The notes below the pieces were generated by a model. The model saw only the letters and a program-made list of their open reading frames with translations, ran no database searches and was not told the origin of the DNA. Both the position numbers and the translations under genes were made by a program. Positions 1 to 64,000 of a DNA stretch of 64,000 bases are shown here, piece by piece (within the stretch, counting starts at the first letter, position 1; every line of letters begins with the position of its first letter). Origin of the DNA: Pararhodobacter sp. Its GTDB lineage: Bacteria; Pseudomonadota; Alphaproteobacteria; Rhodobacterales; Rhodobacteraceae. The DNA is taken from contig JAFIEK010000018.1 in NCBI GenBank assembly GCA_020832545.1, positions 1 through 64,000 of the forward strand. Direction: 5' to 3'.

Positions 1-40
1 CCCCACCCCCACCTATTCTTAGTGTTGTTCGACATACGGG

Positions 41-68
41 GCGGCAGCCCCCGTTCCGGGGCTGCCGC
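41..68 (+). other. GC-rich intercistronic hairpin upstream of permease
   Basis: An 11-bp perfect inverted repeat (GCGGCAGCCCC at 41-51, GGGGCTGCCGC at 58-68) encloses a 6-nt loop and lies 37 bp before the permease start. No U-tract follows, so it is not a classical terminator. Hairpins of this kind sit between binding-protein and permease genes in two other ABC operons of this window, so the gene cut off to the left is probably the periplasmic binding protein (inference). Confidence 0.6.
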
Positions 69-105
69 TCCTGTCTCTCCCCCCTGTTCCTGAGGTGCTG
101 CCGCA

Positions 106-771
106 ATGGGATTTGTCGATACTTTCCTGAACTACGACGTGATCATGCGGACGATGCCGATGCTGTGGCGGGGGGTCTACAACACTCTGGCACTGGCCGG
201 GGCGACGCTGACGCTTGGGGGCGTCGGCGGTATTCTGATCTGCCTTGTGCGGCTTTATGCGCCGCTGCCCTTCCGCATTCTGGCGATCGCCTTCATCGAT
301 CTCTTTCGCGCCATTCCGATTCTGGTGTTGCTGATCCTGATCTATTTTGCGCTGCCGTTCGCGGGTCTTGTTCTGTCGCCGTTCGTTTCGGCCACCATCG
401 CGCTCAGCTTCGTCTTCGCGGCCTTCACGGCCGAGGTCTTCCGCTCTGGCATTCAGGCGATACCCCTTGGCCAGATCGAGGCGGCGCAGGCACTGGGCCT
501 GCCTTTCCGGGTGATTATCTGGAAGATCATCCTGCCTCAGGCCTGGCGGATCGCGTTGCCGCCCCATACCTCGAATTCGGTTGCAATCGCCAAGGATACG
601 TCGCTCGCCTCGATCGTGGCGATGCCTGATTTGCTGAAGCAGGCCACCGATGCCCAGGCACTGACCGCCAACCCGTCGCCCCTGATTGCGGCGGCGGTGA
701 TGTATCTGATCGTGCTGCTGCCTGCGGTGCGGCTGGTTTCATATCTGGAAAGGCGTTTCAAAACCACCTGA
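106..771 (+). CDS. Amino-acid ABC transporter permease (His/Glu/Gln/Arg/opine family)
   Basis: Inner-membrane permease of a polar amino-acid ABC importer, 221 residues, the usual length for HisM/GlnP-type subunits. It has about five hydrophobic segments. An EAA-type cytoplasmic loop lies around residues 126-148 (EAAQALG followed by IILPQAWR); this loop docks on the ATPase. The ATG at 106 is the first start after the hairpin at 41-68. No ATPase or second permease follows, since the next gene is fbp, so the partner genes must lie upstream, outside the window. The family is clear from the EAA loop and the FRAIPILVLL segment. The exact amino acid carried cannot be told from the permease. Confidence 0.9.
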   Translation: MGFVDTFLNYDVIMRTMPMLWRGVYNTLALAGATLTLGGVGGILICLVRLYAPLPFRILAIAFIDLFRAIPILVLLILIYFALPFAGLVLSPFVSATIALSFVFAAFTAEVFRSGIQAIPLGQIEAAQALGLPFRVIIWKIILPQAWRIALPPHTSNSVAIAKDTSLASIVAMPDLLKQATDAQALTANPSPLIAAAVMYLIVLLPAVRLVSYLERRFKTT

Positions 772-1005
772 GGCTGACTGGCCAGCGCCCAGGCAAGTGG
801 CTGCCCGGTGCGCATCAGACCAGGGCGCGCTGCAGCAGACCTTGTGCGCATCCGGTTGTGAGTATCCCAAGGCCCCTGTTCGTAAGGGATTGCAGGCTCG
901 CCCGAAAAATTGGCATGGCGGCAGGTGCGTGGGAAAGCCGCTGACTTCCCAGATGGAAAGGTGTAGGACCGGACTGTCAGTAAAACACCAGAGGCAAAAG
1001 GCCTG

Positions 1006-2010
1006 ATGCATCGAAAGACCCTCACACAGTTTCTCGTCGAGCAACAACGCAGGGAGGCTGCGCTGCCTTCACAGCTTCGGCTCTTGATCGAGATCGTCGC
1101 GCGCGCCTGCAAGGCGATCAGCATTTCGGTCAACAAAGGCTCCCTCGGGGGCGTTCTGGGCGATTTCGGATCCGAGAATGTTCAGGGCGAGGCCCAGAAA
1201 AAACTTGATGTCATTGCCAATGAGCGCCTGCTTGAGGCAAACGAATGGGGCGGCCACCTTGCAGCGATGGCGTCCGAAGAGATGGAGACCATACATCTCA
1301 TCCCCAACCGCTACCCGAAGGGCGAGTATCTGCTCCTGTTCGATCCTATCGACGGGTCCAGCAATGTCGATGTCAATCTTTCCGTGGGGACGATATTCTC
1401 GGTTCTCAGGGCGCCCGCCGACGCCTCTGGCCGCGAAGTTACGGAACAGGATTTCCTCCAGTCCGGCAGGCATCAGGTGGCGGCTGGTTACGCGGTTTTC
1501 GGCCCTCAGACATCACTGGTTCTGTCCGTCGGGACGGGCGTCTACGAATTCACGCTGGACAGGGAAATGGGGTCCTGGGTACTGACGCAGGAGCGTTTGC
1601 GCATTCCCGCCGGCAACCGGGAATTCGCAATCAACATGTCAAATGAGCGACATTGGGCTGAGCCGGTCCGACGCTACATTGCCGATTGCATGGCAGGGAG
1701 CGACGGGCCCCGCAAAACGAACTTCAACATGCGCTGGACCGGATCGATGGTCGCAGACATACACCGCATCCTCAAGCGCGGCGGGATATTTCTCTATCCA
1801 TGGGACGGGCGCGATCCGGCAAAGCCGGGAAAGCTGCGGCTCATGTATGAGGCAAACCCCATGGCTTATCTTATTGAGCAGGCTGGTGGAAAAGCGGTGG
1901 ACAACACAAAGCGCATCATGGACCTGGAGCCGCAAGGCCTGCACCAGCGTGTGGGTGTTATCATGGGCGACCGTGGAGAGGTCGAACAGTTGTCGCGTTA
2001 CTTCCGTTGA
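1006..2010 (+). CDS. fbp: Class I fructose-1,6-bisphosphatase
   Basis: Hydrolyses fructose 1,6-bisphosphate to fructose 6-phosphate and phosphate in gluconeogenesis and, in autotrophs, the Calvin cycle. The 334-residue length is typical of class I. The metal/phosphate motif [13 protein letters not shown] is at about residues 109-121, preceded by the [15 protein letters not shown] region. The [20 protein letters not shown] region near residues 276-295 carries the conserved C-terminal active-site lysine and glutamate. The start is the ATG at 1006. It stands alone, with 234 bp of non-coding sequence on the left and about 500 bp on the right and no cbb genes nearby, so a gluconeogenic role is the simpler reading (inference). 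Confidence 0.95.
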
Positions 2011-2507
2011 CGTTCGCCGCTTTGGCGAGAACAGCCGCGAAGAACCGCTTGGCGTGAAATGCAGCGGGCAGGCAATGCACCACCATCGCGCACCGCCACT
2101 TCAGCCCTGCCGCGACGGCTAGGCGAATGTTCACATGGCGGCGGGCGACCGGCGGAAGGGCCAGTTCGACCCGCCGGTTTGTGAGGTTTCGGGCGATGCG
2201 CGAGATCGCGCTGGCAAGTCTCGCCCAACTGAACTCACTGTAATTCAATGCGTCCTTGATCGGCCCGACAATGCCCTGCGCCCGGCCCTGCGACATCTCG
2301 CGGGAGCGTTCGCACGCCGCCCGCAAGCCCCTGGGGGGAGTGCGTGATTGATGCGTGGCAAACCGCGCAATCCTCACCTGCATGCTGCATCGCATCATGA
2401 GCGCAGGTTATGTCAAGGCTTGAAATCGGTATTATCATTGGCAGTTCCCCTGCGCTACCGTCTGGAAACACGGTTATTTACAACGCCGCACGGGAGCACT
2501 CTGGTTC
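2011..2507. other. Intergenic region with no recognisable gene
   Basis: About 500 bp between fbp and the M20 hydrolase gene. A 145-codon reading frame on the - strand (1961-2398) overlaps the end of fbp and resembles nothing I recognise; it is rich in Arg and Ala, as shadow frames in GC-rich DNA are. The last 100 bp before 2508 are more AT-rich and probably hold the promoter of the catabolic operon that follows. I see no tRNA, terminator or riboswitch. Confidence 0.5.
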
Positions 2508-3680
2508 ATGCCGATTATTCAGCGGATCTCTGATCTTCAGGATGAAATGACGGATTGGCGCCGCGATTTTCACGCCCATCCTGAGCTGAACTACCGCGAG
2601 GAAAGGACGTCAGCGCTGGTCGCCGAGCGTCTTGAAAGCTGGGGGGTTGAGGTTCATCGCGCGATCGCGGGCACGGGTGTCGTTGGTGTTCTGCGCAACG
2701 GTACCGGCACGGGCGCTGTCGGTCTGCGTGCGGATATGGACGCGCTCCCGATGCAGGAGCAATCAGACATTGCGCACAAGTCAACAAACCCGGGTGTGAT
2801 GCATGCCTGTGGCCATGACGGACATACGGCCATGCTGCTGGGGGCCGCCAGATACCTGACCGAGACGCGCGACTTTGATGGCACCGTCGTGTTTATCTTC
2901 CAGCCCGCCGAGGAATCCGGGTCAGGTGCCAAACGTATGGTGGCCGAAGGTCTATTTGACAGGTTTCCCTGCGATGCCGTCTGGGCGGTGCACAATGCCC
3001 CAAGCCTGCCGTTCGGAAAAGTGGCAATCCGCCCCGGCCCGGTGATGGCCGCGGTGGACGGGATGAAGATTGTCATCACAGGCAAGGGCACGCACGGTGC
3101 GCGCCCGCACATGGGCAATGATCCGATCGCGGTCGGCGTGCAGCTGCATACGGCCTTTCAGCACGTTGTGACCAAGAATATCGACCCGGTCGAAACGGCG
3201 CTGGTCAATGTCACGCAGTTTCATGCGGGGACGGCAGTCAATGTCGTGCCCCCGACAGCCGAACTGCACGCCACCATCCGCACGTTTCGCGACGACGTGC
3301 GCCAGACGATCAAGCGCCGCATCCATGAGATTTGCGCCGGGATGGAGGCGGTTTACGGCGTCAGCATTGATCTGCAATACCGCATGGGTTGCGCACCGAC
3401 CGTGAATACACCGCGCGAGGCCGAGGCGGCGGCGCAGGCGCTTGCCGCCATCGTCGGAGAGGAGGCGCTGATCCGCAACGCCCCGCCGACCGCCGGCGGA
3501 GAGGACTTCGCGGATATGCTGGCCGTCCTGCCGGGCGCCTATGCCCATATCGGCAGCGGTAAGGGGCCCGATGATCCGGGCCTGCACCATCCGGCCTATG
3601 ACTTCAACGACGACATTCTGCCGATCGGCGCGTCCTACTTTGCGGCGCTGGTCGAGGAACAACTGAGAAAGGCGCATTGA
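2508..3680 (+). CDS. M20 family amidohydrolase (hippurate hydrolase/N-acyl amino acid hydrolase type)
   Basis: Metal-dependent amidohydrolase of peptidase family M20D (HipO/IAA-amino acid hydrolase type), which cleaves N-acyl amino acids or related amides. It has 390 residues, the family norm. Visible metal ligands are C101 and H103 in ACGHDGH, E135/E136 in QPAEE, a His in AVHNAP near 161 and a C-terminal His in GLHHPAYD near 361. The dimerisation domain lies at about 180-290. No signal peptide, so cytoplasmic. It is the first gene of an operon, with the oligopeptide-type binding protein 24 bp downstream, so its substrate is probably what that transporter brings in. The acyl group and amino acid cannot be named from sequence. 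Confidence 0.88.
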   Translation: MPIIQRISDLQDEMTDWRRDFHAHPELNYREERTSALVAERLESWGVEVHRAIAGTGVVGVLRNGTGTGAVGLRADMDALPMQEQSDIAHKSTNPGVMHACGHDGHTAMLLGAARYLTETRDFDGTVVFIFQPAEESGSGAKRMVAEGLFDRFPCDAVWAVHNAPSLPFGKVAIRPGPVMAAVDGMKIVITGKGTHGARPHMGNDPIAVGVQLHTAFQHVVTKNIDPVETALVNVTQFHAGTAVNVVPPTAELHATIRTFRDDVRQTIKRRIHEICAGMEAVYGVSIDLQYRMGCAPTVNTPREAEAAAQALAAIVGEEALIRNAPPTAGGEDFADMLAVLPGAYAHIGSGKGPDDPGLHHPAYDFNDDILPIGASYFAALVEEQLRKAH

Positions 3681-3704
3681 GCGCCGCAACACGGGGAGCG
3701 ACCT

Positions 3705-5300
3705 ATGAAACTCTACCAGACTATAGCATCATCGACCCTGGCCACTGTTGTGGCCGTGACGTTCGCGGCGCAAGTGCAGGCGCAGGAGAACGTGTTGCGA
3801 TGGTCCTCGCAGTCTGCACTTGCCAATATCGATCCGCATGGCACAACCACCGCCCTGCCTCTGTCGATCTTCAGCAATGTCTATGAACCACTTGTCGGGC
3901 TGAACTCCGATATGGAACTGGTGCCGGTGCTTGCCGAAAGCTGGGAGGTTGTGAACCCGACCACCTGGCGCTTCAAGCTGCGCGAGGGCGTCACCTTTCA
4001 CAACGGCAACACTTTCAACGCCGATGATGTGATCTTTTCGATGGAGCGGGTTGGCAACCGCTATTCCTTCCTCCGCGACCGGGTTTCGATGATCGAAGAG
4101 ATGGTCAGGGTCGACGATTACACGATCGAATTCATCACCCGCGAGCCCTATCCGATCCTGCCGCAGATGTGGACGTCGATCTACATGATGGACAAGGAAT
4201 GGGCCGAGGAAAACGACGCAACCGTTCCGTCAAACTCTGTCGAGAATATCGAGAGCTATGCCGGGCAGCATTCCAACGGCACAGGCCCGTTCCGGATCAC
4301 CGAGCGGGTGCCCGAAACGCGCACAGTGTTCGAGCCCTTCGCAGACTACTGGGATGAGGTGGAGCATAATCTTGACCGCGTTGTCTACATCCCGATCACC
4401 CAGGACGGTACTCGCGTCGCCGCGCTCTTGTCGGGCGAGATCGACATGATGTATCCGGTTCCGATTCAGGACATCGAGCGGTTGCAGTCCAACGCGGGCA
4501 CTGATGTGCTGATCCAGCCCGAGTTGCGCACCATCATGCTGGGCATGGACCAGAACCGCGATGTCGCCCTTCATACCAACACCGGTGACAACCCCTTCAA
4601 GGACCGGCGCGTTCGGCAGGCGGTTTATCAGGCGATCAACATTGATGCCATTCAGGACCGCATCATGAATGGCCTGTCTGAACCTGCGGCCACTCTGATT
4701 TCGCCACTGCTCTTCCCACCTGCGGGCGAAATGGAGCGTCACCCCTTCGACCCTGAAGCATCGCGCGCGCTTCTGGCCGAGGCGGGCTATCCAGACGGGT
4801 TTCAGACGGCACTGGTCTGCCCCAACAACCGCTATGTCAATGATGAGCGGACCTGTCAGGCGGTGACATCCATGCTGGCGCGTGTCGGTATCGAGGTTGA
4901 ACTGCGCACCATGAATGTCACCCAGTACTGGGGTGTCGTCGGTCGCCCGGTTCAGGACTTTGCCATGTATATGATGGGCTGGACGCCGGGCGGGCTGGAC
5001 AGCTACTCGGTATTGTTCAACCTGATGGGCAGCTGGGATGAGGAATCTGGCCGTGGGCGCATCAACAACGGCGATTTCGCGAATGACCGGATCGATGAGA
5101 TCATCGCTTTGGTAGAAAGTGAAACCGACACCGAGATCCGCGATGCGCTGATCATGGAAGCCTACCAGATCGTTCATGATGAGGTGTACTATCTGCCGCT
5201 GCATCAGCAAACCGTGGTCTGGGGCGTCCGGGATGGTATCGCGGTCACCCAGCGCGCCGACGACTACTTCCAGTTCAGAACGGCCCGGTTCACCGACTGA
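3705..5300 (+). CDS. Dipeptide/oligopeptide-type ABC transporter substrate-binding protein (SBP_bac_5)
   Basis: Periplasmic binding protein of a peptide/nickel-class (DppA/OppA) ABC importer, 531 residues. A Sec signal peptide of about 27 residues ends at QVQAQE. The mature protein opens with LRWSSQSALANIDPHGT, typical of SBP family 5, followed by the NVYEPLVG and FKLREGVTFHNGN motifs. The start is the ATG at 3705 behind a GGGGAG ribosome-binding site. It lies between the M20 hydrolase and the permeases, so transporter and hydrolase are co-expressed. A strong hairpin follows the stop codon. The ligand is unknown; a peptide, an N-acyl amino acid or another amide are all possible. Confidence 0.92.
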   Translation: MKLYQTIASSTLATVVAVTFAAQVQAQENVLRWSSQSALANIDPHGTTTALPLSIFSNVYEPLVGLNSDMELVPVLAESWEVVNPTTWRFKLREGVTFHNGNTFNADDVIFSMERVGNRYSFLRDRVSMIEEMVRVDDYTIEFITREPYPILPQMWTSIYMMDKEWAEENDATVPSNSVENIESYAGQHSNGTGPFRITERVPETRTVFEPFADYWDEVEHNLDRVVYIPITQDGTRVAALLSGEIDMMYPVPIQDIERLQSNAGTDVLIQPELRTIMLGMDQNRDVALHTNTGDNPFKDRRVRQAVYQAINIDAIQDRIMNGLSEPAATLISPLLFPPAGEMERHPFDPEASRALLAEAGYPDGFQTALVCPNNRYVNDERTCQAVTSMLARVGIEVELRTMNVTQYWGVVGRPVQDFAMYMMGWTPGGLDSYSVLFNLMGSWDEESGRGRINNGDFANDRIDEIIALVESETDTEIRDALIMEAYQIVHDEVYYLPLHQQTVVWGVRDGIAVTQRADDYFQFRTARFTD

Positions 5301-5334
5301 CCGGCGCAATCCACGCCTGAATACAGGTGCCCGT

Positions 5335-5369
5335 CTGCCGGGAACCCCCTCTGAACGGGTTCCCGGCAG
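5335..5369 (+). other. Intercistronic hairpin after binding-protein gene
   Basis: A 13-bp perfect inverted repeat (CTGCCGGGAACCC at 5335-5347, GGGTTCCCGGCAG at 5357-5369) with a 9-nt loop, 34 bp after the binding-protein stop and 21 bp before the permease start. There is no U-run. Such hairpins protect the upstream mRNA from 3' decay or reduce read-through, so that binding protein exceeds membrane subunits (known for malE-malF type operons; inferred here). Confidence 0.75.
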
Positions 5370-5390
5370 CATCCTATCAAAGGTAACGCC

Positions 5391-6386
5391 ATGATCCGCT
5401 ACGTTTCGGGCCGGTTGACCCAGTCCTTGCTCGTCATGTTCATTGTCGCCGCTGTCGCCTTCGCCCTCTTTGGTTTCGTCGGCGATCCGATCCGGCAGAT
5501 GATCACCGAAGACGCCTCTCAGGCCGAGATCGATCGCCTGCGCGAGATCATGGGTCTGAATGATTCCGTGCCGGTTCAGTTCTGGCGCTACATCTCGGGG
5601 GCGGTTCAGGGCGATTTCGGGGTTTCCTACCATCACAAACGCCCGGTCGGCACGCTGATCGCGGAACGCCTGCCCGCCACGTTCGAGCTGGCGGGGCTGT
5701 CGGTGCTGCTTTCCGTGGTGATCGGCATTCCGCTTGGTGTCTACACAGGCCTGCACCGTCACGGACGGCTGGCGCGGGGCCTGATGGCGGCGTCCCTTGT
5801 CGGTGTGTCGATCCCCACATTTCTGCTGGGCATTCTGCTGATCTACCTCTTCTCGGTGATCCTTGGCTGGTTGCCATCTTTCGGGCGGGGCGAAACCGTG
5901 GCGGTGCTTGGCGGTTTCTGGACCACCGGATTTCTGACCACCTCGGGGCTGCGCTCTCTCATCCTGCCGTCCATCACCCTGGCGTTGTTCCAGACCACGA
6001 TGGTCATGCGCCTTGTACGGGCCGAGATGCTGGACGTGATGCGCGCTGACTACATCAAGTTTGCGCGGGCGCGCGGCCTTGGCACCCGGACGGTTCATTT
6101 TCGCCATGCGCTGAAAAACACGCTCATGCCGGTGGTGACGGTCATCGGCCTTCAGCTTGGCAGCGTGATCGCCTTTGCCATCATAACGGAAAGTGTCTTT
6201 CAGTGGCCCGGAATGGGGCGGCTGTTTCTGCAATCGATCCAGCAGGTCGATATCCCCGTGATGTCAGCCTACCTGATCATGATTGCCTTCTTCTTTGTGG
6301 TCATCAACCTGATCACCGATCTGGCCTATTACAGCATCGACCCGCGCCTGCGCGCCGGGGCGCTGAAGGGAAATGCCCATGCCTGA
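5391..6386 (+). CDS. ABC transporter permease, DppB/OppB type
   Basis: First membrane subunit of the peptide-class ABC importer, 331 residues with about six hydrophobic segments. The N-terminus (MIRYVSGRLTQSLLVMF) and the GLNDSVPVQFWRYISGAVQGDFG region are typical of DppB. The EAA-like loop (DYIKFARARGLG...RHALKN) lies at about 218-242. Its 3' end overlaps the next permease by 8 bp, which suggests translational coupling. It acts with the following permease and the fused ATPase. Confidence 0.92.
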   Translation: MIRYVSGRLTQSLLVMFIVAAVAFALFGFVGDPIRQMITEDASQAEIDRLREIMGLNDSVPVQFWRYISGAVQGDFGVSYHHKRPVGTLIAERLPATFELAGLSVLLSVVIGIPLGVYTGLHRHGRLARGLMAASLVGVSIPTFLLGILLIYLFSVILGWLPSFGRGETVAVLGGFWTTGFLTTSGLRSLILPSITLALFQTTMVMRLVRAEMLDVMRADYIKFARARGLGTRTVHFRHALKNTLMPVVTVIGLQLGSVIAFAIITESVFQWPGMGRLFLQSIQQVDIPVMSAYLIMIAFFFVVINLITDLAYYSIDPRLRAGALKGNAHA

Positions 6387-7317
6387 TACCCCCGCACACA
6401 GCGAACCCTCGCGCTGGCAGCGTATCCGCCAAAGCGACCTCGCACTCAGCTTCCTTGCGTCAAAGGTCACGGTCGCGGCGGCGTTTGTGGCGGTGGTGAT
6501 GATCGCAGCCTCGGTCGGGGCGGCGCTGATCGCACCCCACAACCCCTACGACATGGCCGCAATCGACATCTTTGACTCGATGCTGCCGCCCGTTTGGGAA
6601 GACGGCGGCGAGCGCCGGTTTCTGCTTGGCACTGATTCCATCGGGCGCGATATCCTGTCGACCATTCTCTACGGCAGCCGCATGTCGATCTTCATAGGCC
6701 TGACGAGCGTTGCTTTGTCACTGGTGATCGGCGTGACGCTTGGCCTGATTGCTGGGTATCGCGGCGGGCTCTTGGATTCGATCATCATGCGCCTGGCCGA
6801 GGTTCAGCTGGCGCTGCCCACCATTCTGGTGGCGCTGCTGATCAACGGTATCCTGCGCGCGGTCGCACCACCCACGATGGTAAATGACGTGGCGGTGCTG
6901 GTCCTGATCCTGTCGATCGGGCTGAGCAACTGGGTGCAGTTCGCCCGCGCCGTCCGGGCATCCACCATGGTGGAGCGGGGGCAGGAATATGTGCTGGCGG
7001 TCCGGCTGATCGGGATTGGTCCGATGGCGATCATGTTCCGGCATATCCTGCCCAATGTCATGGGGCCGATCATGGTCATCGCGACGTTGAACCTTTCCGG
7101 CGCGATCCTGACGGAAGCGACGCTTTCTTTTCTGGGTGTCGGTGTTCCGTCGACCCGGCCTTCGCTCGGCACGCTGATCAATGTCGGGACCGACTATCTG
7201 TTCTCTGGTGCCTGGTGGATCACGATCTTCCCCGGTGCCGCGCTTGCGCTTCTGGTGCTGACGGTCAACCTTGTCGGTGACTGGCTGCGCGACGCGCTCA
7301 ACCCGACACTGGGGTAA
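6379..7317 (+). CDS. ABC transporter permease, DppC/OppC type
   Basis: Second membrane subunit of the peptide-class importer, about 312 residues. It has an N-terminal cytoplasmic stretch, a first hydrophobic segment around residues 30-50, a periplasmic loop with LGTDSIGRDILSTILYGSR, then five more segments. The EAA loop is EYVLAVRLIGIGPMAIMFRHILPN. Two in-frame ATGs are available, at 6373 and 6379. The ATG at 6379 fits the AAGGG ribosome-binding site at 6366-6370 better, with 8-nt spacing. The gene overlaps the upstream permease, and the ATPase gene starts 4 bp after its stop. Confidence 0.9.
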   Translation: MPDTPAHSEPSRWQRIRQSDLALSFLASKVTVAAAFVAVVMIAASVGAALIAPHNPYDMAAIDIFDSMLPPVWEDGGERRFLLGTDSIGRDILSTILYGSRMSIFIGLTSVALSLVIGVTLGLIAGYRGGLLDSIIMRLAEVQLALPTILVALLINGILRAVAPPTMVNDVAVLVLILSIGLSNWVQFARAVRASTMVERGQEYVLAVRLIGIGPMAIMFRHILPNVMGPIMVIATLNLSGAILTEATLSFLGVGVPSTRPSLGTLINVGTDYLFSGAWWITIFPGAALALLVLTVNLVGDWLRDALNPTLG

Positions 7318-7321
7318 CGGC

Positions 7322-9055
7322 ATGAGCCTTCTGGAACTGCGCGATCTCAAGATCCATTTCGACACAAGACGCAGCACCGTCGAGGCCGTGCGCGGCATCG
7401 ACCTGAGCGTGGAGCGTGGCGAAATTCTTGGCATCGTGGGTGAATCGGGTGCCGGAAAATCTACCATCGGCAATGCCGTCATCGGCCTGCTGGAACCGCC
7501 GGGCCGTATCGCCGGGGGTGAGGTCTGGTTTGATGGTGCGCGCATCGACACCCTGCCCGAGGCCGCGCTGCGCCGTATCCGGGGGCGGCGGATCGGGATG
7601 ATCTTTCAGGACCCGATGACCAGCCTCAACCCGCTGTTCACCATCGGCGACCAGATCGCCGAGACGATCTGCCGCCATACGGGGCAAAGCCGCACGGACG
7701 CGATGAAGAAAGCGATTGAACTGCTGCGTGAGGTCGGCATTCCTGACCCGGAAGCGCGCGTCAACGAGTATCCGCATCAGTTTTCGGGTGGGATGCGGCA
7801 GCGCGTGGTGATTACACTCGCCCTTTGCGCCGATCCTGATCTGGTGATCTGCGACGAGCCGACGACCGCGCTTGATGTGTCGGTGCAGGCGCAGATCCTT
7901 GCGCTGCTCAGGCGGCTTTGTCGCGACAGGAACCTTGGTGCGATCTTCATCACCCATGACATGGGTGTCATCTCTGAAGTGACCGACCGCGTCGCCGTCA
8001 TGTATCAGGGCAGGGTGATGGAAACGGGGCCTACGGCGGATGTGCTGTCGCGCCCCCAACATGCCTACAGCAAAAGCCTGCTGGCCGCTGTCCCGCGCGG
8101 CGATCTGCGTCTGCACCGCTTTCCGCAACTCGACTACCGAGAAGCGGGGGAAACCCGCGCCGCGAAAAAGGTGATCGATCTGGATACGCATTGGCTTGGT
8201 CGCCGCATGGATGAGAGGGTGCAGTCTGATACGCCGCTTATACAGGTCAAAGACCTGACGATGCGCTTTGTCAGCCATCATTCCATCATCCCTGCATGGC
8301 GCCGAAGTTTCACCGCTGTGCGGGATGTGAGCTTTGACATCCGCCGGGGCGAGACCTTTGGCCTTGTCGGCGAGAGCGGCTCGGGCAAATCTACCGTCGC
8401 CCGGATGATCGCGGGCCTTTATGACCCCAGCTTCGGGCGGGTTTTCTACGATGGTTCCGAGGTCGCTGGTCCCGAGGCGCAGCCAATGACGGCGGTTCAG
8501 CGTCAGCAGATCCAGATGATCTTTCAGGACCCGTTTTCATCGCTCAACCGGCGCAAAAGGGTCGGTGACATCATTGCTGAACCGATCCGGCATCACCGCC
8601 TTGCCACCGACCGTGCCGAGGTGCAGTCGATCGTCGGCGATCTGCTTGATCATGTGGGGCTGGGTGCCGCAGCCGCGCGGCACTATCCGCACGAGTTTTC
8701 CGGCGGGCAGCGTCAGCGGATTTCTATTGCGCGGGCGCTGGCCACCCGGCCGCAGTTCCTGATTTGTGATGAGCCGACATCCTCGCTCGATGTCTCCATT
8801 CAGGCGCAGATCCTGAACCTGCTGAAAAACCTGCAGGCAGATCTGGGTCTGACCATGCTGTTCATCAGCCATGACCTGCCGGTGATCCGCCAGATGTGTG
8901 ACCGCATCGGCGTTATGAAAGCGGGCGAACTGGTGGAACTGGCCCCGGCCGAACAGCTATTCGAGGCCCCGCGGCACGCCTATACGGCTGAACTGCTGTC
9001 GCTGATGCCTCAGGTTGCGTCTGCCCCTGCCGCAGATCGCGACGTCATGCCGTAA
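7322..9055 (+). CDS. Fused double ABC ATPase (DppD-DppF type)
   Basis: Energises the peptide-class importer. One polypeptide of 577 residues carries two nucleotide-binding domains, each usually a separate protein. Domain 1 (about 1-260) has Walker A GESGAGKST, signature FSGGMRQR and Walker B LVICDEPTTALD. Domain 2 (about 300-560) has GESGSGKST, FSGGQRQR and FLICDEPTSSLD. Each half ends with the oligopeptide-transporter C-terminal region. The frame is open further upstream, but the ATG at 7322 (MSLLELRDLKIHF) is the sensible start because it follows the permease stop by 4 bp. The operon ends here, 10 bp from the convergent LysR gene. Confidence 0.93.
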   Translation: MSLLELRDLKIHFDTRRSTVEAVRGIDLSVERGEILGIVGESGAGKSTIGNAVIGLLEPPGRIAGGEVWFDGARIDTLPEAALRRIRGRRIGMIFQDPMTSLNPLFTIGDQIAETICRHTGQSRTDAMKKAIELLREVGIPDPEARVNEYPHQFSGGMRQRVVITLALCADPDLVICDEPTTALDVSVQAQILALLRRLCRDRNLGAIFITHDMGVISEVTDRVAVMYQGRVMETGPTADVLSRPQHAYSKSLLAAVPRGDLRLHRFPQLDYREAGETRAAKKVIDLDTHWLGRRMDERVQSDTPLIQVKDLTMRFVSHHSIIPAWRRSFTAVRDVSFDIRRGETFGLVGESGSGKSTVARMIAGLYDPSFGRVFYDGSEVAGPEAQPMTAVQRQQIQMIFQDPFSSLNRRKRVGDIIAEPIRHHRLATDRAEVQSIVGDLLDHVGLGAAAARHYPHEFSGGQRQRISIARALATRPQFLICDEPTSSLDVSIQAQILNLLKNLQADLGLTMLFISHDLPVIRQMCDRIGVMKAGELVELAPAEQLFEAPRHAYTAELLSLMPQVASAPAADRDVMP

Positions 9056-9064
9056 TCCGCCGGT

Positions 9065-10036
9065 TCATTCGTCGCTCAAGGGGGGCGCGGCCGCATGCGT
9101 TTGCCCCGGCAGGCGGACTTCCATCCAGTCCGGGCGGTAGGTCACGCCGTCATGCATTTCCCGGATATGCCGCCGCAGCATATCCATGAACCGGTTTGCC
9201 AGGGGTGCTGCGATACGTTCGCGTTGCCGGAACGCCGAAAAGGTAAACTCGATCACCGGATCGAACGGGATGGCAACCACATCCGGCCAGAACTGTTGCC
9301 GCACACCCAGCGGTTCAACGATGGCAACACCAACACCGCGCGATACCAGCGAATTCGCCTCGGCCGAGGCGAACACCTCGATGCGCATCTTCCGGTTCAC
9401 GCGAAACTGCTCGAACACCCCGTCGGTGATGTGGCGCATCCGGCTGTTGCGGGTGAACGAGATGAATTCTTCGCCCTCAAAATCCTTCGGCCCGACACGG
9501 GCGCGGGAGGCCAGCCGGTGGCCCTTCGGCACGATACAGACCGAACTTGCGTGAAAGAGGGGTTCGATCTTCAAAGACGGATGCTGATACTGCGTCACCG
9601 AGAACCCGATATCGACATTGCTGCCCAGCACATCCGGGCCGACATTCGATGACATGTCCAGCAGCACATCGACACCTGGGTTCTCTTTCGCAAATTCCGC
9701 CACCGCATCGGCTACCAGCGTCAGCCCGATGGTTGAGGCGGTGATGATGCGCAGCTCACCGGTGCGGAATGTGCGCAGGTCCTCGGCGAAGCGCTCGACA
9801 TCGGCGAGCGAGGCGAAGAGGCGCCGTACCTCGTTGTAGAGCAGTCGCGCCTCATCGGTCGGAAGCAGCCGCCGCTTCTCGCGGTGGAAAAGCGTCAGTT
9901 TCAGGTCAATTTCCAGACCGGCCAGCATTTTGCTCATGGCGGGCTGTGTCACGAAGATCCGGTTGGCGGCTTCGGTCACGGTGCCTGTTTCCATGAACTG
10001 GATGAAGGCCTCTAGCTGTCGGTGGGTGATGCGCAA
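9065..10036 (-). CDS. LysR-family transcriptional regulator
   Basis: LysR-type regulator, 323 residues, with an N-terminal winged helix-turn-helix at about 1-60 (ITHRQLEAFIQFMETGTVTE, then TQPAMSKML) and a co-inducer-binding domain of the periplasmic-binding-protein fold at about 90-300. The start is a TTG at 10036, supported by a near-perfect ribosome-binding site: reading the - strand, AAAGGAGG lies 6 nt before the TTG. It is the last gene of the - strand catabolic arm, 79 bp after the amidase. It probably controls the divergent promoter at 14071-14337 and perhaps the M20/Dpp operon (inference). Confidence 0.92.
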   Translation of the reverse strand: MRITHRQLEAFIQFMETGTVTEAANRIFVTQPAMSKMLAGLEIDLKLTLFHREKRRLLPTDEARLLYNEVRRLFASLADVERFAEDLRTFRTGELRIITASTIGLTLVADAVAEFAKENPGVDVLLDMSSNVGPDVLGSNVDIGFSVTQYQHPSLKIEPLFHASSVCIVPKGHRLASRARVGPKDFEGEEFISFTRNSRMRHITDGVFEQFRVNRKMRIEVFASAEANSLVSRGVGVAIVEPLGVRQQFWPDVVAIPFDPVIEFTFSAFRQRERIAAPLANRFMDMLRRHIREMHDGVTYRPDWMEVRLPGQTHAAAPPLSDE

Positions 10037-10115
10037 GTCAGTCCTCCTTTGCGCAACTTTACCGTCAGAAAGGAGTTCGGCAAAGGTTATCGCCGAAACG
10101 CCGGATCAGTAATCG

Positions 10116-11549
10116 TCAACCTGCTGCCGGGGGCCAACTTCCTGCCCAAGGCATCAGCGCCTCGATCGCCGCAGCGACCGCGAGCAACCGCGCCTCACTG
10201 TGCCAGGGGCCGACAATCTGCATGCCGATCGGGATACCTTTTGACGACATTCCCACCGGGACCGACATTGCCGGGTGTCCGCTGGCGTTTTGCAACACCG
10301 TGTAGGGATACCACGCCTCGCGCAGGGGGCCATGTTCGACCCCGTCCACAATCAGCGGTTCGTCCTGCTTGTGCTCGGCGGCCAATGAGGGGGTTGCGAT
10401 GGTCGGAGTGATGTAGATATCGGCCCCGTCGAACTGCCGCTCGACTTCATGGAAAATGCTGGTCCGTGCCCGCAATGCCATAGCCAATGCGTCATAGGTA
10501 TGCTGCGCGCCGGGTGTCAGTGACAGCCGCGCAGTGCGGTCCATCCGTGCACCATGCTCGTGCAGCAGATGGCCAAAGCGGGCATACTGATAGGCACGCA
10601 TGTAGATCAGCGCATTATCAAGGTCATGCACCGGCGCGTCGATCACCCCGGCATTCACCGCACCGGCATCGGTCATCGCCTCTACCGCCGCTTTCACCGC
10701 AGCCTCAACTTCGGGGTCAACCCAGTCGTTCACAGTGCGCATCATCAGCCGCAAGCGCAGACCTTTGAGCGCGGAAATCGGGTCGTCCGGCAGATTGACC
10801 AACGCTGTGCTGCCGCCCAGCGACCAGGGGTCGCGCCGGTCCGGCCCCTTCATGGCGTTGAAGCCAAGTACCATGTCGGCGATGGACCGCGCCATCACCC
10901 CGATACAGGTGAAAGAGCCGAAGACATCGGTTGTTGTCTCATGCGGGATGGCCCCCCAAGTGGGTTTGATCCCGGCAACCCCACAGGCTGAGGCCGGGAT
11001 GCGCCCTGATCCGGCCCCGTCAGAGGTGACATGCAGCGGCCCGAAGCCCATCGCCGCGCCGATACCCGCCCCGCCCGACGAGCCGCCGCAACTGCGGCTC
11101 AGATCCCATGGGTTGCGGCTGATGCCCTGTGTGGGGCAATCCGTCAGCACCTTGTGGCCGAACTCCGGGGTCGTGGTCTTGGCAAAAGGGATTGCGCCCT
11201 TGCGGCGTAGCCGGGCGATGGCCTCGGCATCGTGATCGGCGATCACGCCTTCATAGGCGAACGAGCCCATTTCCAGCGGCAGCCCCCTGACCGCCAGAAG
11301 ATCCTTGGCGGTGACCGGCAGGCCCTGCAACGCGCCCGGTTCCTCACCCCGGGCCAGCGCCGCGTCGCGCGCCGCGGCCTCGGCCATGGCGGCCTCGGGG
11401 TCCACGTGGGCGATGCCGTTGGTCTGGCCGTCCAGCTTTTCAACACGGTCCAGCACGGCGCGCATGAGGGTCGTGGCTTTGATGTCACCTGACTGAAGCT
11501 TCGGCAGGAGGTCTGTGGCCGTCATTCGGCAGAGTTCATCATCATGCAT
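10116..11549 (-). CDS. Amidase signature family hydrolase
   Basis: Hydrolyses a carboxylic amide to acid plus ammonia or amine, 477 residues. The Ser-cisSer-Lys machinery is visible: the lysine in VTAKDLLAVRGLP near residue 80, the cis-serine in CGGSSGGAG near 160, and the nucleophile serine in SDGAGSGRIPAS near 178. The last motif differs slightly from the usual GGGSIR form. The ATG at 11549 has a GGAGG site 8 nt upstream; an internal ATG at 11525 is a weaker option. It sits downstream of the amidohydrolase-fold gene and upstream of the LysR gene in the - strand arm. Substrate unknown. It could also be labelled a GatA-like protein, but gatB/gatC are absent and the context is catabolic. Confidence 0.9.
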   Translation of the reverse strand: MHDDELCRMTATDLLPKLQSGDIKATTLMRAVLDRVEKLDGQTNGIAHVDPEAAMAEAAARDAALARGEEPGALQGLPVTAKDLLAVRGLPLEMGSFAYEGVIADHDAEAIARLRRKGAIPFAKTTTPEFGHKVLTDCPTQGISRNPWDLSRSCGGSSGGAGIGAAMGFGPLHVTSDGAGSGRIPASACGVAGIKPTWGAIPHETTTDVFGSFTCIGVMARSIADMVLGFNAMKGPDRRDPWSLGGSTALVNLPDDPISALKGLRLRLMMRTVNDWVDPEVEAAVKAAVEAMTDAGAVNAGVIDAPVHDLDNALIYMRAYQYARFGHLLHEHGARMDRTARLSLTPGAQHTYDALAMALRARTSIFHEVERQFDGADIYITPTIATPSLAAEHKQDEPLIVDGVEHGPLREAWYPYTVLQNASGHPAMSVPVGMSSKGIPIGMQIVGPWHSEARLLAVAAAIEALMPWAGSWPPAAG

Positions 11550-11609
11550 TTCGTTGCCTCCACTTCCGTTGCTCCCACTTTGGTTCGCTGCCGCAGGTCC
11601 TCATCGTGT

Positions 11610-12458
11610 TCACAGCCGCAGGAATGCGCGCGCATTTCCCGACAACCAGCGATCGGCGATATCGGCACCGATCGGCAGGTTGCGCACTTCGTCGATGACG
11701 CGGCCCATGGGCATCATCGGCCAGGCGGTGCCAACGATCATCCTGTCTTTCAGGATGGTCCGCCCATACTGCATTAGCGGCCCATAGCCCGAATGCTCGA
11801 CATTCAGCAGCTTGGGCCGCATCGCCACCAGTCCGATCCACAGGTTCGGATGCCGCCACGCGACGGCCAGAAGCTCGTCTACCCAAGGCCAGCCCGGCGG
11901 CGCGGCGCAGACCCGCAGCTCCGGAAAGTCGCAAAGCACCCGGTCCAGCATCGCGGGCCTGCCAAAATCCGGCGAGGATTTCAGCGAGAAGTTCACGCCG
12001 ACATGGATGTTCACAGGGATATCCAGCTCTACGCATTTCGCATAAAGCGGGTACATCCGTCGGTCGTCAATGGCCAGCCGGTTCTCGAAGCACTGAAGGT
12101 TCAGCCCCTTCAGGCCCAGTTCCCGCACCCCATGTTCAAGTTCGCGCACGGCGGTCATGCCCTTGTTGGGATCGACCCCGGCAAAACCGACAAAGCGACC
12201 CGGATGCGCGGCCACCACCTCGGCCACCGCCTCATTCGTGACGCGGCCGCCGAACGTTGTCTCGACATCGCGGCCCTTGAGTACTGTCAGCCCGATGCCC
12301 GCGTCGTCGCAGGCGGAAAACCACTGCTCCAGTGTCATCTCTCCACGCTCCGCCGCTGCCTCAGAGGCGGCATAGACGCGCCGGTAGTTTGCCAGATGGC
12401 TTGCGTCGGGTAGCTTCAGTGACGCAATCGGCGGCGTCGCGCCATAGTCGATGATCAT
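11610..12458 (-). CDS. Amidohydrolase_2-fold protein lacking most metal ligands
   Basis: Belongs to the amidohydrolase_2 (ACMSD/resorcylate decarboxylase-like) TIM-barrel family, 282 residues. The family's metal-binding D-x-H-x-H after strand 1 reads D4-Y-G-A-T here. The strand-6 histidine (AHGG type) is replaced in CAAPPGWPW, and the strand-8 aspartate (GTDYP type) in VGTAWPMMP. Only the strand-5 histidine (VNIHVG) remains. The fold signature PWVDELLAVAWRHPNLWIGL is intact. The start is the ATG at 12458 (MIIDYGATPP), 10 bp after the CoA-ligase stop; an open frame further upstream overlaps that gene and is not used. It may be a non-catalytic partner or use different chemistry (inference). Confidence 0.85.
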   Translation of the reverse strand: MIIDYGATPPIASLKLPDASHLANYRRVYAASEAAAERGEMTLEQWFSACDDAGIGLTVLKGRDVETTFGGRVTNEAVAEVVAAHPGRFVGFAGVDPNKGMTAVRELEHGVRELGLKGLNLQCFENRLAIDDRRMYPLYAKCVELDIPVNIHVGVNFSLKSSPDFGRPAMLDRVLCDFPELRVCAAPPGWPWVDELLAVAWRHPNLWIGLVAMRPKLLNVEHSGYGPLMQYGRTILKDRMIVGTAWPMMPMGRVIDEVRNLPIGADIADRWLSGNARAFLRL

Positions 12459-12468
12459 GGATTGCCCC

Positions 12469-14070
12469 TTATCGCCAGATGTTCTCGACCCGGTCAAAAG
12501 AGCCGGTGCGGTGGTCCGTGCGCGCCTTCGCCAGTTCGGCTTTCGCTACTTTGAACGAGGTGGTCCGCGGCATGTTCTCGATGAATTCGAAGTAGCGGGG
12601 GATCTTGAATGCGGCGAGCCTCTGAGCGGCGTAATCCGAGATCCGGTGGACAAGTGCGGCATCCGGCTGGTGGCCGTTGCGCAAGGTGAGATACGCTTTG
12701 ACCTCTTCGCCGCGCAGATCATCGGGCACGGGGATCAAAGCGACCTCCTCAATCTCATCCATGTCGCGCAGCACGCCCTCTACCTCGCGGCAGGCGATGT
12801 TCTCACCGGCGCGGCGGATCATGTCTTTCTTTCGGCCGACAATATAGTGAAAACCCTGCGCGTCGCGCCTGAACAGATCGCCGGTATGGAACCAGCCGTC
12901 CCTGAGAGCGTCGGCGGTGGCCTCGGGGTTATTGTAATAGCCCTGAAATATGCCCTCGCCCCGGATCAGCAATTCGCCGGTTTCACCGTCGGGCACGTCT
13001 GCGCCGCGCTCATCGATTACTCTGGTTTCGCGAAAGGCGGTTGCGATGCCGCAACTGCCTGATCCGACCATCTCTGCCGCTTCCATCGGCACGTATAGGC
13101 CTGATCCGATCTCGGTCATGCCAAAAGCTTCTCTGGCAATGAAGCCATATCGCGCCTCGATCTCGGCATGAACCGAGGCGCGGACGCCGTAGATATTCGC
13201 CCGGACAACCCGGTTTTTCCGGTCATGTGGTGCAGGGGGTTGCTTGCTGGCCGCTTCAGGAAAGAGGCAGAATTCGATACGGTGCTCACACAGCCAACGC
13301 GCGAATTTCGAGGCGCTCTGTCTGCGCCCGACAACCAGGGTGCCACGCTGATAGATTGCCATGAGAAGCAGCCATTGCGGGTCCATATAGGTGAAGGGCG
13401 TGGTGGCAAGTATCCGCCGGAAGCGCTGCCCGTCGCGCCAGGCATTAACCATGCCTGTCGTCAGCCAGTAGCGGTGCGTCAGCATGCATCCTTTAGGCAA
13501 ACCCGTAGTGCCAGAAGTATACTGGATATTCATGAGCGTATCGCGGTGCAGATACGGTGACGGGCAGGCCACGGCCTCTGCCCCATTCCACCGATCCTGC
13601 CAGTCCACGCTGTTGACGATAAGTGCCTGTATCCCCGGATCGTGCTCTTGCAGGACCGCCGCCAGTTCATCATGGACAAGCAGCAGCTTTGCGCCGGAAT
13701 TCTCTACCACATAGGCAAGTTCGCGCGTGGAATACCGGGTGTTCACCGGCACCATGATCGCGCCGATCCGTGCCAGTCCAAGCCAGATCAGCGGCATTTC
13801 GGGAACATTGGGCAACATCACCGCCACCCGGTCCCCGTGCCGCACACCGGCTGCCGCAAGCAGTGCGCCCATCTTCAAGCTGTCACGTTTCACCCCACCA
13901 TAGGTTGCCGTCAGCCCCTCGTCGAAGAACTCCCACAAGGTGGCATCCGGACATTCGTCAGCGGCGGTGTCCAGCAGATGCGGAATGGTTTCTGGAAACG
14001 CGGCCGCTTCAATGGTGGCCCGGCGTTCTTCAGGGGTCTGGTCAGTAGTGGTCAGGGGAACGGGTGTCAT
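12469..14070 (-). CDS. AMP-dependent acyl-CoA synthetase (CaiC-like)
   Basis: ATP-dependent carboxylate-CoA ligase of the ANL superfamily, 533 residues. The P-loop motif YTSGTTGLPKGC is at about 184-195, the adenylate-binding motif AFGMTEIG near 313, the YHTGD-type motif as FHTGDLFRRD near 402, and the hinge with GRKKDMIRRAGENIA near 420. The C-terminal acyl lysine is in RYFEFIENMPRTTSFKVAK. It most resembles crotonobetaine/carnitine-CoA ligases, but the acid is not predictable. It is the first gene of the - strand arm, facing the spermidine-type transporter across a shared 267-bp region. It could activate the acid released by the downstream amidase. Confidence 0.9.
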   Translation of the reverse strand: MTPVPLTTTDQTPEERRATIEAAAFPETIPHLLDTAADECPDATLWEFFDEGLTATYGGVKRDSLKMGALLAAAGVRHGDRVAVMLPNVPEMPLIWLGLARIGAIMVPVNTRYSTRELAYVVENSGAKLLLVHDELAAVLQEHDPGIQALIVNSVDWQDRWNGAEAVACPSPYLHRDTLMNIQYTSGTTGLPKGCMLTHRYWLTTGMVNAWRDGQRFRRILATTPFTYMDPQWLLLMAIYQRGTLVVGRRQSASKFARWLCEHRIEFCLFPEAASKQPPAPHDRKNRVVRANIYGVRASVHAEIEARYGFIAREAFGMTEIGSGLYVPMEAAEMVGSGSCGIATAFRETRVIDERGADVPDGETGELLIRGEGIFQGYYNNPEATADALRDGWFHTGDLFRRDAQGFHYIVGRKKDMIRRAGENIACREVEGVLRDMDEIEEVALIPVPDDLRGEEVKAYLTLRNGHQPDAALVHRISDYAAQRLAAFKIPRYFEFIENMPRTTSFKVAKAELAKARTDHRTGSFDRVENIWR

Positions 14071-14337
14071 CGCGATCTTTATGCCTTGGGTTTTCCGAAT
14101 TCAGGGGCGTCCAATCCATCCGCCTTGTCCTACCTAGACAGCCATCGCGCAGACCGACAAATCGCGAATGACGTGGAAAACATTCCCTCAGGTTATTCAT
14201 TCCCGCCCGGTGCCGTTCGATCAGCACCAAGGGCTGCAGATATCGGGGCGCGCAGCATTGAAACATTCCTTTGCGGAATGAACTGCGCATGAGTTGGTAT
14301 TTGACTTGAGGGCACCCGTCAGCGGCAAACTGGACCC
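14071..14337. promoter_or_regulatory. Divergent control region between the two catabolic arms
   Basis: A 267-bp region separating the CoA-ligase arm (-) from the spermidine-type transporter arm (+). It holds repeated CATTCC elements: GAATG at 14166-14170 and CATTC at 14181-14185 form an inverted repeat with a 10-bp spacer, a second CATTCC lies at 14198-14203, and CATTCC (14264-14269) with GGAATG (14275-14280) form a 6-bp inverted repeat with a 5-nt loop. TTGACT at 14301-14306 is a possible -35 for the + arm, with a poor -10. The repeats are candidate binding sites for the LysR regulator encoded at 9065-10036 (inference). Confidence 0.55.
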
Positions 14338-15477
14338 ATGTTCGACCGTATTGCCACAGATCGAATGAACCGGAGCCGCCAAGTGCCCAGTCATAACCCA
14401 TCAAGCGATCTCATCCTGCAGATCGAGGCCGTCACCAAAACCTTTGATGCAAACCCTGCAGTGGATTGTGTCGATCTGGACGTAAGGCGCGGCGAGTTCG
14501 TGACCCTGCTGGGCCCGTCGGGCTGCGGCAAATCCACGCTGTTGCGGATGATCGCCGGGTTTGAGACGCCGACATCGGGGCGCATCAAAATCAGCGGGCG
14601 CGACATCTCGCGGCTGGCACCCTATGACCGTGAAATCGGCATGGTGTTTCAGAACCTTGCGCTCTTTCCGCATATGAATGTCTACGACAATGTGGCCTTT
14701 GGCCTGCGCGCTCGCAACCGGACCAAGGGCATGGATGGCAAGGTGCGCGAGATGCTGTCGCTCGTCGGCCTGGAAGGGTTCGAGGAGCGGCGCACCGGCC
14801 AGATATCCGGCGGCCAGCGCCAGCGGGTGGCTTTGGCGCGCTCTCTTGTGACATCGCCCGAGCTGCTGTTGCTGGATGAGCCGCTTTCGGCGCTCGACCT
14901 CAAGCTGCGTCGCCAGCTTCAGGTCGAGCTGAAGCGCATCCAGCAGGAAACCGGCATCACGTTCATTTTTGTTACCCATGATCAGGAAGAGGCCCTGTCG
15001 ATGTCGGACAGGATCGCCGTGATGAATGCGGGCCGGGTTGAGCAGTTCGGCACCTCTGTCGAGACCTATCACCATCCCCGGACCGAGTTTGTGGCGCGTT
15101 TCGTGGGTGAGACCAACTTGCTGAAGGGCGTCATCGTCGAAAGCGAAGGGGCGAATGCGCTGTTGGAACTTTCCGGCACGGGAGCGCGGGTGCCGGTGCC
15201 GGGCGGGGCGCAATCCGTGGCAGGGCAGGGGGGGCAGGTGACCATCTCCATCCGGCCCGAACATGTAAATCTGGGTGCACCAGACGAACATCTTGTCCCG
15301 GCGCGCGTGCGCTCGCACAGCTTTTCCGGCGCGACAATCACTTACACGCTTGACAGCGACGCCGGCCCGCTGCTGGCGCAGGTGGCCTTTAAAGCTGGGG
15401 GGGCGCACCCATTGGCAGTGGGCGAAGCCGTCTCGGTCGGATGGCCGCAAACCTCCGTCACGACAATCCCTGCGTAA
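14338..15477 (+). CDS. Spermidine/putrescine-type ABC transporter ATP-binding protein
   Basis: PotA-like ATPase, 379 residues. Walker A GPSGCGKST is near residue 60, signature ISGGQRQRVALARSL near 158, Walker B LLLLDEPLSALD near 177, and the switch His in FVTHDQEEALSMSDR. A C-terminal TOBE domain spans about 290-370. The start is ATG 14338; ATG 14365 is possible, and neither has a strong ribosome-binding site. It heads an operon of ATPase, binding protein, two permeases, FAD oxidase and ThDP enzyme. The ligand is probably an amine or another small cationic or organic compound; polyamine specificity is not proven. Confidence 0.9.
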   Translation: MFDRIATDRMNRSRQVPSHNPSSDLILQIEAVTKTFDANPAVDCVDLDVRRGEFVTLLGPSGCGKSTLLRMIAGFETPTSGRIKISGRDISRLAPYDREIGMVFQNLALFPHMNVYDNVAFGLRARNRTKGMDGKVREMLSLVGLEGFEERRTGQISGGQRQRVALARSLVTSPELLLLDEPLSALDLKLRRQLQVELKRIQQETGITFIFVTHDQEEALSMSDRIAVMNAGRVEQFGTSVETYHHPRTEFVARFVGETNLLKGVIVESEGANALLELSGTGARVPVPGGAQSVAGQGGQVTISIRPEHVNLGAPDEHLVPARVRSHSFSGATITYTLDSDAGPLLAQVAFKAGGAHPLAVGEAVSVGWPQTSVTTIPA

Positions 15478-15561
15478 CCCGGTCGCGACCCGCTTCGCGC
15501 AACTTCGCCACGACCATCCCCGCAAAGCCGGGGCAATTTTAACCCACAAGGAGGATGACCA

Positions 15562-16620
15562 ATGAAACTGACCAGACGTGCAACCATTGCCGGGGCGCTT
15601 GGCTCTGCTGCGGCCCTGTCGCTGCCCGGGCGGCTGATGGCGCAATCGAATACGCTGCTGCATGCCTCTTGGGGCGGCGGCGTCGGCTCAACTTGGAACG
15701 CGGCTTTTGCCGATCCTTTCGCGGCCGAGACCGGCGCCAGCGTGCGCATTGTCGATGTGCCCAACCCCGAGGCGCAACTGCGTGCTCAGGCTGGAAACCC
15801 GCAGTATCACTCGGCCATCGGCACCTTTGTTCAGGGTGTGAACATGATGCGCGATGATATGCTTGAGACCTTCTCGATCGATGAACTGCCCGAGATGCGC
15901 AACATCGACGAGAAGTACTGGCTCAAGACCGAGGATGGTCGCCTGGCCGGGATCACCCCCTATTTCGCCTATTACGGTATCGCGGTGAACACCAACGAGG
16001 CTTCGCTTGAAGACTTCACCTCATGGCGCAACCTCGCTGATGAGCGATGGGCGGACCGGCTGGGTATGACCCGCCCGATCTATCTGTCAACCTATGACCT
16101 GACGATGCTGAGCAAGGCCGCCGGGGGTGACGAATATGATATCGCAGGCGGGATGGAACTGCTGGAAGGGATGGCACGGAACGTTCTTATTGTCTCCAAC
16201 TCGCTTGCGCAGCAGAACACCATGCTGGAGCGTGGCGAGGTTGCGGCGATGCCGTTCTATTCAACCCGCATCTGGGCGATGCACGAGGCCGGGGTGCAGC
16301 ATGTCGACATGATAATCCCCGAAGAGGGCGCGCTTTTGCTGCCCTATGTCGTTGTCGCGCCCAAGGGGGTTGCCGACCGTGAGCAGGTGGCCGAATGGCT
16401 GAACTATATCGCCGGGGCGGCACCTCAGGAACGCGGCATGGCGATTTCAGGCTATATCCCGGCGAATTCTCAGGCCGTGGCCACAGATGAGATCATTGCC
16501 AAGATCGGCATGACTTACGAGGAGCTTCTGGGCAGGCTCTACCAGCCTGACTGGGGCCATATCGCGGCCAACCAGCAAGATACGGTTGCGGCGATTGATC
16601 AGATGCTTGCCCGCTTCTGA
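15562..16620 (+). CDS. Spermidine/putrescine-type ABC transporter substrate-binding protein
   Basis: Periplasmic binding protein of the PotD/SBP_bac_8 class, 352 residues. The N-terminus carries a Tat-like motif (MKLTRRATIAG) and a hydrophobic stretch, with a cleavage region around LMAQSN. The mature part opens with LLHASWGGGVGSTWNAAF, typical of this class. The ATG at 15562 follows a strong AAGGAGG site. The order ATPase, binding protein, permease, permease is conserved in many alphaproteobacterial transporters of this class. A GC-rich hairpin follows the stop. Confidence 0.92.
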   Translation: MKLTRRATIAGALGSAAALSLPGRLMAQSNTLLHASWGGGVGSTWNAAFADPFAAETGASVRIVDVPNPEAQLRAQAGNPQYHSAIGTFVQGVNMMRDDMLETFSIDELPEMRNIDEKYWLKTEDGRLAGITPYFAYYGIAVNTNEASLEDFTSWRNLADERWADRLGMTRPIYLSTYDLTMLSKAAGGDEYDIAGGMELLEGMARNVLIVSNSLAQQNTMLERGEVAAMPFYSTRIWAMHEAGVQHVDMIIPEEGALLLPYVVVAPKGVADREQVAEWLNYIAGAAPQERGMAISGYIPANSQAVATDEIIAKIGMTYEELLGRLYQPDWGHIAANQQDTVAAIDQMLARF

Positions 16621-16628
16621 CCTGCTTT

Positions 16629-16651
16629 CCGGCCCGGGCTGACCGGGCCGG
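16629..16651 (+). other. Intercistronic hairpin after binding-protein gene
   Basis: A 9-bp perfect inverted repeat (CCGGCCCGG at 16629-16637, CCGGGCCGG at 16643-16651) with a 5-nt loop, 8 bp after the binding-protein stop and before the permease. No U-run. It has the same placement as the hairpins at 41-68 and 5335-5369, suggesting a shared way of setting subunit ratios. Confidence 0.7.
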
Positions 16652-16714
16652 CCCCTTCCCGTGACGCAGCACCGCCTGACGCCTGTGCGTCAGCCATTCC
16701 GGAGTGGACAACCC

Positions 16715-17554
16715 GTGCCCAAACCTCTTCGAACCGCCCTGTTGCTGGCACCTTCCGCGATCCTGATGGGTGTTTTCCTCATTGGTCTGGTGCGGCTGGT
16801 GTCCTCGTCGCTGATGATCGACGGGCAGTTCGACATCACCCACTATGTCGATATCCTGAACCGGCCTGACTATGTGCAGATGCTGGGCCGTACCCTGCGC
16901 ACCGCAGCACTGACAACGCTTTTCTCGCTGCTGATCGGCTTTCCCACCGCCTATTATGTCGCCCGCTACAAGGGGAACCGGAACTTCCTGCTACTTCTCA
17001 TCATCTTTCCGTGGCTCGTCTCCATCGTGGTGCGCAGCTACGGCTGGATGGTGATCCTGGGGCCGCGCGGGCTGATCAACAGCTTCATCACATGGACAGG
17101 GCTGGTCGAGCGGCCCTTGCGGCTGATGTACAACGATTTCGGGGTGATTCTGGGCCTTGTGCATGTGCTCTGCCCTTTCATGATCATCGCCATTCTGTCG
17201 GTGCTGATGCAGATCCCGCGCAGCCTTGAAGAAGCCTCCATGAGCCTCGGTGGCCGGCCCGCCTACAGCTTCCGCACGGTGCTTTTGCCGCTGTCACTGC
17301 CCGGTATCCTGACCGGGATCACGCTGGTCTACCTGATGGCGACCGGGGCCATCGTTACGCCGCTACTGCTGGGTGGCCTTCGCAACACCATGCTTGGCAC
17401 GGAGATCTTTCAGGAGGTCATGCATTTCTTCAATTATCCGAAAGCGGCAGCACTGGCCACTGTGCTGCTTGTCACGGCGCTGGTGGTGGTCATCCCCATC
17501 CAGATTTTTGAGCGATGGCTTGCCCGGCGCCTGCGTGAGGGAGAGAGCCATTGA
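16715..17554 (+). CDS. Spermidine/putrescine-type ABC transporter permease (PotB-like)
   Basis: First membrane subunit of the spermidine-class importer, about 279 residues with six hydrophobic segments. The EAA loop EEASMSLGGRPAYSFRTVLLPLSLPG lies about two-thirds along the protein. The start is a GTG at 16715 (reading MPKPLRTALLLAP) behind GGAGTGG; another in-frame GTG at 16661 would add 18 residues but lacks a ribosome-binding site and would start right at the hairpin. The 3' end overlaps the next permease by 4 bp. Confidence 0.88.
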   Translation: MPKPLRTALLLAPSAILMGVFLIGLVRLVSSSLMIDGQFDITHYVDILNRPDYVQMLGRTLRTAALTTLFSLLIGFPTAYYVARYKGNRNFLLLLIIFPWLVSIVVRSYGWMVILGPRGLINSFITWTGLVERPLRLMYNDFGVILGLVHVLCPFMIIAILSVLMQIPRSLEEASMSLGGRPAYSFRTVLLPLSLPGILTGITLVYLMATGAIVTPLLLGGLRNTMLGTEIFQEVMHFFNYPKAAALATVLLVTALVVVIPIQIFERWLARRLREGESH

Positions 17555-18327
17555 TTACCCGTCTCATCGCCCTCTCCGTTCTCCTGATCCTGCCCCTGCC
17601 GATTGTGATTGTGGTGCTGTCGTCCTTTACCTCGGCAGGCTATCTTTCCTTTCCCATCCACGGGGTGTCGCTGCGCTGGTATGGCGAGTTCCTCGGTTCG
17701 GCGGATTGGCTGCGCGTGCTCGGCGTTTCGGCGGTTCTGGCCCTGATCGGCGCGTTCGTCAGTACGGCGGCCTCGTTCGGCGCCGCTTGGGCGGTGGTCC
17801 GGCACCGGATGCGGTTCGGCGCAACCTATGAGACCATTCTGCTGACACCGCTCATCTTCCCGCATGCGGCGATCGGGGTCATCATGATCGTCACCCTGTC
17901 CAGCCTTGGCTGGCTGGGCACCTTCACCGGGTTGGTTCTGGTGCATTGCATCCTGACCATACCTTATGCCTATCGCCCGATTGTCGCAGCCCTGCGCAAA
18001 TCCGACCCGGCCCTTGAAGAAGCGGCGGCCAGCCTTGGCGCACGCCCTTGGCGGACCTTCTGGACAGTATCGCTTCCGGCAGCCCGCCCGGGCCTTGTGA
18101 CCTCGTTCCTGTTCAGTTTCATCATCTCTTTTGACGAGGTGACGGTGACCCTGTTCGTCGTTGGCCCACATGTCATGACACTGCCCGTGCAGGTCTTCTC
18201 GGAAGTGCTGGAAAGCGCCAGCCCGGTTATCGCTGCCGTGTCGGCCACGCTGGTGCTGTTCACCACGGCTATCGTCTTTGTCCTTGACCGCTTTATCGGC
18301 CTGCAGTTCTTCGTCGAGCGCGATTGA
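17551..18327 (+). CDS. Spermidine/putrescine-type ABC transporter permease (PotC-like)
   Basis: Second membrane subunit of the same importer, 258 residues, six hydrophobic segments. The EAA loop is EEAAASLGARPWRTFWTVSLPAARPG. The start is a TTG at 17551, inside the stop of the previous gene (TTGA overlap), supported by a GGGAGAGAG site just upstream; no ATG is nearby. Its TGA shares one base with the ATG of the FAD oxidase gene, so the operon is translationally coupled. Confidence 0.9.
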   Translation: MITRLIALSVLLILPLPIVIVVLSSFTSAGYLSFPIHGVSLRWYGEFLGSADWLRVLGVSAVLALIGAFVSTAASFGAAWAVVRHRMRFGATYETILLTPLIFPHAAIGVIMIVTLSSLGWLGTFTGLVLVHCILTIPYAYRPIVAALRKSDPALEEAAASLGARPWRTFWTVSLPAARPGLVTSFLFSFIISFDEVTVTLFVVGPHVMTLPVQVFSEVLESASPVIAAVSATLVLFTTAIVFVLDRFIGLQFFVERD

Positions 18328-19625
18328 TGGGGGCATTGTCAGACCAGCCCTACTGGTGGGAAGAGGCACCGCCACGGCGGCTGGGGCACCATCCGCCCGC
18401 CCGCTCGGATGTTGTCATCATCGGTGGCGGCTATACCGGGTTGAATGCGGCGCTGACCCTGCGCCGGGCAGGTGTCGGGGTGACGGTGCTGGAGGCCGGG
18501 GATTTCGGTGAAGGCGCCAGCACCCGGAACGCGGGGCATGTCTCCAGCGGCGTTAATCTCGGCAAGTCCGCTGCCCAATCCAATGTGCGTTCGCCGCTGG
18601 AACAAAGCCTGCCCGCCGGGGTTTTTCAGTCGCTCAGGGATGAGGCCGCCGCCTCGTTCGACTTTATTGAGGCCCGGCTGCGCGAACTGCCCGATGATGC
18701 GCAATACCGGCGCTCAGGCCGGGTGGTCTGCGCTTCGCTGCCGGTCCATTTCGCGGCAATGCGGCAGAAGTCAGTTTCAATGACGCGCGATGGTGTGCGC
18801 CTTTTCCCGCGTGATCAACAGCGCGCGGCCATCGGATCAGACCTGTTCCACGGGGTGATGACGATCGACCGGGCTGGGCAGCTTCACCCCGCAAAATACC
18901 TGCACGCGCTTGTGGACCGTACGTTGGCCGAAGGCGCGGTGCTTTGTGACAATCACCGCGTCACCAGCATAAAGCGCGAAGGGACGGGCTGGCGGCTGGA
19001 CGCGGGTGCGGCGCGGGTGAGCTGCGACAAGGTTCTGATCGCCACCAACGGCTATTGCGACGGGTTACTGCCTTGGTTACGCCGCCGCGTGATCCCGGCG
19101 GCCAGCTATATCGTGGTGACTGATGACCTTCCCGCAGGCATGATCGACACGATGTTGCCAGAGGGCCGCACGGCGGTCGATACAAAGCGGTTGCTCAGCT
19201 ATTTCCGCCCCACGCCAGACCGCCGCAGACTACTCTTCGGCGGGCGTGCCAGCCTGAATGCGCGCGATCCGCGACAGATCGCCCCGGAACTGGCGCGCCG
19301 CCTGCACGCGGTCTTTCCTGTCACACGCGGTATCGCAATGCGCCATGCATGGTCCGGGCAGATTGCCTTCACCTTTGACCTTCTGCCGCATCTGGGCGCG
19401 CATGAGGGAGTGGCCTATGCGCTGGGTTGCAACGGATCAGGCGTTGCGATGCAAAGTTTCCTTGGGCACAGGGCCGGGCAGGGACTGGCGGGCGGCGAGA
19501 CATCGCCATTCTGGAACCTTGGCTTTCCCACAATGCCGTTCTATCGCGAAACGCCGTGGTTCCTGCCTGCGATGACGGGCTGGTATCGGATGCGCGATGC
19601 GATCGACCGGCTGACCGGGCGTTGA
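18327..19625 (+). CDS. FAD-dependent oxidoreductase (DAO/gamma-glutamylputrescine oxidase-like)
   Basis: Flavoprotein amine or amino-acid oxidase of the DAO family, about 432 residues. The N-terminal segment (SDQPYWWEEAPP) is typical of PuuB-like oxidases. The dinucleotide-binding motif VVIIGGGYTGLNAALTL is at about 31-47, followed by GASTRNAGHVSSG. A C-terminal GCNGSGVAMQ segment closes the FAD site. The start is ATG 18327, sharing one base with the permease stop. Directly downstream of the transporter, it probably oxidises the imported amine or amino acid to an aldehyde or 2-keto acid (inference). The substrate is unknown. Confidence 0.88.
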   Translation: MGALSDQPYWWEEAPPRRLGHHPPARSDVVIIGGGYTGLNAALTLRRAGVGVTVLEAGDFGEGASTRNAGHVSSGVNLGKSAAQSNVRSPLEQSLPAGVFQSLRDEAAASFDFIEARLRELPDDAQYRRSGRVVCASLPVHFAAMRQKSVSMTRDGVRLFPRDQQRAAIGSDLFHGVMTIDRAGQLHPAKYLHALVDRTLAEGAVLCDNHRVTSIKREGTGWRLDAGAARVSCDKVLIATNGYCDGLLPWLRRRVIPAASYIVVTDDLPAGMIDTMLPEGRTAVDTKRLLSYFRPTPDRRRLLFGGRASLNARDPRQIAPELARRLHAVFPVTRGIAMRHAWSGQIAFTFDLLPHLGAHEGVAYALGCNGSGVAMQSFLGHRAGQGLAGGETSPFWNLGFPTMPFYRETPWFLPAMTGWYRMRDAIDRLTGR

Positions 19626-19722
19626 CCTGGCCACATGACCGGGCAACTGTTCAACGGCCCAATTTGCAACACCGGATGCGACCTGCCATGCCTATGGCCG
19701 CCCGGAAAACCGGAGGAATCTG

Positions 19723-21261
19723 ATGATCGGTGCCGAAATCGTCGTGCGGACGCTTGTGAACTGCGGGGTCGACACCTGCTTTGCCAACCCCGGAACATCC
19801 GAGATGCATTTCCTGTCCGCGCTTGACGCCGTGCCTGCCATGCGCCCGGTCCTCGCCTTGCAGGAAAACGTGGCGACTGGCGCGGCGGACGGATTTGCCC
19901 GCATCGCAGGGCGGCCCGCCGCAACGCTCTTGCATCTGGGTCCGGGGCTGGCGAACGGGCTATCGAACCTTCACAACGCTGCGCGCGCGCTCAGCCCGGT
20001 TGTCAACATCGTGGGCGATCACGCCACAGGGCATCGACGGCTGGATGCGCCCCTGACCTCTGACATCATCTCGCTGGCCCGGACAGTCGGTGTTTCAACC
20101 CGCTGCGTCATGCCGGGCCGGGGCGCCGGGGCGGAAACTGCGGCGGCGGTTGCCGACAGCCTTGGCCCGGTGCCCGGCGTGGCGACGCTGCTTCTGCCTG
20201 CCGATGCCGCGTGGCAGGAGGCCGGGGAGGGTGTCGCGGGGCTGCACCACGAACCCGGACCGGCAACGCCGCCCGTGGACCCGCGCGTCGTTGTTGCCGC
20301 GCTGCGGCAGCCCGGTGCGGTTCTGTTTCTGGGCCATGGTGCCGTGCGGGGTAAAGCCTTGCGCCTTGCCGGTCAGATTGCCCGCGCCACCGGCGCAGCA
20401 CTGGTTGCGCAGACAACCAACCCGGTCACTGATCGTGGCGCGGGTTGCGTTGCGGTGGAGCGGCTGCCCTTCGCGCCGGATCTGGCGCGCGAGCGGCTGG
20501 CGTCTGCCCCCGCCCTTGTTTTGGCGGGTGCGCGCGCCCCGGTTGCGTTCTTCGCCTATCCCGGAAAGCCGGGACGGTTGAGCGCGCCGGACACAGCGGT
20601 GATCGAATATTTCCCACCCGAATGCCCGGCAATCGAGGCGTTGGCCGCACTTGCTGACGCCTGTGGCACCACCGCAGATACAGACGTCACCGCCCATGTC
20701 ATCCCGGATCGCCCGACCGGCCCGCTGAACGCGGGTGCGCTGGGTGCAGTTCTGGCGCGTCACCTTGTGGAAGGGGCTGTGGTGGTCGATGAAGCGATCA
20801 CCAATGGTGTTGCGATAGCCGCAGCAACCCGGGGTGCCGCACCGCACCGCTGGTGCCAGAATATGGGCGGCTCCATCGGATATGGCGCGCCTCTCGCAAC
20901 CGGATGCGCGATTGCCGACCCGACGGTTCCCGTTGTGGCGCTGATCGGCGATGGCTCGGCCATGTATACCATTCAGGCACTCTGGACCCATGCGCGCGAA
21001 GGCCTGAACGTGACGACCATCATACTCGCCAACCGTCGCTACAGTATCCTGCAATCCGAAGTTGCCAAGCTGGACAGGCGTCATGAAAGCGATGTCATGG
21101 AGAAGATGCTGCGCATTGATGGCCCTAGACTCGATTTCGTACATCTTGCGCGTGGGATGGATGTTCCGGCTGAGCGCGTGACCACGGCAGATGCGCTCGA
21201 CAGAGTGCTGGAAGAGGCGATGCGCACCCGTGGGCCCATGCTGATTGAGGTTGATTTGTAG
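19723..21261 (+). CDS. ThDP-dependent enzyme (acetolactate synthase/benzoylformate decarboxylase-like)
   Basis: Thiamine-diphosphate enzyme of the 2-keto acid decarboxylase/acetolactate synthase superfamily, 512 residues. The catalytic glutamate that activates ThDP is E48 (LALQENVA). A histidine at position 71 (LLHLGPGL) matches the active-site His70 of benzoylformate decarboxylase, whereas acetolactate synthases have TSGPG there. The ThDP/metal motif starts with GDGSAMYTIQAL near residue 408 and ends about 30 residues later with NRR. The ATG at 19723 follows a GGAGG site. It is the last gene of the transporter/oxidase operon, so decarboxylation of the keto acid made by the oxidase is plausible (inference). 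Acetolactate synthesis is less likely, as no small subunit is present. Confidence 0.85.
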   Translation: MIGAEIVVRTLVNCGVDTCFANPGTSEMHFLSALDAVPAMRPVLALQENVATGAADGFARIAGRPAATLLHLGPGLANGLSNLHNAARALSPVVNIVGDHATGHRRLDAPLTSDIISLARTVGVSTRCVMPGRGAGAETAAAVADSLGPVPGVATLLLPADAAWQEAGEGVAGLHHEPGPATPPVDPRVVVAALRQPGAVLFLGHGAVRGKALRLAGQIARATGAALVAQTTNPVTDRGAGCVAVERLPFAPDLARERLASAPALVLAGARAPVAFFAYPGKPGRLSAPDTAVIEYFPPECPAIEALAALADACGTTADTDVTAHVIPDRPTGPLNAGALGAVLARHLVEGAVVVDEAITNGVAIAAATRGAAPHRWCQNMGGSIGYGAPLATGCAIADPTVPVVALIGDGSAMYTIQALWTHAREGLNVTTIILANRRYSILQSEVAKLDRRHESDVMEKMLRIDGPRLDFVHLARGMDVPAERVTTADALDRVLEEAMRTRGPMLIEVDL

Positions 21262-21415
21262 GGCCGCCGGGCTCCCGCTCACGCTTTCCACACCAGCTCC
21301 ACCCGACGAACGGTCTGCGCGGTTTTGCGTGTGGGCTTGGGCATTTCCTGCCTGGGCCTGATGTATGGCCAGTGGTTGCATGCAATGGGGGGGCGCAATG
21401 GGGTGTCGCAAACAG

Positions 21416-21482
21416 TTAGCCAAATGGAAAAGTTTAGGTTGACTGCGTGGCGTGGATGCCAGTAACTTATCCAAATGGCTAA
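21416..21482 (+). promoter_or_regulatory. Candidate ArsR operators flanking a leaderless promoter
   Basis: Two similar imperfect palindromes, TTAGCCAAATGGAAAA (21416-21431) and TTATCCAAATGGCTAA (21467-21482), flank a TTGACT -35 hexamer at 21439-21444. The second contains the ATG (21475) of the ArsR-family gene and the likely -10 position (TAACTT, 21463-21468). No ribosome-binding site precedes the ATG. This suggests autorepression and a leaderless or nearly leaderless mRNA (inference). Confidence 0.55.
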
Positions 21483-21834
21483 GCATGATTCCACCCTTGA
21501 CCTGCTGTTCACTGCACTCGGCGATCCGACGCGGCGCGCGATCCTGACGCGGCTTGCGCAAGGGGATGCCAGCGTCAGCGAACTTGCCGCGCCGCATGAC
21601 ATGGCGCTGCCGTCCTTCGTGAAGCACCTTCGCAAACTTGAAGCGGCAGGGCTGATCACGTCCAGCAAAGAGGGGCGGGTCCGATCCTGCGCCCTCTCGC
21701 CGTCAGCCTTTGCTCCGATGGACGACTGGCTGAGCGCGCAGCGGGACATCTGGAACAACCGCCTTGATCGTCTTGACGATTATGTCAGCAATCTCAAAAG
21801 GATGAGAGACAATGAAACTGGACCCGAAAACTGA
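21475..21834 (+). CDS. ArsR-family winged helix regulator (AHSA1-linked type)
   Basis: Small metalloregulator-family repressor, 119 residues, with a helix-turn-helix covering about 8-85 (LGDPTRRAILTRLAQG, then SVSELAAPHDMALPSFVKHLRKLE). No cysteine or histidine metal site is evident; there is only one Cys (SCAL). This subtype is commonly encoded just before an SRPBCC/AHSA1 protein, as here, with a 23-bp overlap. Autoregulation through the palindromes at 21416-21482 is likely. The effector is unknown. Confidence 0.9.
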   Translation: MAKHDSTLDLLFTALGDPTRRAILTRLAQGDASVSELAAPHDMALPSFVKHLRKLEAAGLITSSKEGRVRSCALSPSAFAPMDDWLSAQRDIWNNRLDRLDDYVSNLKRMRDNETGPEN

Positions 21835-22282
21835 CCTCAAACTAGAACGCACCGTGGCTGCGCCCCGCACACTGCTGTGGGAATGCTGGACAACGCCTGC
21901 GCATATCAAGCAGTTCTTCGTGCCGCAGCCGCATCTGGTGAAAGACTGCGAGATCGATCTGCGCATAGGCGGACGGTTCAATACCGTCTTCGATGTGGAG
22001 GGAAATGAACTGAAGAACGAGGGCGTCTATCTGGAGATTGTCCCGGAAGAAAAGCTCGTGTTCACCGATGCCTACAGCGAAGGCTGGAAGCCCAGCGAGA
22101 ACCCGTTCATGACGGCGATCATCCAGTTTGAAGATGCGCCGGACGGTGGCACCCGCTACACCGCGATCGCCCGCCACCGAACCCCTGAGGCCCGGCAGTC
22201 GCATGAGGACATGGGCTTTTTCAGTGGCTGGGGGACGGTGGTTGATCAGCTTGAAGCTTACGCCCGGTCGTTGACGCGGTGA
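21812..22282 (+). CDS. SRPBCC/AHSA1 domain protein
   Basis: A 156-residue START-like protein of the AHSA1 (activator of Hsp90 ATPase homologue 1-like) family with a hydrophobic ligand-binding cavity. The opening LKLERTVAAPRTLLWECW and the RIGGRFNTVFDVEG segment are typical. The ATG at 21812 has an AAAGGATGAGAG site inside the end of the ArsR gene, so the two are translationally coupled. The function is unknown; pairs like this are widespread and often described as a regulator and its small-molecule-binding or stress-response partner. Confidence 0.88.
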   Translation: MKLDPKTDLKLERTVAAPRTLLWECWTTPAHIKQFFVPQPHLVKDCEIDLRIGGRFNTVFDVEGNELKNEGVYLEIVPEEKLVFTDAYSEGWKPSENPFMTAIIQFEDAPDGGTRYTAIARHRTPEARQSHEDMGFFSGWGTVVDQLEAYARSLTR

Positions 22283-22289
22283 TCTGCGC

Positions 22290-22694
22290 TCAGCTTTCGA
22301 GGCCTTGATACTGGGCGTCACTCACCGCGTCCAGCCAGGTTACGGCTTCGCCGTCGAGCGCCTCGGCAATGGCGATATGTGTCATGGCGGTATCAGAGGT
22401 GGCACCATGCCAGTGCCGCTCTCCGGGTGCGAACCAGACGATGTCGCCGGGCCGCAGTTCTTTGCGCGGGCCACCGTCAGACTGCGCCCAGCCCAGCCCG
22501 GCAGAGACGATCAGCGTTTGCCCAAGCGGGTGCGTATGCCAATGAGTGCGTGCACCGGGTTCAAAGGTCACGATCACGCCACCCACCCGTGCCGGGGCTT
22601 CGCGGCTGAAGCGCATGTCCATGCGGACCGTACCGGTGAAGTATCCGGCCGGGCCGGGGACCGACGGGATAGAGCCGTTTCGCTGAATGTCCAT
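22290..22694 (-). CDS. Cupin of the (R)-mandelonitrile lyase type
   Basis: Single-domain metal cupin, 134 residues. The ligand set H53, H55, Q59 ([10 protein letters not shown]) and H94 (RHWHGA), together with H96 and H106 (MTHIAI), matches in residue and numbering what I recall of the manganese cupin hydroxynitrile lyase from Granulicella (GtHNL). Homologues are usually annotated as cupin proteins or (R)-mandelonitrile lyases. The natural substrate of most members is unknown. It converges on the AHSA1 gene with 7 bp between them. Whether it serves the nearby catabolic region is not shown. Confidence 0.85.
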
Positions 22695-22745
22695 TTCATG
22701 CTCCTTGTTGCGCGGGTGATCACGATGACAGGCAGAGCCCGCAAA

Positions 22746-23663
22746 TCAAGCGGGACCTGTCCGCGCGATCCGGCAGCGCAGGCCAACGGGCCCGTCAAAG
22801 CCAACCAGATCGCGCGCGGCCAGATCAATCAGATGCGCCAGCACATTGCGCGCGGCGGCGGGCAAAAGGGCAGGCGGCACGTCGGTATACACCGCGTCGG
22901 TGATCGCCTGTGCATCGCCTGCACCCGCCGCGATTGCGGCGAGGATTGCGCGTTCGCGCCCCTGCCGGTGCGCGCGCAATTCACGGATGCGCGCAATGCC
23001 ATCGACAACCGGCGCGCCGTGACCGGGGTACAGACGGGCCGGCCCCACCGCTTCCAGCCGGTCAAGGCTGGCCATGAAATCAGTCAGATCGCCATCCGGC
23101 GGCGAAACAAGGCTGGGTGCCCAGCCCATCACCTGATCGCCGGTGAACAGCGCTGTCCCCCAATGAAAGCACAGATGGTTGCCGAAATGCCCCGGTGTGT
23201 GAAGGGCGCGCAGCTCCAGCCCGCCGATATCCAGCGCAGAGCCATCCGGCAGGCGCTCGTCCGGGGCGAAGGCGCTGTCCACCCCCTCGCCTCCGCCAAC
23301 CGGCTGATCAGCGAGCGATCGCATCCGCGCGGAACGCCCGGCAGCCGAATCACCATAGGCCAGAACCGGCGCGCCGGTATGGGTGGCGAGTGGGCGGGCA
23401 GCAGGGGAATGGTCGATATGCGAATGGGTCACCAGAATGCGCGTGATCCGCTCGCCCGGTGCCAGCGCCGCAAAAATGGCGCGCAGATGGGCGGGATTGT
23501 CCGGGCCCGGGTCAATCACCGTGACCGAGCCTTCGCCCAAGAGCCAGGTATTGGTGCCACGTTCGGTCATCGGCGAGGCGTTGGGCGCGAGAACCAGGCG
23601 CAACCCGTCATCTAGGGCAAGCACGGCACCGGGGCGAGGGTCAAAGGGTGGGGGCTGGGTCAC
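22746..23663 (-). CDS. MBL-fold metallo-hydrolase (beta-lactamase-like, LACTB2 type)
   Basis: Metallo-beta-lactamase-fold hydrolase, about 305 residues, with the zinc motif THSHIDHSPAA (HxHxDH) and further His/Asp ligands in HTPGHFGNH and FTGDQVMG. The C-terminal winged-helix domain (about 230-300) is like LACTB2/RNase Z-like proteins. The frame extends to 23726, but that would put its start on the start codon of the divergent kinase gene. A GTG at 23663 (reading MTQPPPFDPRPG) with GAGG 6 nt upstream fits homologues better. Substrate unknown; a thioesterase or glyoxalase-like role is possible. Confidence 0.85.
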   Translation of the reverse strand: MTQPPPFDPRPGAVLALDDGLRLVLAPNASPMTERGTNTWLLGEGSVTVIDPGPDNPAHLRAIFAALAPGERITRILVTHSHIDHSPAARPLATHTGAPVLAYGDSAAGRSARMRSLADQPVGGGEGVDSAFAPDERLPDGSALDIGGLELRALHTPGHFGNHLCFHWGTALFTGDQVMGWAPSLVSPPDGDLTDFMASLDRLEAVGPARLYPGHGAPVVDGIARIRELRAHRQGRERAILAAIAAGAGDAQAITDAVYTDVPPALLPAAARNVLAHLIDLAARDLVGFDGPVGLRCRIARTGPA

Positions 23664-23706
23664 GGCGGGCCTCGTCAAGCGCTGGGGTCGGGCGTAAGGT
23701 AAACAC

Positions 23707-25071
23707 ATGTTGGCCGGGATGCTCAAATCGATAATGCCACGCGGGCTCTATTGGCGGGCCGCGCTGATCCTCTTTGTGCCGGTGGTAACGATCCTTCTGG
23801 TGGTGTCGGTGGTGTTTATCCAGCGCCATTACGAGGGCGTGACGCGCCAGATGACGGGGAATTTCGCGCGCACCGCCGATTACATTCGCGCGCAAGTCGA
23901 AGCCCAGCCAGACCCACAGGCGGCGGCCCGGCGCGCGGAGGAAATGGCGGCGGCTTTCGGCATGGGTGTAAGTATCCGTCCGGTCCCAGCACCTGCTCTG
24001 ACACCGGACCCGGTCGCCTTCTATGATCTCAACAGCCGCTTCGCGCAGGCTCAGTTGCGCGAGGCGTTGCAGGGCGTGACCTTCGTTGGCGTTATTGATG
24101 GCGCGGTCAGGCTGCGGCTGGAAAGCGGCGAGGAGCTATTGGAGCTGACCTTTCCGCTCACCCATGTGGCAGCGCGCAATCCCCATCAGCTTTTGGTGGT
24201 GATGCTGTTGAGCGGTGTTCTGATGTCACTGATTTCGTTTGTTTTTCTAAAGAATCAGGTGCGCCCTATTCGGCGTCTGGCTTTGGCTGCCGAAGCCTTT
24301 GGGCGCGGCGAGGTCAAGCCCTACTACGCCACCGGTGCGACCGAGGTGCGCGCAGCAGGGCGCGCGTTCTTGCAGATGCGGCGGCGGATCGAGCGGCATA
24401 TCGAACAGCGGACCCTGATGCTGTCTGGCGTCAGCCATGACCTGCGCACGCCGCTGACCCGGATGAAGCTGGGGTTGTCCATGCTCGATCACGAGCCTGA
24501 GGCCCGCGCGCTTCTGGCTGATGTCCGGCAGATGGAGGCGTTGATCGACCGGTTTCTGGAATTCGCGCGCGCCGACGTTTCCGAAGAAGCACGACCCGTG
24601 GACGTGCCCGCCTTGCTGGCCGAACGGGTGGCAGCGGTCTGTCGGTCCGGGTTAATGACCACGCTTCAACCCTGCACCAGCTCTGGCACTGACCCGCTGG
24701 TGATGATGCTGCGGCCTGAATTGTTTGCCCGAGCGCTCGACAATGTGTTGGAAAACGCCCGGCACTATGCGTCTCGTGCCGAGGTGCGGCTCGATATCGG
24801 TGCAGAAACCATCGTGGTGATCATCGAGGACGATGGACCGGGCATCGACCGGAAACAGCGTGCAGATGCGGTCAAACCCTTTGTGCGGCTGGATACCGCG
24901 CGGGGTGCCAGCGACCGGGCTGCCGGGGCTGGGCTGGGGCTGGCGATTGTGGCCGATGCGTTGCGCAGCCATGGCGGCCGGCTTGTGCTTGAACAGGGGC
25001 AGACACCCGGGCTGGGCGGGTTGGAGGCCCGGCTGATCCTGCCCGCAACGCTGCGCGTGATGCCCGGCTGA
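23707..25071 (+). CDS. EnvZ-like sensor histidine kinase
   Basis: Membrane histidine kinase, 454 residues. TM1 is at about 15-40, followed by a periplasmic sensor region to about 155, TM2 at about 160-182, a HAMP domain at about 183-235 and a HisKA domain with the phospho-accepting His in SGVSHDLRTPLTR near 241. The ATPase domain has an N box (DNVLENARHY), a G1 box (DDGPGID) and a G2 box (GAGLGLAI). The ATG at 23707 is used; an ATG at 23719 is an alternative. No response-regulator gene adjoins, so its partner is elsewhere. It is divergent from the MBL gene with only 43 bp between. Confidence 0.9.
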   Translation: MLAGMLKSIMPRGLYWRAALILFVPVVTILLVVSVVFIQRHYEGVTRQMTGNFARTADYIRAQVEAQPDPQAAARRAEEMAAAFGMGVSIRPVPAPALTPDPVAFYDLNSRFAQAQLREALQGVTFVGVIDGAVRLRLESGEELLELTFPLTHVAARNPHQLLVVMLLSGVLMSLISFVFLKNQVRPIRRLALAAEAFGRGEVKPYYATGATEVRAAGRAFLQMRRRIERHIEQRTLMLSGVSHDLRTPLTRMKLGLSMLDHEPEARALLADVRQMEALIDRFLEFARADVSEEARPVDVPALLAERVAAVCRSGLMTTLQPCTSSGTDPLVMMLRPELFARALDNVLENARHYASRAEVRLDIGAETIVVIIEDDGPGIDRKQRADAVKPFVRLDTARGASDRAAGAGLGLAIVADALRSHGGRLVLEQGQTPGLGGLEARLILPATLRVMPG

Positions 25072-25107
25072 AGGGTGCGCGCGAACTGACCGACAGTTGG
25101 TGCTGTG

Positions 25108-25950
25108 TCAGCGCGCCTGACGACGCGCCATGAAGGCCAGACGCTCGAACAGATGCACATCCTGTTCGTTTTTCAGCAGCGCCCCGTGCAGCTTGGGCAG
25201 GGCGTTGACCCCGTCGCGTTTCAGGTCTTCTGGTCCCAGATCCTCGGCCAGCAGCAGTTTCAGCCAGTCCAGCATCTCGCTGGTTGAAGGTTTTTTCTTC
25301 AGCCCCGGCGTTTCGCGCAGTTCAAAAAACTGGGTCAACGCACTGGACAGAAGCCCTTCCTTGATGCCTGGAAAATGCACCCGCACAATCTGTGACAGCG
25401 TCTCGGCATCAGGGAAGCGGATGAAATGGAAGAAACAGCGCCGCAGAAACGCGTCTGGCAACTCTTTTTCGTTGTTCGAGGTAATGATCACCACCGGGCG
25501 GTGACGCGCGCGGATTGTCTCGCCGGTCTCGTAGACAAAGAACTCCATCCGGTCCAGTTCCTGCAACAGGTCGTTGGGAAACTCGATATCGGCCTTGTCC
25601 ACTTCATCAATCAACAGCACCACTTTCTCGCCGGCCTCGAAGGCTTGCCACAGCTTGCCCTTGCGGATGTAGTTGCGCACATCCGCCACCCGCTCTTCGC
25701 CCAGCTGGCTGTCGCGCAACCGGCTGACGGCGTCATACTCATAAAGCCCCTGTTGCGCGCGGGTGGTCGATTTCACGTTCCACTCGATGATCTGCATGTC
25801 CAGCGATTGCGCGACCTGCCGCGCCAGTTCGGTCTTGCCGGTGCCGGGTTCCCCCTTGACCAGCAGCGGGCGCTCCAAAGTCACGGCGGCATTGACAGCC
25901 ATCGTCAGATCGTCGGTGGCGATATAGGTCTCGGTCGAAGTGAAGCGCAT
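25108..25950 (-). CDS. MoxR/CoxD-type AAA+ ATPase
   Basis: AAA+ ATPase, 280 residues, of the MoxR class closest to CoxD-like proteins. Walker A is GEPGTGKTE near residue 37, Walker B LLIDEVDKAD near 110, and sensor 1 VIITSNNEKELPDAFLRR near 150. The start is ATG 25950 (MRFTSTETYIATDD), behind GAGGA; the open frame upstream is not needed. MoxR ATPases usually act with a VWA-domain protein to insert metals or assemble complexes, and CoxD helps mature molybdenum CO dehydrogenase. Here no VWA gene follows, as the kinase gene is convergent 36 bp away, so the partner is unlinked. Confidence 0.9.
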   Translation of the reverse strand: MRFTSTETYIATDDLTMAVNAAVTLERPLLVKGEPGTGKTELARQVAQSLDMQIIEWNVKSTTRAQQGLYEYDAVSRLRDSQLGEERVADVRNYIRKGKLWQAFEAGEKVVLLIDEVDKADIEFPNDLLQELDRMEFFVYETGETIRARHRPVVIITSNNEKELPDAFLRRCFFHFIRFPDAETLSQIVRVHFPGIKEGLLSSALTQFFELRETPGLKKKPSTSEMLDWLKLLLAEDLGPEDLKRDGVNALPKLHGALLKNEQDVHLFERLAFMARRQAR

Positions 25951-26160
25951 TCGATGACGTCCTCGGGCAAGGGGCTGGGCCGTTAGGGGCGGGCCGAAAC
26001 CTAGCCTGTGCACAGGCGGGCTTCAAGGCTGCGTTGTCGCCTTGTTTTCATCGTTTGGCGGCCCCTGCGTGTCCGCATGGCACCGGATGCCGGTTTGTGG
26101 CGATTATCCTCGTGACAATTCCAGAGGCTTGCAGTAAATCGGCCTCGCGAGGGAGCCCGT

Positions 26161-26649
26161 ATGACAGCTGTGAAGCAACCCATTGATTCAGATGCAGTCA
26201 GCCCCGGGCAAACAGGGGAAGTGCAGATGAAGCCAGAAGTATTTCTACCAGATGATTACCGACCCGCCGAAGACGAGCCGTTTATGAACAAACGCCAGCT
26301 CGAGTATTTCCGGCGCAAGCTGATGGCGTGGAAAGAAGAGATCCTGAACGGAAGCAAGGAAACTCTGGCCGGGCTGGCCAGCGGCACGCGCAATCTGCCC
26401 GATATCGCCGATCGCGCGTCCGAAGAGACTGATCGTGCGCTTGAGTTGCGCACCCGCGATCGCCAGCGCAAACTGGTCTCCAAGATCGATGCGGCGCTGC
26501 GGCGGATCGATAATGGCGAGTTCGGCTATTGCGAGGTGACGGGTGAGCCGATCTCGCTCAGGCGCCTTGATGCCCGCCCGATCGCCACGATGACGCTGGA
26601 ATCGCAGGAACGTCATGAGCGCAGCGAACGCGTGCACCGCGACGACTGA
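26161..26649 (+). CDS. dksA: DksA-type RNA polymerase-binding regulator lacking the zinc cysteines
   Basis: DksA/TraR-family secondary-channel regulator of RNA polymerase that works with ppGpp, 162 residues. The coiled-coil tip motif D81-I-A-D84-R-A86 (DxxDxA) is intact. The globular part has FGYCEVTGEP and IATMTLESQE, so of the four zinc cysteines of E. coli DksA only C124 remains; the others are T127, T145 and S148. Zinc-independent DksA proteins of this kind occur in alphaproteobacteria, including one studied in Rhodobacter sphaeroides. The ATG at 26161 follows GAGGGAG; an ATG at 26227 is possible. A strong terminator follows. Confidence 0.92.
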   Translation: MTAVKQPIDSDAVSPGQTGEVQMKPEVFLPDDYRPAEDEPFMNKRQLEYFRRKLMAWKEEILNGSKETLAGLASGTRNLPDIADRASEETDRALELRTRDRQRKLVSKIDAALRRIDNGEFGYCEVTGEPISLRRLDARPIATMTLESQERHERSERVHRDD

Positions 26650-26684
26650 CGCCGGCATCCTTTGGCCAAACCCCTGGCCACGGG

Positions 26685-26712
26685 CCGCCCCGCGCGCGGG
26701 GCGGTCTTTTTC
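26685..26712 (+). terminator. Rho-independent terminator of dksA
   Basis: A perfectly self-complementary GC-rich stretch (CCGCCCCGCG at 26685-26694, CGCGGGGCGG at 26695-26704) is followed by TCTTTTTC. It lies 36 bp after the dksA stop. It also overlaps the leader of the next gene, which argues against that gene starting at the upstream TTG (26662). Confidence 0.85.
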
Positions 26713-27915
26713 ATGAAACCCTCGCAACCCGCTCGTATGTCGCAGTCTGCCCACCCCTCGAACGTCTCAGGCGAAGCGCTGATTGTCGGTGCCGGAGTGG
26801 CGGGGCTGGCGGCGGGAATCGCCCTGCGCCAGAACGGGACAGGGGTGCGGGTGCTCGAACAGGCACCAGCGATTCGCGAGGTTGGGGCGGGGCTGCAGAT
26901 CAGTCCCAACGGCACCCGCGTCCTGCGCGCACTGGGGCTGGAGCCCGCCGACTTCGGCACCCTGACCCAGGCGGTCGAGCTGCGCGATGCGCGTGGGCGA
27001 CTGGTGACGCGGCTGAACCCGCCTGTCGCGCCCGGGTTCTTTCTGGTTCACCGGGCCGATCTGGTTGATGCGCTGGCCGGGCGTTTGTATGCGGCGGGCG
27101 GTGTGATCGAGACGGGGGTGCAGGTCACGGATGTCGCGCTTGCCGGCGTTGAATTGACAACCTCTGGCGGTGCACCGCGCACCGCCGCGCTGGTGATCGG
27201 CGCCGATGGATTGCATTCGCAACTGCGCACCGCGCTCAACGGCTTTGCCGCCCCTTTTTTCACCGGCCAGGTGGCGTGGCGGGCCACAATCCCCGGTGAT
27301 TCCGGCCCGCCCGTGGCGCAGGTGTTCATGGGGCCGGGGCGGCATCTGGTCAGCTATCCGTTGCGTGGCGGGCAGTTGCGCAACATTGTCGCCATCGAGG
27401 AACGCAGGCAATGGGCCGCCGAAGGCTGGCATCACCGCGATGACCCGGCCGCCCTGCGCGCGGCCTTCGCCGGTTTCGGCGGACCTGTGCGCGACTGGCT
27501 GGAGGCGGTGCAGGAGCCTTACCTCTGGGGACTTTTCCGCCACCCCGTCGCCGCATGCTGGCAGGACGGGCGAGGCAGGGTGGCGATCCTGGGCGATGCA
27601 GCGCATCCCACGCTGCCCTTCATGGCACAGGGGGCGAATCTGGCGCTGGAAGATGCCTGGGTTTTGGCAAAATGCCTCGAATCCAGCCCGTCAGACGCTG
27701 CCACGGCCTTCATACGCTACCAGAAGTTCCGCGCCCCCCGCGCCCGCGCTGTGGTCGCGGCCGCGAATGGCAATGCGCGCGCATACCATTTGCGCGCACC
27801 CCTTGCGCCCCTCGCGCATACTCTCTTGCGTCTGGGCGACCGGCTGTCTCCAGGCCTGGCCTTCAAACGTTACGCCTGGATCCATGACCATGACGTGACG
27901 GCGCGTCTTCCATAG
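26713..27915 (+). CDS. FAD-dependent monooxygenase (salicylate/3-hydroxybenzoate hydroxylase-like)
   Basis: Single-component flavoprotein aromatic hydroxylase family member, about 400 residues. The Rossmann motif ALIVGAGVAGLAAGIAL is near residues 22-38. A second FAD motif, ILGDAAHPTLPFMAQGANLALEDA, lies near 296-319. The frame opens at a TTG (26662) before the dksA terminator, so the ATG at 26713 or 26737 is preferred; neither has a clear ribosome-binding site. It stands alone between dksA and tgt. It could hydroxylate an aromatic acid or, like UbiH-type relatives, another ring compound. Confidence 0.85.
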   Translation: MKPSQPARMSQSAHPSNVSGEALIVGAGVAGLAAGIALRQNGTGVRVLEQAPAIREVGAGLQISPNGTRVLRALGLEPADFGTLTQAVELRDARGRLVTRLNPPVAPGFFLVHRADLVDALAGRLYAAGGVIETGVQVTDVALAGVELTTSGGAPRTAALVIGADGLHSQLRTALNGFAAPFFTGQVAWRATIPGDSGPPVAQVFMGPGRHLVSYPLRGGQLRNIVAIEERRQWAAEGWHHRDDPAALRAAFAGFGGPVRDWLEAVQEPYLWGLFRHPVAACWQDGRGRVAILGDAAHPTLPFMAQGANLALEDAWVLAKCLESSPSDAATAFIRYQKFRAPRARAVVAAANGNARAYHLRAPLAPLAHTLLRLGDRLSPGLAFKRYAWIHDHDVTARLP

Positions 27916-27921
27916 CCATTC

Positions 27922-27996
27922 CATTTTCTGTCTGAAAATATCCTCCGGCGGAGCGTGCGCAGCGCGCGTGGGGGCAGAAAGCCCCCGTCCCCGACC
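27922..27996. repeat. Dispersed gene-end module, copy 1
   Basis: Lies between the convergent monooxygenase and tgt genes. Read on the - strand from the tgt stop it has a hairpin (GGGGGC at 27970-27975, GCCCCC at 27981-27986) and then GGATATTTTCAGAC. The same pattern recurs at 33358, 45539, 51548 and 63368. Confidence 0.65.
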
Positions 27997-27999
27997 CTC

Positions 28000-29139
<1,140 letters not shown>

Positions 29140-29253
29140 TCATCTCTGGCCCTCCATGCGGCATTGTACGCAAAAAGCCAAGCCGTGCCCCACTGGACGC
29201 AGCGCTACAAATTCTTATATAAATGGTCGACAAAAGCGCCACGTGAGCCAGAC

Positions 29254-29610
29254 ATGAACACAGAGTTGCCCGAGGGTGCCCCCCTCATCCGCCCTTCGAC
29301 CACTGAGCACCCGCTTTACGAGAGCGTCGTGGAGGCTTGCAAGAGCGTGTATGACCCGGAAATCCCGGTCAATATCTATGATCTGGGCCTGATTTACACG
29401 ATCGACATCACGCCCGAGAACGAGGTTGGTGTCATCATGACCCTGACCGCGCCGGGTTGTCCCGTCGCTGGCGAAATGCCGGGTTGGGTCGCTGATGCGG
29501 TCAACGCCCTCGAGGGGGTGAAGCAGGTCGATGTAGAAATGACGTTCGAGCCCCAGTGGGGCATGGACATGATGTCAGATGAAGCGCGGCTGGAGCTGGG
29601 GTTCATCTGA
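29254..29610 (+). CDS. sufT: SufT-type iron-sulfur cluster assembly protein (MIP18/DUF59)
   Basis: A 118-residue MIP18 (DUF59) family protein that helps maturation of Fe-S proteins. The motifs DPEIPVNIYDLGLIY (about 32-46) and TLTAPGCPVAGEMPGWV (about 63-79) are characteristic, including the conserved Cys. The start is ATG 29254; the open frame upstream overlaps tgt and is not used. It is followed 35 bp later by sufA. An AT-rich TTATATAA about 40 bp before the start may be part of the promoter. The sufBCDS core genes are not in the window. Confidence 0.9.
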   Translation: MNTELPEGAPLIRPSTTEHPLYESVVEACKSVYDPEIPVNIYDLGLIYTIDITPENEVGVIMTLTAPGCPVAGEMPGWVADAVNALEGVKQVDVEMTFEPQWGMDMMSDEARLELGFI

Positions 29611-29645
29611 GCGCCGCCTGAAACCGACCCAAGCAAGGAAAACTC

Positions 29646-30047
29646 ATGTTCGCCATTCCCGGCAAATCACCCGTCACCCTGACCCCCGCGGCCGAGCGTC
29701 ATATCGCGCGGCTGATGGAGAAACAGGGCAAGAAGGGTCTGCGCATCGGCGTCAAGAAGGGCGGATGCGCGGGTATGGAATACACGATGGAGTTTGCTGA
29801 TGCAGTCGACGCGCATGAAGAGGTGGTGGAACAGGGTGCGGCGCGGGTGATCATTGCACCAATGGCGCAGATGTTTCTGTTCGGCACTGAGATCGACTAT
29901 CAGACCGGTTTGCTGGAAAGCGGCTTCCAGTTTCGCAATCCCAATGTCTCCGAGGCCTGTGGTTGCGGCGAATCCATCAAGTTCGACGATGTCGAAACCC
30001 TGACCGAGCGTATGAACGCCGCCGGTTCGGCACGCGCAGCGGAATGA
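29646..30047 (+). CDS. sufA: A-type Fe-S carrier (SufA/IscA family)
   Basis: A-type iron-sulfur scaffold/carrier, 133 residues, HesB fold. The three ligand cysteines are in KKGGCAGMEY (near 40) and ACGCGESI (near 112-114). It follows sufT as a two-gene unit. A second A-type protein, ErpA, is encoded at 61688-62014 in this window. SufA versus IscA cannot be decided from sequence alone, but the sufT neighbour points to the SUF pathway. Confidence 0.92.
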   Translation: MFAIPGKSPVTLTPAAERHIARLMEKQGKKGLRIGVKKGGCAGMEYTMEFADAVDAHEEVVEQGAARVIIAPMAQMFLFGTEIDYQTGLLESGFQFRNPNVSEACGCGESIKFDDVETLTERMNAAGSARAAE

Positions 30048-30116
30048 GCATCGGGGTTTGATCCCGGCGCGCGGCTTCGCTATCACCTAGGGGTCGCCAG
30101 AGGGAGGCCCAGACGC

Positions 30117-30851
30117 ATGCCGCAACGCCGCAAGATCGCCGCCGGAAACTGGAAGATGCATGGCCTTGGGGCCAGCCTGGACGAGGCGCGCGCGCTGTGC
30201 GCAGCATTTCCGAAGCCCGGCGTTGATATTCTGCTCTGTCCGCCTGCCACGCTTCTCTCGCGCATGCGGGATGCTCTGGACGGGGGAGCTATCGCGCTGG
30301 GCGGTCAGGATTGCCATGCCTCTGAGAGCGGCGCGCATACCGGTGATGTTTCAGCCCTGATGCTGGCTGACGCCGGGGCGAGCCATGTGATTCTGGGCCA
30401 TTCAGAACGCCGCGCCGATCATGGCGAGACCAGTGCGCAGGTTGCAGCCAAGGCGCAGGCGGCGCGCGCGGCGGGGCTGGTGGCTGTGATCTGCGTTGGC
30501 GAAACGCTGCAAGAACATGATGCGGGGCGCACACTTGATGTTGTCACCGCGCAACTGGCCCATTCGCTGCCCGCAGGCGCCAATGCCACCAACACGATCA
30601 TCGCCTATGAACCCGTCTGGGCCATCGGCACCGGGCGCACGCCCACGCCGGAGCAGATCAGCGAAGTGCACACTGTTTTGCGCGCCCGCCTGCCTGATCC
30701 CGGCATCCGCTTGCTCTACGGTGGTTCTGTGAATGCCGCCAATGCCGCGTCGATCTTCGCCATTTCCGATGTGGATGGGGCGCTGGTGGGGGGGGCCTCA
30801 TTGAAAGCGCAGGATTTTGGCGCGATTGTCCGGGCGCTGGAGGACAGCTGA
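30117..30851 (+). CDS. tpiA: Triosephosphate isomerase
   Basis: Interconverts dihydroxyacetone phosphate and glyceraldehyde 3-phosphate, 244 residues. The active-site lysine is in GNWKMHG (near 13), the histidine in GHSERR (near 94), the glutamate in [11 protein letters not shown] (near 162), and the phosphate loop YGGSV near 200. The ATG at 30117 follows GGGAGG. It converges with the XRE-cupin gene, 7 bp apart. Confidence 0.96.
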
Positions 30852-30858
30852 AACCGGT

Positions 30859-31419
30859 TCAACTGCCCTGAACGATGAGCAGCGCCCGCGCCGCGTCGCC
30901 CTCTGCCGCGATGCGGTGGGCACGGTCTGCGGCATAGCGCGCCGTGTCGCCGGGGGCCAGTGTGTCGGTGTCAGTGCCCGAGATCACCACCAGCCGCCCC
31001 TCGATCACCGTCAGATGCTCGCGGCAACCGGGGCTGTGGGCCGCACTGTCAAGCACGCCGCCCGGTGCGAAGATCAACTCATAAACTTCATGGCTGCCAA
31101 CACTTTCAGGCGGCGAGAGGATGCGTATCCGGACCCCTTCGCCCCGCGCGGCGATGACCGGTGCGGCATCGGCGCGCACCACATCGATCCCGCCCGCGCC
31201 GCGCCCGGCCAGAAGTCCGGCAAAATCAACCTGAAGCGCCTGTGTCAAGTTCCACAGCGTCGCCACCGTCGGGCTTGATTCGCCGCGCTCGATCTGACTG
31301 ACCATCGACCGGCTGACCCCTGACAGGCGTGCCACCGCCTCCAGGCTCAGACCGCGACCCTTGCGCGCGGTGCGCAGGGCTTCTGCCAGGTGTTCGACGA
31401 TCCGGGGGCGCGTGTTCAT
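30859..31419 (-). CDS. XRE-family regulator with C-terminal cupin
   Basis: Transcriptional regulator of about 186 residues with an N-terminal XRE helix-turn-helix (about 15-65; [20 protein letters not shown]) and a C-terminal cupin (about 105-180; [11 protein letters not shown] and LAPGDTARY). Such XRE-cupin proteins often control amine, amino-acid or polyamine catabolism or antibiotic resistance. The start is ATG 31419; an upstream extension overlaps the lepA leader. It is divergent from lepA with about 90 bp between. Target unknown. Confidence 0.9.
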
Positions 31420-31507
31420 GCTGACTTGTCGCCCGTGCGCGCGCCCTGCGTCAAGTCGTGTGCGCATTCCCATTGACCGGCCCGCAATTCCTGCTCATAT
31501 GCCGCCC

Positions 31508-33307
31508 ATGACCGATCTCGCAAAAATCCGCAACTTTTCCATCGTGGCGCATATCGACCACGGCAAATCCACGTTGGCCGACCGGCTGATCCAGCTTACG
31601 GGGACTGTCGCCGAACGCGACATGAAGGCCCAGATGCTCGACAGCATGGATATCGAGCGCGAGCGGGGGATTACGATCAAGGCCAATACCGTGCGGATCG
31701 AGTATCCCGCAAAGGATGGCCATACCTATATCCTCAACCTGATCGACACGCCCGGCCATGTCGATTTCGCCTATGAAGTGTCGCGGTCAATGCGCGCGGT
31801 CGAAGGCTCGCTCCTGGTCGTCGATGCCAGCCAGGGGGTTGAGGCGCAGACACTGGCCAATGTCTATCAGGCGCTTGATGCCAACCATGAGATTGTGCCG
31901 GTCTTGAACAAGATCGATCTGCCCGCTGCCGAGCCCGATCAGGTGCGCGCCCAGATCGAGGATGTGATCGGGCTGGATGCCTCGGACGCCGTGCTGATCT
32001 CGGCCAAATCCGGCCTCGGTATCCCCGAAGTGCTGGAGGCCATCGTCACCCGTCTGCCCGCGCCGAAGGGCGAGCGCAACGCGCCCCTGAAGGCGATGCT
32101 GGTCGACAGCTGGTATGACGCCTATCTGGGCGTGGTGGTGATGATCCGCGTCATGGACGGGGTCATAAGAAAGGGCGAACGCATCAAGATGATGCAGACC
32201 GGCGCGGTCTATGGCATCGATACGTTGGCGGTGCTCAAGCCCAAGATGGTCGCGATCCCCGAGCTGGGACCGGGCGAGATTGGCGTGTTTACCGCGTCGA
32301 TCAAGCAGGTCCGCGACACCCGCGTGGGCGACACGATCACCCATGAAAAAAAGGGCTGCACAACGGCACTGCCCGGTTTCAAACCAGCGCAGCCGGTGGT
32401 GTTTTGTGGCCTGTTCCCGGTCGATGCCAATGATTTCGAAGCGCTGCGCGAGGCGATTGAGAAACTGGCCCTGAATGATGCCTCCTTCAGCTATGAAATG
32501 GAAACCTCGGCCGCGCTTGGCTTCGGGTTCCGTTGCGGGTTTCTGGGGCTCTTGCATCTGGAGGTCGTCCGCGACCGGCTGGAGCGCGAGTATGACCTGG
32601 ACCTGATCACTACCGCCCCCTCGGTGGTGTACCGGATCCATATGCGCGACGGCTCCGTTCAGGAACTGCACAACCCCGCCGACATGCCCGACCTGACGCA
32701 TGTCGACCATATCGAAGAGCCCCGGATCAAGGCGACGATCATGGTGCCCGATGAGTATCTGGGCGATGTGCTGAAACTGTGTCAGGACCGTCGTGGTATC
32801 CAGCTGGAACTGACCTATGCCGGTAGCCGCGCGATGGTGGTATATGACCTCCCCCTCAATGAAGTTGTGTTCGACTTCTATGATCGCCTGAAATCGGTAA
32901 CAAAGGGTTACGCCAGCTTCGACTATCAGATCACCGACTACCGCGAGGATACGCTGGTCAAGATGTCGCTTCTGGTCAACGATGAGCCGGTCGATGCGCT
33001 GGCGATGATGGTTCACCGCGACCGCGCCGAAATGCGCGGGCGGGCGATGTGCGAAAAGCTCAAGGATCTGATCCCGCGGCACATGTTCAAGATCCCCATT
33101 CAGGCGGCCATCGGCGGCCGGGTGATCGCCCGCGAAACCATCGCAGCGCTGCGCAAGGACGTAACGGCGAAATGCTATGGCGGCGATGTATCAAGGAAGA
33201 AGAAACTTCTGGACAAGCAAAAGGCCGGGAAGAAGAAGATGCGCCAGTTCGGCAAGGTGGAAATCCCGCAACAGGCCTTCATCTCGGCCCTGAAGATGGA
33301 TAACTGA
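31508..33307 (+). CDS. lepA: Elongation factor 4 (LepA)
   Basis: Ribosome-associated translational GTPase, 599 residues, the standard length. G1 is AHIDHGKST near residue 14, G2 RGITIKA, G3 DTPGHVDF near 79, and G4 NKID near 133. Domains II, III and V and the LepA-specific C-terminal domain (about 490-599, ending in [16 protein letters not shown]) are all present. ATG 31508 is chosen; ATG 31499 would add three residues. The longer open frame from 31361 overlaps the divergent regulator and is not used. Confidence 0.96.
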
Positions 33308-33357
33308 TCAGCCACTTCACCGCGCCCGCCCGGTTGACGGGCTGAGCGGTCCCCGGC

Positions 33358-33420
33358 TTCATCTGCTCAAAAATATCCCGGGGGGCCACCCGGAACGGGC
33401 GGCGGGGGCAGCGCCCCCTG
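33358..33420. repeat. Dispersed gene-end module, copy 2
   Basis: Between convergent lepA and tdh. Read from the tdh stop on the - strand there is a hairpin (GGGGGC at 33404-33409, GCCCCC at 33413-33418) followed by GGGATATTTTTGAGCAGATG. The end of the copy lies 3 bp from the tdh stop. The AT-rich tail may serve as a terminator U-run for tdh. Confidence 0.7.
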
Positions 33421-33423
33421 TCT

Positions 33424-34458
33424 TCATCCCCAGTCCAGCACGATCTTGCCGCTGGCACCCGCCCGCATGATTTCGAATCCCTGCTCAAAATCCGCGGCTG
33501 GCAGACGGTGCGTGATCACCTTGCGCACATCCAGACCGTTTTCCAGCATGGCGATCATCTTGTACCAGGTCTCGAATATCTCACGCCCGTAAACGCCCTT
33601 GATGGTGAGTGCCTTGAACACGATGCGCGACCAGTCAACCGGCGATTTTCCCGGCGGGATGCCCAGAAGTGCGATGCGCCCGCCCATCACCATCGCCTCG
33701 ACCATCTGATCGAGCGCAGCCTGGCTGCCCGACATCTCAAGCCCCACGTCAAACCCTTGCACCATTTTCAGCCGCGGCATTACGGCGCGCAGATCTTCGC
33801 TGGCCACATTCACCGGCACCACATCGGCCACCTGTGCCGCCAGTTCCAGGCGTGCCGGGTTTACGTCGGTGATCACCACATGGCGCGCGCCCGCGTGCCG
33901 CGCCACCGCTGCCGCCATGATCCCAATCGGGCCTGCCCCGGTCACCAGCACATCCTCGCCCAGCAGATCGAACGACAGTGCGGTGTGCACGGCATTGCCC
34001 AGCGGATCAAGGATGGCACCGATTTCGTCATCAATACTGTCAGGCAGGGGGACAACGTTGAAGGCGGGTAGGCGCAGATACTCGGCAAAGGCCCCGGCCT
34101 CGTTCACGCCGATGCCCCGGGTTGTCGGGTCAAGATGAAACCGGCCAGAGCGTGACTGACGCGAGGTTTTGCCGATCAGATGCCCCTCGCCCGAACACCG
34201 CTGCCCCACCTCCAGCCCCTCAACCTGCGCGCCCATAGCCACGATCTCGCCCGCGAATTCATGGCCGGTGATCAGCCCCAGCGGCACCGTACGCTGTGCC
34301 CAATCGTCCCAGTTCCAGATATGGATATCGGTACCGCAGATGCCGGTCTCGCGGATCTTGATCAGCACATCCTCGGGGCCGATTTCCGGCACCGGGCGCT
34401 CCTCAAGCCACAATCCCGGCTCAGCCCGCGCCTTGACCAGCGCCTTCATGGTGGCCAT
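33424..34458 (-). CDS. tdh: L-threonine 3-dehydrogenase without structural zinc cysteines
   Basis: NAD-dependent oxidation of threonine to 2-amino-3-oxobutyrate, 344 residues, medium-chain alcohol dehydrogenase fold. The catalytic zinc Cys is in [15 protein letters not shown] (near 41) and GHEFAGE follows (near 67). The lobe that holds four structural-zinc cysteines in E. coli Tdh reads [19 protein letters not shown], with none. The Rossmann motif is [15 protein letters not shown] near 170. Its ATG shares one base with the kbl stop, so kbl-tdh form a coupled operon. Confidence 0.94.
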
Positions 34459-35642
34459 CAGAGCACCCCGCAGTCACGCCCGGCGCGGGCGAAGGCACCG
34501 AGCGCCGTATCCAGGTCCTCGCGGGTCAGCTCTGCGTTCATCTGGGTGCGGATGCGTGCCTGACCGCGCGGCACCACCGGGAAGAAGAAGCCTGACACAT
34601 AAACCCCCAGCTCGAACAACCTGGCGGCCATGGCCTGCGCCTTGTGCGCGTCGCCCAGCATCACCGGGATGATCGGGTGTTCACCGGGCAGCAGGGTGAA
34701 CCCCGCGCTCTCCAGCCCCGCGCGCCAATGGGCGGCATTGTCAAACAGCCGCGCGCGCAGGTCATCGCCGGCCTCGACAATGTCCAGCGCCGCCAGTGCC
34801 GCACCCACCACGGCGGGCGGCAGCGCGTTGGAGAACAGATAGGGCCGCGCGCGCTGGCGCAGCAGGTCCACCACCGGTTGCGGCCCAGCGACATAGCCCC
34901 CAAGCGCGCCCCCCAGTGCCTTGCCCAATGTGCCGGTCAGGATATCGGCCTTCACGCCGAAATGCGCGGGCGTGCCACGGCCCTGCGGCCCCATGAAGCC
35001 GGTGGCGTGGCAGTCATCGACCATCACCAGCGCCTCATACCGGTCTGCCAGCGCACGAATTTCCGGCAGCTTTGCAAGATAGCCATCCATCGAGAACACG
35101 CCATCGGTGGCGATCATGATGAACCGCGCACCCTCGGCGCGGGCCTTTTGCAACTGTGCCTCCAGATCATCCATGTCGGAATTGGCGTAGCGGTAGCGGC
35201 GTGCCTTGCACAGGCGAATGCCGTCGATGATGCTGGCATGGTTCAGCGCGTCCGATATCACGGCGTCTTCCGGGCCCAGAAGGGGCTCGAACAACCCGCC
35301 GTTGGCATCGAAACAGGCCGCGAACAGGATGGCATCATCAGTGCCAAGAAACTGCGCCAGCCGTGATTCAAGAGCAAGGTGCAGGTCCTGCGTGCCGCAG
35401 ATGAACCGGACCGAGGCCATGCCAAAACCATGCCCCACCATCGCCGAGCGGGCGGCATCGATCAACGCCGGGTGATTGGCAAGCCCGAGGTAATTGTTGG
35501 CACACAGGTTAATGACCTGTTTTCCGTTGACCTGCACATGCGCCCCCTGCGGCGAGCGGATCGCGCGTTCGGCCTTTATCAGGCCGTCGGTGTTCAGGGT
35601 CGCGAGCTCTTGCTTGAGATGGTTGAGGAATGTCTCGGTCAT
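34458..35642 (-). CDS. kbl: 2-amino-3-ketobutyrate CoA ligase
   Basis: PLP enzyme that cleaves 2-amino-3-oxobutyrate with CoA to glycine and acetyl-CoA, 394 residues, the normal length. The PLP lysine is in [13 protein letters not shown] near 243, with DDCHATGF near 209. The ATG at 35642 follows GGGAGGGC. It is the first gene of the threonine-degrading kbl-tdh pair. It belongs to the alpha-oxoamine synthase family; the neighbouring tdh settles the assignment over HemA or BioF. Confidence 0.95.
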
Positions 35643-35694
35643 GGTGCCCTCCCGCTTTCGCAGAGCATGGCTTTGCCGCGACAGTATGTCAATA

Positions 35695-37020
35695 TTATGG
35701 ATTATTTTCCGTTATAACGCCCGCCTGCATCGCACGGATGCGCAGACGGGTCAGCCGGTTCTCGCTGCGCTCCTGCACGACAAACCGGAAACCGTGGAAA
35801 TGAAAGATCTGCCCGGCCTCGGGGATCATCTGCGCTTCATGGATCACCAGCCCGGCCACGGTGTTGGCTTCCTCGTCGGGCAGTGACCAGTCCATTGCAC
35901 GGTTCACATCACGGATGGTCATGGCGCCGTCGATCTCGATGGTGCCATCATCAAGCCGGGTGATCGGATCAGGCATGTCCTCGTCATGCTCGTCCTCGAT
36001 TTCGCCGACGATTTCTTCCAGAATGTCTTCCAGCGTGATCAGGCCCAGAAGTGAGCCATATTCATCAATCACCAGCCCGAAATGGCGCCGCAGCCGCAGA
36101 AACTGGCGCATCTGCTCGTCCAGCGGGGTCGTTTCAGGCACAAAATAGGGTTCGCGCGCGACCGAGGTCAGGTCCAGCCCGGCCACGGCGCTGTAATCGC
36201 CGTCGCTTTCGGTCACCAGCCTGTGAACCTCGCGCATCAGATCGCGTGAGTGGATCACACCGATGATGTTCTCAGGCTCATCTTTCCAGGCGGGCAGGCG
36301 GGTATGGGTCGAATTGACACATTGGGCGATGATTTCGGTGATCGGTGCATCAATGCTGACGGTCTCAATCTGGCTGCGGTGGAGCATGATCTCTTCAACC
36401 GTGCGATGGCCCAGATCGAGCGCGCCCAGAAGCCGGTCGCGGTCTTCCTTCTGTACGGTTCCTTCGGAATGACCCAGCGCCAGCGCACCCGCGATCTCTT
36501 CGTGATAAGACAGAACGGCGCTGTCGGGGTCGGTCTTTACCCCGAACAGGCCAAGCATGGCGCGTACCAGAACCCGCACCGCAGACACCACGGGGGCAAA
36601 GACAATGATCACCAGCCGGATGATTCCGGCGACCTTGGAGGCGGCGGTTTCGGGGCTGGTGATGGCGTAGGTCTTGGGCAGGACCTCGGCAAAAATCAGC
36701 ACCATCAGGGTCATCACCAGCGTTGCAAGCGCCACGCCCGAATCGCCAAAGAGCCGCGTGAACAGCGCCGTCGCCAGTGCCGCAGCGAGAATGTTGACCA
36801 GATTGTTGCCCAGCAGGACCGAGCCGATCAGCTTTTCGCTGTCTTCGGTGATATGCAGCGCTGTCTCGGCCCCTTTTGATCCCTTGTCGGCCTGTGCCCG
36901 CAATTTTCCGCGCGACGAGGCGGTCAGCGCCGTCTCGCTGCCCGAGAAGAAGGCCGACAGAACCAAAAGCGCCAGAATCGCGCCGACGTTCAGCCAAAGA
37001 GAGGTATCAAGAAAATCCAT
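35695..37020 (-). CDS. CNNM/CorC-family (hemolysin-like) membrane protein
   Basis: Inner-membrane protein of the HlyC/CorC family, about 441 residues. A CNNM (DUF21) transmembrane domain with four hydrophobic segments spans about 1-185 ([17 protein letters not shown]), followed by two CBS domains (about 200-330) and a CorC_HlyC domain (about 350-435). The family is linked to magnesium or cobalt efflux; the hemolysin name is historical. ATG 37020 has GGAAG 5 nt upstream, better than the GTG at 37026. It stands alone, downstream of a terminator. Confidence 0.9.
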
Positions 37021-37107
37021 GGTCACTTCCGAAAATGGCGGAACTTTAACTATGGCCTATGCGTTGTTTCACACAAGGACAACAGCGCGCGGTCTGTGCG
37101 ACGGCTC

Positions 37108-37140
37108 AAAGAAAAGGCCCCGGGGCCAAGGGCGCCGGGG
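37108..37140 (-). terminator. Rho-independent terminator of the DUF882 gene
   Basis: On the - strand CCCCGGCGCC (37140-37131) pairs with GGCCCCGGGG (37127-37118) with one mismatch and a 3-nt loop, followed by CCTTTTCTTT. It lies about 30 bp after the DUF882 stop and before the next - strand gene. Confidence 0.75.
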
Positions 37141-37173
37141 CAGGCTGGGATTGTCTGGAAGGTTTTGGGGTGC

Positions 37174-37743
37174 TCAGCCGCCCCAGGAACGCACGGGCCC
37201 GCAATCCATATGCGTAAAGTCTGAGCGTGAATACATACCAACCCCGCCCGCCGAGCAGGCGATGGCGGCCTGTGCGACCTGTCGAACGGTGCGCGAGCGC
37301 ACCCGCAAATCAGCGGCCTGACCGATCAGATGGCGTGAATTCTGCGCAACATTGCGAGAGTTCCGGCGCAGCATGGCGTTGGTTTCTGGTGATCGATAGC
37401 CTGACAACAGCATGTAAGGCTCGTCAACGCGCAGCAGCCTGTGCGCGGCGGCCATAAGATCAAGCGTGCGGGTATCAATGCGGTGGGCGCGGTTGTTGCG
37501 CCAGTCACGGAAGAAGTGGTTAATTTCGGTCAGTGCCTCGGGGATATAGTCTCCGTCGACCCAATAGATCGTATCCAGCCGCTCACCCGTACGGCCCGAA
37601 TACATCTTGAGGCGTCGAACATCACCGGCGCCGCGGTTGAAGGCGAATGCGTTGGCGAATGTGGGGGCTGCCGTTACGGCGGTTGCTGCGAAGATGCCCA
37701 AGAGCGCGCGCCGGGAAAACCCGGGCAAGTTTGAATTCGTCAT
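37174..37743 (-). CDS. DUF882/M15-family peptidoglycan peptidase (YcbK-like)
   Basis: Exported zinc peptidase-like protein of the DUF882 (peptidase M15_3) family, 189 residues. A Tat signal (FSRRALLGIFAATAV) with cleavage near TFANA begins the protein. Metal and catalytic motifs are SRHLIGQAADLRV (HxxxxxxD) and FTHMDCGPVRSW, with SGYRSPETNAMLR before them. The start is ATG 37743; the long upstream frame runs through the promoter region and is not used. It is divergent from an L,D-transpeptidase gene. In E. coli ycbK also adjoins ycbB, which encodes an L,D-transpeptidase, so a shared cell-wall role is likely. Confidence 0.88.
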   Translation of the reverse strand: MTNSNLPGFSRRALLGIFAATAVTAAPTFANAFAFNRGAGDVRRLKMYSGRTGERLDTIYWVDGDYIPEALTEINHFFRDWRNNRAHRIDTRTLDLMAAAHRLLRVDEPYMLLSGYRSPETNAMLRRNSRNVAQNSRHLIGQAADLRVRSRTVRQVAQAAIACSAGGVGMYSRSDFTHMDCGPVRSWGG

Positions 37744-38279
37744 CGGTTTTTCTGTCCCATCCCAGTAGTATTGCTCGTGTCTGCCTTGTGATCGACCGTT
37801 CTGCGACGGTTGACCGTGATTGTCCGATCCATTGGGCACGTCCGCAAGTTGACGATCTGCCAAGGCCGGAGAGAGGAATTTTTTTCCTTCTGCGGATTTT
37901 ATGCCACAAACCGTGCCAGTGCCCAAGTGTTGTTTTCCCGAATTCGACTCATCGGTGAATTATCGGCAGTTTTTTGCTGAAATCAGGTTAACGATGGTGA
38001 AAATCATTTGTGGTCAGTGCCTTATCTGAAGTCGATCGTTCGGAAGTTACCGTGAGGCGGGCAATTTGAGCGATTCGCGGTCGGTGAGCTGCCTGATCTG
38101 CGCCCGTTTGCCGCATGTCGAACTTGAAAAACGCCTTTGCGTGCCTGTCGTGCACTTGTCGCGATTGTGAATCGACGTGAGGTTTGCGATCATATGTCAT
38201 AGGCAAGAAACCGCGCATGGATTGCGGCAGGCCCGGGCTGCCAGCCATGACCGGAAAACGATAACGGGAGTAGATTGAA
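37744..38279. other. Long divergent promoter region between two cell-wall genes
   Basis: 536 bp separating the DUF882 gene (-) and the L,D-transpeptidase gene (+). Its base composition is lower in GC than that of its neighbours, with runs such as AATTTTTTTCC near 37880 and CAGTTTTTTGC near 37970. No open frame looks coding: the 86-codon frame on the - strand matches nothing I know. Short inverted repeats (for example CGATT-GTG-AATCG near 38160) are present but weak. It may hold long 5' leaders or a small RNA. Confidence 0.4.
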
Positions 38280-39914
38280 GTGATTTTTCAGCATCGATTG
38301 GGACAGACGCTTCGCATGGCCACTTTTGCCGGGGTCACGGCGCTTGGGGCGGCGGTTGTTCTTCCTGTGGCGGCCTTTATGTTGATGCCGAATGTCGCCG
38401 TGGCCCAGCAGTTTCCGGCTTTCCGGCAGGCCCTCGCCGAAGGTGTGGCGGCGGATCGTGGGCTTTCGGCGTTTTACCGTGAAACGGGCTATGAGGCGGT
38501 CTGGACGGGGGCCGAACACGCCGCGCGCCGCTCGGCACTGGTGTCGGCGCTGTCGCGTGCCACCGAGCATGGCCTTCCGGCGCAACGCTATGATCTGCCC
38601 GGCCTGCTGGCGGCCTTCCAGAGCGTTGAGAGCGAGCGCGATCGCGGCTTTGCCGAAGCGCTGGCCAGCACGACCTTCGTGCAATTTGCCCGCGATATCT
38701 CAAGCGGCGTGCTGGAACCCTCGACCATCATCGGACAGATCGTCCGTGAGTTGCCGCGCCCAGAGCATGGCCAGCTGATGCACGACTTCACTGCCGCCGA
38801 GCCTGTCAGCTTTATCCGTAATCTGGCCCCGCACGCACCGGAATATGCCCGCCTGATGCACGCCAAGCGCGAACTTGAAGCGCAGGTGGCGCGTGGGGGG
38901 TGGGGCGCACGTGTGCCATCCGGCACGCTGCGCCCGGGCGAGACCGGAAACGCGGTGATCGCGCTGCGCAACCGGTTGATCGTCATGGGCTATATGCCCC
39001 GCCGCGCCACCGCCAGCTATGACGGCATGATGCAGCGCGCCGTTCAACAGTTCCAGATTGCTCATGGTATCGAGCCCGATGGCATTGCTGGCAATGCCAC
39101 CATCGCCGCCATCAATGTTGACCCTGAAGACCGGCTGCAATCGATCGTCGTGGCGATGGAGCGCGAGCGCTGGTTGAACATTGACCGTGGCGATCGCCAC
39201 ATCTGGGTCAACCTGACGGATTTCCACTCGCGGATCGTCGATTTCGATCAGGTCACCTTTGAAACGCGCTCGGTTGTCGGTGCACAAAGCGCCGATATGC
39301 AGACCCCTGAGTTTTCCGACCATATGTCGTATCTGGAGATCAACCCGGACTGGACGCTGCCGCGCTCGATTGTTGCGCGCAGCTACTGGAACGGGTTGGC
39401 AGCCGGTGGTCACTCCTATCTGCAACTGATCGATTCGCGTGGCCGCGTCGTTCCGCGTGAGGCGATCGACTTTTCGCGCTACACGCCGCGCAACTTCCCG
39501 TTTGAGGTGCGTCAGCCGCCGGGGCCGTCAAACCCACTGGGCCGCGTCAAGTTCATGTTCCCCAACCCCTACGCGATCTATCTGCATGACAGCCCGGCGC
39601 GGTCGCTGTTCAACACCACAGTGCGCACCCATTCCTCAGGCTGTATCCGCCTGAATGACCCCGAGGAATTTGCCTATGAGCTGTTGTCGCGCCAGTCCGA
39701 TGATCCGGTGACGTTGTATCAGCGGATACTGCGCTCAGGCCAGCAGACACGGCTGAACCTTGAGGTGCCCGTGCCGGTGCATCTGGTCTACCGGACGGCC
39801 TTTACCTCGGTATCCGGCGAGATGAATTACCGCGAAGATGTCTATCGCCGCGACGGGCGCCTTTACGAGGCGCTGCGCCGGGCCGGGGTGGAAATGGGCA
39901 CGCATCAGAGCTAA
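38280..39914 (+). CDS. L,D-transpeptidase with peptidoglycan-binding domain (YcbB/LdtD-like)
   Basis: Periplasmic enzyme making 3-3 cross-links in peptidoglycan, 544 residues. A signal sequence or anchor covers about 1-42 (ending NVAVAQQ). A scaffold domain is at about 45-215, a PG_binding_1 domain at about 225-280 ([14 protein letters not shown]), and the YkuD catalytic domain at about 300-480 with the active Cys in [11 protein letters not shown] near 455. The start is a GTG at 38280 with GGGAG about 10 nt upstream; ATG 38316 is an alternative but would shorten the signal. It is divergent from the DUF882 peptidase gene. Confidence 0.92.
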
Positions 39915-39967
39915 AGGGTTGGGGAGCGGCGCCTTTGCCGCCCCCGGAGCCCCCTGGAGCACTGATC

Positions 39968-41080
39968 ATGTCCCACCGCCTGTCCGACATCGCTGCCGCG
40001 CTGGGCGCACGACTTGAGGGCAATGGCGATCTGATCGTCACCACAGCGGCAGAGCCTGCGATGGCGGGGCCAGACGCGCTGGCGCTGGCGATGGACCCCA
40101 AATACGCCGAAGGGCTGACCCAGGGCGGCGCACGCGCCGCCATCTTGTGGGAAGGCGCGGACTGGCGAGCTATGCGGCTGGAGGCCGGGCTTTTTGTGCC
40201 CCGCCCGCGCTACGCAATGGCGGGCCTGACCCGAATGCTGGACCCGGGCCCGGGCATCGCGCCGGGAATTCATCCCAGTGCAGTGATCGATCCGACGGCG
40301 CAGATCGGCGAGGGCGTGGCAATAGCGCCCTTTGTGGTGATCGGTGCCGGGGCGCAGATCGGTGCGGGCACACGGATCGGCGCGCAGTGTTTCATTGGTG
40401 ACGGGTCGATATTGGGCGCGGACTGCCTGCTGATGCCCGGCGTGCGGATTGGCGCGCGGGTGCGGATCGGCGCGCGGTTCATCGCCGGTTTCGGGTCGAG
40501 CGTGGGAAGCGACGGGTTCTCGTTTGTCACGCCCGAGACCTCCAAGGTCGAGGCCGCGCGCCAGACGCTGGGTGCAACTGATGCGGACACCAGACCCCAA
40601 AGCTGGACACGCATCCATTCGCTGGGTGCTGTCGAAATCGATGCAGATGTCGAGATGGGGGCGAACAGCACCATTGACCGCGGCACTGTGCGTGCCACAC
40701 GGATTGGCCGGGGCACCAAAATCGATAATCTTGTCCATATCGGCCACAATGCGACGATTGGTGAAGACTGTCTATTGTGTGGGCAGGTCGGTATTTCCGG
40801 CTCTGTGCGAGTCGGAAACCGGGTGGTGCTGGGCGGGCAGGTCGGGGTCAGTGACAACATCTTCGTCGGGGATGACGTGGTTGCCGGTGGCTCGACCAAG
40901 ATCTATTCCAACGCCCCGGCCGGGCGGATGCTGCTGGGCTCGCCGGCGATGAAGATGGAAACCCAGATCGAACTTTATAAGGCGCAGCGCCGACTGCCCC
41001 GACTGTTTGCGCAGGTCAGCGAACTTCAGAAAACGGTCAGGTCACTGATGGACGCACTGGCCGAACAGACAAAGCGATAG
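39968..41080 (+). CDS. lpxD: UDP-3-O-acylglucosamine N-acyltransferase
   Basis: Third step of lipid A synthesis: transfers a 3-hydroxyacyl chain from ACP to the 2-amino group of UDP-3-O-acylglucosamine. 370 residues, somewhat longer than E. coli LpxD. The N-terminal uridine-binding domain covers about 1-95, a left-handed beta-helix of hexapeptide repeats about 100-320, and a C-terminal helix follows. The catalytic His is in [12 protein letters not shown] near 250. The start is ATG 39968. The usual bamA-lpxD-fabZ-lpxA neighbours are absent, so this copy lies outside the standard cluster. Confidence 0.92.
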
Positions 41081-41310
41081 ACCTGGCCGCCTTTTTTGGG
41101 GTCCCCCAGCATTCTTGTGGCGGAACTGCCTGTCAGGTGATGCGCAGGGCCTGAACGGGCCTCAGCGATGCGGGGCGAAAAAGGTGTTCTTGCTGAAATC
41201 AGCTATCTTGGGGCAACCAAAATCAGCTGTCAGCCACCGCATCGATGGCTCTTGCGTGAGATCTGACTTGGAATGCGCCTTTGGCATCAGAAGCAGCTAT
41301 CCGACCGTCA

Positions 41311-41354
41311 TGCCTTTCCGTTCCGGTTCCGGTTTCGGCCCCGGAACGGAGGCA
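41311..41354. repeat. Long inverted repeat between lpxD and ialB
   Basis: TCCGTTCCGG (41317-41326) and CCGGAACGGA (41341-41350) are perfect 10-bp arms, extended by TGCC (41311-41314) and GGCA (41351-41354) past a 2-nt bulge. It sits 4 bp beyond the ialB stop. No U-run follows on the - strand, so it is a hairpin of uncertain use, perhaps protecting the ialB 3' end. Confidence 0.6.
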
Positions 41355-41358
41355 GGGG

Positions 41359-41949
41359 TCATTCTGCGGGTTCAGTGGCAGGTATGCGTGCCTGCAGATC
41401 GTCCAGCGCGGCGGTGAAGCCCATCAGTGACACGCGGATGTCAACCGGCTGGTCGATGGCAACGAAGGGCGCGATGGTGATGTTGGCATGCGTGCCGCGC
41501 TTCATCTCTTCGATCTCCGCCGCCGAGAACCCGATCCGGGCAATACAGCCGATCACGGCGCACATGCGAAAACCCTCGACCCGCATTTCTTCGGCGTCGC
41601 CGACGCTCCAGCCCAGACCGGTGGGCAGGAAGGTTTCGAGCGGTGTGGTGATCGTGGCACCGGCAACAACGTCAGTCCCCGGCGGGATCGCGGCGATGCT
41701 GATCTCGGCGATCGGCGATTCGTCTTCGTCAATCAACAACTGATACATTTCGCAGACCTCGTCCCCGTCTTCTTCGAAACGGGTGCACAGCAGCTCCCAG
41801 TCACGATGGGTCGCCACCAGATAAGGTTCGCCCGGGGAAAAGCTCTGCTCGGCCTCGGCTTCAGTGGTCTCATCCTGGGCCAGCGCCAGTTGCGGCAGGC
41901 ACAGCAAAGCGGACAGGAAAGTGGTGCGAAGGGCAATGCGCAGCGTCAT
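41359..41949 (-). CDS. Invasion-associated locus B (IalB) family protein
   Basis: Exported protein of the IalB family, 196 residues. A Sec signal of about 24 residues ends at QLALAQ; the mature part is acidic at first. Two cysteine pairs fit disulfides: C near 57 and 69 (ELLCTRF, DEVCEMY) and the pair in RMCAVIGCIAR near 130-135. The name comes from Bartonella, but the family is common in free-living alphaproteobacteria and its function there is unknown. The start is ATG 41949 (MTLRIALRTTF); upstream codons are not needed. Confidence 0.85.
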   Translation of the reverse strand: MTLRIALRTTFLSALLCLPQLALAQDETTEAEAEQSFSPGEPYLVATHRDWELLCTRFEEDGDEVCEMYQLLIDEDESPIAEISIAAIPPGTDVVAGATITTPLETFLPTGLGWSVGDAEEMRVEGFRMCAVIGCIARIGFSAAEIEEMKRGTHANITIAPFVAIDQPVDIRVSLMGFTAALDDLQARIPATEPAE

Positions 41950-42575
41950 GTGTTCAGCCTCAAAGCTTGGAAACTCACGCCCCACTAGCATGAAGCGGGT
42001 GCGCTGTCAGTTGAAACTCGTTCAGAATCGGAAAAGGGCCCAGAAGCTGGACCCTTTCCTCTTTTTCTCCCTGCCGGACTGGCCGACTTATTGACCGAGA
42101 AGCTATGAACAAAAGCCTTACCCGTCAACAAGAAATCGCCTGTCGACATGGGCGCAAAGGGGCCAATTCGCCTGTGGTTCAAGGCGTGCGGGGGCGCTGG
42201 GCACGGGTGCGCGAAAGCTGGGCGGTTTGCATGTGCAGCATCAGGAATTTGCCTGAAAAGAAGGCGGGTTGACCGCAATGTGAGCGTCAATTGCTGCATT
42301 TGCATAGCGACAGGTTTGGATCAGGTTCCCTGGTTGACTGCGGTGCTGATCAAGCAGGCACGCCCCTACCTCTGGGCGCTGCCGAACGGCCCGATGGACG
42401 CAGCATGCGCGGTGTTTCACAGACGGTTTCAGCGCGGGGGATGGGCAGGTGCAATAACTGCCCGTGCGATTCGCCCCTCAACCGGGCCGGTTAGGGGGCG
42501 CATGGACGGCCGGCGGAGGGTGCGAGCCTGTGGCTTGCGCTCTCGCAACTGTCGCCGCCTCTCAGGGCGCGGCGA
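41950..42575. other. Intergenic region with an orphan terminator
   Basis: 626 bp between ialB and the SqrR-like gene, both on the - strand. A 152-codon frame on the + strand (42148-42606) runs into the regulator gene and has a Cys/Arg-rich shadow-like composition, so I do not call it. The notable element is the + strand terminator at 42030-42066. The rest holds no tRNA or riboswitch that I can recognise. Confidence 0.45.
42030..42066 (+). terminator. Orphan Rho-independent terminator
   Basis: GGAAAAGGGCCCAG (42030-42043) pairs imperfectly with CTGGACCCTTTCC (42047-42059), followed by TCTTTTTC. The U-run is on the + strand, where no annotated gene ends within 900 bp. It may end a short RNA transcribed divergently from ialB, or an antisense transcript across ialB. 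Confidence 0.6.
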
Positions 42576-42935
42576 TCAGTCCTCGGCCTTGCAGAACATG
42601 TCATAGACCAGCGTGATCATCCGCGCTGCCTTTGGGTCACCGAGCGAGTAATAGATCGCCTTGCCTTCGCGGCGGCAGTTGACCAGACCTTCCAGCCGCA
42701 GCCGCGCCAGTTGCTGGCTGACTGCCGCCTGGCGCGAACCCAACAGGTTCTCCAGCTCGGTTACCGATTTCTCGCCAGAGGACAGGTAGCACAGAATCAG
42801 CAAGCGGCCTTCATGGGCCAGCGCCTTGAGAAAGTTCGATGCCACCTGCGCCTGCGCCACCATGTCTTCGGCAGGGCGCAATGTGCAGCCGGGGTCACCC
42901 GGTTCAATCTCGGCAGCTACAGTTTGCGTTGTCAT
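42576..42935 (-). CDS. ArsR-family regulator of the SqrR/BigR (sulfide/persulfide-sensing) type
   Basis: Winged-helix repressor, 119 residues. It has two cysteines, C49 (LLILCYLSSGE) and C115 (YDMFCKAED), exactly 66 residues apart, the spacing of the sensing cysteines of SqrR (C41/C107) and BigR (C42/C108), which form a disulfide or polysulfide bridge with reactive sulfur. C17 also lies at the place of the third SqrR cysteine as I recall it; C87 is extra. The recognition helix is SRQAAVSQQLARL. The start is ATG 42935 after GAGGA; two upstream ATGs are less likely. No sqr or other sulfide gene is adjacent. Confidence 0.88.
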   Translation of the reverse strand: MTTQTVAAEIEPGDPGCTLRPAEDMVAQAQVASNFLKALAHEGRLLILCYLSSGEKSVTELENLLGSRQAAVSQQLARLRLEGLVNCRREGKAIYYSLGDPKAARMITLVYDMFCKAED

Positions 42936-43025
42936 GGCGCGATCCTCGTCGCGTTTGGAATGCATGAATGCGAATACTTGCTTCAAGATAGGGCAGCAGG
43001 GGCTGTCCCGCAAGAGGCGGCACGC

Positions 43026-43055
43026 AAAACGCGCGCCCGGTGAAAGGCGCGCGTT
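43026..43055 (-). terminator. Rho-independent terminator of the rpsF-rpsR-rplI operon
   Basis: On the - strand AACGCGCGCC (43055-43046), an 8-nt loop, then GGCGCGCGTT (43037-43028) and further Ts (TTTTGCG). It is a perfect 10-bp stem 45 bp after the rplI stop. Confidence 0.8.
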
Positions 43056-43099
43056 GTCTGTTTACACGGGGCTGCGGCTGGCGCCGGTTGTGTGCCTGG

Positions 43100-43678
43100 T
43101 TACTCTGCCAGGTCCTCATCAGCGGCACCGCCCAGATCGTCGAACAGCTCAGCGATCTCGAAATCGGCTGCCGCTTCTTCCTCGGCTGCCAGTTCCTGGA
43201 TCGACTTGCCGGAAGCCTGAAGTTCGGCCTCTTCGGCTGAACGGGCAACGTTGATGGTGATGCGCGCATTCACTTCCGGATGCAGCACCACGTTCACCGC
43301 GTGCAGACCAAGCGCCTTGATGGGGCCGTTCAGCACCACCTGACCGCGTTCAACGCTGAAGCCGTCGGCGGTGACGGCTTCGGAGATGTCACGCGGGCTG
43401 ACCGAGCCATAGAGCGCGCCACCGTCCGAGGCTGAACGGATGACCACATACGAGGTGTCGTCCAGCTTTGCCGCCAGAGCCTCGGCTTCCTTGCGGGTTT
43501 CGAGGTTGCGGGCTTCGAGCTGCGCTTTTTGCGCCTCGAAAGCCTGCAGATTGGCGTCAGAGGCACGCAGCGCCTTGCCTTGCGGCAGAAGGTAGTTGCG
43601 GGCGAAGCCTTGCTTGACGTTGACCACGTCGCCCATCTGACCCAGCTTGGCCACACGTTCGAGAAGAATCACTTGCAT
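43100..43678 (-). CDS. rplI: 50S ribosomal protein L9
   Basis: Binds 23S rRNA through its N-terminal domain. 192 residues, longer than the E. coli protein (149) because of an acidic, alanine-rich C-terminal tail (about 150-192, [19 protein letters not shown]), a usual feature in this group. The N-terminus [19 protein letters not shown] and the [13 protein letters not shown] motif are diagnostic. Last gene of rpsF-rpsR-rplI, 10 bp after rpsR, and followed by a terminator. Confidence 0.97.
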
Positions 43679-43688
43679 GAGGCGCTCC

Positions 43689-43916
43689 TTACTTCACAGC
43701 GTAGGGCAGCAGGGCGAGGAAGCGGGCGCGCTTGATGGCACGGGCCAACTCGCGTTGCTTCTTGGCCGAGACGGCGGTGATACGGGCGGGCACGATCTTG
43801 CCACGCTCGGAAACGTAACGCTGCAGCAGGCGCACGTCCTTGTAGTCGATCGCGGGTGCGCTATCGCCTGAGAACGGGCAGACCTTGCGGCGGCGGAAAA
43901 ACGGTTTGGTAGCCAT
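43689..43916 (-). CDS. rpsR: 30S ribosomal protein S18
   Basis: 75-residue primary ribosomal protein that pairs with S6 on the 30S platform. The segments [19 protein letters not shown] and [20 protein letters not shown] are diagnostic. It lies between rpsF and rplI, 27 bp after rpsF. Confidence 0.97.
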
Positions 43917-43943
43917 GGGTATCGAACTCCTTCCTGGCCTGGA

Positions 43944-44312
43944 TCAGCGACGCGGGCGGTCGGAACGGTCGCCACGTTCGGGGCGGTCGTCACGCTTTTG
44001 CATCTGCACCGAGGGCTCGTCCACATGCGCGTCAACCTTGACGGTCAGCACGCGCATTACATCGTCATGCAGACGCGCCAGACGCTCCATTTCCTGCACA
44101 GCGGCCGAAGGCGCGTCGGTGCGCAGATAGGCGTAATGGCCCTTGCGGTTCTTGTTGATCTTGTAGGCCATGGTCTTCACGCCCCAGTATTCGGTTCCGA
44201 CGACCTTGCCGCCGTTATCCGAAAGGATGGTCGAGAAGTGTTCGATCAGGCCCTCGGCCTGCGCGTTGGACAGATCCTGACGCGCAATCATGACATGCTC
44301 GTAAAGCGGCAT
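43944..44312 (-). CDS. rpsF: 30S ribosomal protein S6
   Basis: 122-residue S6. The opening MPLYEHVMIARQDLS and the central KTMAYKINKNRKGHYAYL are diagnostic. The C-terminus is a charged low-complexity tail (about 102-122, DDRPERGDRSDRPRR). The start is ATG 44312; an open frame running upstream to 44495 is spurious. First gene of the rpsF-rpsR-rplI operon, divergent from fabD across about 240 bp that should carry both promoters. Confidence 0.96.
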   Translation of the reverse strand: MPLYEHVMIARQDLSNAQAEGLIEHFSTILSDNGGKVVGTEYWGVKTMAYKINKNRKGHYAYLRTDAPSAAVQEMERLARLHDDVMRVLTVKVDAHVDEPSVQMQKRDDRPERGDRSDRPRR

Positions 44313-44554
44313 GCGGTCTCCAGTTCTTTCAGGGCGCATTTCACAGGGCGGAAACGTTTGCCCTGCCGCGCTCCGCCCACGAGAGACTGCGCCGGATACG
44401 TGGTATACGGCAGGGAATGGGGCCTTATAGCGGGATTGGCGCGTGGCGCAAGGGCAAAGCGGTGCCCGTTGTGGTGGCCCGGTATGGCCCAGCATTGTGC
44501 GACGACTGACGGGGCGCTATGAGACAGGCAACAGATAACCTTAAGGAGATGCAG

Positions 44555-45484
44555 ATGAGCCGCGCATTCGTCTTTCCGGGGCAGGGTGCCCAGACCATCG
44601 GCATGGGCCGGGCACTGGCCACGGCCTTTCCCGCCGCACAGGCGGTGTTCGATGAGGTGGATGCGGCACTGGGCGAGAAGCTCTCAAGCCTGATCTGGGA
44701 CGGCACGATCGAGGACCTGACGCTCACCGCCAACGCCCAGCCCGCACTGATGGCCACCTCACTCGCTGCCCTGCGCGCGCTTGAGGCAGAAGGGTTTACT
44801 ATCAGCGATGCGGCGTTTGTGGCGGGCCACAGCCTCGGTGAGTATTCGGCACTGGCCGCTGCGGGGGCATTGTCCGTGGCCGATACCGCGCGCCTGTTGC
44901 GCATCCGGGGCCGCGCGATGCAAGAGGCTGTGCCGGTGGGGCAGGGCGCAATGGCCGCGCTTCTGGGGCTTGATTTCGCCACCGCCGCCGAGGTGGCGAC
45001 CGAGGCTGCACAGGGCGAGATTTGTCAGGCCGCCAACGACAATGACCCGGGGCAGGTAGTGGTCTCCGGCCACCGCGCGGCAGTTGAGCGGGCGCTGGAT
45101 ATCGCAAAGGCACGCGGCGCAAAACGCGCGATGTTGCTGCCGGTATCGGCGCCGTTCCATTGTGCGCTGATGCAGCCCGCCGCCGAGGCGATGGCCGAGG
45201 CGCTCGCGAATGTCGTCATTCAGCGACCCGCCGTGCCGCTTGTGGCCAATGTCCGTGCCGAGGCTGTAACGGACCCTGATACGATCCGCGCGCTGTTGAT
45301 TGAACAGGTGACCGGATCGGTGCGCTGGCGCGAATCCGTGGTCTGGATGGCCGCGCAAGGCGTGAGCGAGTTCTGGGAGATCGGCGCGGGCAAGGCGCTG
45401 TCGGGGATGATCAAACGCATCGCCCGCGACAGCACAACCCGCGCCATCGGCTCGCCTGAGGATATCGCCGCGCTCAGATCCTGA
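44555..45484 (+). CDS. fabD: Malonyl-CoA:ACP transacylase
   Basis: Loads malonyl groups onto acyl carrier protein for fatty-acid synthesis, 309 residues. The nucleophile is S93 in GHSLGEYSAL and the histidine is in SAPFHCALMQ near 200. The N-terminus AFVFPGQGAQTIGMG is diagnostic. ATG 44555 follows AAGGAG with 8-nt spacing, better than the earlier ATGs at 44519 and 44549. fabG, acpP and fabF do not follow, as they do in many genomes. Confidence 0.95.
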   Translation: MSRAFVFPGQGAQTIGMGRALATAFPAAQAVFDEVDAALGEKLSSLIWDGTIEDLTLTANAQPALMATSLAALRALEAEGFTISDAAFVAGHSLGEYSALAAAGALSVADTARLLRIRGRAMQEAVPVGQGAMAALLGLDFATAAEVATEAAQGEICQAANDNDPGQVVVSGHRAAVERALDIAKARGAKRAMLLPVSAPFHCALMQPAAEAMAEALANVVIQRPAVPLVANVRAEAVTDPDTIRALLIEQVTGSVRWRESVVWMAAQGVSEFWEIGAGKALSGMIKRIARDSTTRAIGSPEDIAALRS

Positions 45485-45538
45485 CATCAGTTGGTTTTGA
45501 CCCCGGCGTCGCGCTGGTTGCGTTGTCCCGGTAACTGC

Positions 45539-45600
45539 ATTTTCTGTCTGAGAGTATCCCGGGGGATTCCTCCGGACTTCAAAGAAGTCCGGGCGGGGCA
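45539..45600. repeat. Dispersed gene-end module, copy 3 (reverse orientation)
   Basis: Between fabD and the MFS gene, both on the + strand. It starts with CATTTTCTGTCTGAGAGTATCC, like copy 1, followed by GGGGG and a perfect 9-bp hairpin (CCGGACTTC at 45572-45580, GAAGTCCGG at 45584-45592). It is oriented so that the AT-rich core is nearer the fabD stop, opposite to the other four copies. Confidence 0.6.
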
Positions 45601-45749
45601 GCGCCTCCTGCGCTGCGAAGCGGCAAACAAGCAGGAGTCTGCGCAGCAGGCAATCGGGTCGGGGCGGTCATGGCCGGAGTGGCAGTTTGTCGCTTCACCT
45701 GTGAAAGAAGCCTCTTCCCTCCGCCCGGCATGAGGATTACTCAAGGCGT

Positions 45750-46970
45750 ATGAGTACGATGAGCCCCCCGATGTCCGATGCGCGCGCCAAGCGCAATGTC
45801 CTGGTGCTGGTTGCCGCCCAGGCGATTCTTGGCGCGCAGATGCCGATGATTTTTACCATTGGCGGCTTGGCCGGTCAGACGCTGGCATCGAATATCTGTT
45901 GGGCCACTCTGCCGATCTCGATGATCGTGCTCGGCTCGATGCTGACCGCAACCCCGCTGTCGGCGTTCATGCAGCGGTATGGCCGGCGCGCCGGGTTTGT
46001 GCTGACCGCCTCGGGCGGCGTTGCGGGTGCGACGGTGGGCGCGATCGGGTTGATGCAGGGATCGTTCCTGCTGTTCAATATCGGCTCGCTACTGACCGGG
46101 ATCTATATGTCGGGGCAGGGTTTTTACCGTTTCGCGGCTGCCGATACCGCTAGCGATGCCTTCAAGCCAAAGGCGATTTCGCTGGTCATGGCGGGCGGCT
46201 TGTTGTCGGCGGTGATCGGCCCGCAACTGGTCAAGGTGACCGCCGATTCCATGGTGGTGCCGTTTCTGGGCACATATCTGGCGGTGATTGCGCTCAATCT
46301 GGGCGGCATGACGTTGTTTGCCTTCCTTGATATCCCCAAGCCCGTTCGCGCTGCACGCAACGCACCGATGGAGGGGCGGACGCGCGGTGAGATGTTGCGC
46401 AATCCGGTAATTGCAGTGGCGATCATCTGCGCCACGGTGTCCTATGCGCTGATGAATCTAGTCATGACCTCATCTCCGCTGGCGGTGGTCGGTTGCGGGT
46501 TCAATACCGGAAACGCCGCCGATGTGGTGACCGCGCATGTTCTGGCGATGTATGCGCCGTCTTTCTTTACCGGCCATCTGATCGCGCGATTCGGCGTTGA
46601 GAAGATCGTGGCTTCGGGTCTGGCGATTCTGGCCGCCGCCGGAGCGGTGGCACTGACCGGGGTGGAACTGGAGCACTTTTTCATCGCGCTGGTGCTACTG
46701 GGTGTGGGCTGGAACTTTGGCTTCATCGGCGCAACAACGATGCTGGCGCGCTCGCACACGGCGTCCGAGCGCGGGCGCATTCAGGGCATCAATGACATGA
46801 TCGTCTTTGGCGGGGTGACGGTGGCTTCGCTCAGTTCAGGCCAGCTCATGAATTGTTCGGGCTCGGATGCGCAGACCGGCTGGCAACTGGTCAATGTTGC
46901 TATGCTGCCGTTTCTGGTTCTGGCGGGCGGGGCGCTGATCTGGCTGGCAATGCGCCCCCGCGAGGCCTGA
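45750..46970 (+). CDS. MFS transporter
   Basis: Major facilitator superfamily protein, 406 residues, about twelve hydrophobic segments. The loop 2-3 motif appears as QRYGRRAGFVL near 73-83. The N-terminus (residues 1-16) is cytoplasmic and has ATGs at 45750, 45759 and 45771, any of which could be used. It resembles the YfmO/bacillibactin-exporter-like branch of small MFS proteins; the substrate is unknown. It stands alone and ends before a bidirectional terminator. Confidence 0.88.
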   Translation: MSTMSPPMSDARAKRNVLVLVAAQAILGAQMPMIFTIGGLAGQTLASNICWATLPISMIVLGSMLTATPLSAFMQRYGRRAGFVLTASGGVAGATVGAIGLMQGSFLLFNIGSLLTGIYMSGQGFYRFAAADTASDAFKPKAISLVMAGGLLSAVIGPQLVKVTADSMVVPFLGTYLAVIALNLGGMTLFAFLDIPKPVRAARNAPMEGRTRGEMLRNPVIAVAIICATVSYALMNLVMTSSPLAVVGCGFNTGNAADVVTAHVLAMYAPSFFTGHLIARFGVEKIVASGLAILAAAGAVALTGVELEHFFIALVLLGVGWNFGFIGATTMLARSHTASERGRIQGINDMIVFGGVTVASLSSGQLMNCSGSDAQTGWQLVNVAMLPFLVLAGGALIWLAMRPREA

Positions 46971-46998
46971 GGCCGGGCAAGACGTCCCGAAAGGCGCA

Positions 46999-47032
46999 GA
47001 AAAAAGCCCGGTCGCTGGTGCGACCGGGCTTT
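46999..47032. terminator. Bidirectional Rho-independent terminator
   Basis: A perfect 13-bp stem (AAAGCCCGGTCGC at 47003-47015, GCGACCGGGCTTT at 47020-47032) with a 4-nt loop between the convergent MFS and helicase genes. The U-run is strongest on the - strand (six Us), serving the helicase gene 25 bp away; on the + strand only CTTTACT follows. Confidence 0.9.
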
Positions 47033-47057
47033 ACTATGTCTTGGCATCCGGGCCGGT

Positions 47058-48623
47058 TCAGAGGGTCTTGAACGCCCGCAGCAGAAAATCGGGGACATGA
47101 TCGCCCATGCCAACCACTTGCGAGTTGTCATCGCGATTGCGGCCCCGGCCACCGTCACGGCGGTTGTCACGCCGATCATCCCGGCGGTCGTCGTGGTTTT
47201 CGACCATCTCGTCGCGCTTGCCACCGCGCGGCTCGTGCCGACGCGCCGGGGCGGAGTCAACGGCCTCACTGGGCGCCGCCTCGGCGACAACAGGTTGCGC
47301 GACGGTGCTCTCAGGTTTCGGCTCTGGCTTGGCTTTTGCGGGGGCTTCGGACTTGACGGGGCTTTCGGCAGCCATTTCTGCGGGCTTGTCAGCAGGCTTC
47401 TCGGTCCGTCGGCTGCGCACGGTGCGACTGCGGGCCGGGCGTTGCGCCTCGTCACCGCTGTCCAGTTGCGGATCAAGCGTCGGTGCCTCTCCGCGCGGTA
47501 GGGGCCGTTGCAGCATGTGTTCGATCGCTGCGAGATATTTGTCGTCGGAGGGTGAGGCGATGGTAAAAGCCTTGCCCTTACGCCCGGCGCGGCCGGTCCG
47601 GCCGATACGGTGCACATAATCCTCGGCATGGCTGGGCACGTCAAAGTTGAACACATGGCTGACGGCTGGAATGTCCAGCCCGCGCGCGGCCACGTCCGAG
47701 GCGATCAGGTATTTCAGCGTGCCATCGCGGAAGCCGTCCAGCGTGCGGGTGCGCACTGACTGATCCAGATCGCCGTGGATCGGCGCGGCATCGAACCCGT
47801 GCTGTTTCAGTGACTTGGCCAGAACATCGACATCAACCTTGCGGTTGCAGAAGATGATGGCGTTGGTGCAGGCGTCCCCTTCGGACAGGATCAACCGGCG
47901 CAGGACGTCACGCTTTTCGGCAAAGGTGCGATCCTTGCGCGAAGGTTTGAACTCGTACAGCGTCTGTTCGATGGTTTCCGAGGTGGTGGCCTGACGCGCC
48001 ACTTCCACGCGCGCCGGGTTCGACAGGAACATGTTGGTAATGCGCTCGATCTCGGGGGCCATGGTGGCAGAGTAAAAGAATGTCTGGCGCGTGAAGGGGG
48101 TGAGGTTGAAGATGCGTTCGATATCGGGGATGAACCCCATGTCGAGCATGCGGTCAGCCTCGTCCACCACCATCACTTCGACCCCGGTGAGCAGCAGTTT
48201 GCCGCGCTCAAAATGGTCCAGCAGGCGGCCGGGTGTGGCGATCAGCACATCGACGCCGCGGTCGATCAGCTTATCCTGCTCGCCGAACGAGACACCACCG
48301 ATCAAAAGTGCCTTGGTCAGTTTGGTATACTTGGCATAGATGTCGAAATTCTCGGCCACCTGTGCTGCCAGCTCACGCGTCGGTGCCAGAACGAGGCTGC
48401 GCGGCATCCGCGCCCGCGCCCGACCACGCGCCAGCCGGGTGATCAGCGGCAGGGTGAATGAGGCGGTTTTGCCGGTCCCGGTCTGGGCGATACCCAGAAC
48501 ATCGCGGCCTTCCAGCGCATGCGGAATCGCCTGCTCCTGGATCGGTGTGGGGGTTTCGTAGCCAGCTTCGACTACGGCTTTCAGGACCTTGGGGTCCAGC
48601 TTGAGGTCAGCGAATTTGATCAT
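47058..48623 (-). CDS. rhlE: DEAD-box RNA helicase (RhlE type)
   Basis: ATP-dependent RNA helicase, 521 residues. Q motif, then motif I AQTGTGKTAS near 46, motif II VVDEADRMLD near 153, motif III SATM, motif V ASDVAARGLDIPAVSHV and motif VI HRIGRTGRAG near 340. The C-terminal tail from about 375 is low complexity: first Glu/Ala/Pro-rich, then Arg/Asp/Gly repeats (DDRRDDRRDNRRDGGRG), which should bind RNA unspecifically. RhlE rather than DbpA or CsdA is an inference from the overall layout. Confidence 0.92.
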   Translation of the reverse strand: MIKFADLKLDPKVLKAVVEAGYETPTPIQEQAIPHALEGRDVLGIAQTGTGKTASFTLPLITRLARGRARARMPRSLVLAPTRELAAQVAENFDIYAKYTKLTKALLIGGVSFGEQDKLIDRGVDVLIATPGRLLDHFERGKLLLTGVEVMVVDEADRMLDMGFIPDIERIFNLTPFTRQTFFYSATMAPEIERITNMFLSNPARVEVARQATTSETIEQTLYEFKPSRKDRTFAEKRDVLRRLILSEGDACTNAIIFCNRKVDVDVLAKSLKQHGFDAAPIHGDLDQSVRTRTLDGFRDGTLKYLIASDVAARGLDIPAVSHVFNFDVPSHAEDYVHRIGRTGRAGRKGKAFTIASPSDDKYLAAIEHMLQRPLPRGEAPTLDPQLDSGDEAQRPARSRTVRSRRTEKPADKPAEMAAESPVKSEAPAKAKPEPKPESTVAQPVVAEAAPSEAVDSAPARRHEPRGGKRDEMVENHDDRRDDRRDNRRDGGRGRNRDDNSQVVGMGDHVPDFLLRAFKTL

Positions 48624-48930
48624 TTGCGTCCATGCGTTACGGCATCGGGCCGTAAGAGTGTCAAGGGACGCACATGATTCCAGCGCCCCGGCATCGGGTT
48701 GTCATCGGTCGAAACGGGGAAACCCGCGTTTGCGCACTAACGTAAAAGCGCATCGGGGTCAATCGCAGCGGCGCGCCTGCGGGCAACTGTGGCGGGAATA
48801 CGGCGAAATTGGCGCAGGCTGCCTTCGTTAACCCTAAATTAACCCCAATTTCGCCTCAGCCTCTCCCAATGCCCGTCGCATTCCAGCGTCAGAACCACGC
48901 TATTGATTTCCGCAGAATGCGAGTAGCCCC
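48624..48930. promoter_or_regulatory. Divergent promoter region with a CtrA box
   Basis: 307 bp between the helicase (-) and diguanylate cyclase (+) genes. At 48828-48843 it carries TTAA-CCCTAAA-TTAAC, a perfect match to the TTAA-N7-TTAAC CtrA consensus of alphaproteobacteria, 87 bp before the cyclase ATG. The rest holds no reading frame or hairpin that I can support. Confidence 0.7.
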
Positions 48931-49818
48931 ATGAATGCCCGTGCCGCCCTCCACAGCTTCCCCGTCGCTACCGGCGCCACCAATCCCCCCAGTATTCAGA
49001 CTACTCAGCTTCCTTCAAATCTTGCGGCACTCCCTAATCAGACCCATTTCACGGCAGTCGCTGACCTGATCAAGACAGTCTTCAATGTTCCGGCCGTTTC
49101 GGTGGCGTTGCATGGGGCGCCCGCAGACGATCTGGGCGAAGCCTATCGCTCGTTTCTGGAGATCCCGCTGATCGACAATGGCGACGTCATCGGCGCTCTG
49201 CGTATCCTTGATACCGAGATGCGCGAATTCACCGATCGTGACTGTGTTCTGCTGGAAGGTTTCGCCAAGCTGGTGGTCGAGCAGGTGGCGCTGTGGGCCG
49301 AGGCCAGCCGCGACATGCTGACCAATGCCATGACCCGCCGCGCCTTTACCGACACGCTGCGCAAGACCTTTGCTTCGCGCCAGCGTACGGGTGGCAAGAA
49401 CGCATTGGTGATGTTCGATCTGGATCACTTCAAATCGGTCAATGATACCTGGGGCCACACGGCGGGCGATGCGGTGCTGCGCACCGTTTCCCGGCTGGTG
49501 ATGCGTGAGTTGCGCACCGAAGACAGCTTCGGCAGACTGGGCGGCGAGGAATTCGGCATTCTGCTGGCCAATGCCGATGGCGAGGCCGCAGCCGAGGTTG
49601 CCGAGCGCATTCGCCAGGCAATCGAACGGGCGGTCGTTCCTGATTTCGAAAAGATCAACTTCACCGCCAGTTTCGGCGTTGCCGAACTGACCGACATGAC
49701 GGTGAGTGCCGAGTTCTGGATGTCCATCGCCGATGATCAGCTCTACCGCGCCAAGGATGAGGGCCGCAACGCGGTCTGTCTGGCGGCTGATGCTGCGCGG
49801 GCGGTTGTGCTGAACTGA
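48931..49818 (+). CDS. GGDEF diguanylate cyclase
   Basis: Makes cyclic di-GMP from two GTP, 295 residues. N-terminal linker to about 35, a shortened GAF-like sensor domain at about 36-130, then a GGDEF domain at about 135-290. The active-site motif is GGEEF (GRLGGEEFGILLA), with the product-inhibition I-site R-T-E-D exactly five residues before it, so the enzyme should be active and feedback-controlled. No EAL domain and no membrane segment. The CtrA box upstream suggests expression linked to the CtrA motility and cell-cycle circuit (inference). Confidence 0.92.
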   Translation: MNARAALHSFPVATGATNPPSIQTTQLPSNLAALPNQTHFTAVADLIKTVFNVPAVSVALHGAPADDLGEAYRSFLEIPLIDNGDVIGALRILDTEMREFTDRDCVLLEGFAKLVVEQVALWAEASRDMLTNAMTRRAFTDTLRKTFASRQRTGGKNALVMFDLDHFKSVNDTWGHTAGDAVLRTVSRLVMRELRTEDSFGRLGGEEFGILLANADGEAAAEVAERIRQAIERAVVPDFEKINFTASFGVAELTDMTVSAEFWMSIADDQLYRAKDEGRNAVCLAADAARAVVLN

Positions 49819-49916
49819 ATTCTTTCACTCATCCCTGCAAAACATGAGCGCGTAAAAGCGGCCCGCCGTAATCTCGGCCCTTGCCGGGCGGCGGGCGCTG
49901 ACCTATACGCCGCGCC

Positions 49917-51524
49917 ATGCTGAACACGTTGCACAATCGCCCCGCCCTGCCTGCCGAGATCGCGCGGCGGCGGACTTTTGCCATCATCTCGCACCCGGAT
50001 GCGGGCAAGACCACGCTGACCGAGAAGTTCCTGCTGTTCGGCGGCGCGATCCAGATGGCGGGCCAGGTGCGCGCCAAGGGTGAGGCGCGGCGTACGCGCT
50101 CAGACTTCATGCAGATGGAGAAGGACCGGGGCATATCGGTCTCCGCCTCGGCGATGTCGTTCGATTTTGACGGGTTTCGCTTCAATCTGGTCGATACGCC
50201 CGGGCACAGCGATTTTTCCGAGGACACCTATCGCACGCTCACAGCAGTGGACGCGGCGATCATGGTCATTGACGGGGCCAAGGGCGTCGAAAGCCAGACC
50301 CGCAAACTGTTCGAGGTTTGCCGGTTGCGCGATCTGCCGATCCTGACATTCTGTAACAAGATGGACCGCGAGGCGCGCGACACGTTTGAGATCATCGACG
50401 AGATTCAGGAGAATCTGGCGATCGACGTAACGCCTGCGTCATGGCCCATCGGTCAGGGGCGCGAGTTCATTGGCTGCTATGACATCGTCAACGACCGGCT
50501 GGAACTGATGGACCGCGCAGATCGTAACCGGGTGGCTGACAGCATCCGCATCGAAGGGCTGGACGATCCGAAGCTGGCGCAGCATGTCCCGGCGGGCCTG
50601 CTGGAAAAGCTGCGCGAAGAAGTCGAGATGGCGCGCGAGTTGCTGCCCGCCTTCGATAAGGAAGCGATTCTGAACGGCTCGATGTCGCCGATCTGGTTTG
50701 GCTCGGCGATCAACAGCTTCGGGGTGCAGGAACTGATGCGCGGCATGGCTGAATACGGGCCGCCGCCACAGGTACTGCGCACCGACAAGCGCGAGGTCGG
50801 ACCCGAGGAAAAACCGGTCACCGGTTTTGTGTTCAAGGTGCAGGCCAATATGGACCCCAAGCACCGCGACCGGGTGGCATTTGTGCGCCTCGCGTCCGGG
50901 CATTTTCTGCGCGGGATGAAGTTGCAGCACGTCCGGGCGGGAAAGCCGATGGCGATCACCAACCCGGTGCTGTTTCTGGCCTCGGACCGGGAACTGACGG
51001 AAGAGGCCTGGGCGGGAGATATCATCGGCATTCCCAACCACGGGCAACTGCGCATCGGCGACACGCTGACCGAGGGCGAGGCGCTGCGCTTCACTGGTAT
51101 TCCGTCTTTTGCGCCGGAACTCTTGCGCAACTGCCGGGCGGGCGACCCGATGAAGGCCAAGCATCTGGAAAAGGCGCTGATGCAATTCGCCGAAGAGGGC
51201 GCAGCCAAGGTGTTCAAGCCCAACATCGGCTCGGGCTTCATTGTCGGGGTGGTGGGGGCCTTGCAATTTGAAGTGCTGGCCAGCCGGATCGAGCTGGAAT
51301 ACGGACTGCCGGTGCGCTTTGAGGCCTCGCAATTCACCTCGGCGCGCTGGGTTTCAGGCGACAAGGCGAAGGTTGAGGCCTTTGTCGCCGCCAACAAGGG
51401 ACATATTGCCAGCGATCATGACGGCGACATGGTGTATCTGACGCGCCTGCAATGGGACATCGACCGCGCGATCCGCGACTATCCGGATGTGAAGTTGACG
51501 GCGACCAAGGAAATGATGGTCTGA
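49917..51524 (+). CDS. prfC: Peptide chain release factor 3
   Basis: GTPase that recycles RF1/RF2 after termination, 535 residues. G1 is SHPDAGKTTLTE near 22, with the RF3-type insertion LLFGGAIQMAGQVR; G3 DTPGHSDF near 91 and G4 NKMDR near 145. The MEKDRGISVSASAMSF segment separates RF3 from EF-G. The ATG at 49917 is used. It converges with the molybdenum hydroxylase gene. Confidence 0.95.
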   Translation: MLNTLHNRPALPAEIARRRTFAIISHPDAGKTTLTEKFLLFGGAIQMAGQVRAKGEARRTRSDFMQMEKDRGISVSASAMSFDFDGFRFNLVDTPGHSDFSEDTYRTLTAVDAAIMVIDGAKGVESQTRKLFEVCRLRDLPILTFCNKMDREARDTFEIIDEIQENLAIDVTPASWPIGQGREFIGCYDIVNDRLELMDRADRNRVADSIRIEGLDDPKLAQHVPAGLLEKLREEVEMARELLPAFDKEAILNGSMSPIWFGSAINSFGVQELMRGMAEYGPPPQVLRTDKREVGPEEKPVTGFVFKVQANMDPKHRDRVAFVRLASGHFLRGMKLQHVRAGKPMAITNPVLFLASDRELTEEAWAGDIIGIPNHGQLRIGDTLTEGEALRFTGIPSFAPELLRNCRAGDPMKAKHLEKALMQFAEEGAAKVFKPNIGSGFIVGVVGALQFEVLASRIELEYGLPVRFEASQFTSARWVSGDKAKVEAFVAANKGHIASDHDGDMVYLTRLQWDIDRAIRDYPDVKLTATKEMMV

Positions 51525-51547
51525 AGCGGGTTTCTGGCGGGCCGGGC

Positions 51548-51612
51548 AGGGGGGCGTTGTCCCCCTCTTGGCTGCGCCAATTCACCCCCCAGGATATTTT
51601 TGAACACATGAA
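51548..51612. repeat. Dispersed gene-end module, copy 4
   Basis: Read on the + strand from the prfC stop: hairpin GGGGGG-CGTTGT-CCCCC (51549-51565), a small TTGGC-TGC-GCCAA hairpin, then ATTCACCCCCCAGGATATTTTTGAACACATG. It lies between convergent prfC and the CoxL-like gene. Confidence 0.7.
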
Positions 51613-51626
51613 CCGGGGCGGGGTCT

Positions 51627-53924
51627 TCAGCGGGGGGGCGGGATTGCCCTGGCTTCTTGCAGCCAGGTCCAGATTTTAAGCGGAGTCAGCGGCATGTCGA
51701 CCTGGCGCACACCTTGTGCCCAGAGGGCATCCAGCGCGGCATTGGAAATGGCCGCCATCGCGCCCACCGTCCCGGCCTCGCCGCAGCCCTTCATGCCCAT
51801 CGGGTTGTTGGGCGAAGGGGTGGGCAGGCTTTCAAAGCCGAACATCGGCAGGTCGATGGCGCGGGGCATGGCGTAATCCATGAAGCTGCCGGTCAGAAGC
51901 TGACCGTCGTCATCAAAGAGCGCTTCTTCGCGCACCGCCTGCCCATAGCCTTGCGCGACGCCGCCATGCACCTGTCCCTGAACCAGCACCGGGTTCAGGA
52001 GATTGCCAAAATCGTCAAAGGCCAGGTATCGCTCAAGCGTCAGCGCGCCGGTTTCGGGGTCAATCTCTACTTCGCACAGATGTGCGCCATTGGGGAAGGA
52101 CCGGCCGGGCAGCTGGCTGCGTTTCTCATGCCGCATCAGGTCATCGCGGCCTTGTGCGCGCGCCAGATCCACAGCCTCGGCCAGGGTCAGCCGGTGATTG
52201 GTTCCCGCAGCTTGAAATATGGCGTCGTCGAAGGTGAACGGACCTGCGCCGAGCGTTTCCTGCAAGAACTCGGCGAAAGCGTCGACCATCCGCTCTGCCG
52301 TGCCATGTGTGGCCAGCGACTGAACGGTGACCGAGCGCGAGCCGCCGGTTCCGCCGCCGCGCGCGATCCTGTCGCTGTCGCCCTGCACCACCGTGATGCG
52401 ATCCTCATCGAGCCCGGTCAGACCGGCCAGATAGCGCGCATAGACCGTTTCATGCCCCTGTCCGTTTGATTGCGTGCCGACATAGAGGTTCACTGCCCCA
52501 CTGGGCAGAAACTCCACCGCCGCCGCCTCGGAATCCTCGCCCAGAATGGATTCGATATAATAGCTCAGCCCCAGCCCGCGCAGCCTGCCACGTGCAGCAC
52601 TTTCAGCACGCCGGGCCGCGAAGCCAGCGACATCGCCTGCCGTTTCGGCCCGTTCCAGAACCTGCGCGAAATCGCCCGTGTCATATTCCATGCCTGCGTG
52701 GGTCGGATAGGGGAACTGATCGGGTGTGATGAAGTTGCGCCTGCGCAGATCAAAGGGTGACAGTTCCAGTTCGCGCGCGGCCATATCCATTACCCGCTCA
52801 ATCAGGGTAATCGCCTCGGGTCGCCCGGCACCGCGATAGGCGTCTACCGGGGTGGTGTTGGTATAGACCCCCTGCACATGCAGGAGCGCTGCGGGAATGT
52901 CATAGACCCCGGTGAAGACCTTGGAAAACAGCTCTGACTGGATGTTTTGCCCGAACTGCGAGTTATAGGCCCCGAGGTTGGTACGCGTGAAAACCCGGTA
53001 ACCAATGATCCGGTGATCGGCGTCAAAGGCCATCTCGGCGCGGCTGGTCAGATCGCGCGCGCCGTTATCCGCAACCATCGCCTCGGCCCGGTCCGAGAGC
53101 CAGGCCACTGGCGTGCCCAGTTCGCGCGCAGCCTGCGCAATGGCGAAGTATTCAGGATAGATCATCGCCTTCATGCCGAACCCGCCGCCCACGTCAGGGT
53201 TGGTCACGCGCACGTCTTCGGGCGCGAGGTTCAGCATCCGCGCCAGTTCGCGCTTCATCACCCAGACGCCCTGACCGTTGAATGCCAGATGCAGGCGCTT
53301 GCCGTCCCATTCGGCACAACCCGCACGCGGCTCAAGGCTGGCGGCCATCAGACGGTTCTGCCGCACCTCCAGCTGTGTGACATGGGCGGCGCGGGCAAAG
53401 GCGGCCTCGACCGCCTGCGCCTCGCCCAGCATCCAGTCGAAAGCCAAGTTTTCGGGTGCCTCGGCGTGGATCGCGGTGCCACCGGGTTCCAGCGCCAGAT
53501 GGGGCGGCAGATCGTCATAATCCAGTTCGATCGCTTCGATCGCATCCAATGCGGCGGCGCGGGTGTCAGCCACGACCATCGCCACCGCCTCGCCCATATG
53601 GCGCATCACGCCACGCGCCAGAACCGGGCGGTCAGGTGCGGTGCCTTTCTGGCCGCGCTTGTCGCGCGCAGCCACCGCCCAAAGCGAATCCGCAACCCCC
53701 GCTGCCGTCAGATCTTCAGACGTCCAGACCCCGCGTACCCCGGACATTGCACGCGCGGCGGCGGTATCCAGCGCCGTGATGCGGCCATGCGCGACGGGCG
53801 CACGCAGAAAGGCTGCGTGCAGCGCGCCCTTGGGCAGGATATCGGCGATATAACGGCCCTCACCTTTGAGAAACCGGATATCCTCGCGGCGGGTGCCGCC
53901 TTGCGATTGGCCGAATGCGCGCAT
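51627..53924 (-). CDS. Xanthine dehydrogenase-family molybdopterin-binding subunit (CoxL form II-like)
   Basis: Large, molybdenum-cofactor-binding subunit of a xanthine oxidase-family hydroxylase, about 765 residues. An aldehyde oxidase/xanthine dehydrogenase a/b hammerhead domain covers about 15-125, then the Moco domains. Motifs are GGGFGMKAM near 245, the active-site loop VDAYRGAGRPEA near 355 (the form II pattern, not the AYRCSFR of true CO dehydrogenase) and the catalytic Glu in GCGEAGTVGA near 715. ATG 53924 or 53927 follows GGGAGAG. No FAD (medium) or 2Fe-2S (small) subunit genes are adjacent, which is unusual. Confidence 0.9.
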   Translation of the reverse strand: MRAFGQSQGGTRREDIRFLKGEGRYIADILPKGALHAAFLRAPVAHGRITALDTAAARAMSGVRGVWTSEDLTAAGVADSLWAVAARDKRGQKGTAPDRPVLARGVMRHMGEAVAMVVADTRAAALDAIEAIELDYDDLPPHLALEPGGTAIHAEAPENLAFDWMLGEAQAVEAAFARAAHVTQLEVRQNRLMAASLEPRAGCAEWDGKRLHLAFNGQGVWVMKRELARMLNLAPEDVRVTNPDVGGGFGMKAMIYPEYFAIAQAARELGTPVAWLSDRAEAMVADNGARDLTSRAEMAFDADHRIIGYRVFTRTNLGAYNSQFGQNIQSELFSKVFTGVYDIPAALLHVQGVYTNTTPVDAYRGAGRPEAITLIERVMDMAARELELSPFDLRRRNFITPDQFPYPTHAGMEYDTGDFAQVLERAETAGDVAGFAARRAESAARGRLRGLGLSYYIESILGEDSEAAAVEFLPSGAVNLYVGTQSNGQGHETVYARYLAGLTGLDEDRITVVQGDSDRIARGGGTGGSRSVTVQSLATHGTAERMVDAFAEFLQETLGAGPFTFDDAIFQAAGTNHRLTLAEAVDLARAQGRDDLMRHEKRSQLPGRSFPNGAHLCEVEIDPETGALTLERYLAFDDFGNLLNPVLVQGQVHGGVAQGYGQAVREEALFDDDGQLLTGSFMDYAMPRAIDLPMFGFESLPTPSPNNPMGMKGCGEAGTVGAMAAISNAALDALWAQGVRQVDMPLTPLKIWTWLQEARAIPPPR

Positions 53925-53983
53925 CATATCTCTCCCGTTGCCGGGCAGAGGATAGCCGCGCATCCGGCAGGGGCAAGGGGGGC

Positions 53984-55144
53984 TTAGCCCTGCAGACTCA
54001 ACGCCAGATGAAGGCTCAGCGCGCCGAAGCCGTTGAAGCGGGTATTGGTGACCGTCGAATAGGCGCCCATCCCCTGCACCAGCAGGAAATCGCCCTCTTC
54101 AATATCGGCGGGCAGCAGGGTCTCGCCCGGCAAACGGTCTACGGAATCACAGGTCGGCCCGAAGATGACGCGGCGCTGGCCTTCGCCCGTGCGGCGCGCG
54201 CCCTCGGGCGAGAACACGCTCAGCCGGTCCATCATGCCCATCAGCGGCAGTTCGGCCAGCGTGCCGTAAACCCCGTCATTGAGGAACACATGCGTGCCGT
54301 CGCGCAGCGCCTTGATCCGGGCGAGCAAGGCAAAGCTGTCCGCCACCATGCCGCGCCCCGGTTCGCAAATCAGCATCGGTGCGCTGTCACCGAACACCTC
54401 GGCCGAGACACGCTCGATCAGGTGAAAGATCGCATCCAGCGACGGCGTCTCAGCCGCGATCCGGTGCGAGGGGAAACCGCCGCCGACATTCAGCCGTGCA
54501 GGCACCACGCCCGCCGCCTCACCTATGCGCTTGGCGGCACGGATATAGGCTTCCCACGCGGCCGGGTCAGTGCACTGGGTGCCGGGGTGAAAGGTTAGCG
54601 ATGCCGTGTAGCCGCGTGCCGCGATGCGTTTCAGGATCTCGGTGGCCAGATCCTCGGTCGCGCCGAACTTGGCGCCGAAATCATAGGTCGCACCCGCCAC
54701 CGGCAGCTTGAACCGTGCCGTGATCTCGACCGGGGCGCCGTTCTGTCGGCGGTTGGGGACAACGTCAAAAAGCTTCTCCAGCTCGCTCAGCGAATCCACC
54801 GAATACGAGGCCACGTCCTGGTGCAGTGCGAATTCGATCTCATGACGCGCGCGCACCGGGTTGTTGTAATGCAGCACTGCCCCCGGAACCAGCCGCCGGA
54901 TCAGCGCCATCTCATCGGGCGAGGCCACATCAAAGGCAACAATTCCAGCTGCGGCCAGATTGACCACCACCGCTTCTTCAGGGTTGGATTTGACCGCATA
55001 GGTTACCAAACCCGGAAAACCTGCCACAAAACGGCGCGCCTGCGCCTGCAAGGCGGCGGGCGACAGAAACAACACCGGGTCATTCGGACTCACCGAGCGG
55101 AGAAATTCGACGGGGTCGGCCCAGATCGTTTCAGAGATTCCCAT
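53984..55144 (-). CDS. Type III PLP-dependent decarboxylase (ornithine decarboxylase-like)
   Basis: Alanine-racemase-fold decarboxylase, 386 residues, the length of eukaryotic-type ornithine/lysine decarboxylases. The PLP lysine is in TYAVKSNPE near 48, the phosphate loop is NVGGGFPSH near 215, and the catalytic Cys in GPTCDSVDRLPG near 325. The start is ATG 55144 with AAAGGATG upstream; the frame before it crosses the promoter. It is divergent from an Lrp-family regulator with a palindromic operator between, so regulation by its substrate is likely. Putrescine production is the best guess; diaminopimelate decarboxylase is less likely from length and motifs. Confidence 0.88.
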   Translation of the reverse strand: MGISETIWADPVEFLRSVSPNDPVLFLSPAALQAQARRFVAGFPGLVTYAVKSNPEEAVVVNLAAAGIVAFDVASPDEMALIRRLVPGAVLHYNNPVRARHEIEFALHQDVASYSVDSLSELEKLFDVVPNRRQNGAPVEITARFKLPVAGATYDFGAKFGATEDLATEILKRIAARGYTASLTFHPGTQCTDPAAWEAYIRAAKRIGEAAGVVPARLNVGGGFPSHRIAAETPSLDAIFHLIERVSAEVFGDSAPMLICEPGRGMVADSFALLARIKALRDGTHVFLNDGVYGTLAELPLMGMMDRLSVFSPEGARRTGEGQRRVIFGPTCDSVDRLPGETLLPADIEEGDFLLVQGMGAYSTVTNTRFNGFGALSLHLALSLQG

Positions 55145-55254
55145 CAGCGCATCCTTTAATTCAAGCTGCTCATCGTGGCCAGGCTGATCCCGGCACTGTA
55201 GAACAGGATCGCGCATTTAGGTGACAATTTCACCGATCAAAAGGCTTCTTTCGC

Positions 55255-55286
55255 CGAAATGTATGGTTATTATGATGAACATTTCG
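55255..55286. promoter_or_regulatory. Palindromic operator between decarboxylase and Lrp-type regulator
   Basis: CGAAATGT (55255-55262) and ACATTTCG (55279-55286) are perfect 8-bp inverted arms with a 16-bp AT-rich spacer. It ends 19 bp before the regulator's ATG and lies 111 bp before the divergent decarboxylase start. Position and symmetry fit a binding site of the Lrp/AsnC regulator controlling both genes. Confidence 0.65.
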
Positions 55287-55305
55287 TCATTATGGCAGGT
55301 GTTGC

Positions 55306-55737
55306 ATGGATGATCTCGACAAGGCGCTGCTGGCGCAACTGACGATGGATGCGCGGCTGTCGCTGGCCACGCTGGCGCGGCGGCTGAAGGTGGCGCGCTC
55401 GACCGTGCAATCGCGGCTGGAGCGGCTGGAAAGTTCGGGCGCGATCGCCGGTTACACGCTCAGGCTGGGCGATGGCGCGCGCGCCGGTCTGATCCGCGCC
55501 AGCGTTCTCTTGATGATCGAGCCGCGCAATCAGGCAGCCATTCTGGCACGCCTCAAGGCGATCCCTGAGGTCGAGCGCGTCAACACCACATCGGGGCGGT
55601 GCGATCTGTTGTTGCAGGTCGCCGCACCTACCACCTCTGCGCTTGATGCGGTGTTGGATATCGTCGGCGAAATTCCCGGCATACGGTCTTCCGAAAGCCT
55701 GATCCACCTTTCGACCAAGCTGGACCGAACCACCTGA
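55306..55737 (+). CDS. Lrp/AsnC-family transcriptional regulator
   Basis: 143-residue feast/famine regulator with an N-terminal helix-turn-helix (about 5-60; LATLARRLKVARSTVQSRLERLE) and a C-terminal RAM (AsnC_trans_reg) ligand-binding domain (about 66-140). Divergent from the ornithine-decarboxylase-like gene, with the perfect palindrome at 55255-55286 in between. It probably senses an amino acid such as ornithine, lysine or arginine (inference). Confidence 0.92.
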   Translation: MDDLDKALLAQLTMDARLSLATLARRLKVARSTVQSRLERLESSGAIAGYTLRLGDGARAGLIRASVLLMIEPRNQAAILARLKAIPEVERVNTTSGRCDLLLQVAAPTTSALDAVLDIVGEIPGIRSSESLIHLSTKLDRTT

Positions 55738-55778
55738 AACCCGCGGCCTCATAGGTTCAAGAGCATCCGAGAGAGGCG

Positions 55779-56498
55779 CTAAAGCTCTTCTTCCCACCAG
55801 CCGCGCCCGGTGCGCCCATCGACATAAACCACGATCACCGTGCCTTCGGCGGGCAGGTCAGGCAAAGCAAACAGACCTGAGCGCCCCTGTGACCCCGCAG
55901 CATCCTGCCAGGTCAGCCGATACTGGCTGCGGCCGTTGATCCGGGTGTTGGTGACGTCGCGGCCAGTCACCCGCGCCTGCCGGACCTCGCCATATAGCGC
56001 CGCGCGCAAGAGCGATGCCTTGCGCCGCCCGATCCAGATCGTCAGCCCCAGCCCGACCGCCCCGAACAGCACGGCAAACAGCATGAAGATCCACCCCGTC
56101 AATGCCGCATTCCCTGGCTCGATTTCGTTCACTGCGGGGTCATGGCCAACATAGCGCACCGGCGTTTCGCTGCCCGGCGGCAGGGCGCCGTATGTGGCGG
56201 CGCTGACGCTCGCACGGGTGGTGACGGCTGGGCCGCTTGCCGGTTGAAAGCGGTAGGTCAGGCGATATTCGGTGCGCGTGTGCCCATCACTGTCGCGCGT
56301 GCGCCGGATGTCGCGGTCAATGACGGTGGCTACGGCTTCAACCCCGTAGACCTCAAGCAACTCAGCGGTGCGCGAAAGATGCAGGGCCACGCTGCCAAAG
56401 ATCAGAGCCATGAAAAGCGGCACAAACGGCACCCAGATGAAATGCCGGGTGAACAGTCGCCTGTAAGAGATCGCGCGTCGCTCAATCACCTCGGCCAT
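55779..56498 (-). CDS. DUF3592 membrane protein
   Basis: 239-residue protein with a transmembrane segment at about 20-40 and a second at about 133-155, separating two similar extracytoplasmic or soluble parts. The first holds the DUF3592 pattern (ATVIDRDIRRTRDSDGHTRT then YRLTYRF) and the second repeats it (ARVTGRDVTNTRINGRSQYR). Function unknown. It follows trpD by 62 bp on the same strand, where many relatives of this organism carry trpC. Confidence 0.8.
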   Translation of the reverse strand: MAEVIERRAISYRRLFTRHFIWVPFVPLFMALIFGSVALHLSRTAELLEVYGVEAVATVIDRDIRRTRDSDGHTRTEYRLTYRFQPASGPAVTTRASVSAATYGALPPGSETPVRYVGHDPAVNEIEPGNAALTGWIFMLFAVLFGAVGLGLTIWIGRRKASLLRAALYGEVRQARVTGRDVTNTRINGRSQYRLTWQDAAGSQGRSGLFALPDLPAEGTVIVVYVDGRTGRGWWEEEL

Positions 56499-56560
56499 GG
56501 CGGGATCCTTTTGATGAATGCAGCAAGGTGTCGCGTCGCCGGCATGCGGTGTCGCGCGTG

Positions 56561-57580
56561 TCAGTCCAGTGGCAAGCGGCTTGCCAGCGCCTCGACCTTG
56601 GCCAGCGCCGCGCCCGAGGCCAGAACCTCCCGCGCCTGTTCGACCCCGTCTTTCAGGCCGTCGGCCACACCGGCCACAACCAACGCCGCAGCGCTGTTCA
56701 AAAGCACAGCGTCACGATAGGCCGGGCGCCCGCCACCGGACAGGACGGCGCGCAGTTCAGCCGCATTTTCAGCCGCCTCGCCGCCCAGAAGGTCCTTGAA
56801 CGGATGCAGCGGCAGGCCGGCGTCTTCAGGGTGAACCTCAAACTCGCGGATCGCGCCATTTTCCAGCGCCGCCACGCGCGACGGTGCGGCGATCGACAGC
56901 TCATCCGTGCCGTCGCCGCCATGTACCAGCCATGCCCGGTCTGACCCAAGCGCTTGCAGCACTTCGGCCATCGGGCGGATCAGATCAGGCGAGAAAGCAC
57001 CGGTCAGTTGCCGCCTGACCCCGGCAGGGTTGGTCAGCGGGCCGAGGATGTTGAAGATCGTGCGCGTGCCCAACTCGGTGCGCACCGGGCCGACATGGCG
57101 CATGGCCGGGTGGTGCATGGGGGCCATCATGAAGCCGATGCCGATATCGCGGATCGCGGCCTCAACATCTGCCGGGCCGACCATGACATTGATCCCCAGC
57201 GCGCCCAGTGCATCAGCCGCCCCGGATTTCGAGCTGAGGTTGCGGTTGCCATGCTTGGCTACGGGCACCCCGGCGGCGGCCACCACAAAGGCCGTAGCCG
57301 TGGAAATGTTGAGCGTGCCCTTGCCGTCGCCGCCCGTGCCGACAATGTCCATCGCCCCTTCGGGCGCACGCACCTTCACGCATTTCGCACGCATCACGGC
57401 GGCGGCGGCGGCGTATTCATCGACCGTTTCGCCCCGCGTGCGCAGGGTCATCAGAAAGCCGCCCATCTGCGCGGGTGTGGCCTCGCCCTCGAACAGGATG
57501 GCAAAAGCTTCCTCGGCCTCAGCGCGGGTCAGCGGGCGGGTGACGGCGGTGGCGATCAGGGGTTTGATGCGCTGGCTCAT
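56561..57580 (-). CDS. trpD: Anthranilate phosphoribosyltransferase
   Basis: Second step of tryptophan synthesis: anthranilate plus PRPP to phosphoribosyl-anthranilate. 339 residues. The PRPP-binding motif [14 protein letters not shown] is near 82-95, with [15 protein letters not shown] near 110-124 and the D/E metal motif in DGTDELSI near 224. Its ATG overlaps the trpG stop by 4 bp (ATGA), so translation is coupled. Confidence 0.96.
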
Positions 57581-58158
57581 GCCGCGACCTTTACCGTATC
57601 AAGGAAGTTTCGCAGCAACTGATGGCCGTGCTGCGAGGCGATGCTTTCGGGGTGGAACTGCACCCCCTCGATCGGCAAGTCGCGGTGCTTCACGCCCATG
57701 ATCATGCCGCTGTCCAGCCAGGCGGTGATTTCCAGGCAGTCGGGCAGGCTGTCACGCTCAACAATCAGTGAATGATAGCGCGTGGCCGCAAACGGCGTGG
57801 GCAGGCCGGCGAAGACCCCGGCACCCGCATGGTGGATCTGCCCCATCTTGCCATGCACAATCTCGCCCGCGCGCACCACCCGGCCACCAAAGGCTTGCCC
57901 GATGGTCTGATGCCCCAGACAAACCCCCAGCAGCGGCGTGCGGGTCTCAGCGGCGGCGGCGACCAGCGGCAGGCAGATCCCCGCCTGATCAGGGTCACAC
58001 GGGCCGGGGCTGAGCACGATGGCCGAGGGCTTGAGCTCCATCGCCGCCTGCACATCCAGTGCGTCATTGCGCCTGACCAGAACTTCGGCCCCCAACTCGC
58101 CCAGATAATGGACGAGGTTGTAGGTAAAGCTGTCGTAATTGTCGATCAGAAGCAGCAT
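57577..58158 (-). CDS. trpG: Anthranilate synthase glutamine amidotransferase component
   Basis: Supplies ammonia from glutamine to TrpE, 193 residues, class I amidotransferase. The nucleophile is C80 in LLGVCLGHQ and the His-Glu pair is in QFHPESIAS near 170. trpE is not in the window. It is the first gene of trpG-trpD and divergent from the polysaccharide deacetylase gene across 152 bp. A PabA role in folate synthesis is possible but less likely next to trpD. Confidence 0.95.
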
Positions 58159-58310
58159 GGAAGGGCCTTTGGCTGGCGGGCGCCCTCTTCATGCCCCTTT
58201 GCGCGGCGCAGGGTCAAGGGCTCTGTGCCCGGCGGGTAGTTATTGGGGTGAAACCAGCGCGATGAGCGGTTATACCGGAGGCGCGAAGAGAGCAGGCAGC
58301 AGGGGGCGCT

Positions 58311-59834
58311 ATGGGCGGCTTCATCAAGGGCATGGCGGTGGGACTGGTTTGTTTCGCGCTGGGATTTGCGGCATTGACGGTTGTGCTGGAGCAGGTCTAT
58401 CCACCTGATCCGGTCGCTGTGCCAGAACCTGTAGCAGAACCGGAAGAGGCTGACGGGCCCGAGGCGTTGGTTGCGGAAGATGGCGCAACAACCTCTGAAA
58501 CCGTGCCTGACCTGCCTGACCTGCCTGCCGGTCAACCCGAGACCGATGCACCGGATGAGGACGCCGGGGCGCGTATTGCAGAGCCGGAAGTGACAAGCGA
58601 TCCTTCCCCCGGTGACGTCTTGAGGGATGAAGCGGCCGACGACATCGCCTCCGAAGCAGAAACAGCCGCGCAGGCGGATGCTGACCCAGTACAGCCTGAC
58701 GCCGGGAACGCGGCGGATGAGACCCCAGCGCCCGAACCGTCAGCGCCCGAACCGTCAGCGACGGAAACCACCATAGCGGAACCGGAAGCAACTGCCCCCG
58801 ATGCTGCGCCGACCCCTGATGTCGTTCCCGACCCCGAGGCTGTCGGCGAAGTTACAACAGGTGACGATCCGGTCCTTGAGCCCGCACCGGCCCCCGTTGA
58901 GGCCCCTCATGCCGACGATATGGGTGCCGACGACACGGGCGCGGGCGATCAGGACTCGGAGGAGCCAACAGGCAACGTGACAACAACCACAGAATCTGCG
59001 CCGACATTGCCGCAGGTGTTGCGCGCAGTGCCCTCGTCGCCCGGCCTTGAACGCGAGATTGACGGCGTGACTGTGGGCCGTTTGCCCAGCATCCCTGCCA
59101 CAGAGCCCGCAGAAGCCACAGACGAGGCGGAGGCTGAAACCGCCGAAGACGCGGGCGATGAAACCCTGCCCGCCCGCGAACGCTACGCCGCGCCTTTTGA
59201 GCGTGCGCCCGGCCCGCTCTTTGCCATCATCCTCGATGACGCCTCAGCCGACCCGGACGCCGAGGTCGCGATTCTGGCGTTGCCCATGCCGGTCTCTGTC
59301 GCGCTGGACCCTCAAGACCCGGACGCGCCGCGCCGCGCACAGGCCTATCGTGCGGCGGGCCATGAGATCGTGATGCTCGCTGCAGGCCTGCCTGCCGGGG
59401 CCACGCCCTCGGACCTTGAGGTCACCTTTGACGGCTGGTTCCGCGCGCTGCCTGAAACGGTCGCCCTGCTGGACCCGCCCCAAGGCGGCTTTCAGGGCAA
59501 TCGCGCGCTGGCGCAGGCGCTGATGCCGTTCTTGGCCGCAGACGGGCACGGGCTGGTCACCTATGAGCGCGGGCTGAACCCCGCCAGACAAAGCGCCAAT
59601 AGCGCGGGCGTTGCCAACACATCGGTGTTTCGTATCATCGACAGTGACAATGAGAACCAGCACACCATCCGCCGCTATCTGGACCGCGCCACGTTCCGTG
59701 CCCAGCAAGAGGGGCAGGTGGTGGTGATGGGCCGCGCCGCGCATGCCGAAACGATTGCCGGGCTGATCGGCTGGCGGATGGAGGGGCGCGCGGGGCAGGT
59801 GTTGATCGTGCCGGTCTCTGCCACGCTGCGCTAA
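58311..59834 (+). CDS. Divergent polysaccharide deacetylase family protein with a long Ala/Pro/Glu linker
   Basis: 507 residues in three parts: one transmembrane segment at about 8-27; a very acidic low-complexity linker at about 30-290 rich in Ala, Pro, Glu, Asp and Thr; and a YibQ-type divergent polysaccharide deacetylase domain at about 300-505 (PLFAIILDDASADPDAEVA, then GHEIVMLAAGLPAG). The layout fits an inner-membrane anchor with the domain reaching into the periplasm to act on peptidoglycan or another glycan. The linker contains a 15-bp tandem repeat. In relatives it often follows a murein hydrolase gene; here it stands alone, divergent from trpG. Confidence 0.85.
   Translation: MGGFIKGMAVGLVCFALGFAALTVVLEQVYPPDPVAVPEPVAEPEEADGPEALVAEDGATTSETVPDLPDLPAGQPETDAPDEDAGARIAEPEVTSDPSPGDVLRDEAADDIASEAETAAQADADPVQPDAGNAADETPAPEPSAPEPSATETTIAEPEATAPDAAPTPDVVPDPEAVGEVTTGDDPVLEPAPAPVEAPHADDMGADDTGAGDQDSEEPTGNVTTTTESAPTLPQVLRAVPSSPGLEREIDGVTVGRLPSIPATEPAEATDEAEAETAEDAGDETLPARERYAAPFERAPGPLFAIILDDASADPDAEVAILALPMPVSVALDPQDPDAPRRAQAYRAAGHEIVMLAAGLPAGATPSDLEVTFDGWFRALPETVALLDPPQGGFQGNRALAQALMPFLAADGHGLVTYERGLNPARQSANSAGVANTSVFRIIDSDNENQHTIRRYLDRATFRAQQEGQVVVMGRAAHAETIAGLIGWRMEGRAGQVLIVPVSATLR
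58726..58755 (+). repeat. 15-bp tandem repeat inside the deacetylase linker
   Basis: CAGCGCCCGAACCGT occurs twice in tandem (58726-58740 and 58741-58755) with a third partial copy. It encodes repeated Ala-Pro-Glu-Pro-Ser. Slippage here would change linker length in five-residue steps without a frameshift. Confidence 0.85.
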
Positions 59835-59936
59835 CTCGGGGAGCGCCAGTTTCGCTTGCCCGGTGTTTCGGGGCGTGCCAAGACGAAGGGGCGGTCCCGC
59901 GCATTGCGGCAACAGGTAACAGGCAAGTGAGCGGTC

Positions 59937-61640
59937 ATGGCAGGTATCGAATTTTCCTCGGTTTTTTATGAAATTTCGGTTCTGGTGATGGTTGCCGCCG
60001 TACTGGGTCTGATCGGCCTGTCGCTGCGCCAGCCGCTGGTGGTCGCCTTCATCGCCGCCGGTATCCTTGCCGGGCCGGACGTTCTGGGCCTTGTGCGGTC
60101 TGAGGATTTCATCGCGCTTCTGAGCCAGATCAGCATCGCGGTGCTGCTGTTTCTGGTGGGGCTGAAACTTGATGTCAATCTGGTGCGCAATCTGGGCAGG
60201 GTGGCAGTGGCGACTGGTCTGGGGCAGGTGGGGTTCACGGCCGCCTTTGGTTTTATTCTTTGTATTGTCATGGGGATAGATTGGCTGACGGCGGTCTATA
60301 TCGCCGTGGCGCTGACCTTTTCCTCGACCATCATCATCGTCAAGCTGCTGTCCGACAAACAAGAGATCGATGCCCTGCACGGCAAGATCGCACTGGGTTT
60401 CCTGATCGTGCAGGATATTTTCGTGGTGCTGGCGATGGTCGTGGTTTCGGCGATCGGGCTGGGTGGAGCTGAAGAGGGCGCTGGCGGCAGTCTGATCTTC
60501 CTGACGCTGGGTGCGGTTGCGCTGCTGGCTTTTGTCTATGGTTTCATCCGCTATCTTGCGACTCCGCTTCTACATATGATCGCGCGCTCGTCCGAGCTGC
60601 TGGTGATCTTCGCAGTCGGCTGGGCGGCGGGTTTTGCGGCGGTGGCTGACTGGATCGGGCTGGGCAAGGAACTGGGCGGTCTGCTGGCCGGGGTCTCTCT
60701 GGCCTCGACGCCGATGCGCGACGCAATCAGCGCGCGGCTGGCGTCGTTGCGCGATTTCCTGCTGCTGTTCTTCTTTCTCAGCCTCGGTGCGGGTCTGGAC
60801 CTGTCCACGCTGGGCGCGCAGGTGGGCCCGGCGATAGTGTTGTCGCTGTTCGTGCTGATCGGCAACCCGCTGATCGTTCTGGCGATCATGGGCTATATGG
60901 GCTACCGAAAGCGAACGGGCTTTCTGGCCGGCCTGACAGTGGCGCAGATATCTGAATTCTCGCTCATCTTCATGGCGATGGGGATCACACTGGGCCATGT
61001 CACGGATGAGGCGATGGGGCTGGTCACGCTGGTGGGATTGGTGACCATCGCGCTTTCGGTCTACATGATCACCTGGTCGCACAAGCTCTACGCGCTGTGC
61101 GAGCCGCTTCTGGGCTTTTTCGAGCGGCGCAAACCATTTCGCGAACTGGAAGAAGACAGCCCCGGCAATGAGCGCGGCTCATATGACTTCATCATCCTCG
61201 GGCTGGGGCGCTATGGCTGCCGGATCGGGCAGGGGCTGCGCGCCAAGGGATTCAAGCTGCTGGGTGTCGATTTCGACCCAGAAGCCCTGCGCAACTGGCG
61301 CAAGATGGGGCTGGACGCGCATTTCGGCGATGCCACAGACCCCGAGTTTCTGGCCCATTTGCCGCTGTCGGGGGTGAAGGCTGTGATCTCGGCGGTGCCG
61401 CGCAGCCGTGGGCCGCTGACCGAGGCTGACAGCCATTCGACCTTGCTGCACGCCCTCAAGGCGGCAGGGTTCGGGCGTGAGGTGGCGGTGACAGTGAACC
61501 AGATGGAGGACGGCGATGCCTATCTCAAGCTGGGCGCAACACTGATTCTGGCCCCGTTTGACGACGCTGCCGAAGGGGCGATCCGCAAGATCATCCATGA
61601 AGGAGACGAGGGCGCGCACCAGCCCGGCCCCATGCCCTGA
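59937..61640 (+). CDS. Kef-type cation:proton antiporter with RCK domain
   Basis: Monovalent cation:proton antiporter-2 family protein, 567 residues. An Na/H-exchanger membrane domain with 12 or so segments covers about 5-385 (FSSTIIIVKLLSD near 125 is typical). A cytoplasmic RCK/TrkA-N domain at about 415-540 has the Rossmann motif DFIILGLGRYGCRIGQG. The C-terminal tail is short. It resembles KefB/YbaL; potassium efflux under stress is the family role, but the ion and ligand are not certain. It follows the deacetylase gene by 102 bp. Confidence 0.9.
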   Translation: MAGIEFSSVFYEISVLVMVAAVLGLIGLSLRQPLVVAFIAAGILAGPDVLGLVRSEDFIALLSQISIAVLLFLVGLKLDVNLVRNLGRVAVATGLGQVGFTAAFGFILCIVMGIDWLTAVYIAVALTFSSTIIIVKLLSDKQEIDALHGKIALGFLIVQDIFVVLAMVVVSAIGLGGAEEGAGGSLIFLTLGAVALLAFVYGFIRYLATPLLHMIARSSELLVIFAVGWAAGFAAVADWIGLGKELGGLLAGVSLASTPMRDAISARLASLRDFLLLFFFLSLGAGLDLSTLGAQVGPAIVLSLFVLIGNPLIVLAIMGYMGYRKRTGFLAGLTVAQISEFSLIFMAMGITLGHVTDEAMGLVTLVGLVTIALSVYMITWSHKLYALCEPLLGFFERRKPFRELEEDSPGNERGSYDFIILGLGRYGCRIGQGLRAKGFKLLGVDFDPEALRNWRKMGLDAHFGDATDPEFLAHLPLSGVKAVISAVPRSRGPLTEADSHSTLLHALKAAGFGREVAVTVNQMEDGDAYLKLGATLILAPFDDAAEGAIRKIIHEGDEGAHQPGPMP

Positions 61641-61687
61641 CGACCGCGATCAAGGCCCATTTGAGGGGCCACGGTTGCGTTTGGCGT

Positions 61688-62014
61688 CTACATCGAGAAA
61701 CTGATGCCGCATCCGCAGCTGGAGCTGGCATTGGGATTATCGATCATGAACCGTGCACCGATCAGTTCCTCTGAGAAATCGATCACCGAATTCGACAGGA
61801 AGGGCAGCGACACCGGGTCGATCACCACTTTCTGGCCCTTGCTCTCCAGCACCAGATCGTCTTCAGCGGGTGCGTCGAGCGTGATCTCGTATTGAAAGCC
61901 AGAGCACCCTCCGCCTGCGACGGCGACACGCAGGGACTGCGCCTCACCGGTTTGCTCGGCGATTTCGGCAAGGCGCTCGAAGGCGCGGTCGGTGACCTTT
62001 GGGGGCAGGTTCAT
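61688..62014 (-). CDS. erpA: A-type iron-sulfur insertion protein ErpA
   Basis: 108-residue HesB-family A-type Fe-S carrier. The ligand cysteines are C37 (GGGCSGFQY) and C100/C102 (SSSCGCGISF). The start is ATG 62014; the frame stays open far upstream through dgt on the other strand, which is only a shadow. The adjacent divergent dgt gene is the common neighbour of erpA in this bacterial group, which supports ErpA rather than IscA. Confidence 0.92.
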   Translation of the reverse strand: MNLPPKVTDRAFERLAEIAEQTGEAQSLRVAVAGGGCSGFQYEITLDAPAEDDLVLESKGQKVVIDPVSLPFLSNSVIDFSEELIGARFMIDNPNASSSCGCGISFSM

Positions 62015-62155
62015 GGATTTTCGGCGTTTTCCTGAGGCATCGAGCCAGATATAAGCGGGCCATGGCGATGCGGCAAGCCCGGAGCTGGCCTGCGCCCCCG
62101 AAGGTACCACCGTATACGCCTCGCGTATGCGTTCCGGAAAGGAAGACATCTTGCC

Positions 62156-63367
62156 ATGAGCGTCTTTGCCCCCTATGCCGCCGATCCCGCGATTTCGCGC
62201 GGGCGCCTGCATCCTGAGCGCATCTCGACCTTCCGCTCGGCTTTTCAGCGTGACCGTGACCGGATCATCCATTCCTCGGCCTTTCGCCGTCTCAAGCACA
62301 AGACGCAGGTGTTCATCGAACATGAGGGCGACTACTACCGCACCCGTCTGACCCATTCGATCGAAGTGGCGCAGGTCGCGCGCACTCTGGCGGCGGCGCT
62401 GGGCCTCAATACCGATCTGGCCGAAGCTATCGCGCTGGCCCATGACCTGGGCCACACCCCGTTCGGCCATACCGGTGAAGATGCACTGGCCGAACTGATG
62501 GAACCCTACGCCGGGTTCGACCACAACGCGCAGGCCCTGCGTATCGTCACACGGCTGGAGCGCCACTACGCCGAATTCGACGGGTTGAACCTGACCTGGG
62601 AAACACTGGAAGGGATTGCCAAGCACAACGGCCCGCTGGTGAACCCGGACGGCAGCCCGCTCAAAGGCCCGCTGCCGCTGGCGCTGAGCGAATACGACAC
62701 GCTGCACGCTCTTGACCTGCACACCCATGCCAGCGCCGAGGCGCAGGTCGCGGCGATTGCCGATGACGTGGCCTATAACCACCATGATCTGCACGACGGC
62801 CTGCGCTCGGGCCTGTTTGACGAGGCTGATCTGATGGAGCTGCCGATCACCGGCCCCGCCTTTGCCGAAGTGGATGCGCTCTATCCCGGCCTTGACCGCA
62901 TGCGCCGCCGGCATGAGGCGCTGCGGCGGGTGTTTGGCACCATGGTCGAGGATGTGATTGCGGTAGCCCGCCACCGGCTGGACGCCGCCGAACCCACGGA
63001 TGCCGATGCCGTGCGCCATCTGGGTGTCACGATCATCCGCTTTTCGGACCGCGTATTTCGCGAACTCAAGGTGATCCGGCAGTTCCTGTTCACCCGCATG
63101 TATCGTGCCCCCCGCGTAGTCGCGATGCGCGCTGAGGTGACCGATGTGGTCCGTGATCTGTTCCTGCTCTTCATGCGCGATCCGGGGCATCTGCCGGAAG
63201 AGTGGCGCGCGGATGTCGCTGCTGCCGGAGACGAGGCCGCACTGGCGCGGATTGTGGCGGATTATGTGGCCGGCATGACCGACCGCTTTGCGTTGCAGGA
63301 ACACGCGCGGCTGCTGGGATCGGATGCCACGAGGTTCACCCGCTACATGGTGTCTGGGCGGGAGTAA
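62156..63367 (+). CDS. dgt: Deoxyguanosinetriphosphate triphosphohydrolase-like protein
   Basis: HD-domain dNTP triphosphohydrolase, 403 residues, of the shorter (type 2) Dgt-like family. The HD motif residues are in RLTHSIEVAQVAR near 63, ALAHDLGHTPFGHTGED near 98-114, and the later aspartate in AIADDVAYNHHDL. The ATG at 62156 follows GGAAAGGAAG. Divergent from erpA with 141 bp between. Confidence 0.93.
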   Translation: MSVFAPYAADPAISRGRLHPERISTFRSAFQRDRDRIIHSSAFRRLKHKTQVFIEHEGDYYRTRLTHSIEVAQVARTLAAALGLNTDLAEAIALAHDLGHTPFGHTGEDALAELMEPYAGFDHNAQALRIVTRLERHYAEFDGLNLTWETLEGIAKHNGPLVNPDGSPLKGPLPLALSEYDTLHALDLHTHASAEAQVAAIADDVAYNHHDLHDGLRSGLFDEADLMELPITGPAFAEVDALYPGLDRMRRRHEALRRVFGTMVEDVIAVARHRLDAAEPTDADAVRHLGVTIIRFSDRVFRELKVIRQFLFTRMYRAPRVVAMRAEVTDVVRDLFLLFMRDPGHLPEEWRADVAAAGDEAALARIVADYVAGMTDRFALQEHARLLGSDATRFTRYMVSGRE

Positions 63368-63432
63368 GGGGCGTTGGCCCCTCTGGGCCTTTCGGCCCAT
63401 TCACGCCCAGGATATTTTTGAGTAGATGAAGG
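63368..63432. repeat. Dispersed gene-end module, copy 5
   Basis: Read from the dgt stop: a GGGGC-GTT-GGCCCC hairpin, a GGGCC-TTTC-GGCCC hairpin, then ATTCACGCCCAGGATATTTTTGAGTAGATGAAG. It lies between dgt and argS, both on the + strand, and probably ends the dgt transcript. Confidence 0.7.
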
Positions 63433-63526
63433 AGGGGTGGCGGCGAAATCAGCCGGGTCAGGAGGCTGCGGAGATTGACCTTGGCGTTTGCCATGGTAGT
63501 GCAGGGGCAATCAGAGGAACGACGAC

Positions 63527-64000
63527 ATGAACCTGTTCAATGATATCCGTGCGCTGGTGCTGGACTGCCTGCAGGACATGGCAGCACAAGGTGTGTTGCC
63601 CCAGGGGCTGGACCTGTCTGCGGTGACGGTGGAGCCGCCGCGCGATGGCGCGCATGGCGATATGGCGACCAATGCCGCGATGGTGCTGGCCAAACCCGCT
63701 GCGATGAAACCACGCGAGATTGCCGAGGCGCTGGCCGCGCGCCTGCGCGAGGATCCGCGTGTTCTGGCGGCCGAAGTGGCCGGGCCGGGGTTTTTGAACC
63801 TGAGGCTGGCGGCGCAGGTCTGGCGGTCGGTGGTTGGTGCCGCCCTGCACGCAGGCCGTGATTTCGGGCGCGCCACGCTGGGGGCCGGGCGCAAGGTGAA
63901 TGTGGAATTTGTCAGCGCCAACCCCACCGGCCCGATGCATGTGGGCCACGCGCGTGGCGCGGTTTTTGGCGACGCATTGGCCGCACTGCTGGATTTCGCA
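63527..64000 (+). CDS. argS: Arginyl-tRNA synthetase, 5' part (cut by window edge)
   Basis: Charges tRNA-Arg with arginine. The first 158 codons are present and run to the last base of the window, so the gene continues to the right; the full protein should be about 570-590 residues. The N-terminal additional domain (about 1-110; [15 protein letters not shown]) is followed by the class I HIGH motif as HVGHARG near 142, preceded by [11 protein letters not shown]. The ATG is at 63527. In relatives it lies between dgt and a SPOR-domain gene, consistent with the left neighbour here. Confidence 0.95.

Follow-up and report, generated by a model that had tools for sequence, protein, structure and literature searches.

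An Amidohydro_2-fold protein clade that has lost most of its metal ligands and is linked to an AMP-dependent acyl-CoA ligase

It was found that an amidohydrolase-fold protein of a Pararhodobacter species, here called P0001, has four of the five canonical metal-ligand positions of its family replaced, that the loss extends through its clade, and that its constant partner in the genome is an AMP-dependent acyl-CoA ligase, not the amidase which adjoins it. The protein is probably no dead copy but a working metal-free enzyme of a degradation pathway. The more specific reading favored here, that P0001 is a functional metal-independent Amidohydro_2-fold enzyme whose substrate is the CoA thioester produced by the neighboring ligase, is given nearly an even chance. 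In a clade that is under strong selection, retains one His of the metal set, has a distant relative of solved structure, and nearly always has the ligase nearby, metal-free acyl-CoA chemistry in this barrel becomes a testable question, and the ligase linkage points to where the substrate should be sought. The family concerned, PF04909, numbers more than 100,000 proteins, and an excerpt of a paper calls it largely uncharacterised (PMC10811679).

The gene and its neighborhood

The window, that is, the whole stretch of 64,000 nucleotides that was analysed, contains the following genes around P0001.

3705..9055, plus strand: dipeptide-type ABC transporter (binding protein, two permeases, fused ATPases); the binding protein matches SBP_bac_5, and the permeases and ATPase were named from their translations
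9065..10036, minus strand: LysR-family regulator (Pfam LysR_substrate and HTH_1)
10116..11549, minus strand: amidase of the Amidase signature family (Pfam PF01425), an optional member
11610..12458, minus strand: P0001, the gene under study, 282 amino acids, ATG at 12458, stop codon at 11612-11610
12469..14070, minus strand: AMP-dependent acyl-CoA ligase (Pfam AMP-binding and AMP-binding_C), upstream of P0001
14338..18327, plus strand: spermidine/putrescine-type ABC transporter, divergent from the ligase, named potA/D/B/C from the translations and the recurrence of similar genes
18324..19625, plus strand: FAD-dependent oxidoreductase; the best NCBIfam match is the L-pipecolate oxidase AmaA, below the cut-off; its cluster occurs in 15 of the 80 loci described below

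A sequence-only reading of this DNA had placed P0001 between a CoA ligase and an amidase. Its coordinates for the gene are right, and this is indeed the arrangement; the gap is 10 bases to the ligase and 60 bases to the amidase, and all three genes lie on one strand.

Loss of the metal ligands

P0001 is a member of Amidohydro_2 (PF04909; 114.7 bits against a Pfam cut-off of 26.4, E 9.1e-33), and no NCBIfam model matched it at E 0.001. The family set of ligands is His, His, His, His, Asp. In the metal-dependent ACMSD-type subfamily these are the HxH on strand 1, a His each on strands 5 and 6, and the Asp on strand 8, of which P0001 has the strand-5 His only. Its strand 1 is M-I-I-D4-Y-G6-A-T8-P-P, strand 5 is V-N-I-H152, strand 6 is C-A-A-P187-P-G-W-P-W, and strand 8 is V-G-T-A245-W-P. 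In the same columns, all 14 metal-retaining relatives of one alignment read H,H,H,H,D, as do 20 of 20 in a second alignment with a larger set of them. Thus, the ligand columns are correctly aligned, and a misalignment was rejected as the source of the result. The sequence-only reading had held that the strand-1 HxH, the strand-6 His, and the strand-8 Asp were replaced with the strand-5 His kept, and the alignment to these controls bears it out. The five codons and the residues found there in the 80 clade sequences and in the controls are as follows.

12441..12443, minus strand: codon G6, first His position of the strand-1 HxH; S37/G36/A6/N1 in the clade, H in 20 of 20 controls
12435..12437, minus strand: codon T8, second His position of the strand-1 HxH; R45/T21/K10/V4 in the clade, H in 20 of 20 controls
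12003..12005, minus strand: codon H152, the strand-5 His and sole canonical ligand kept; H in 80 of 80
11898..11900, minus strand: codon P187, the strand-6 His position; P in 80 of 80 (favored by the search pattern) and in 18 of 18 found without a pattern
11724..11726, minus strand: codon A245, the strand-8 Asp position; A50/S23/G7 in the clade, D in 20 of 20 controls

I collected the clade in two ways. Whole-protein searches of 295 genomes of the family and 385 genomes of the class gave 18 clade members, P0001 included; an additional copy (G660:C88, 54%) lies outside this set of 18. A pattern-based scan of 84,980 species genomes gave 103 relatives, the best 80 of which were kept as loci. The clade alignment of 80 sequences consists of P0001 and 79 of these 80 loci, the frameshifted L121 being excluded. 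Since the scan patterns included PPG[WF]PW and GLN[LI]Q[CG]FE, the scan is biased toward P187, N120, Q122, and E125, and these four residues are present in all 18 members from the pattern-independent search. At the two ligand positions of strand 1 and at those of strands 6 and 8, the 80 clade sequences (from the best 80 of 103) are all without His, Asp, Glu, or Cys; position 6 is S/G/A/N, position 8 is R/T/K/V, position 187 is P, and position 245 is A/S/G, with H152 in 80 of 80.

The codon comparison of P0001 with orthologues of 79-88% identity points to purifying selection on the clade: dN/dS was 0.03-0.14 over nine pairs, with dS of 0.89-4.2, which is near saturation and makes the ratios rough. 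With these values and an open matched stretch in 79 of the 80 loci (only L121 is broken), a recent pseudogene was ruled out. The broken copy, at 9001-9869 of L121, is found in one Rhizobiales MAG, and its frameshift may come from a sequencing error or from decay.

In a midpoint-rooted tree of 73 sequences, the P0001 clade is supported (31 rows, 99/96; 30 rows, 100/96). It also occurs on plasmids: 44 plasmid records have a match that is 80-90% identical to P0001, mostly from Pseudosulfitobacter (43 records by name), and the close relatives there are annotated as plain "amidohydrolase". In the one plasmid record that was opened, CP069018.1 (L060) of Pseudosulfitobacter pseudonitzschiae, the ligase-amidohydrolase-amidase order is as in the window. 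Many of the 44 records were sampled with diatoms. A search by title or abstract within a partial collection found no literature on the clade.

Predicted structure and solved relatives

The sequence-only reading had proposed a structure prediction as a check, and this gave a confident barrel. The AlphaFold2 model of P0001 reached pLDDT 85.8 with 17 sequences, and pLDDT 95.1 and pTM 0.92 with 56 sequences; all eight strands of a (beta/alpha)8 barrel are present in the latter model. The closest structural matches of the predicted model fall in the Amidohydro_2 family. The best match among solved structures is BB4693 of Bordetella bronchiseptica (3irs/3k4w), an uncharacterised TIM-barrel protein which has the same fold over its whole length and 33% identity (for 3irs, Foldseek E 5.8e-19; Z 33.0, rmsd 2.4, 272 residues). 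It is followed by an uncharacterised clostridial amidohydrolase (Z 24.9) and then by decarboxylases (Z about 20-23). A phmmer search of PDB sequences likewise put BB4693 first with 125 bits, the next being decarboxylases of free acids with 39 bits. ACMSD, gamma-resorcylate decarboxylase, the 5-carboxyvanillate decarboxylase LigW, and the hydratase LigJ, all of which are metal-dependent, share the fold (Z about 20-23) and match weakly in sequence (39 bits or less).

BB4693 is likewise without most of the metal ligands, having Arg, Arg, Met, His, and Ala at the five positions (strand 1 is IDFRLRPP). However, its remaining His is that of strand 6, the one of strand 5 being lost, while in P0001 it is the reverse (G,T,H,P,A). 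In the tree, BB4693 joins L012 (100/100) outside the P0001 clade, in the same half of the midpoint-rooted tree, where a long-branch warning applies. Thus, with separate tree groups and different residue sets, P0001 does not belong to the BB4693/3irs group, and the aligned sequences indicate that the combination lost in the P0001 clade is different from the partial loss in BB4693. BB4693-type relatives were found in 1 of 385 genomes, and a literature search found no publication on BB4693. For L042-type relatives the count was 0 of 398 genomes, a set in which the query's own genome did not appear, and this zero carries no weight.

A precedent for a metal-free reading is LigI (2-pyrone-4,6-dicarboxylate lactonase, COG3618), which the excerpt of the above paper describes as a cofactor-free member of PF04909 (PMC10811679). 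A probable LigI homologue, 4i6k, matches the P0001 model by fold alone (Z 19.8), and no LigI is named among the 25 PDB sequence matches of P0001 at E up to 1. LigI keeps the strand-1 histidines. The dinuclear oxygenases AibH2 and SfbO were compared at the canonical ligand positions only, and these positions are replaced in P0001.

Linkage to the acyl-CoA ligase

Of the best 80 of 103 loci, 75 contain the ligase cluster, and the count is the same for an AMP-dependent ligase within 6.5 kb. A complete ligase ORF of at least 39% identity is present in 74 of the same best 80; the remaining ligase, in L122, is a further one of 41% identity, 45 bases away and running into the contig end. In four of the five loci without the cluster (L090, L093, L116, and L133), the contig leaves a short flank on one side or both. 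L108 is a genuine exception: the one ligase match there is partial (34%) and sits at the edge. Seven of the 295 family genomes have a ligase of at least 51% identity, and exactly these seven have a P0001 relative of at least 54%; in each, both genes are on one contig within 1.7 kb, and the next-best ligase has 43% identity. The ligase motifs are intact: of 75 aligned ligases, 75 have the P-loop Lys and 73 the C-terminal Lys.

The linkage is not confined to this clade. A sister group that keeps only the strand-6 His and the strand-8 Asp (V,N,Q,H,D in 19 loci, with L166 as the exception) has an AMP-dependent ligase within 6.5 kb in 15 of 20 loci. In another sister group (L142, L143, and L145), with Tyr, Leu, and Ser at strands 5, 6, and 8, the operon ends with an NDP-forming acyl-CoA synthetase in all three loci, and the fold of this CoA ligase is unrelated to that of the AMP-dependent ligase. 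The metal-retaining controls have an AMP-dependent ligase in 17 of 20 loci. Thus, the idea that the ligase linkage marks degenerate clades alone was rejected, and the argument shifts to the CoA chemistry of the wider branch.

The sequence-only reading had also offered P0001 as a binding partner of the ligase. The linkage to the ligase proved strong, in the 75 loci as well as in the seven genomes, but a dedicated protein-protein partner fits less well. Given that one sister group is accompanied by a ligase whose fold is unrelated, a shared CoA-thioester pathway is the better fit. Moreover, the ligase ORF closest to the P0001 relative is not adjacent but 150-3000 bases upstream in 30 of the best 80 of 103 loci.

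Residues of the catalytic face

A pseudoenzyme was another proposal of the sequence-only reading; P0001 might then bind or regulate the ligase without any catalysis of its own. The loss of four of five ligands and the near-constant pairing with one ligase clade are consistent with it, and a two-component enzyme of amidohydrolase-fold chains, AibH1H2, is described in an excerpt (PMC10811679). Besides the ligase arrangements given above, the barrel loops argue against it. With the faces assigned from the first AlphaFold2 model and Trp counted as polar, the 80 sequences have nine invariant polar residues in 72 catalytic-face positions (D64, D96, Q122, E125, D132, H152, N156, W192, and R214) and none in 30 opposite-face positions; N120 is added to them at a strand end. 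Mean conservation does not differ between the loops of the two faces (entropy 0.88 vs 0.93, p = 0.51), only the number of invariant polar residues does. The codons of the residues that may form a new pocket are as follows.

12084..12101, minus strand: codons N120-E125 after strand 4 (N120, Q122, E125), proposed pocket; present in 18 of 18 of the pattern-independent set, with K14, H14, and M12/F2 in 14 controls
11817..11819, minus strand: codon R214 following strand 7, an Arg proposed to bind the substrate; invariant in the 80 clade sequences, with S13 and R1 in 14 controls

N120, Q122, E125, N156, and P187 are found in none of the 14 metal-retaining controls, and R214 in one of them. Beyond the controls, N120 recurs in L012, N156 in L008 and L042 as well as in 4 of 19 sisters, and R214 in one of L008 and L042. 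N120, Q122, E125, H152, N156, and R214 may form a rebuilt polar pocket. Of the proposals of the sequence-only reading, metal-free chemistry is favored, with the metal set absent in 80 of 80 sequences and the catalytic face carrying fixed polar residues which are missing from the metal-retaining controls. A plain pseudoenzyme is made less likely by the fixed polar residues, and I regard it as a minor alternative.

The same residues bear on whether a metal may have been kept by other ligands. Alternative His or Asp ligands in the pocket were looked for, as they would speak against the sequence-only reading. The acids E125, D96, and D64 are invariant, as is the canonical ligand H152, and they share its face of the barrel, so P0001 might be a metalloenzyme with relocated ligands in which H152 together with E125, D96, or D64 holds the metal. 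However, D64 is common to 14 of 14 controls, and D96 to 14 of 14 controls and 18 of 19 sisters (D132 is likewise shared by 12 of 14 controls); E125 is the sole invariant acid of the catalytic-face loops without a counterpart in the controls, and H152 is their sole invariant His. With E125 the only new acid near H152, a relocated metal is poorly supported and rather improbable.

Proposed reaction

In the reading favored here, a metal-independent P0001 acting on the thioester, the acid would be either imported or released by upstream enzymes that vary among operons: an amidase, an amine oxidase-like flavoprotein with an aldehyde dehydrogenase, or a hydantoinase/lactamase-type hydrolase. The AMP-dependent ligase would convert the acid into its CoA thioester, on which P0001 would then act, most likely by hydrolysis or another cleavage (of a C-C or the thioester bond). 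H152 might serve as the acid/base, and E125, N120, Q122, N156, and R214 might replace the lost metal in substrate binding and polarisation.

The ligase linkage is silent on the order of the steps, and P0001 could act before the ligase. It would then be a metal-free enzyme, perhaps a decarboxylase, a lyase, or an isomerase, that takes a free acid, an amide, or an amine as its substrate and whose product the ligase activates. The linkage is equally strong under either order, the upstream modules vary, and the best solved sequence matches after BB4693 are the decarboxylases of free acids (39 bits). On the other hand, the characterised decarboxylases of the family are metal-dependent, ligases of two unrelated types accompany this branch of the family, and the metal-retaining relatives lie in operons with CoA-pathway genes. 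Action before the ligase thus seems unlikely.

The operons of the metal-retaining relatives may be compared with known systems. CouO, a member of the amidohydrolase superfamily, carries out the last step of CoA-dependent deacetylation in hydroxycinnamate operons, according to an excerpt of its description (PMC4737184), and an excerpt of another paper terms Atu1421 a beta-keto-thiolase (PMC7797058). An operon with an acyl-CoA ligase, a feature of amidohydrolases of the CouO and Atu1421 type, is found in the P0001 clade as well. Cleavage of an aryl beta-ketoacyl-CoA is a further mark of that type. Atu1421 is taken here to be amidohydrolase-like. The operons of the controls, that of L177 above all, resemble the hydroxycinnamate operons of CouO; the likeness is one of operons. 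Two control loci were opened (L177 and L189), and both have a MarR gene and a PRK12582-type ligase, with a 4-hydroxybenzoate 3-monooxygenase (PobA) in L177 and BadH- and BadI-type genes in L189. Metal-retaining relatives score up to 107 bits with P0001 (L013).

In the metal-retaining group, all 20 sequences carry H,H,H,H,D, and 18 of 20 loci have an enoyl-CoA hydratase-type gene, while in the P0001 clade the hydratase is found in 7 of the best 80 of 103 loci. Since the operons of the P0001 clade are mostly without it, the reaction of CouO is not simply transferable; either the reaction differs or the substrate already bears the needed group.

The amidase and other neighboring genes

A further proposal of the sequence-only reading, that P0001 is a binding partner of the amidase, did not hold as a general rule. 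The two genes adjoin in the window and in Roseobacter/Bosea-type loci, and a dedicated partner or chaperone of the amidase was considered. However, a same-strand amidase at least 45% identical to that of the window is present in just 19 of the best 80 of 103 loci, leaving 61 without one, which rules out the amidase as the general partner and makes this role very improbable for P0001. Any amidase-family match is found in 32 of the same best 80 loci, and the order varies, the amidase following the P0001 relative in some operons and preceding it in others.

Several alternative upstream modules were found in the loci: a polyamine-type ABC transporter with a flavin oxidoreductase, a PuuC-like aldehyde dehydrogenase with a CrtO/amine-oxidase-like flavoprotein, a class III aminotransferase with a histone-deacetylase-fold protein and TetR, and hydantoinase A/B with TctC. 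The PuuC-like aldehyde dehydrogenase, the class III aminotransferase, the deacetylase-fold protein, and the polyamine-type transporters nearby suggest amine-derived acids. Genes resembling the dipeptide-type transporter at 3705..9055 are near the P0001 relative in part of the loci, and in CP069018 the counterparts of the transporter genes at 14338..18327 are annotated as ABC transporter parts. A broader picture can be drawn only tentatively, and I consider it doubtful: in a widespread alphaproteobacterial and betaproteobacterial class, the barrel would have given up its metal and would now cleave acyl-CoA as a metal-free enzyme, in a two-gene module of ligase and hydrolase that serves many amide, amine, and lactam routes and processes an undescribed common acid intermediate.

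The window also encodes, at 19723-21261, a ThDP-dependent enzyme that matches the PRK07586 equivalog (620 bits, cut-off 363) and may belong to the pathway of P0001. Genes 44-45% identical to it are near the P0001 relative in L083, L087, and L090.

Other relatives

In L142, L143, and L145, the degenerate amidohydrolase-fold gene opens a dipeptide-transporter operon. Each Amidohydro_2 subgroup among L142-L194 has its own fixed five-position set (H,H,H,H,D; V,N,Q,H,D; or the group with Tyr, Leu, and Ser at strands 5, 6, and 8), indicating that the replacement of the metal site in Amidohydro_2 took more than one form. Five further relatives' loci were inspected: L144 has an AMP-dependent ligase, L151 has a gene matching the NDP-ligase profile, and L150, L152, and L153 have neither. 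The gene in L151 directly adjoins the P0001 relative, whose ligand positions read Y,S,H,H,N; this sequence is long-branched and weakly placed next to the P0001 clade. The genome of P0001 itself has a second PF04909 gene (L195, contig C37) with the HxH-type motif CDAHAHV. Thus, the same genome also carries a ligand-bearing relative.
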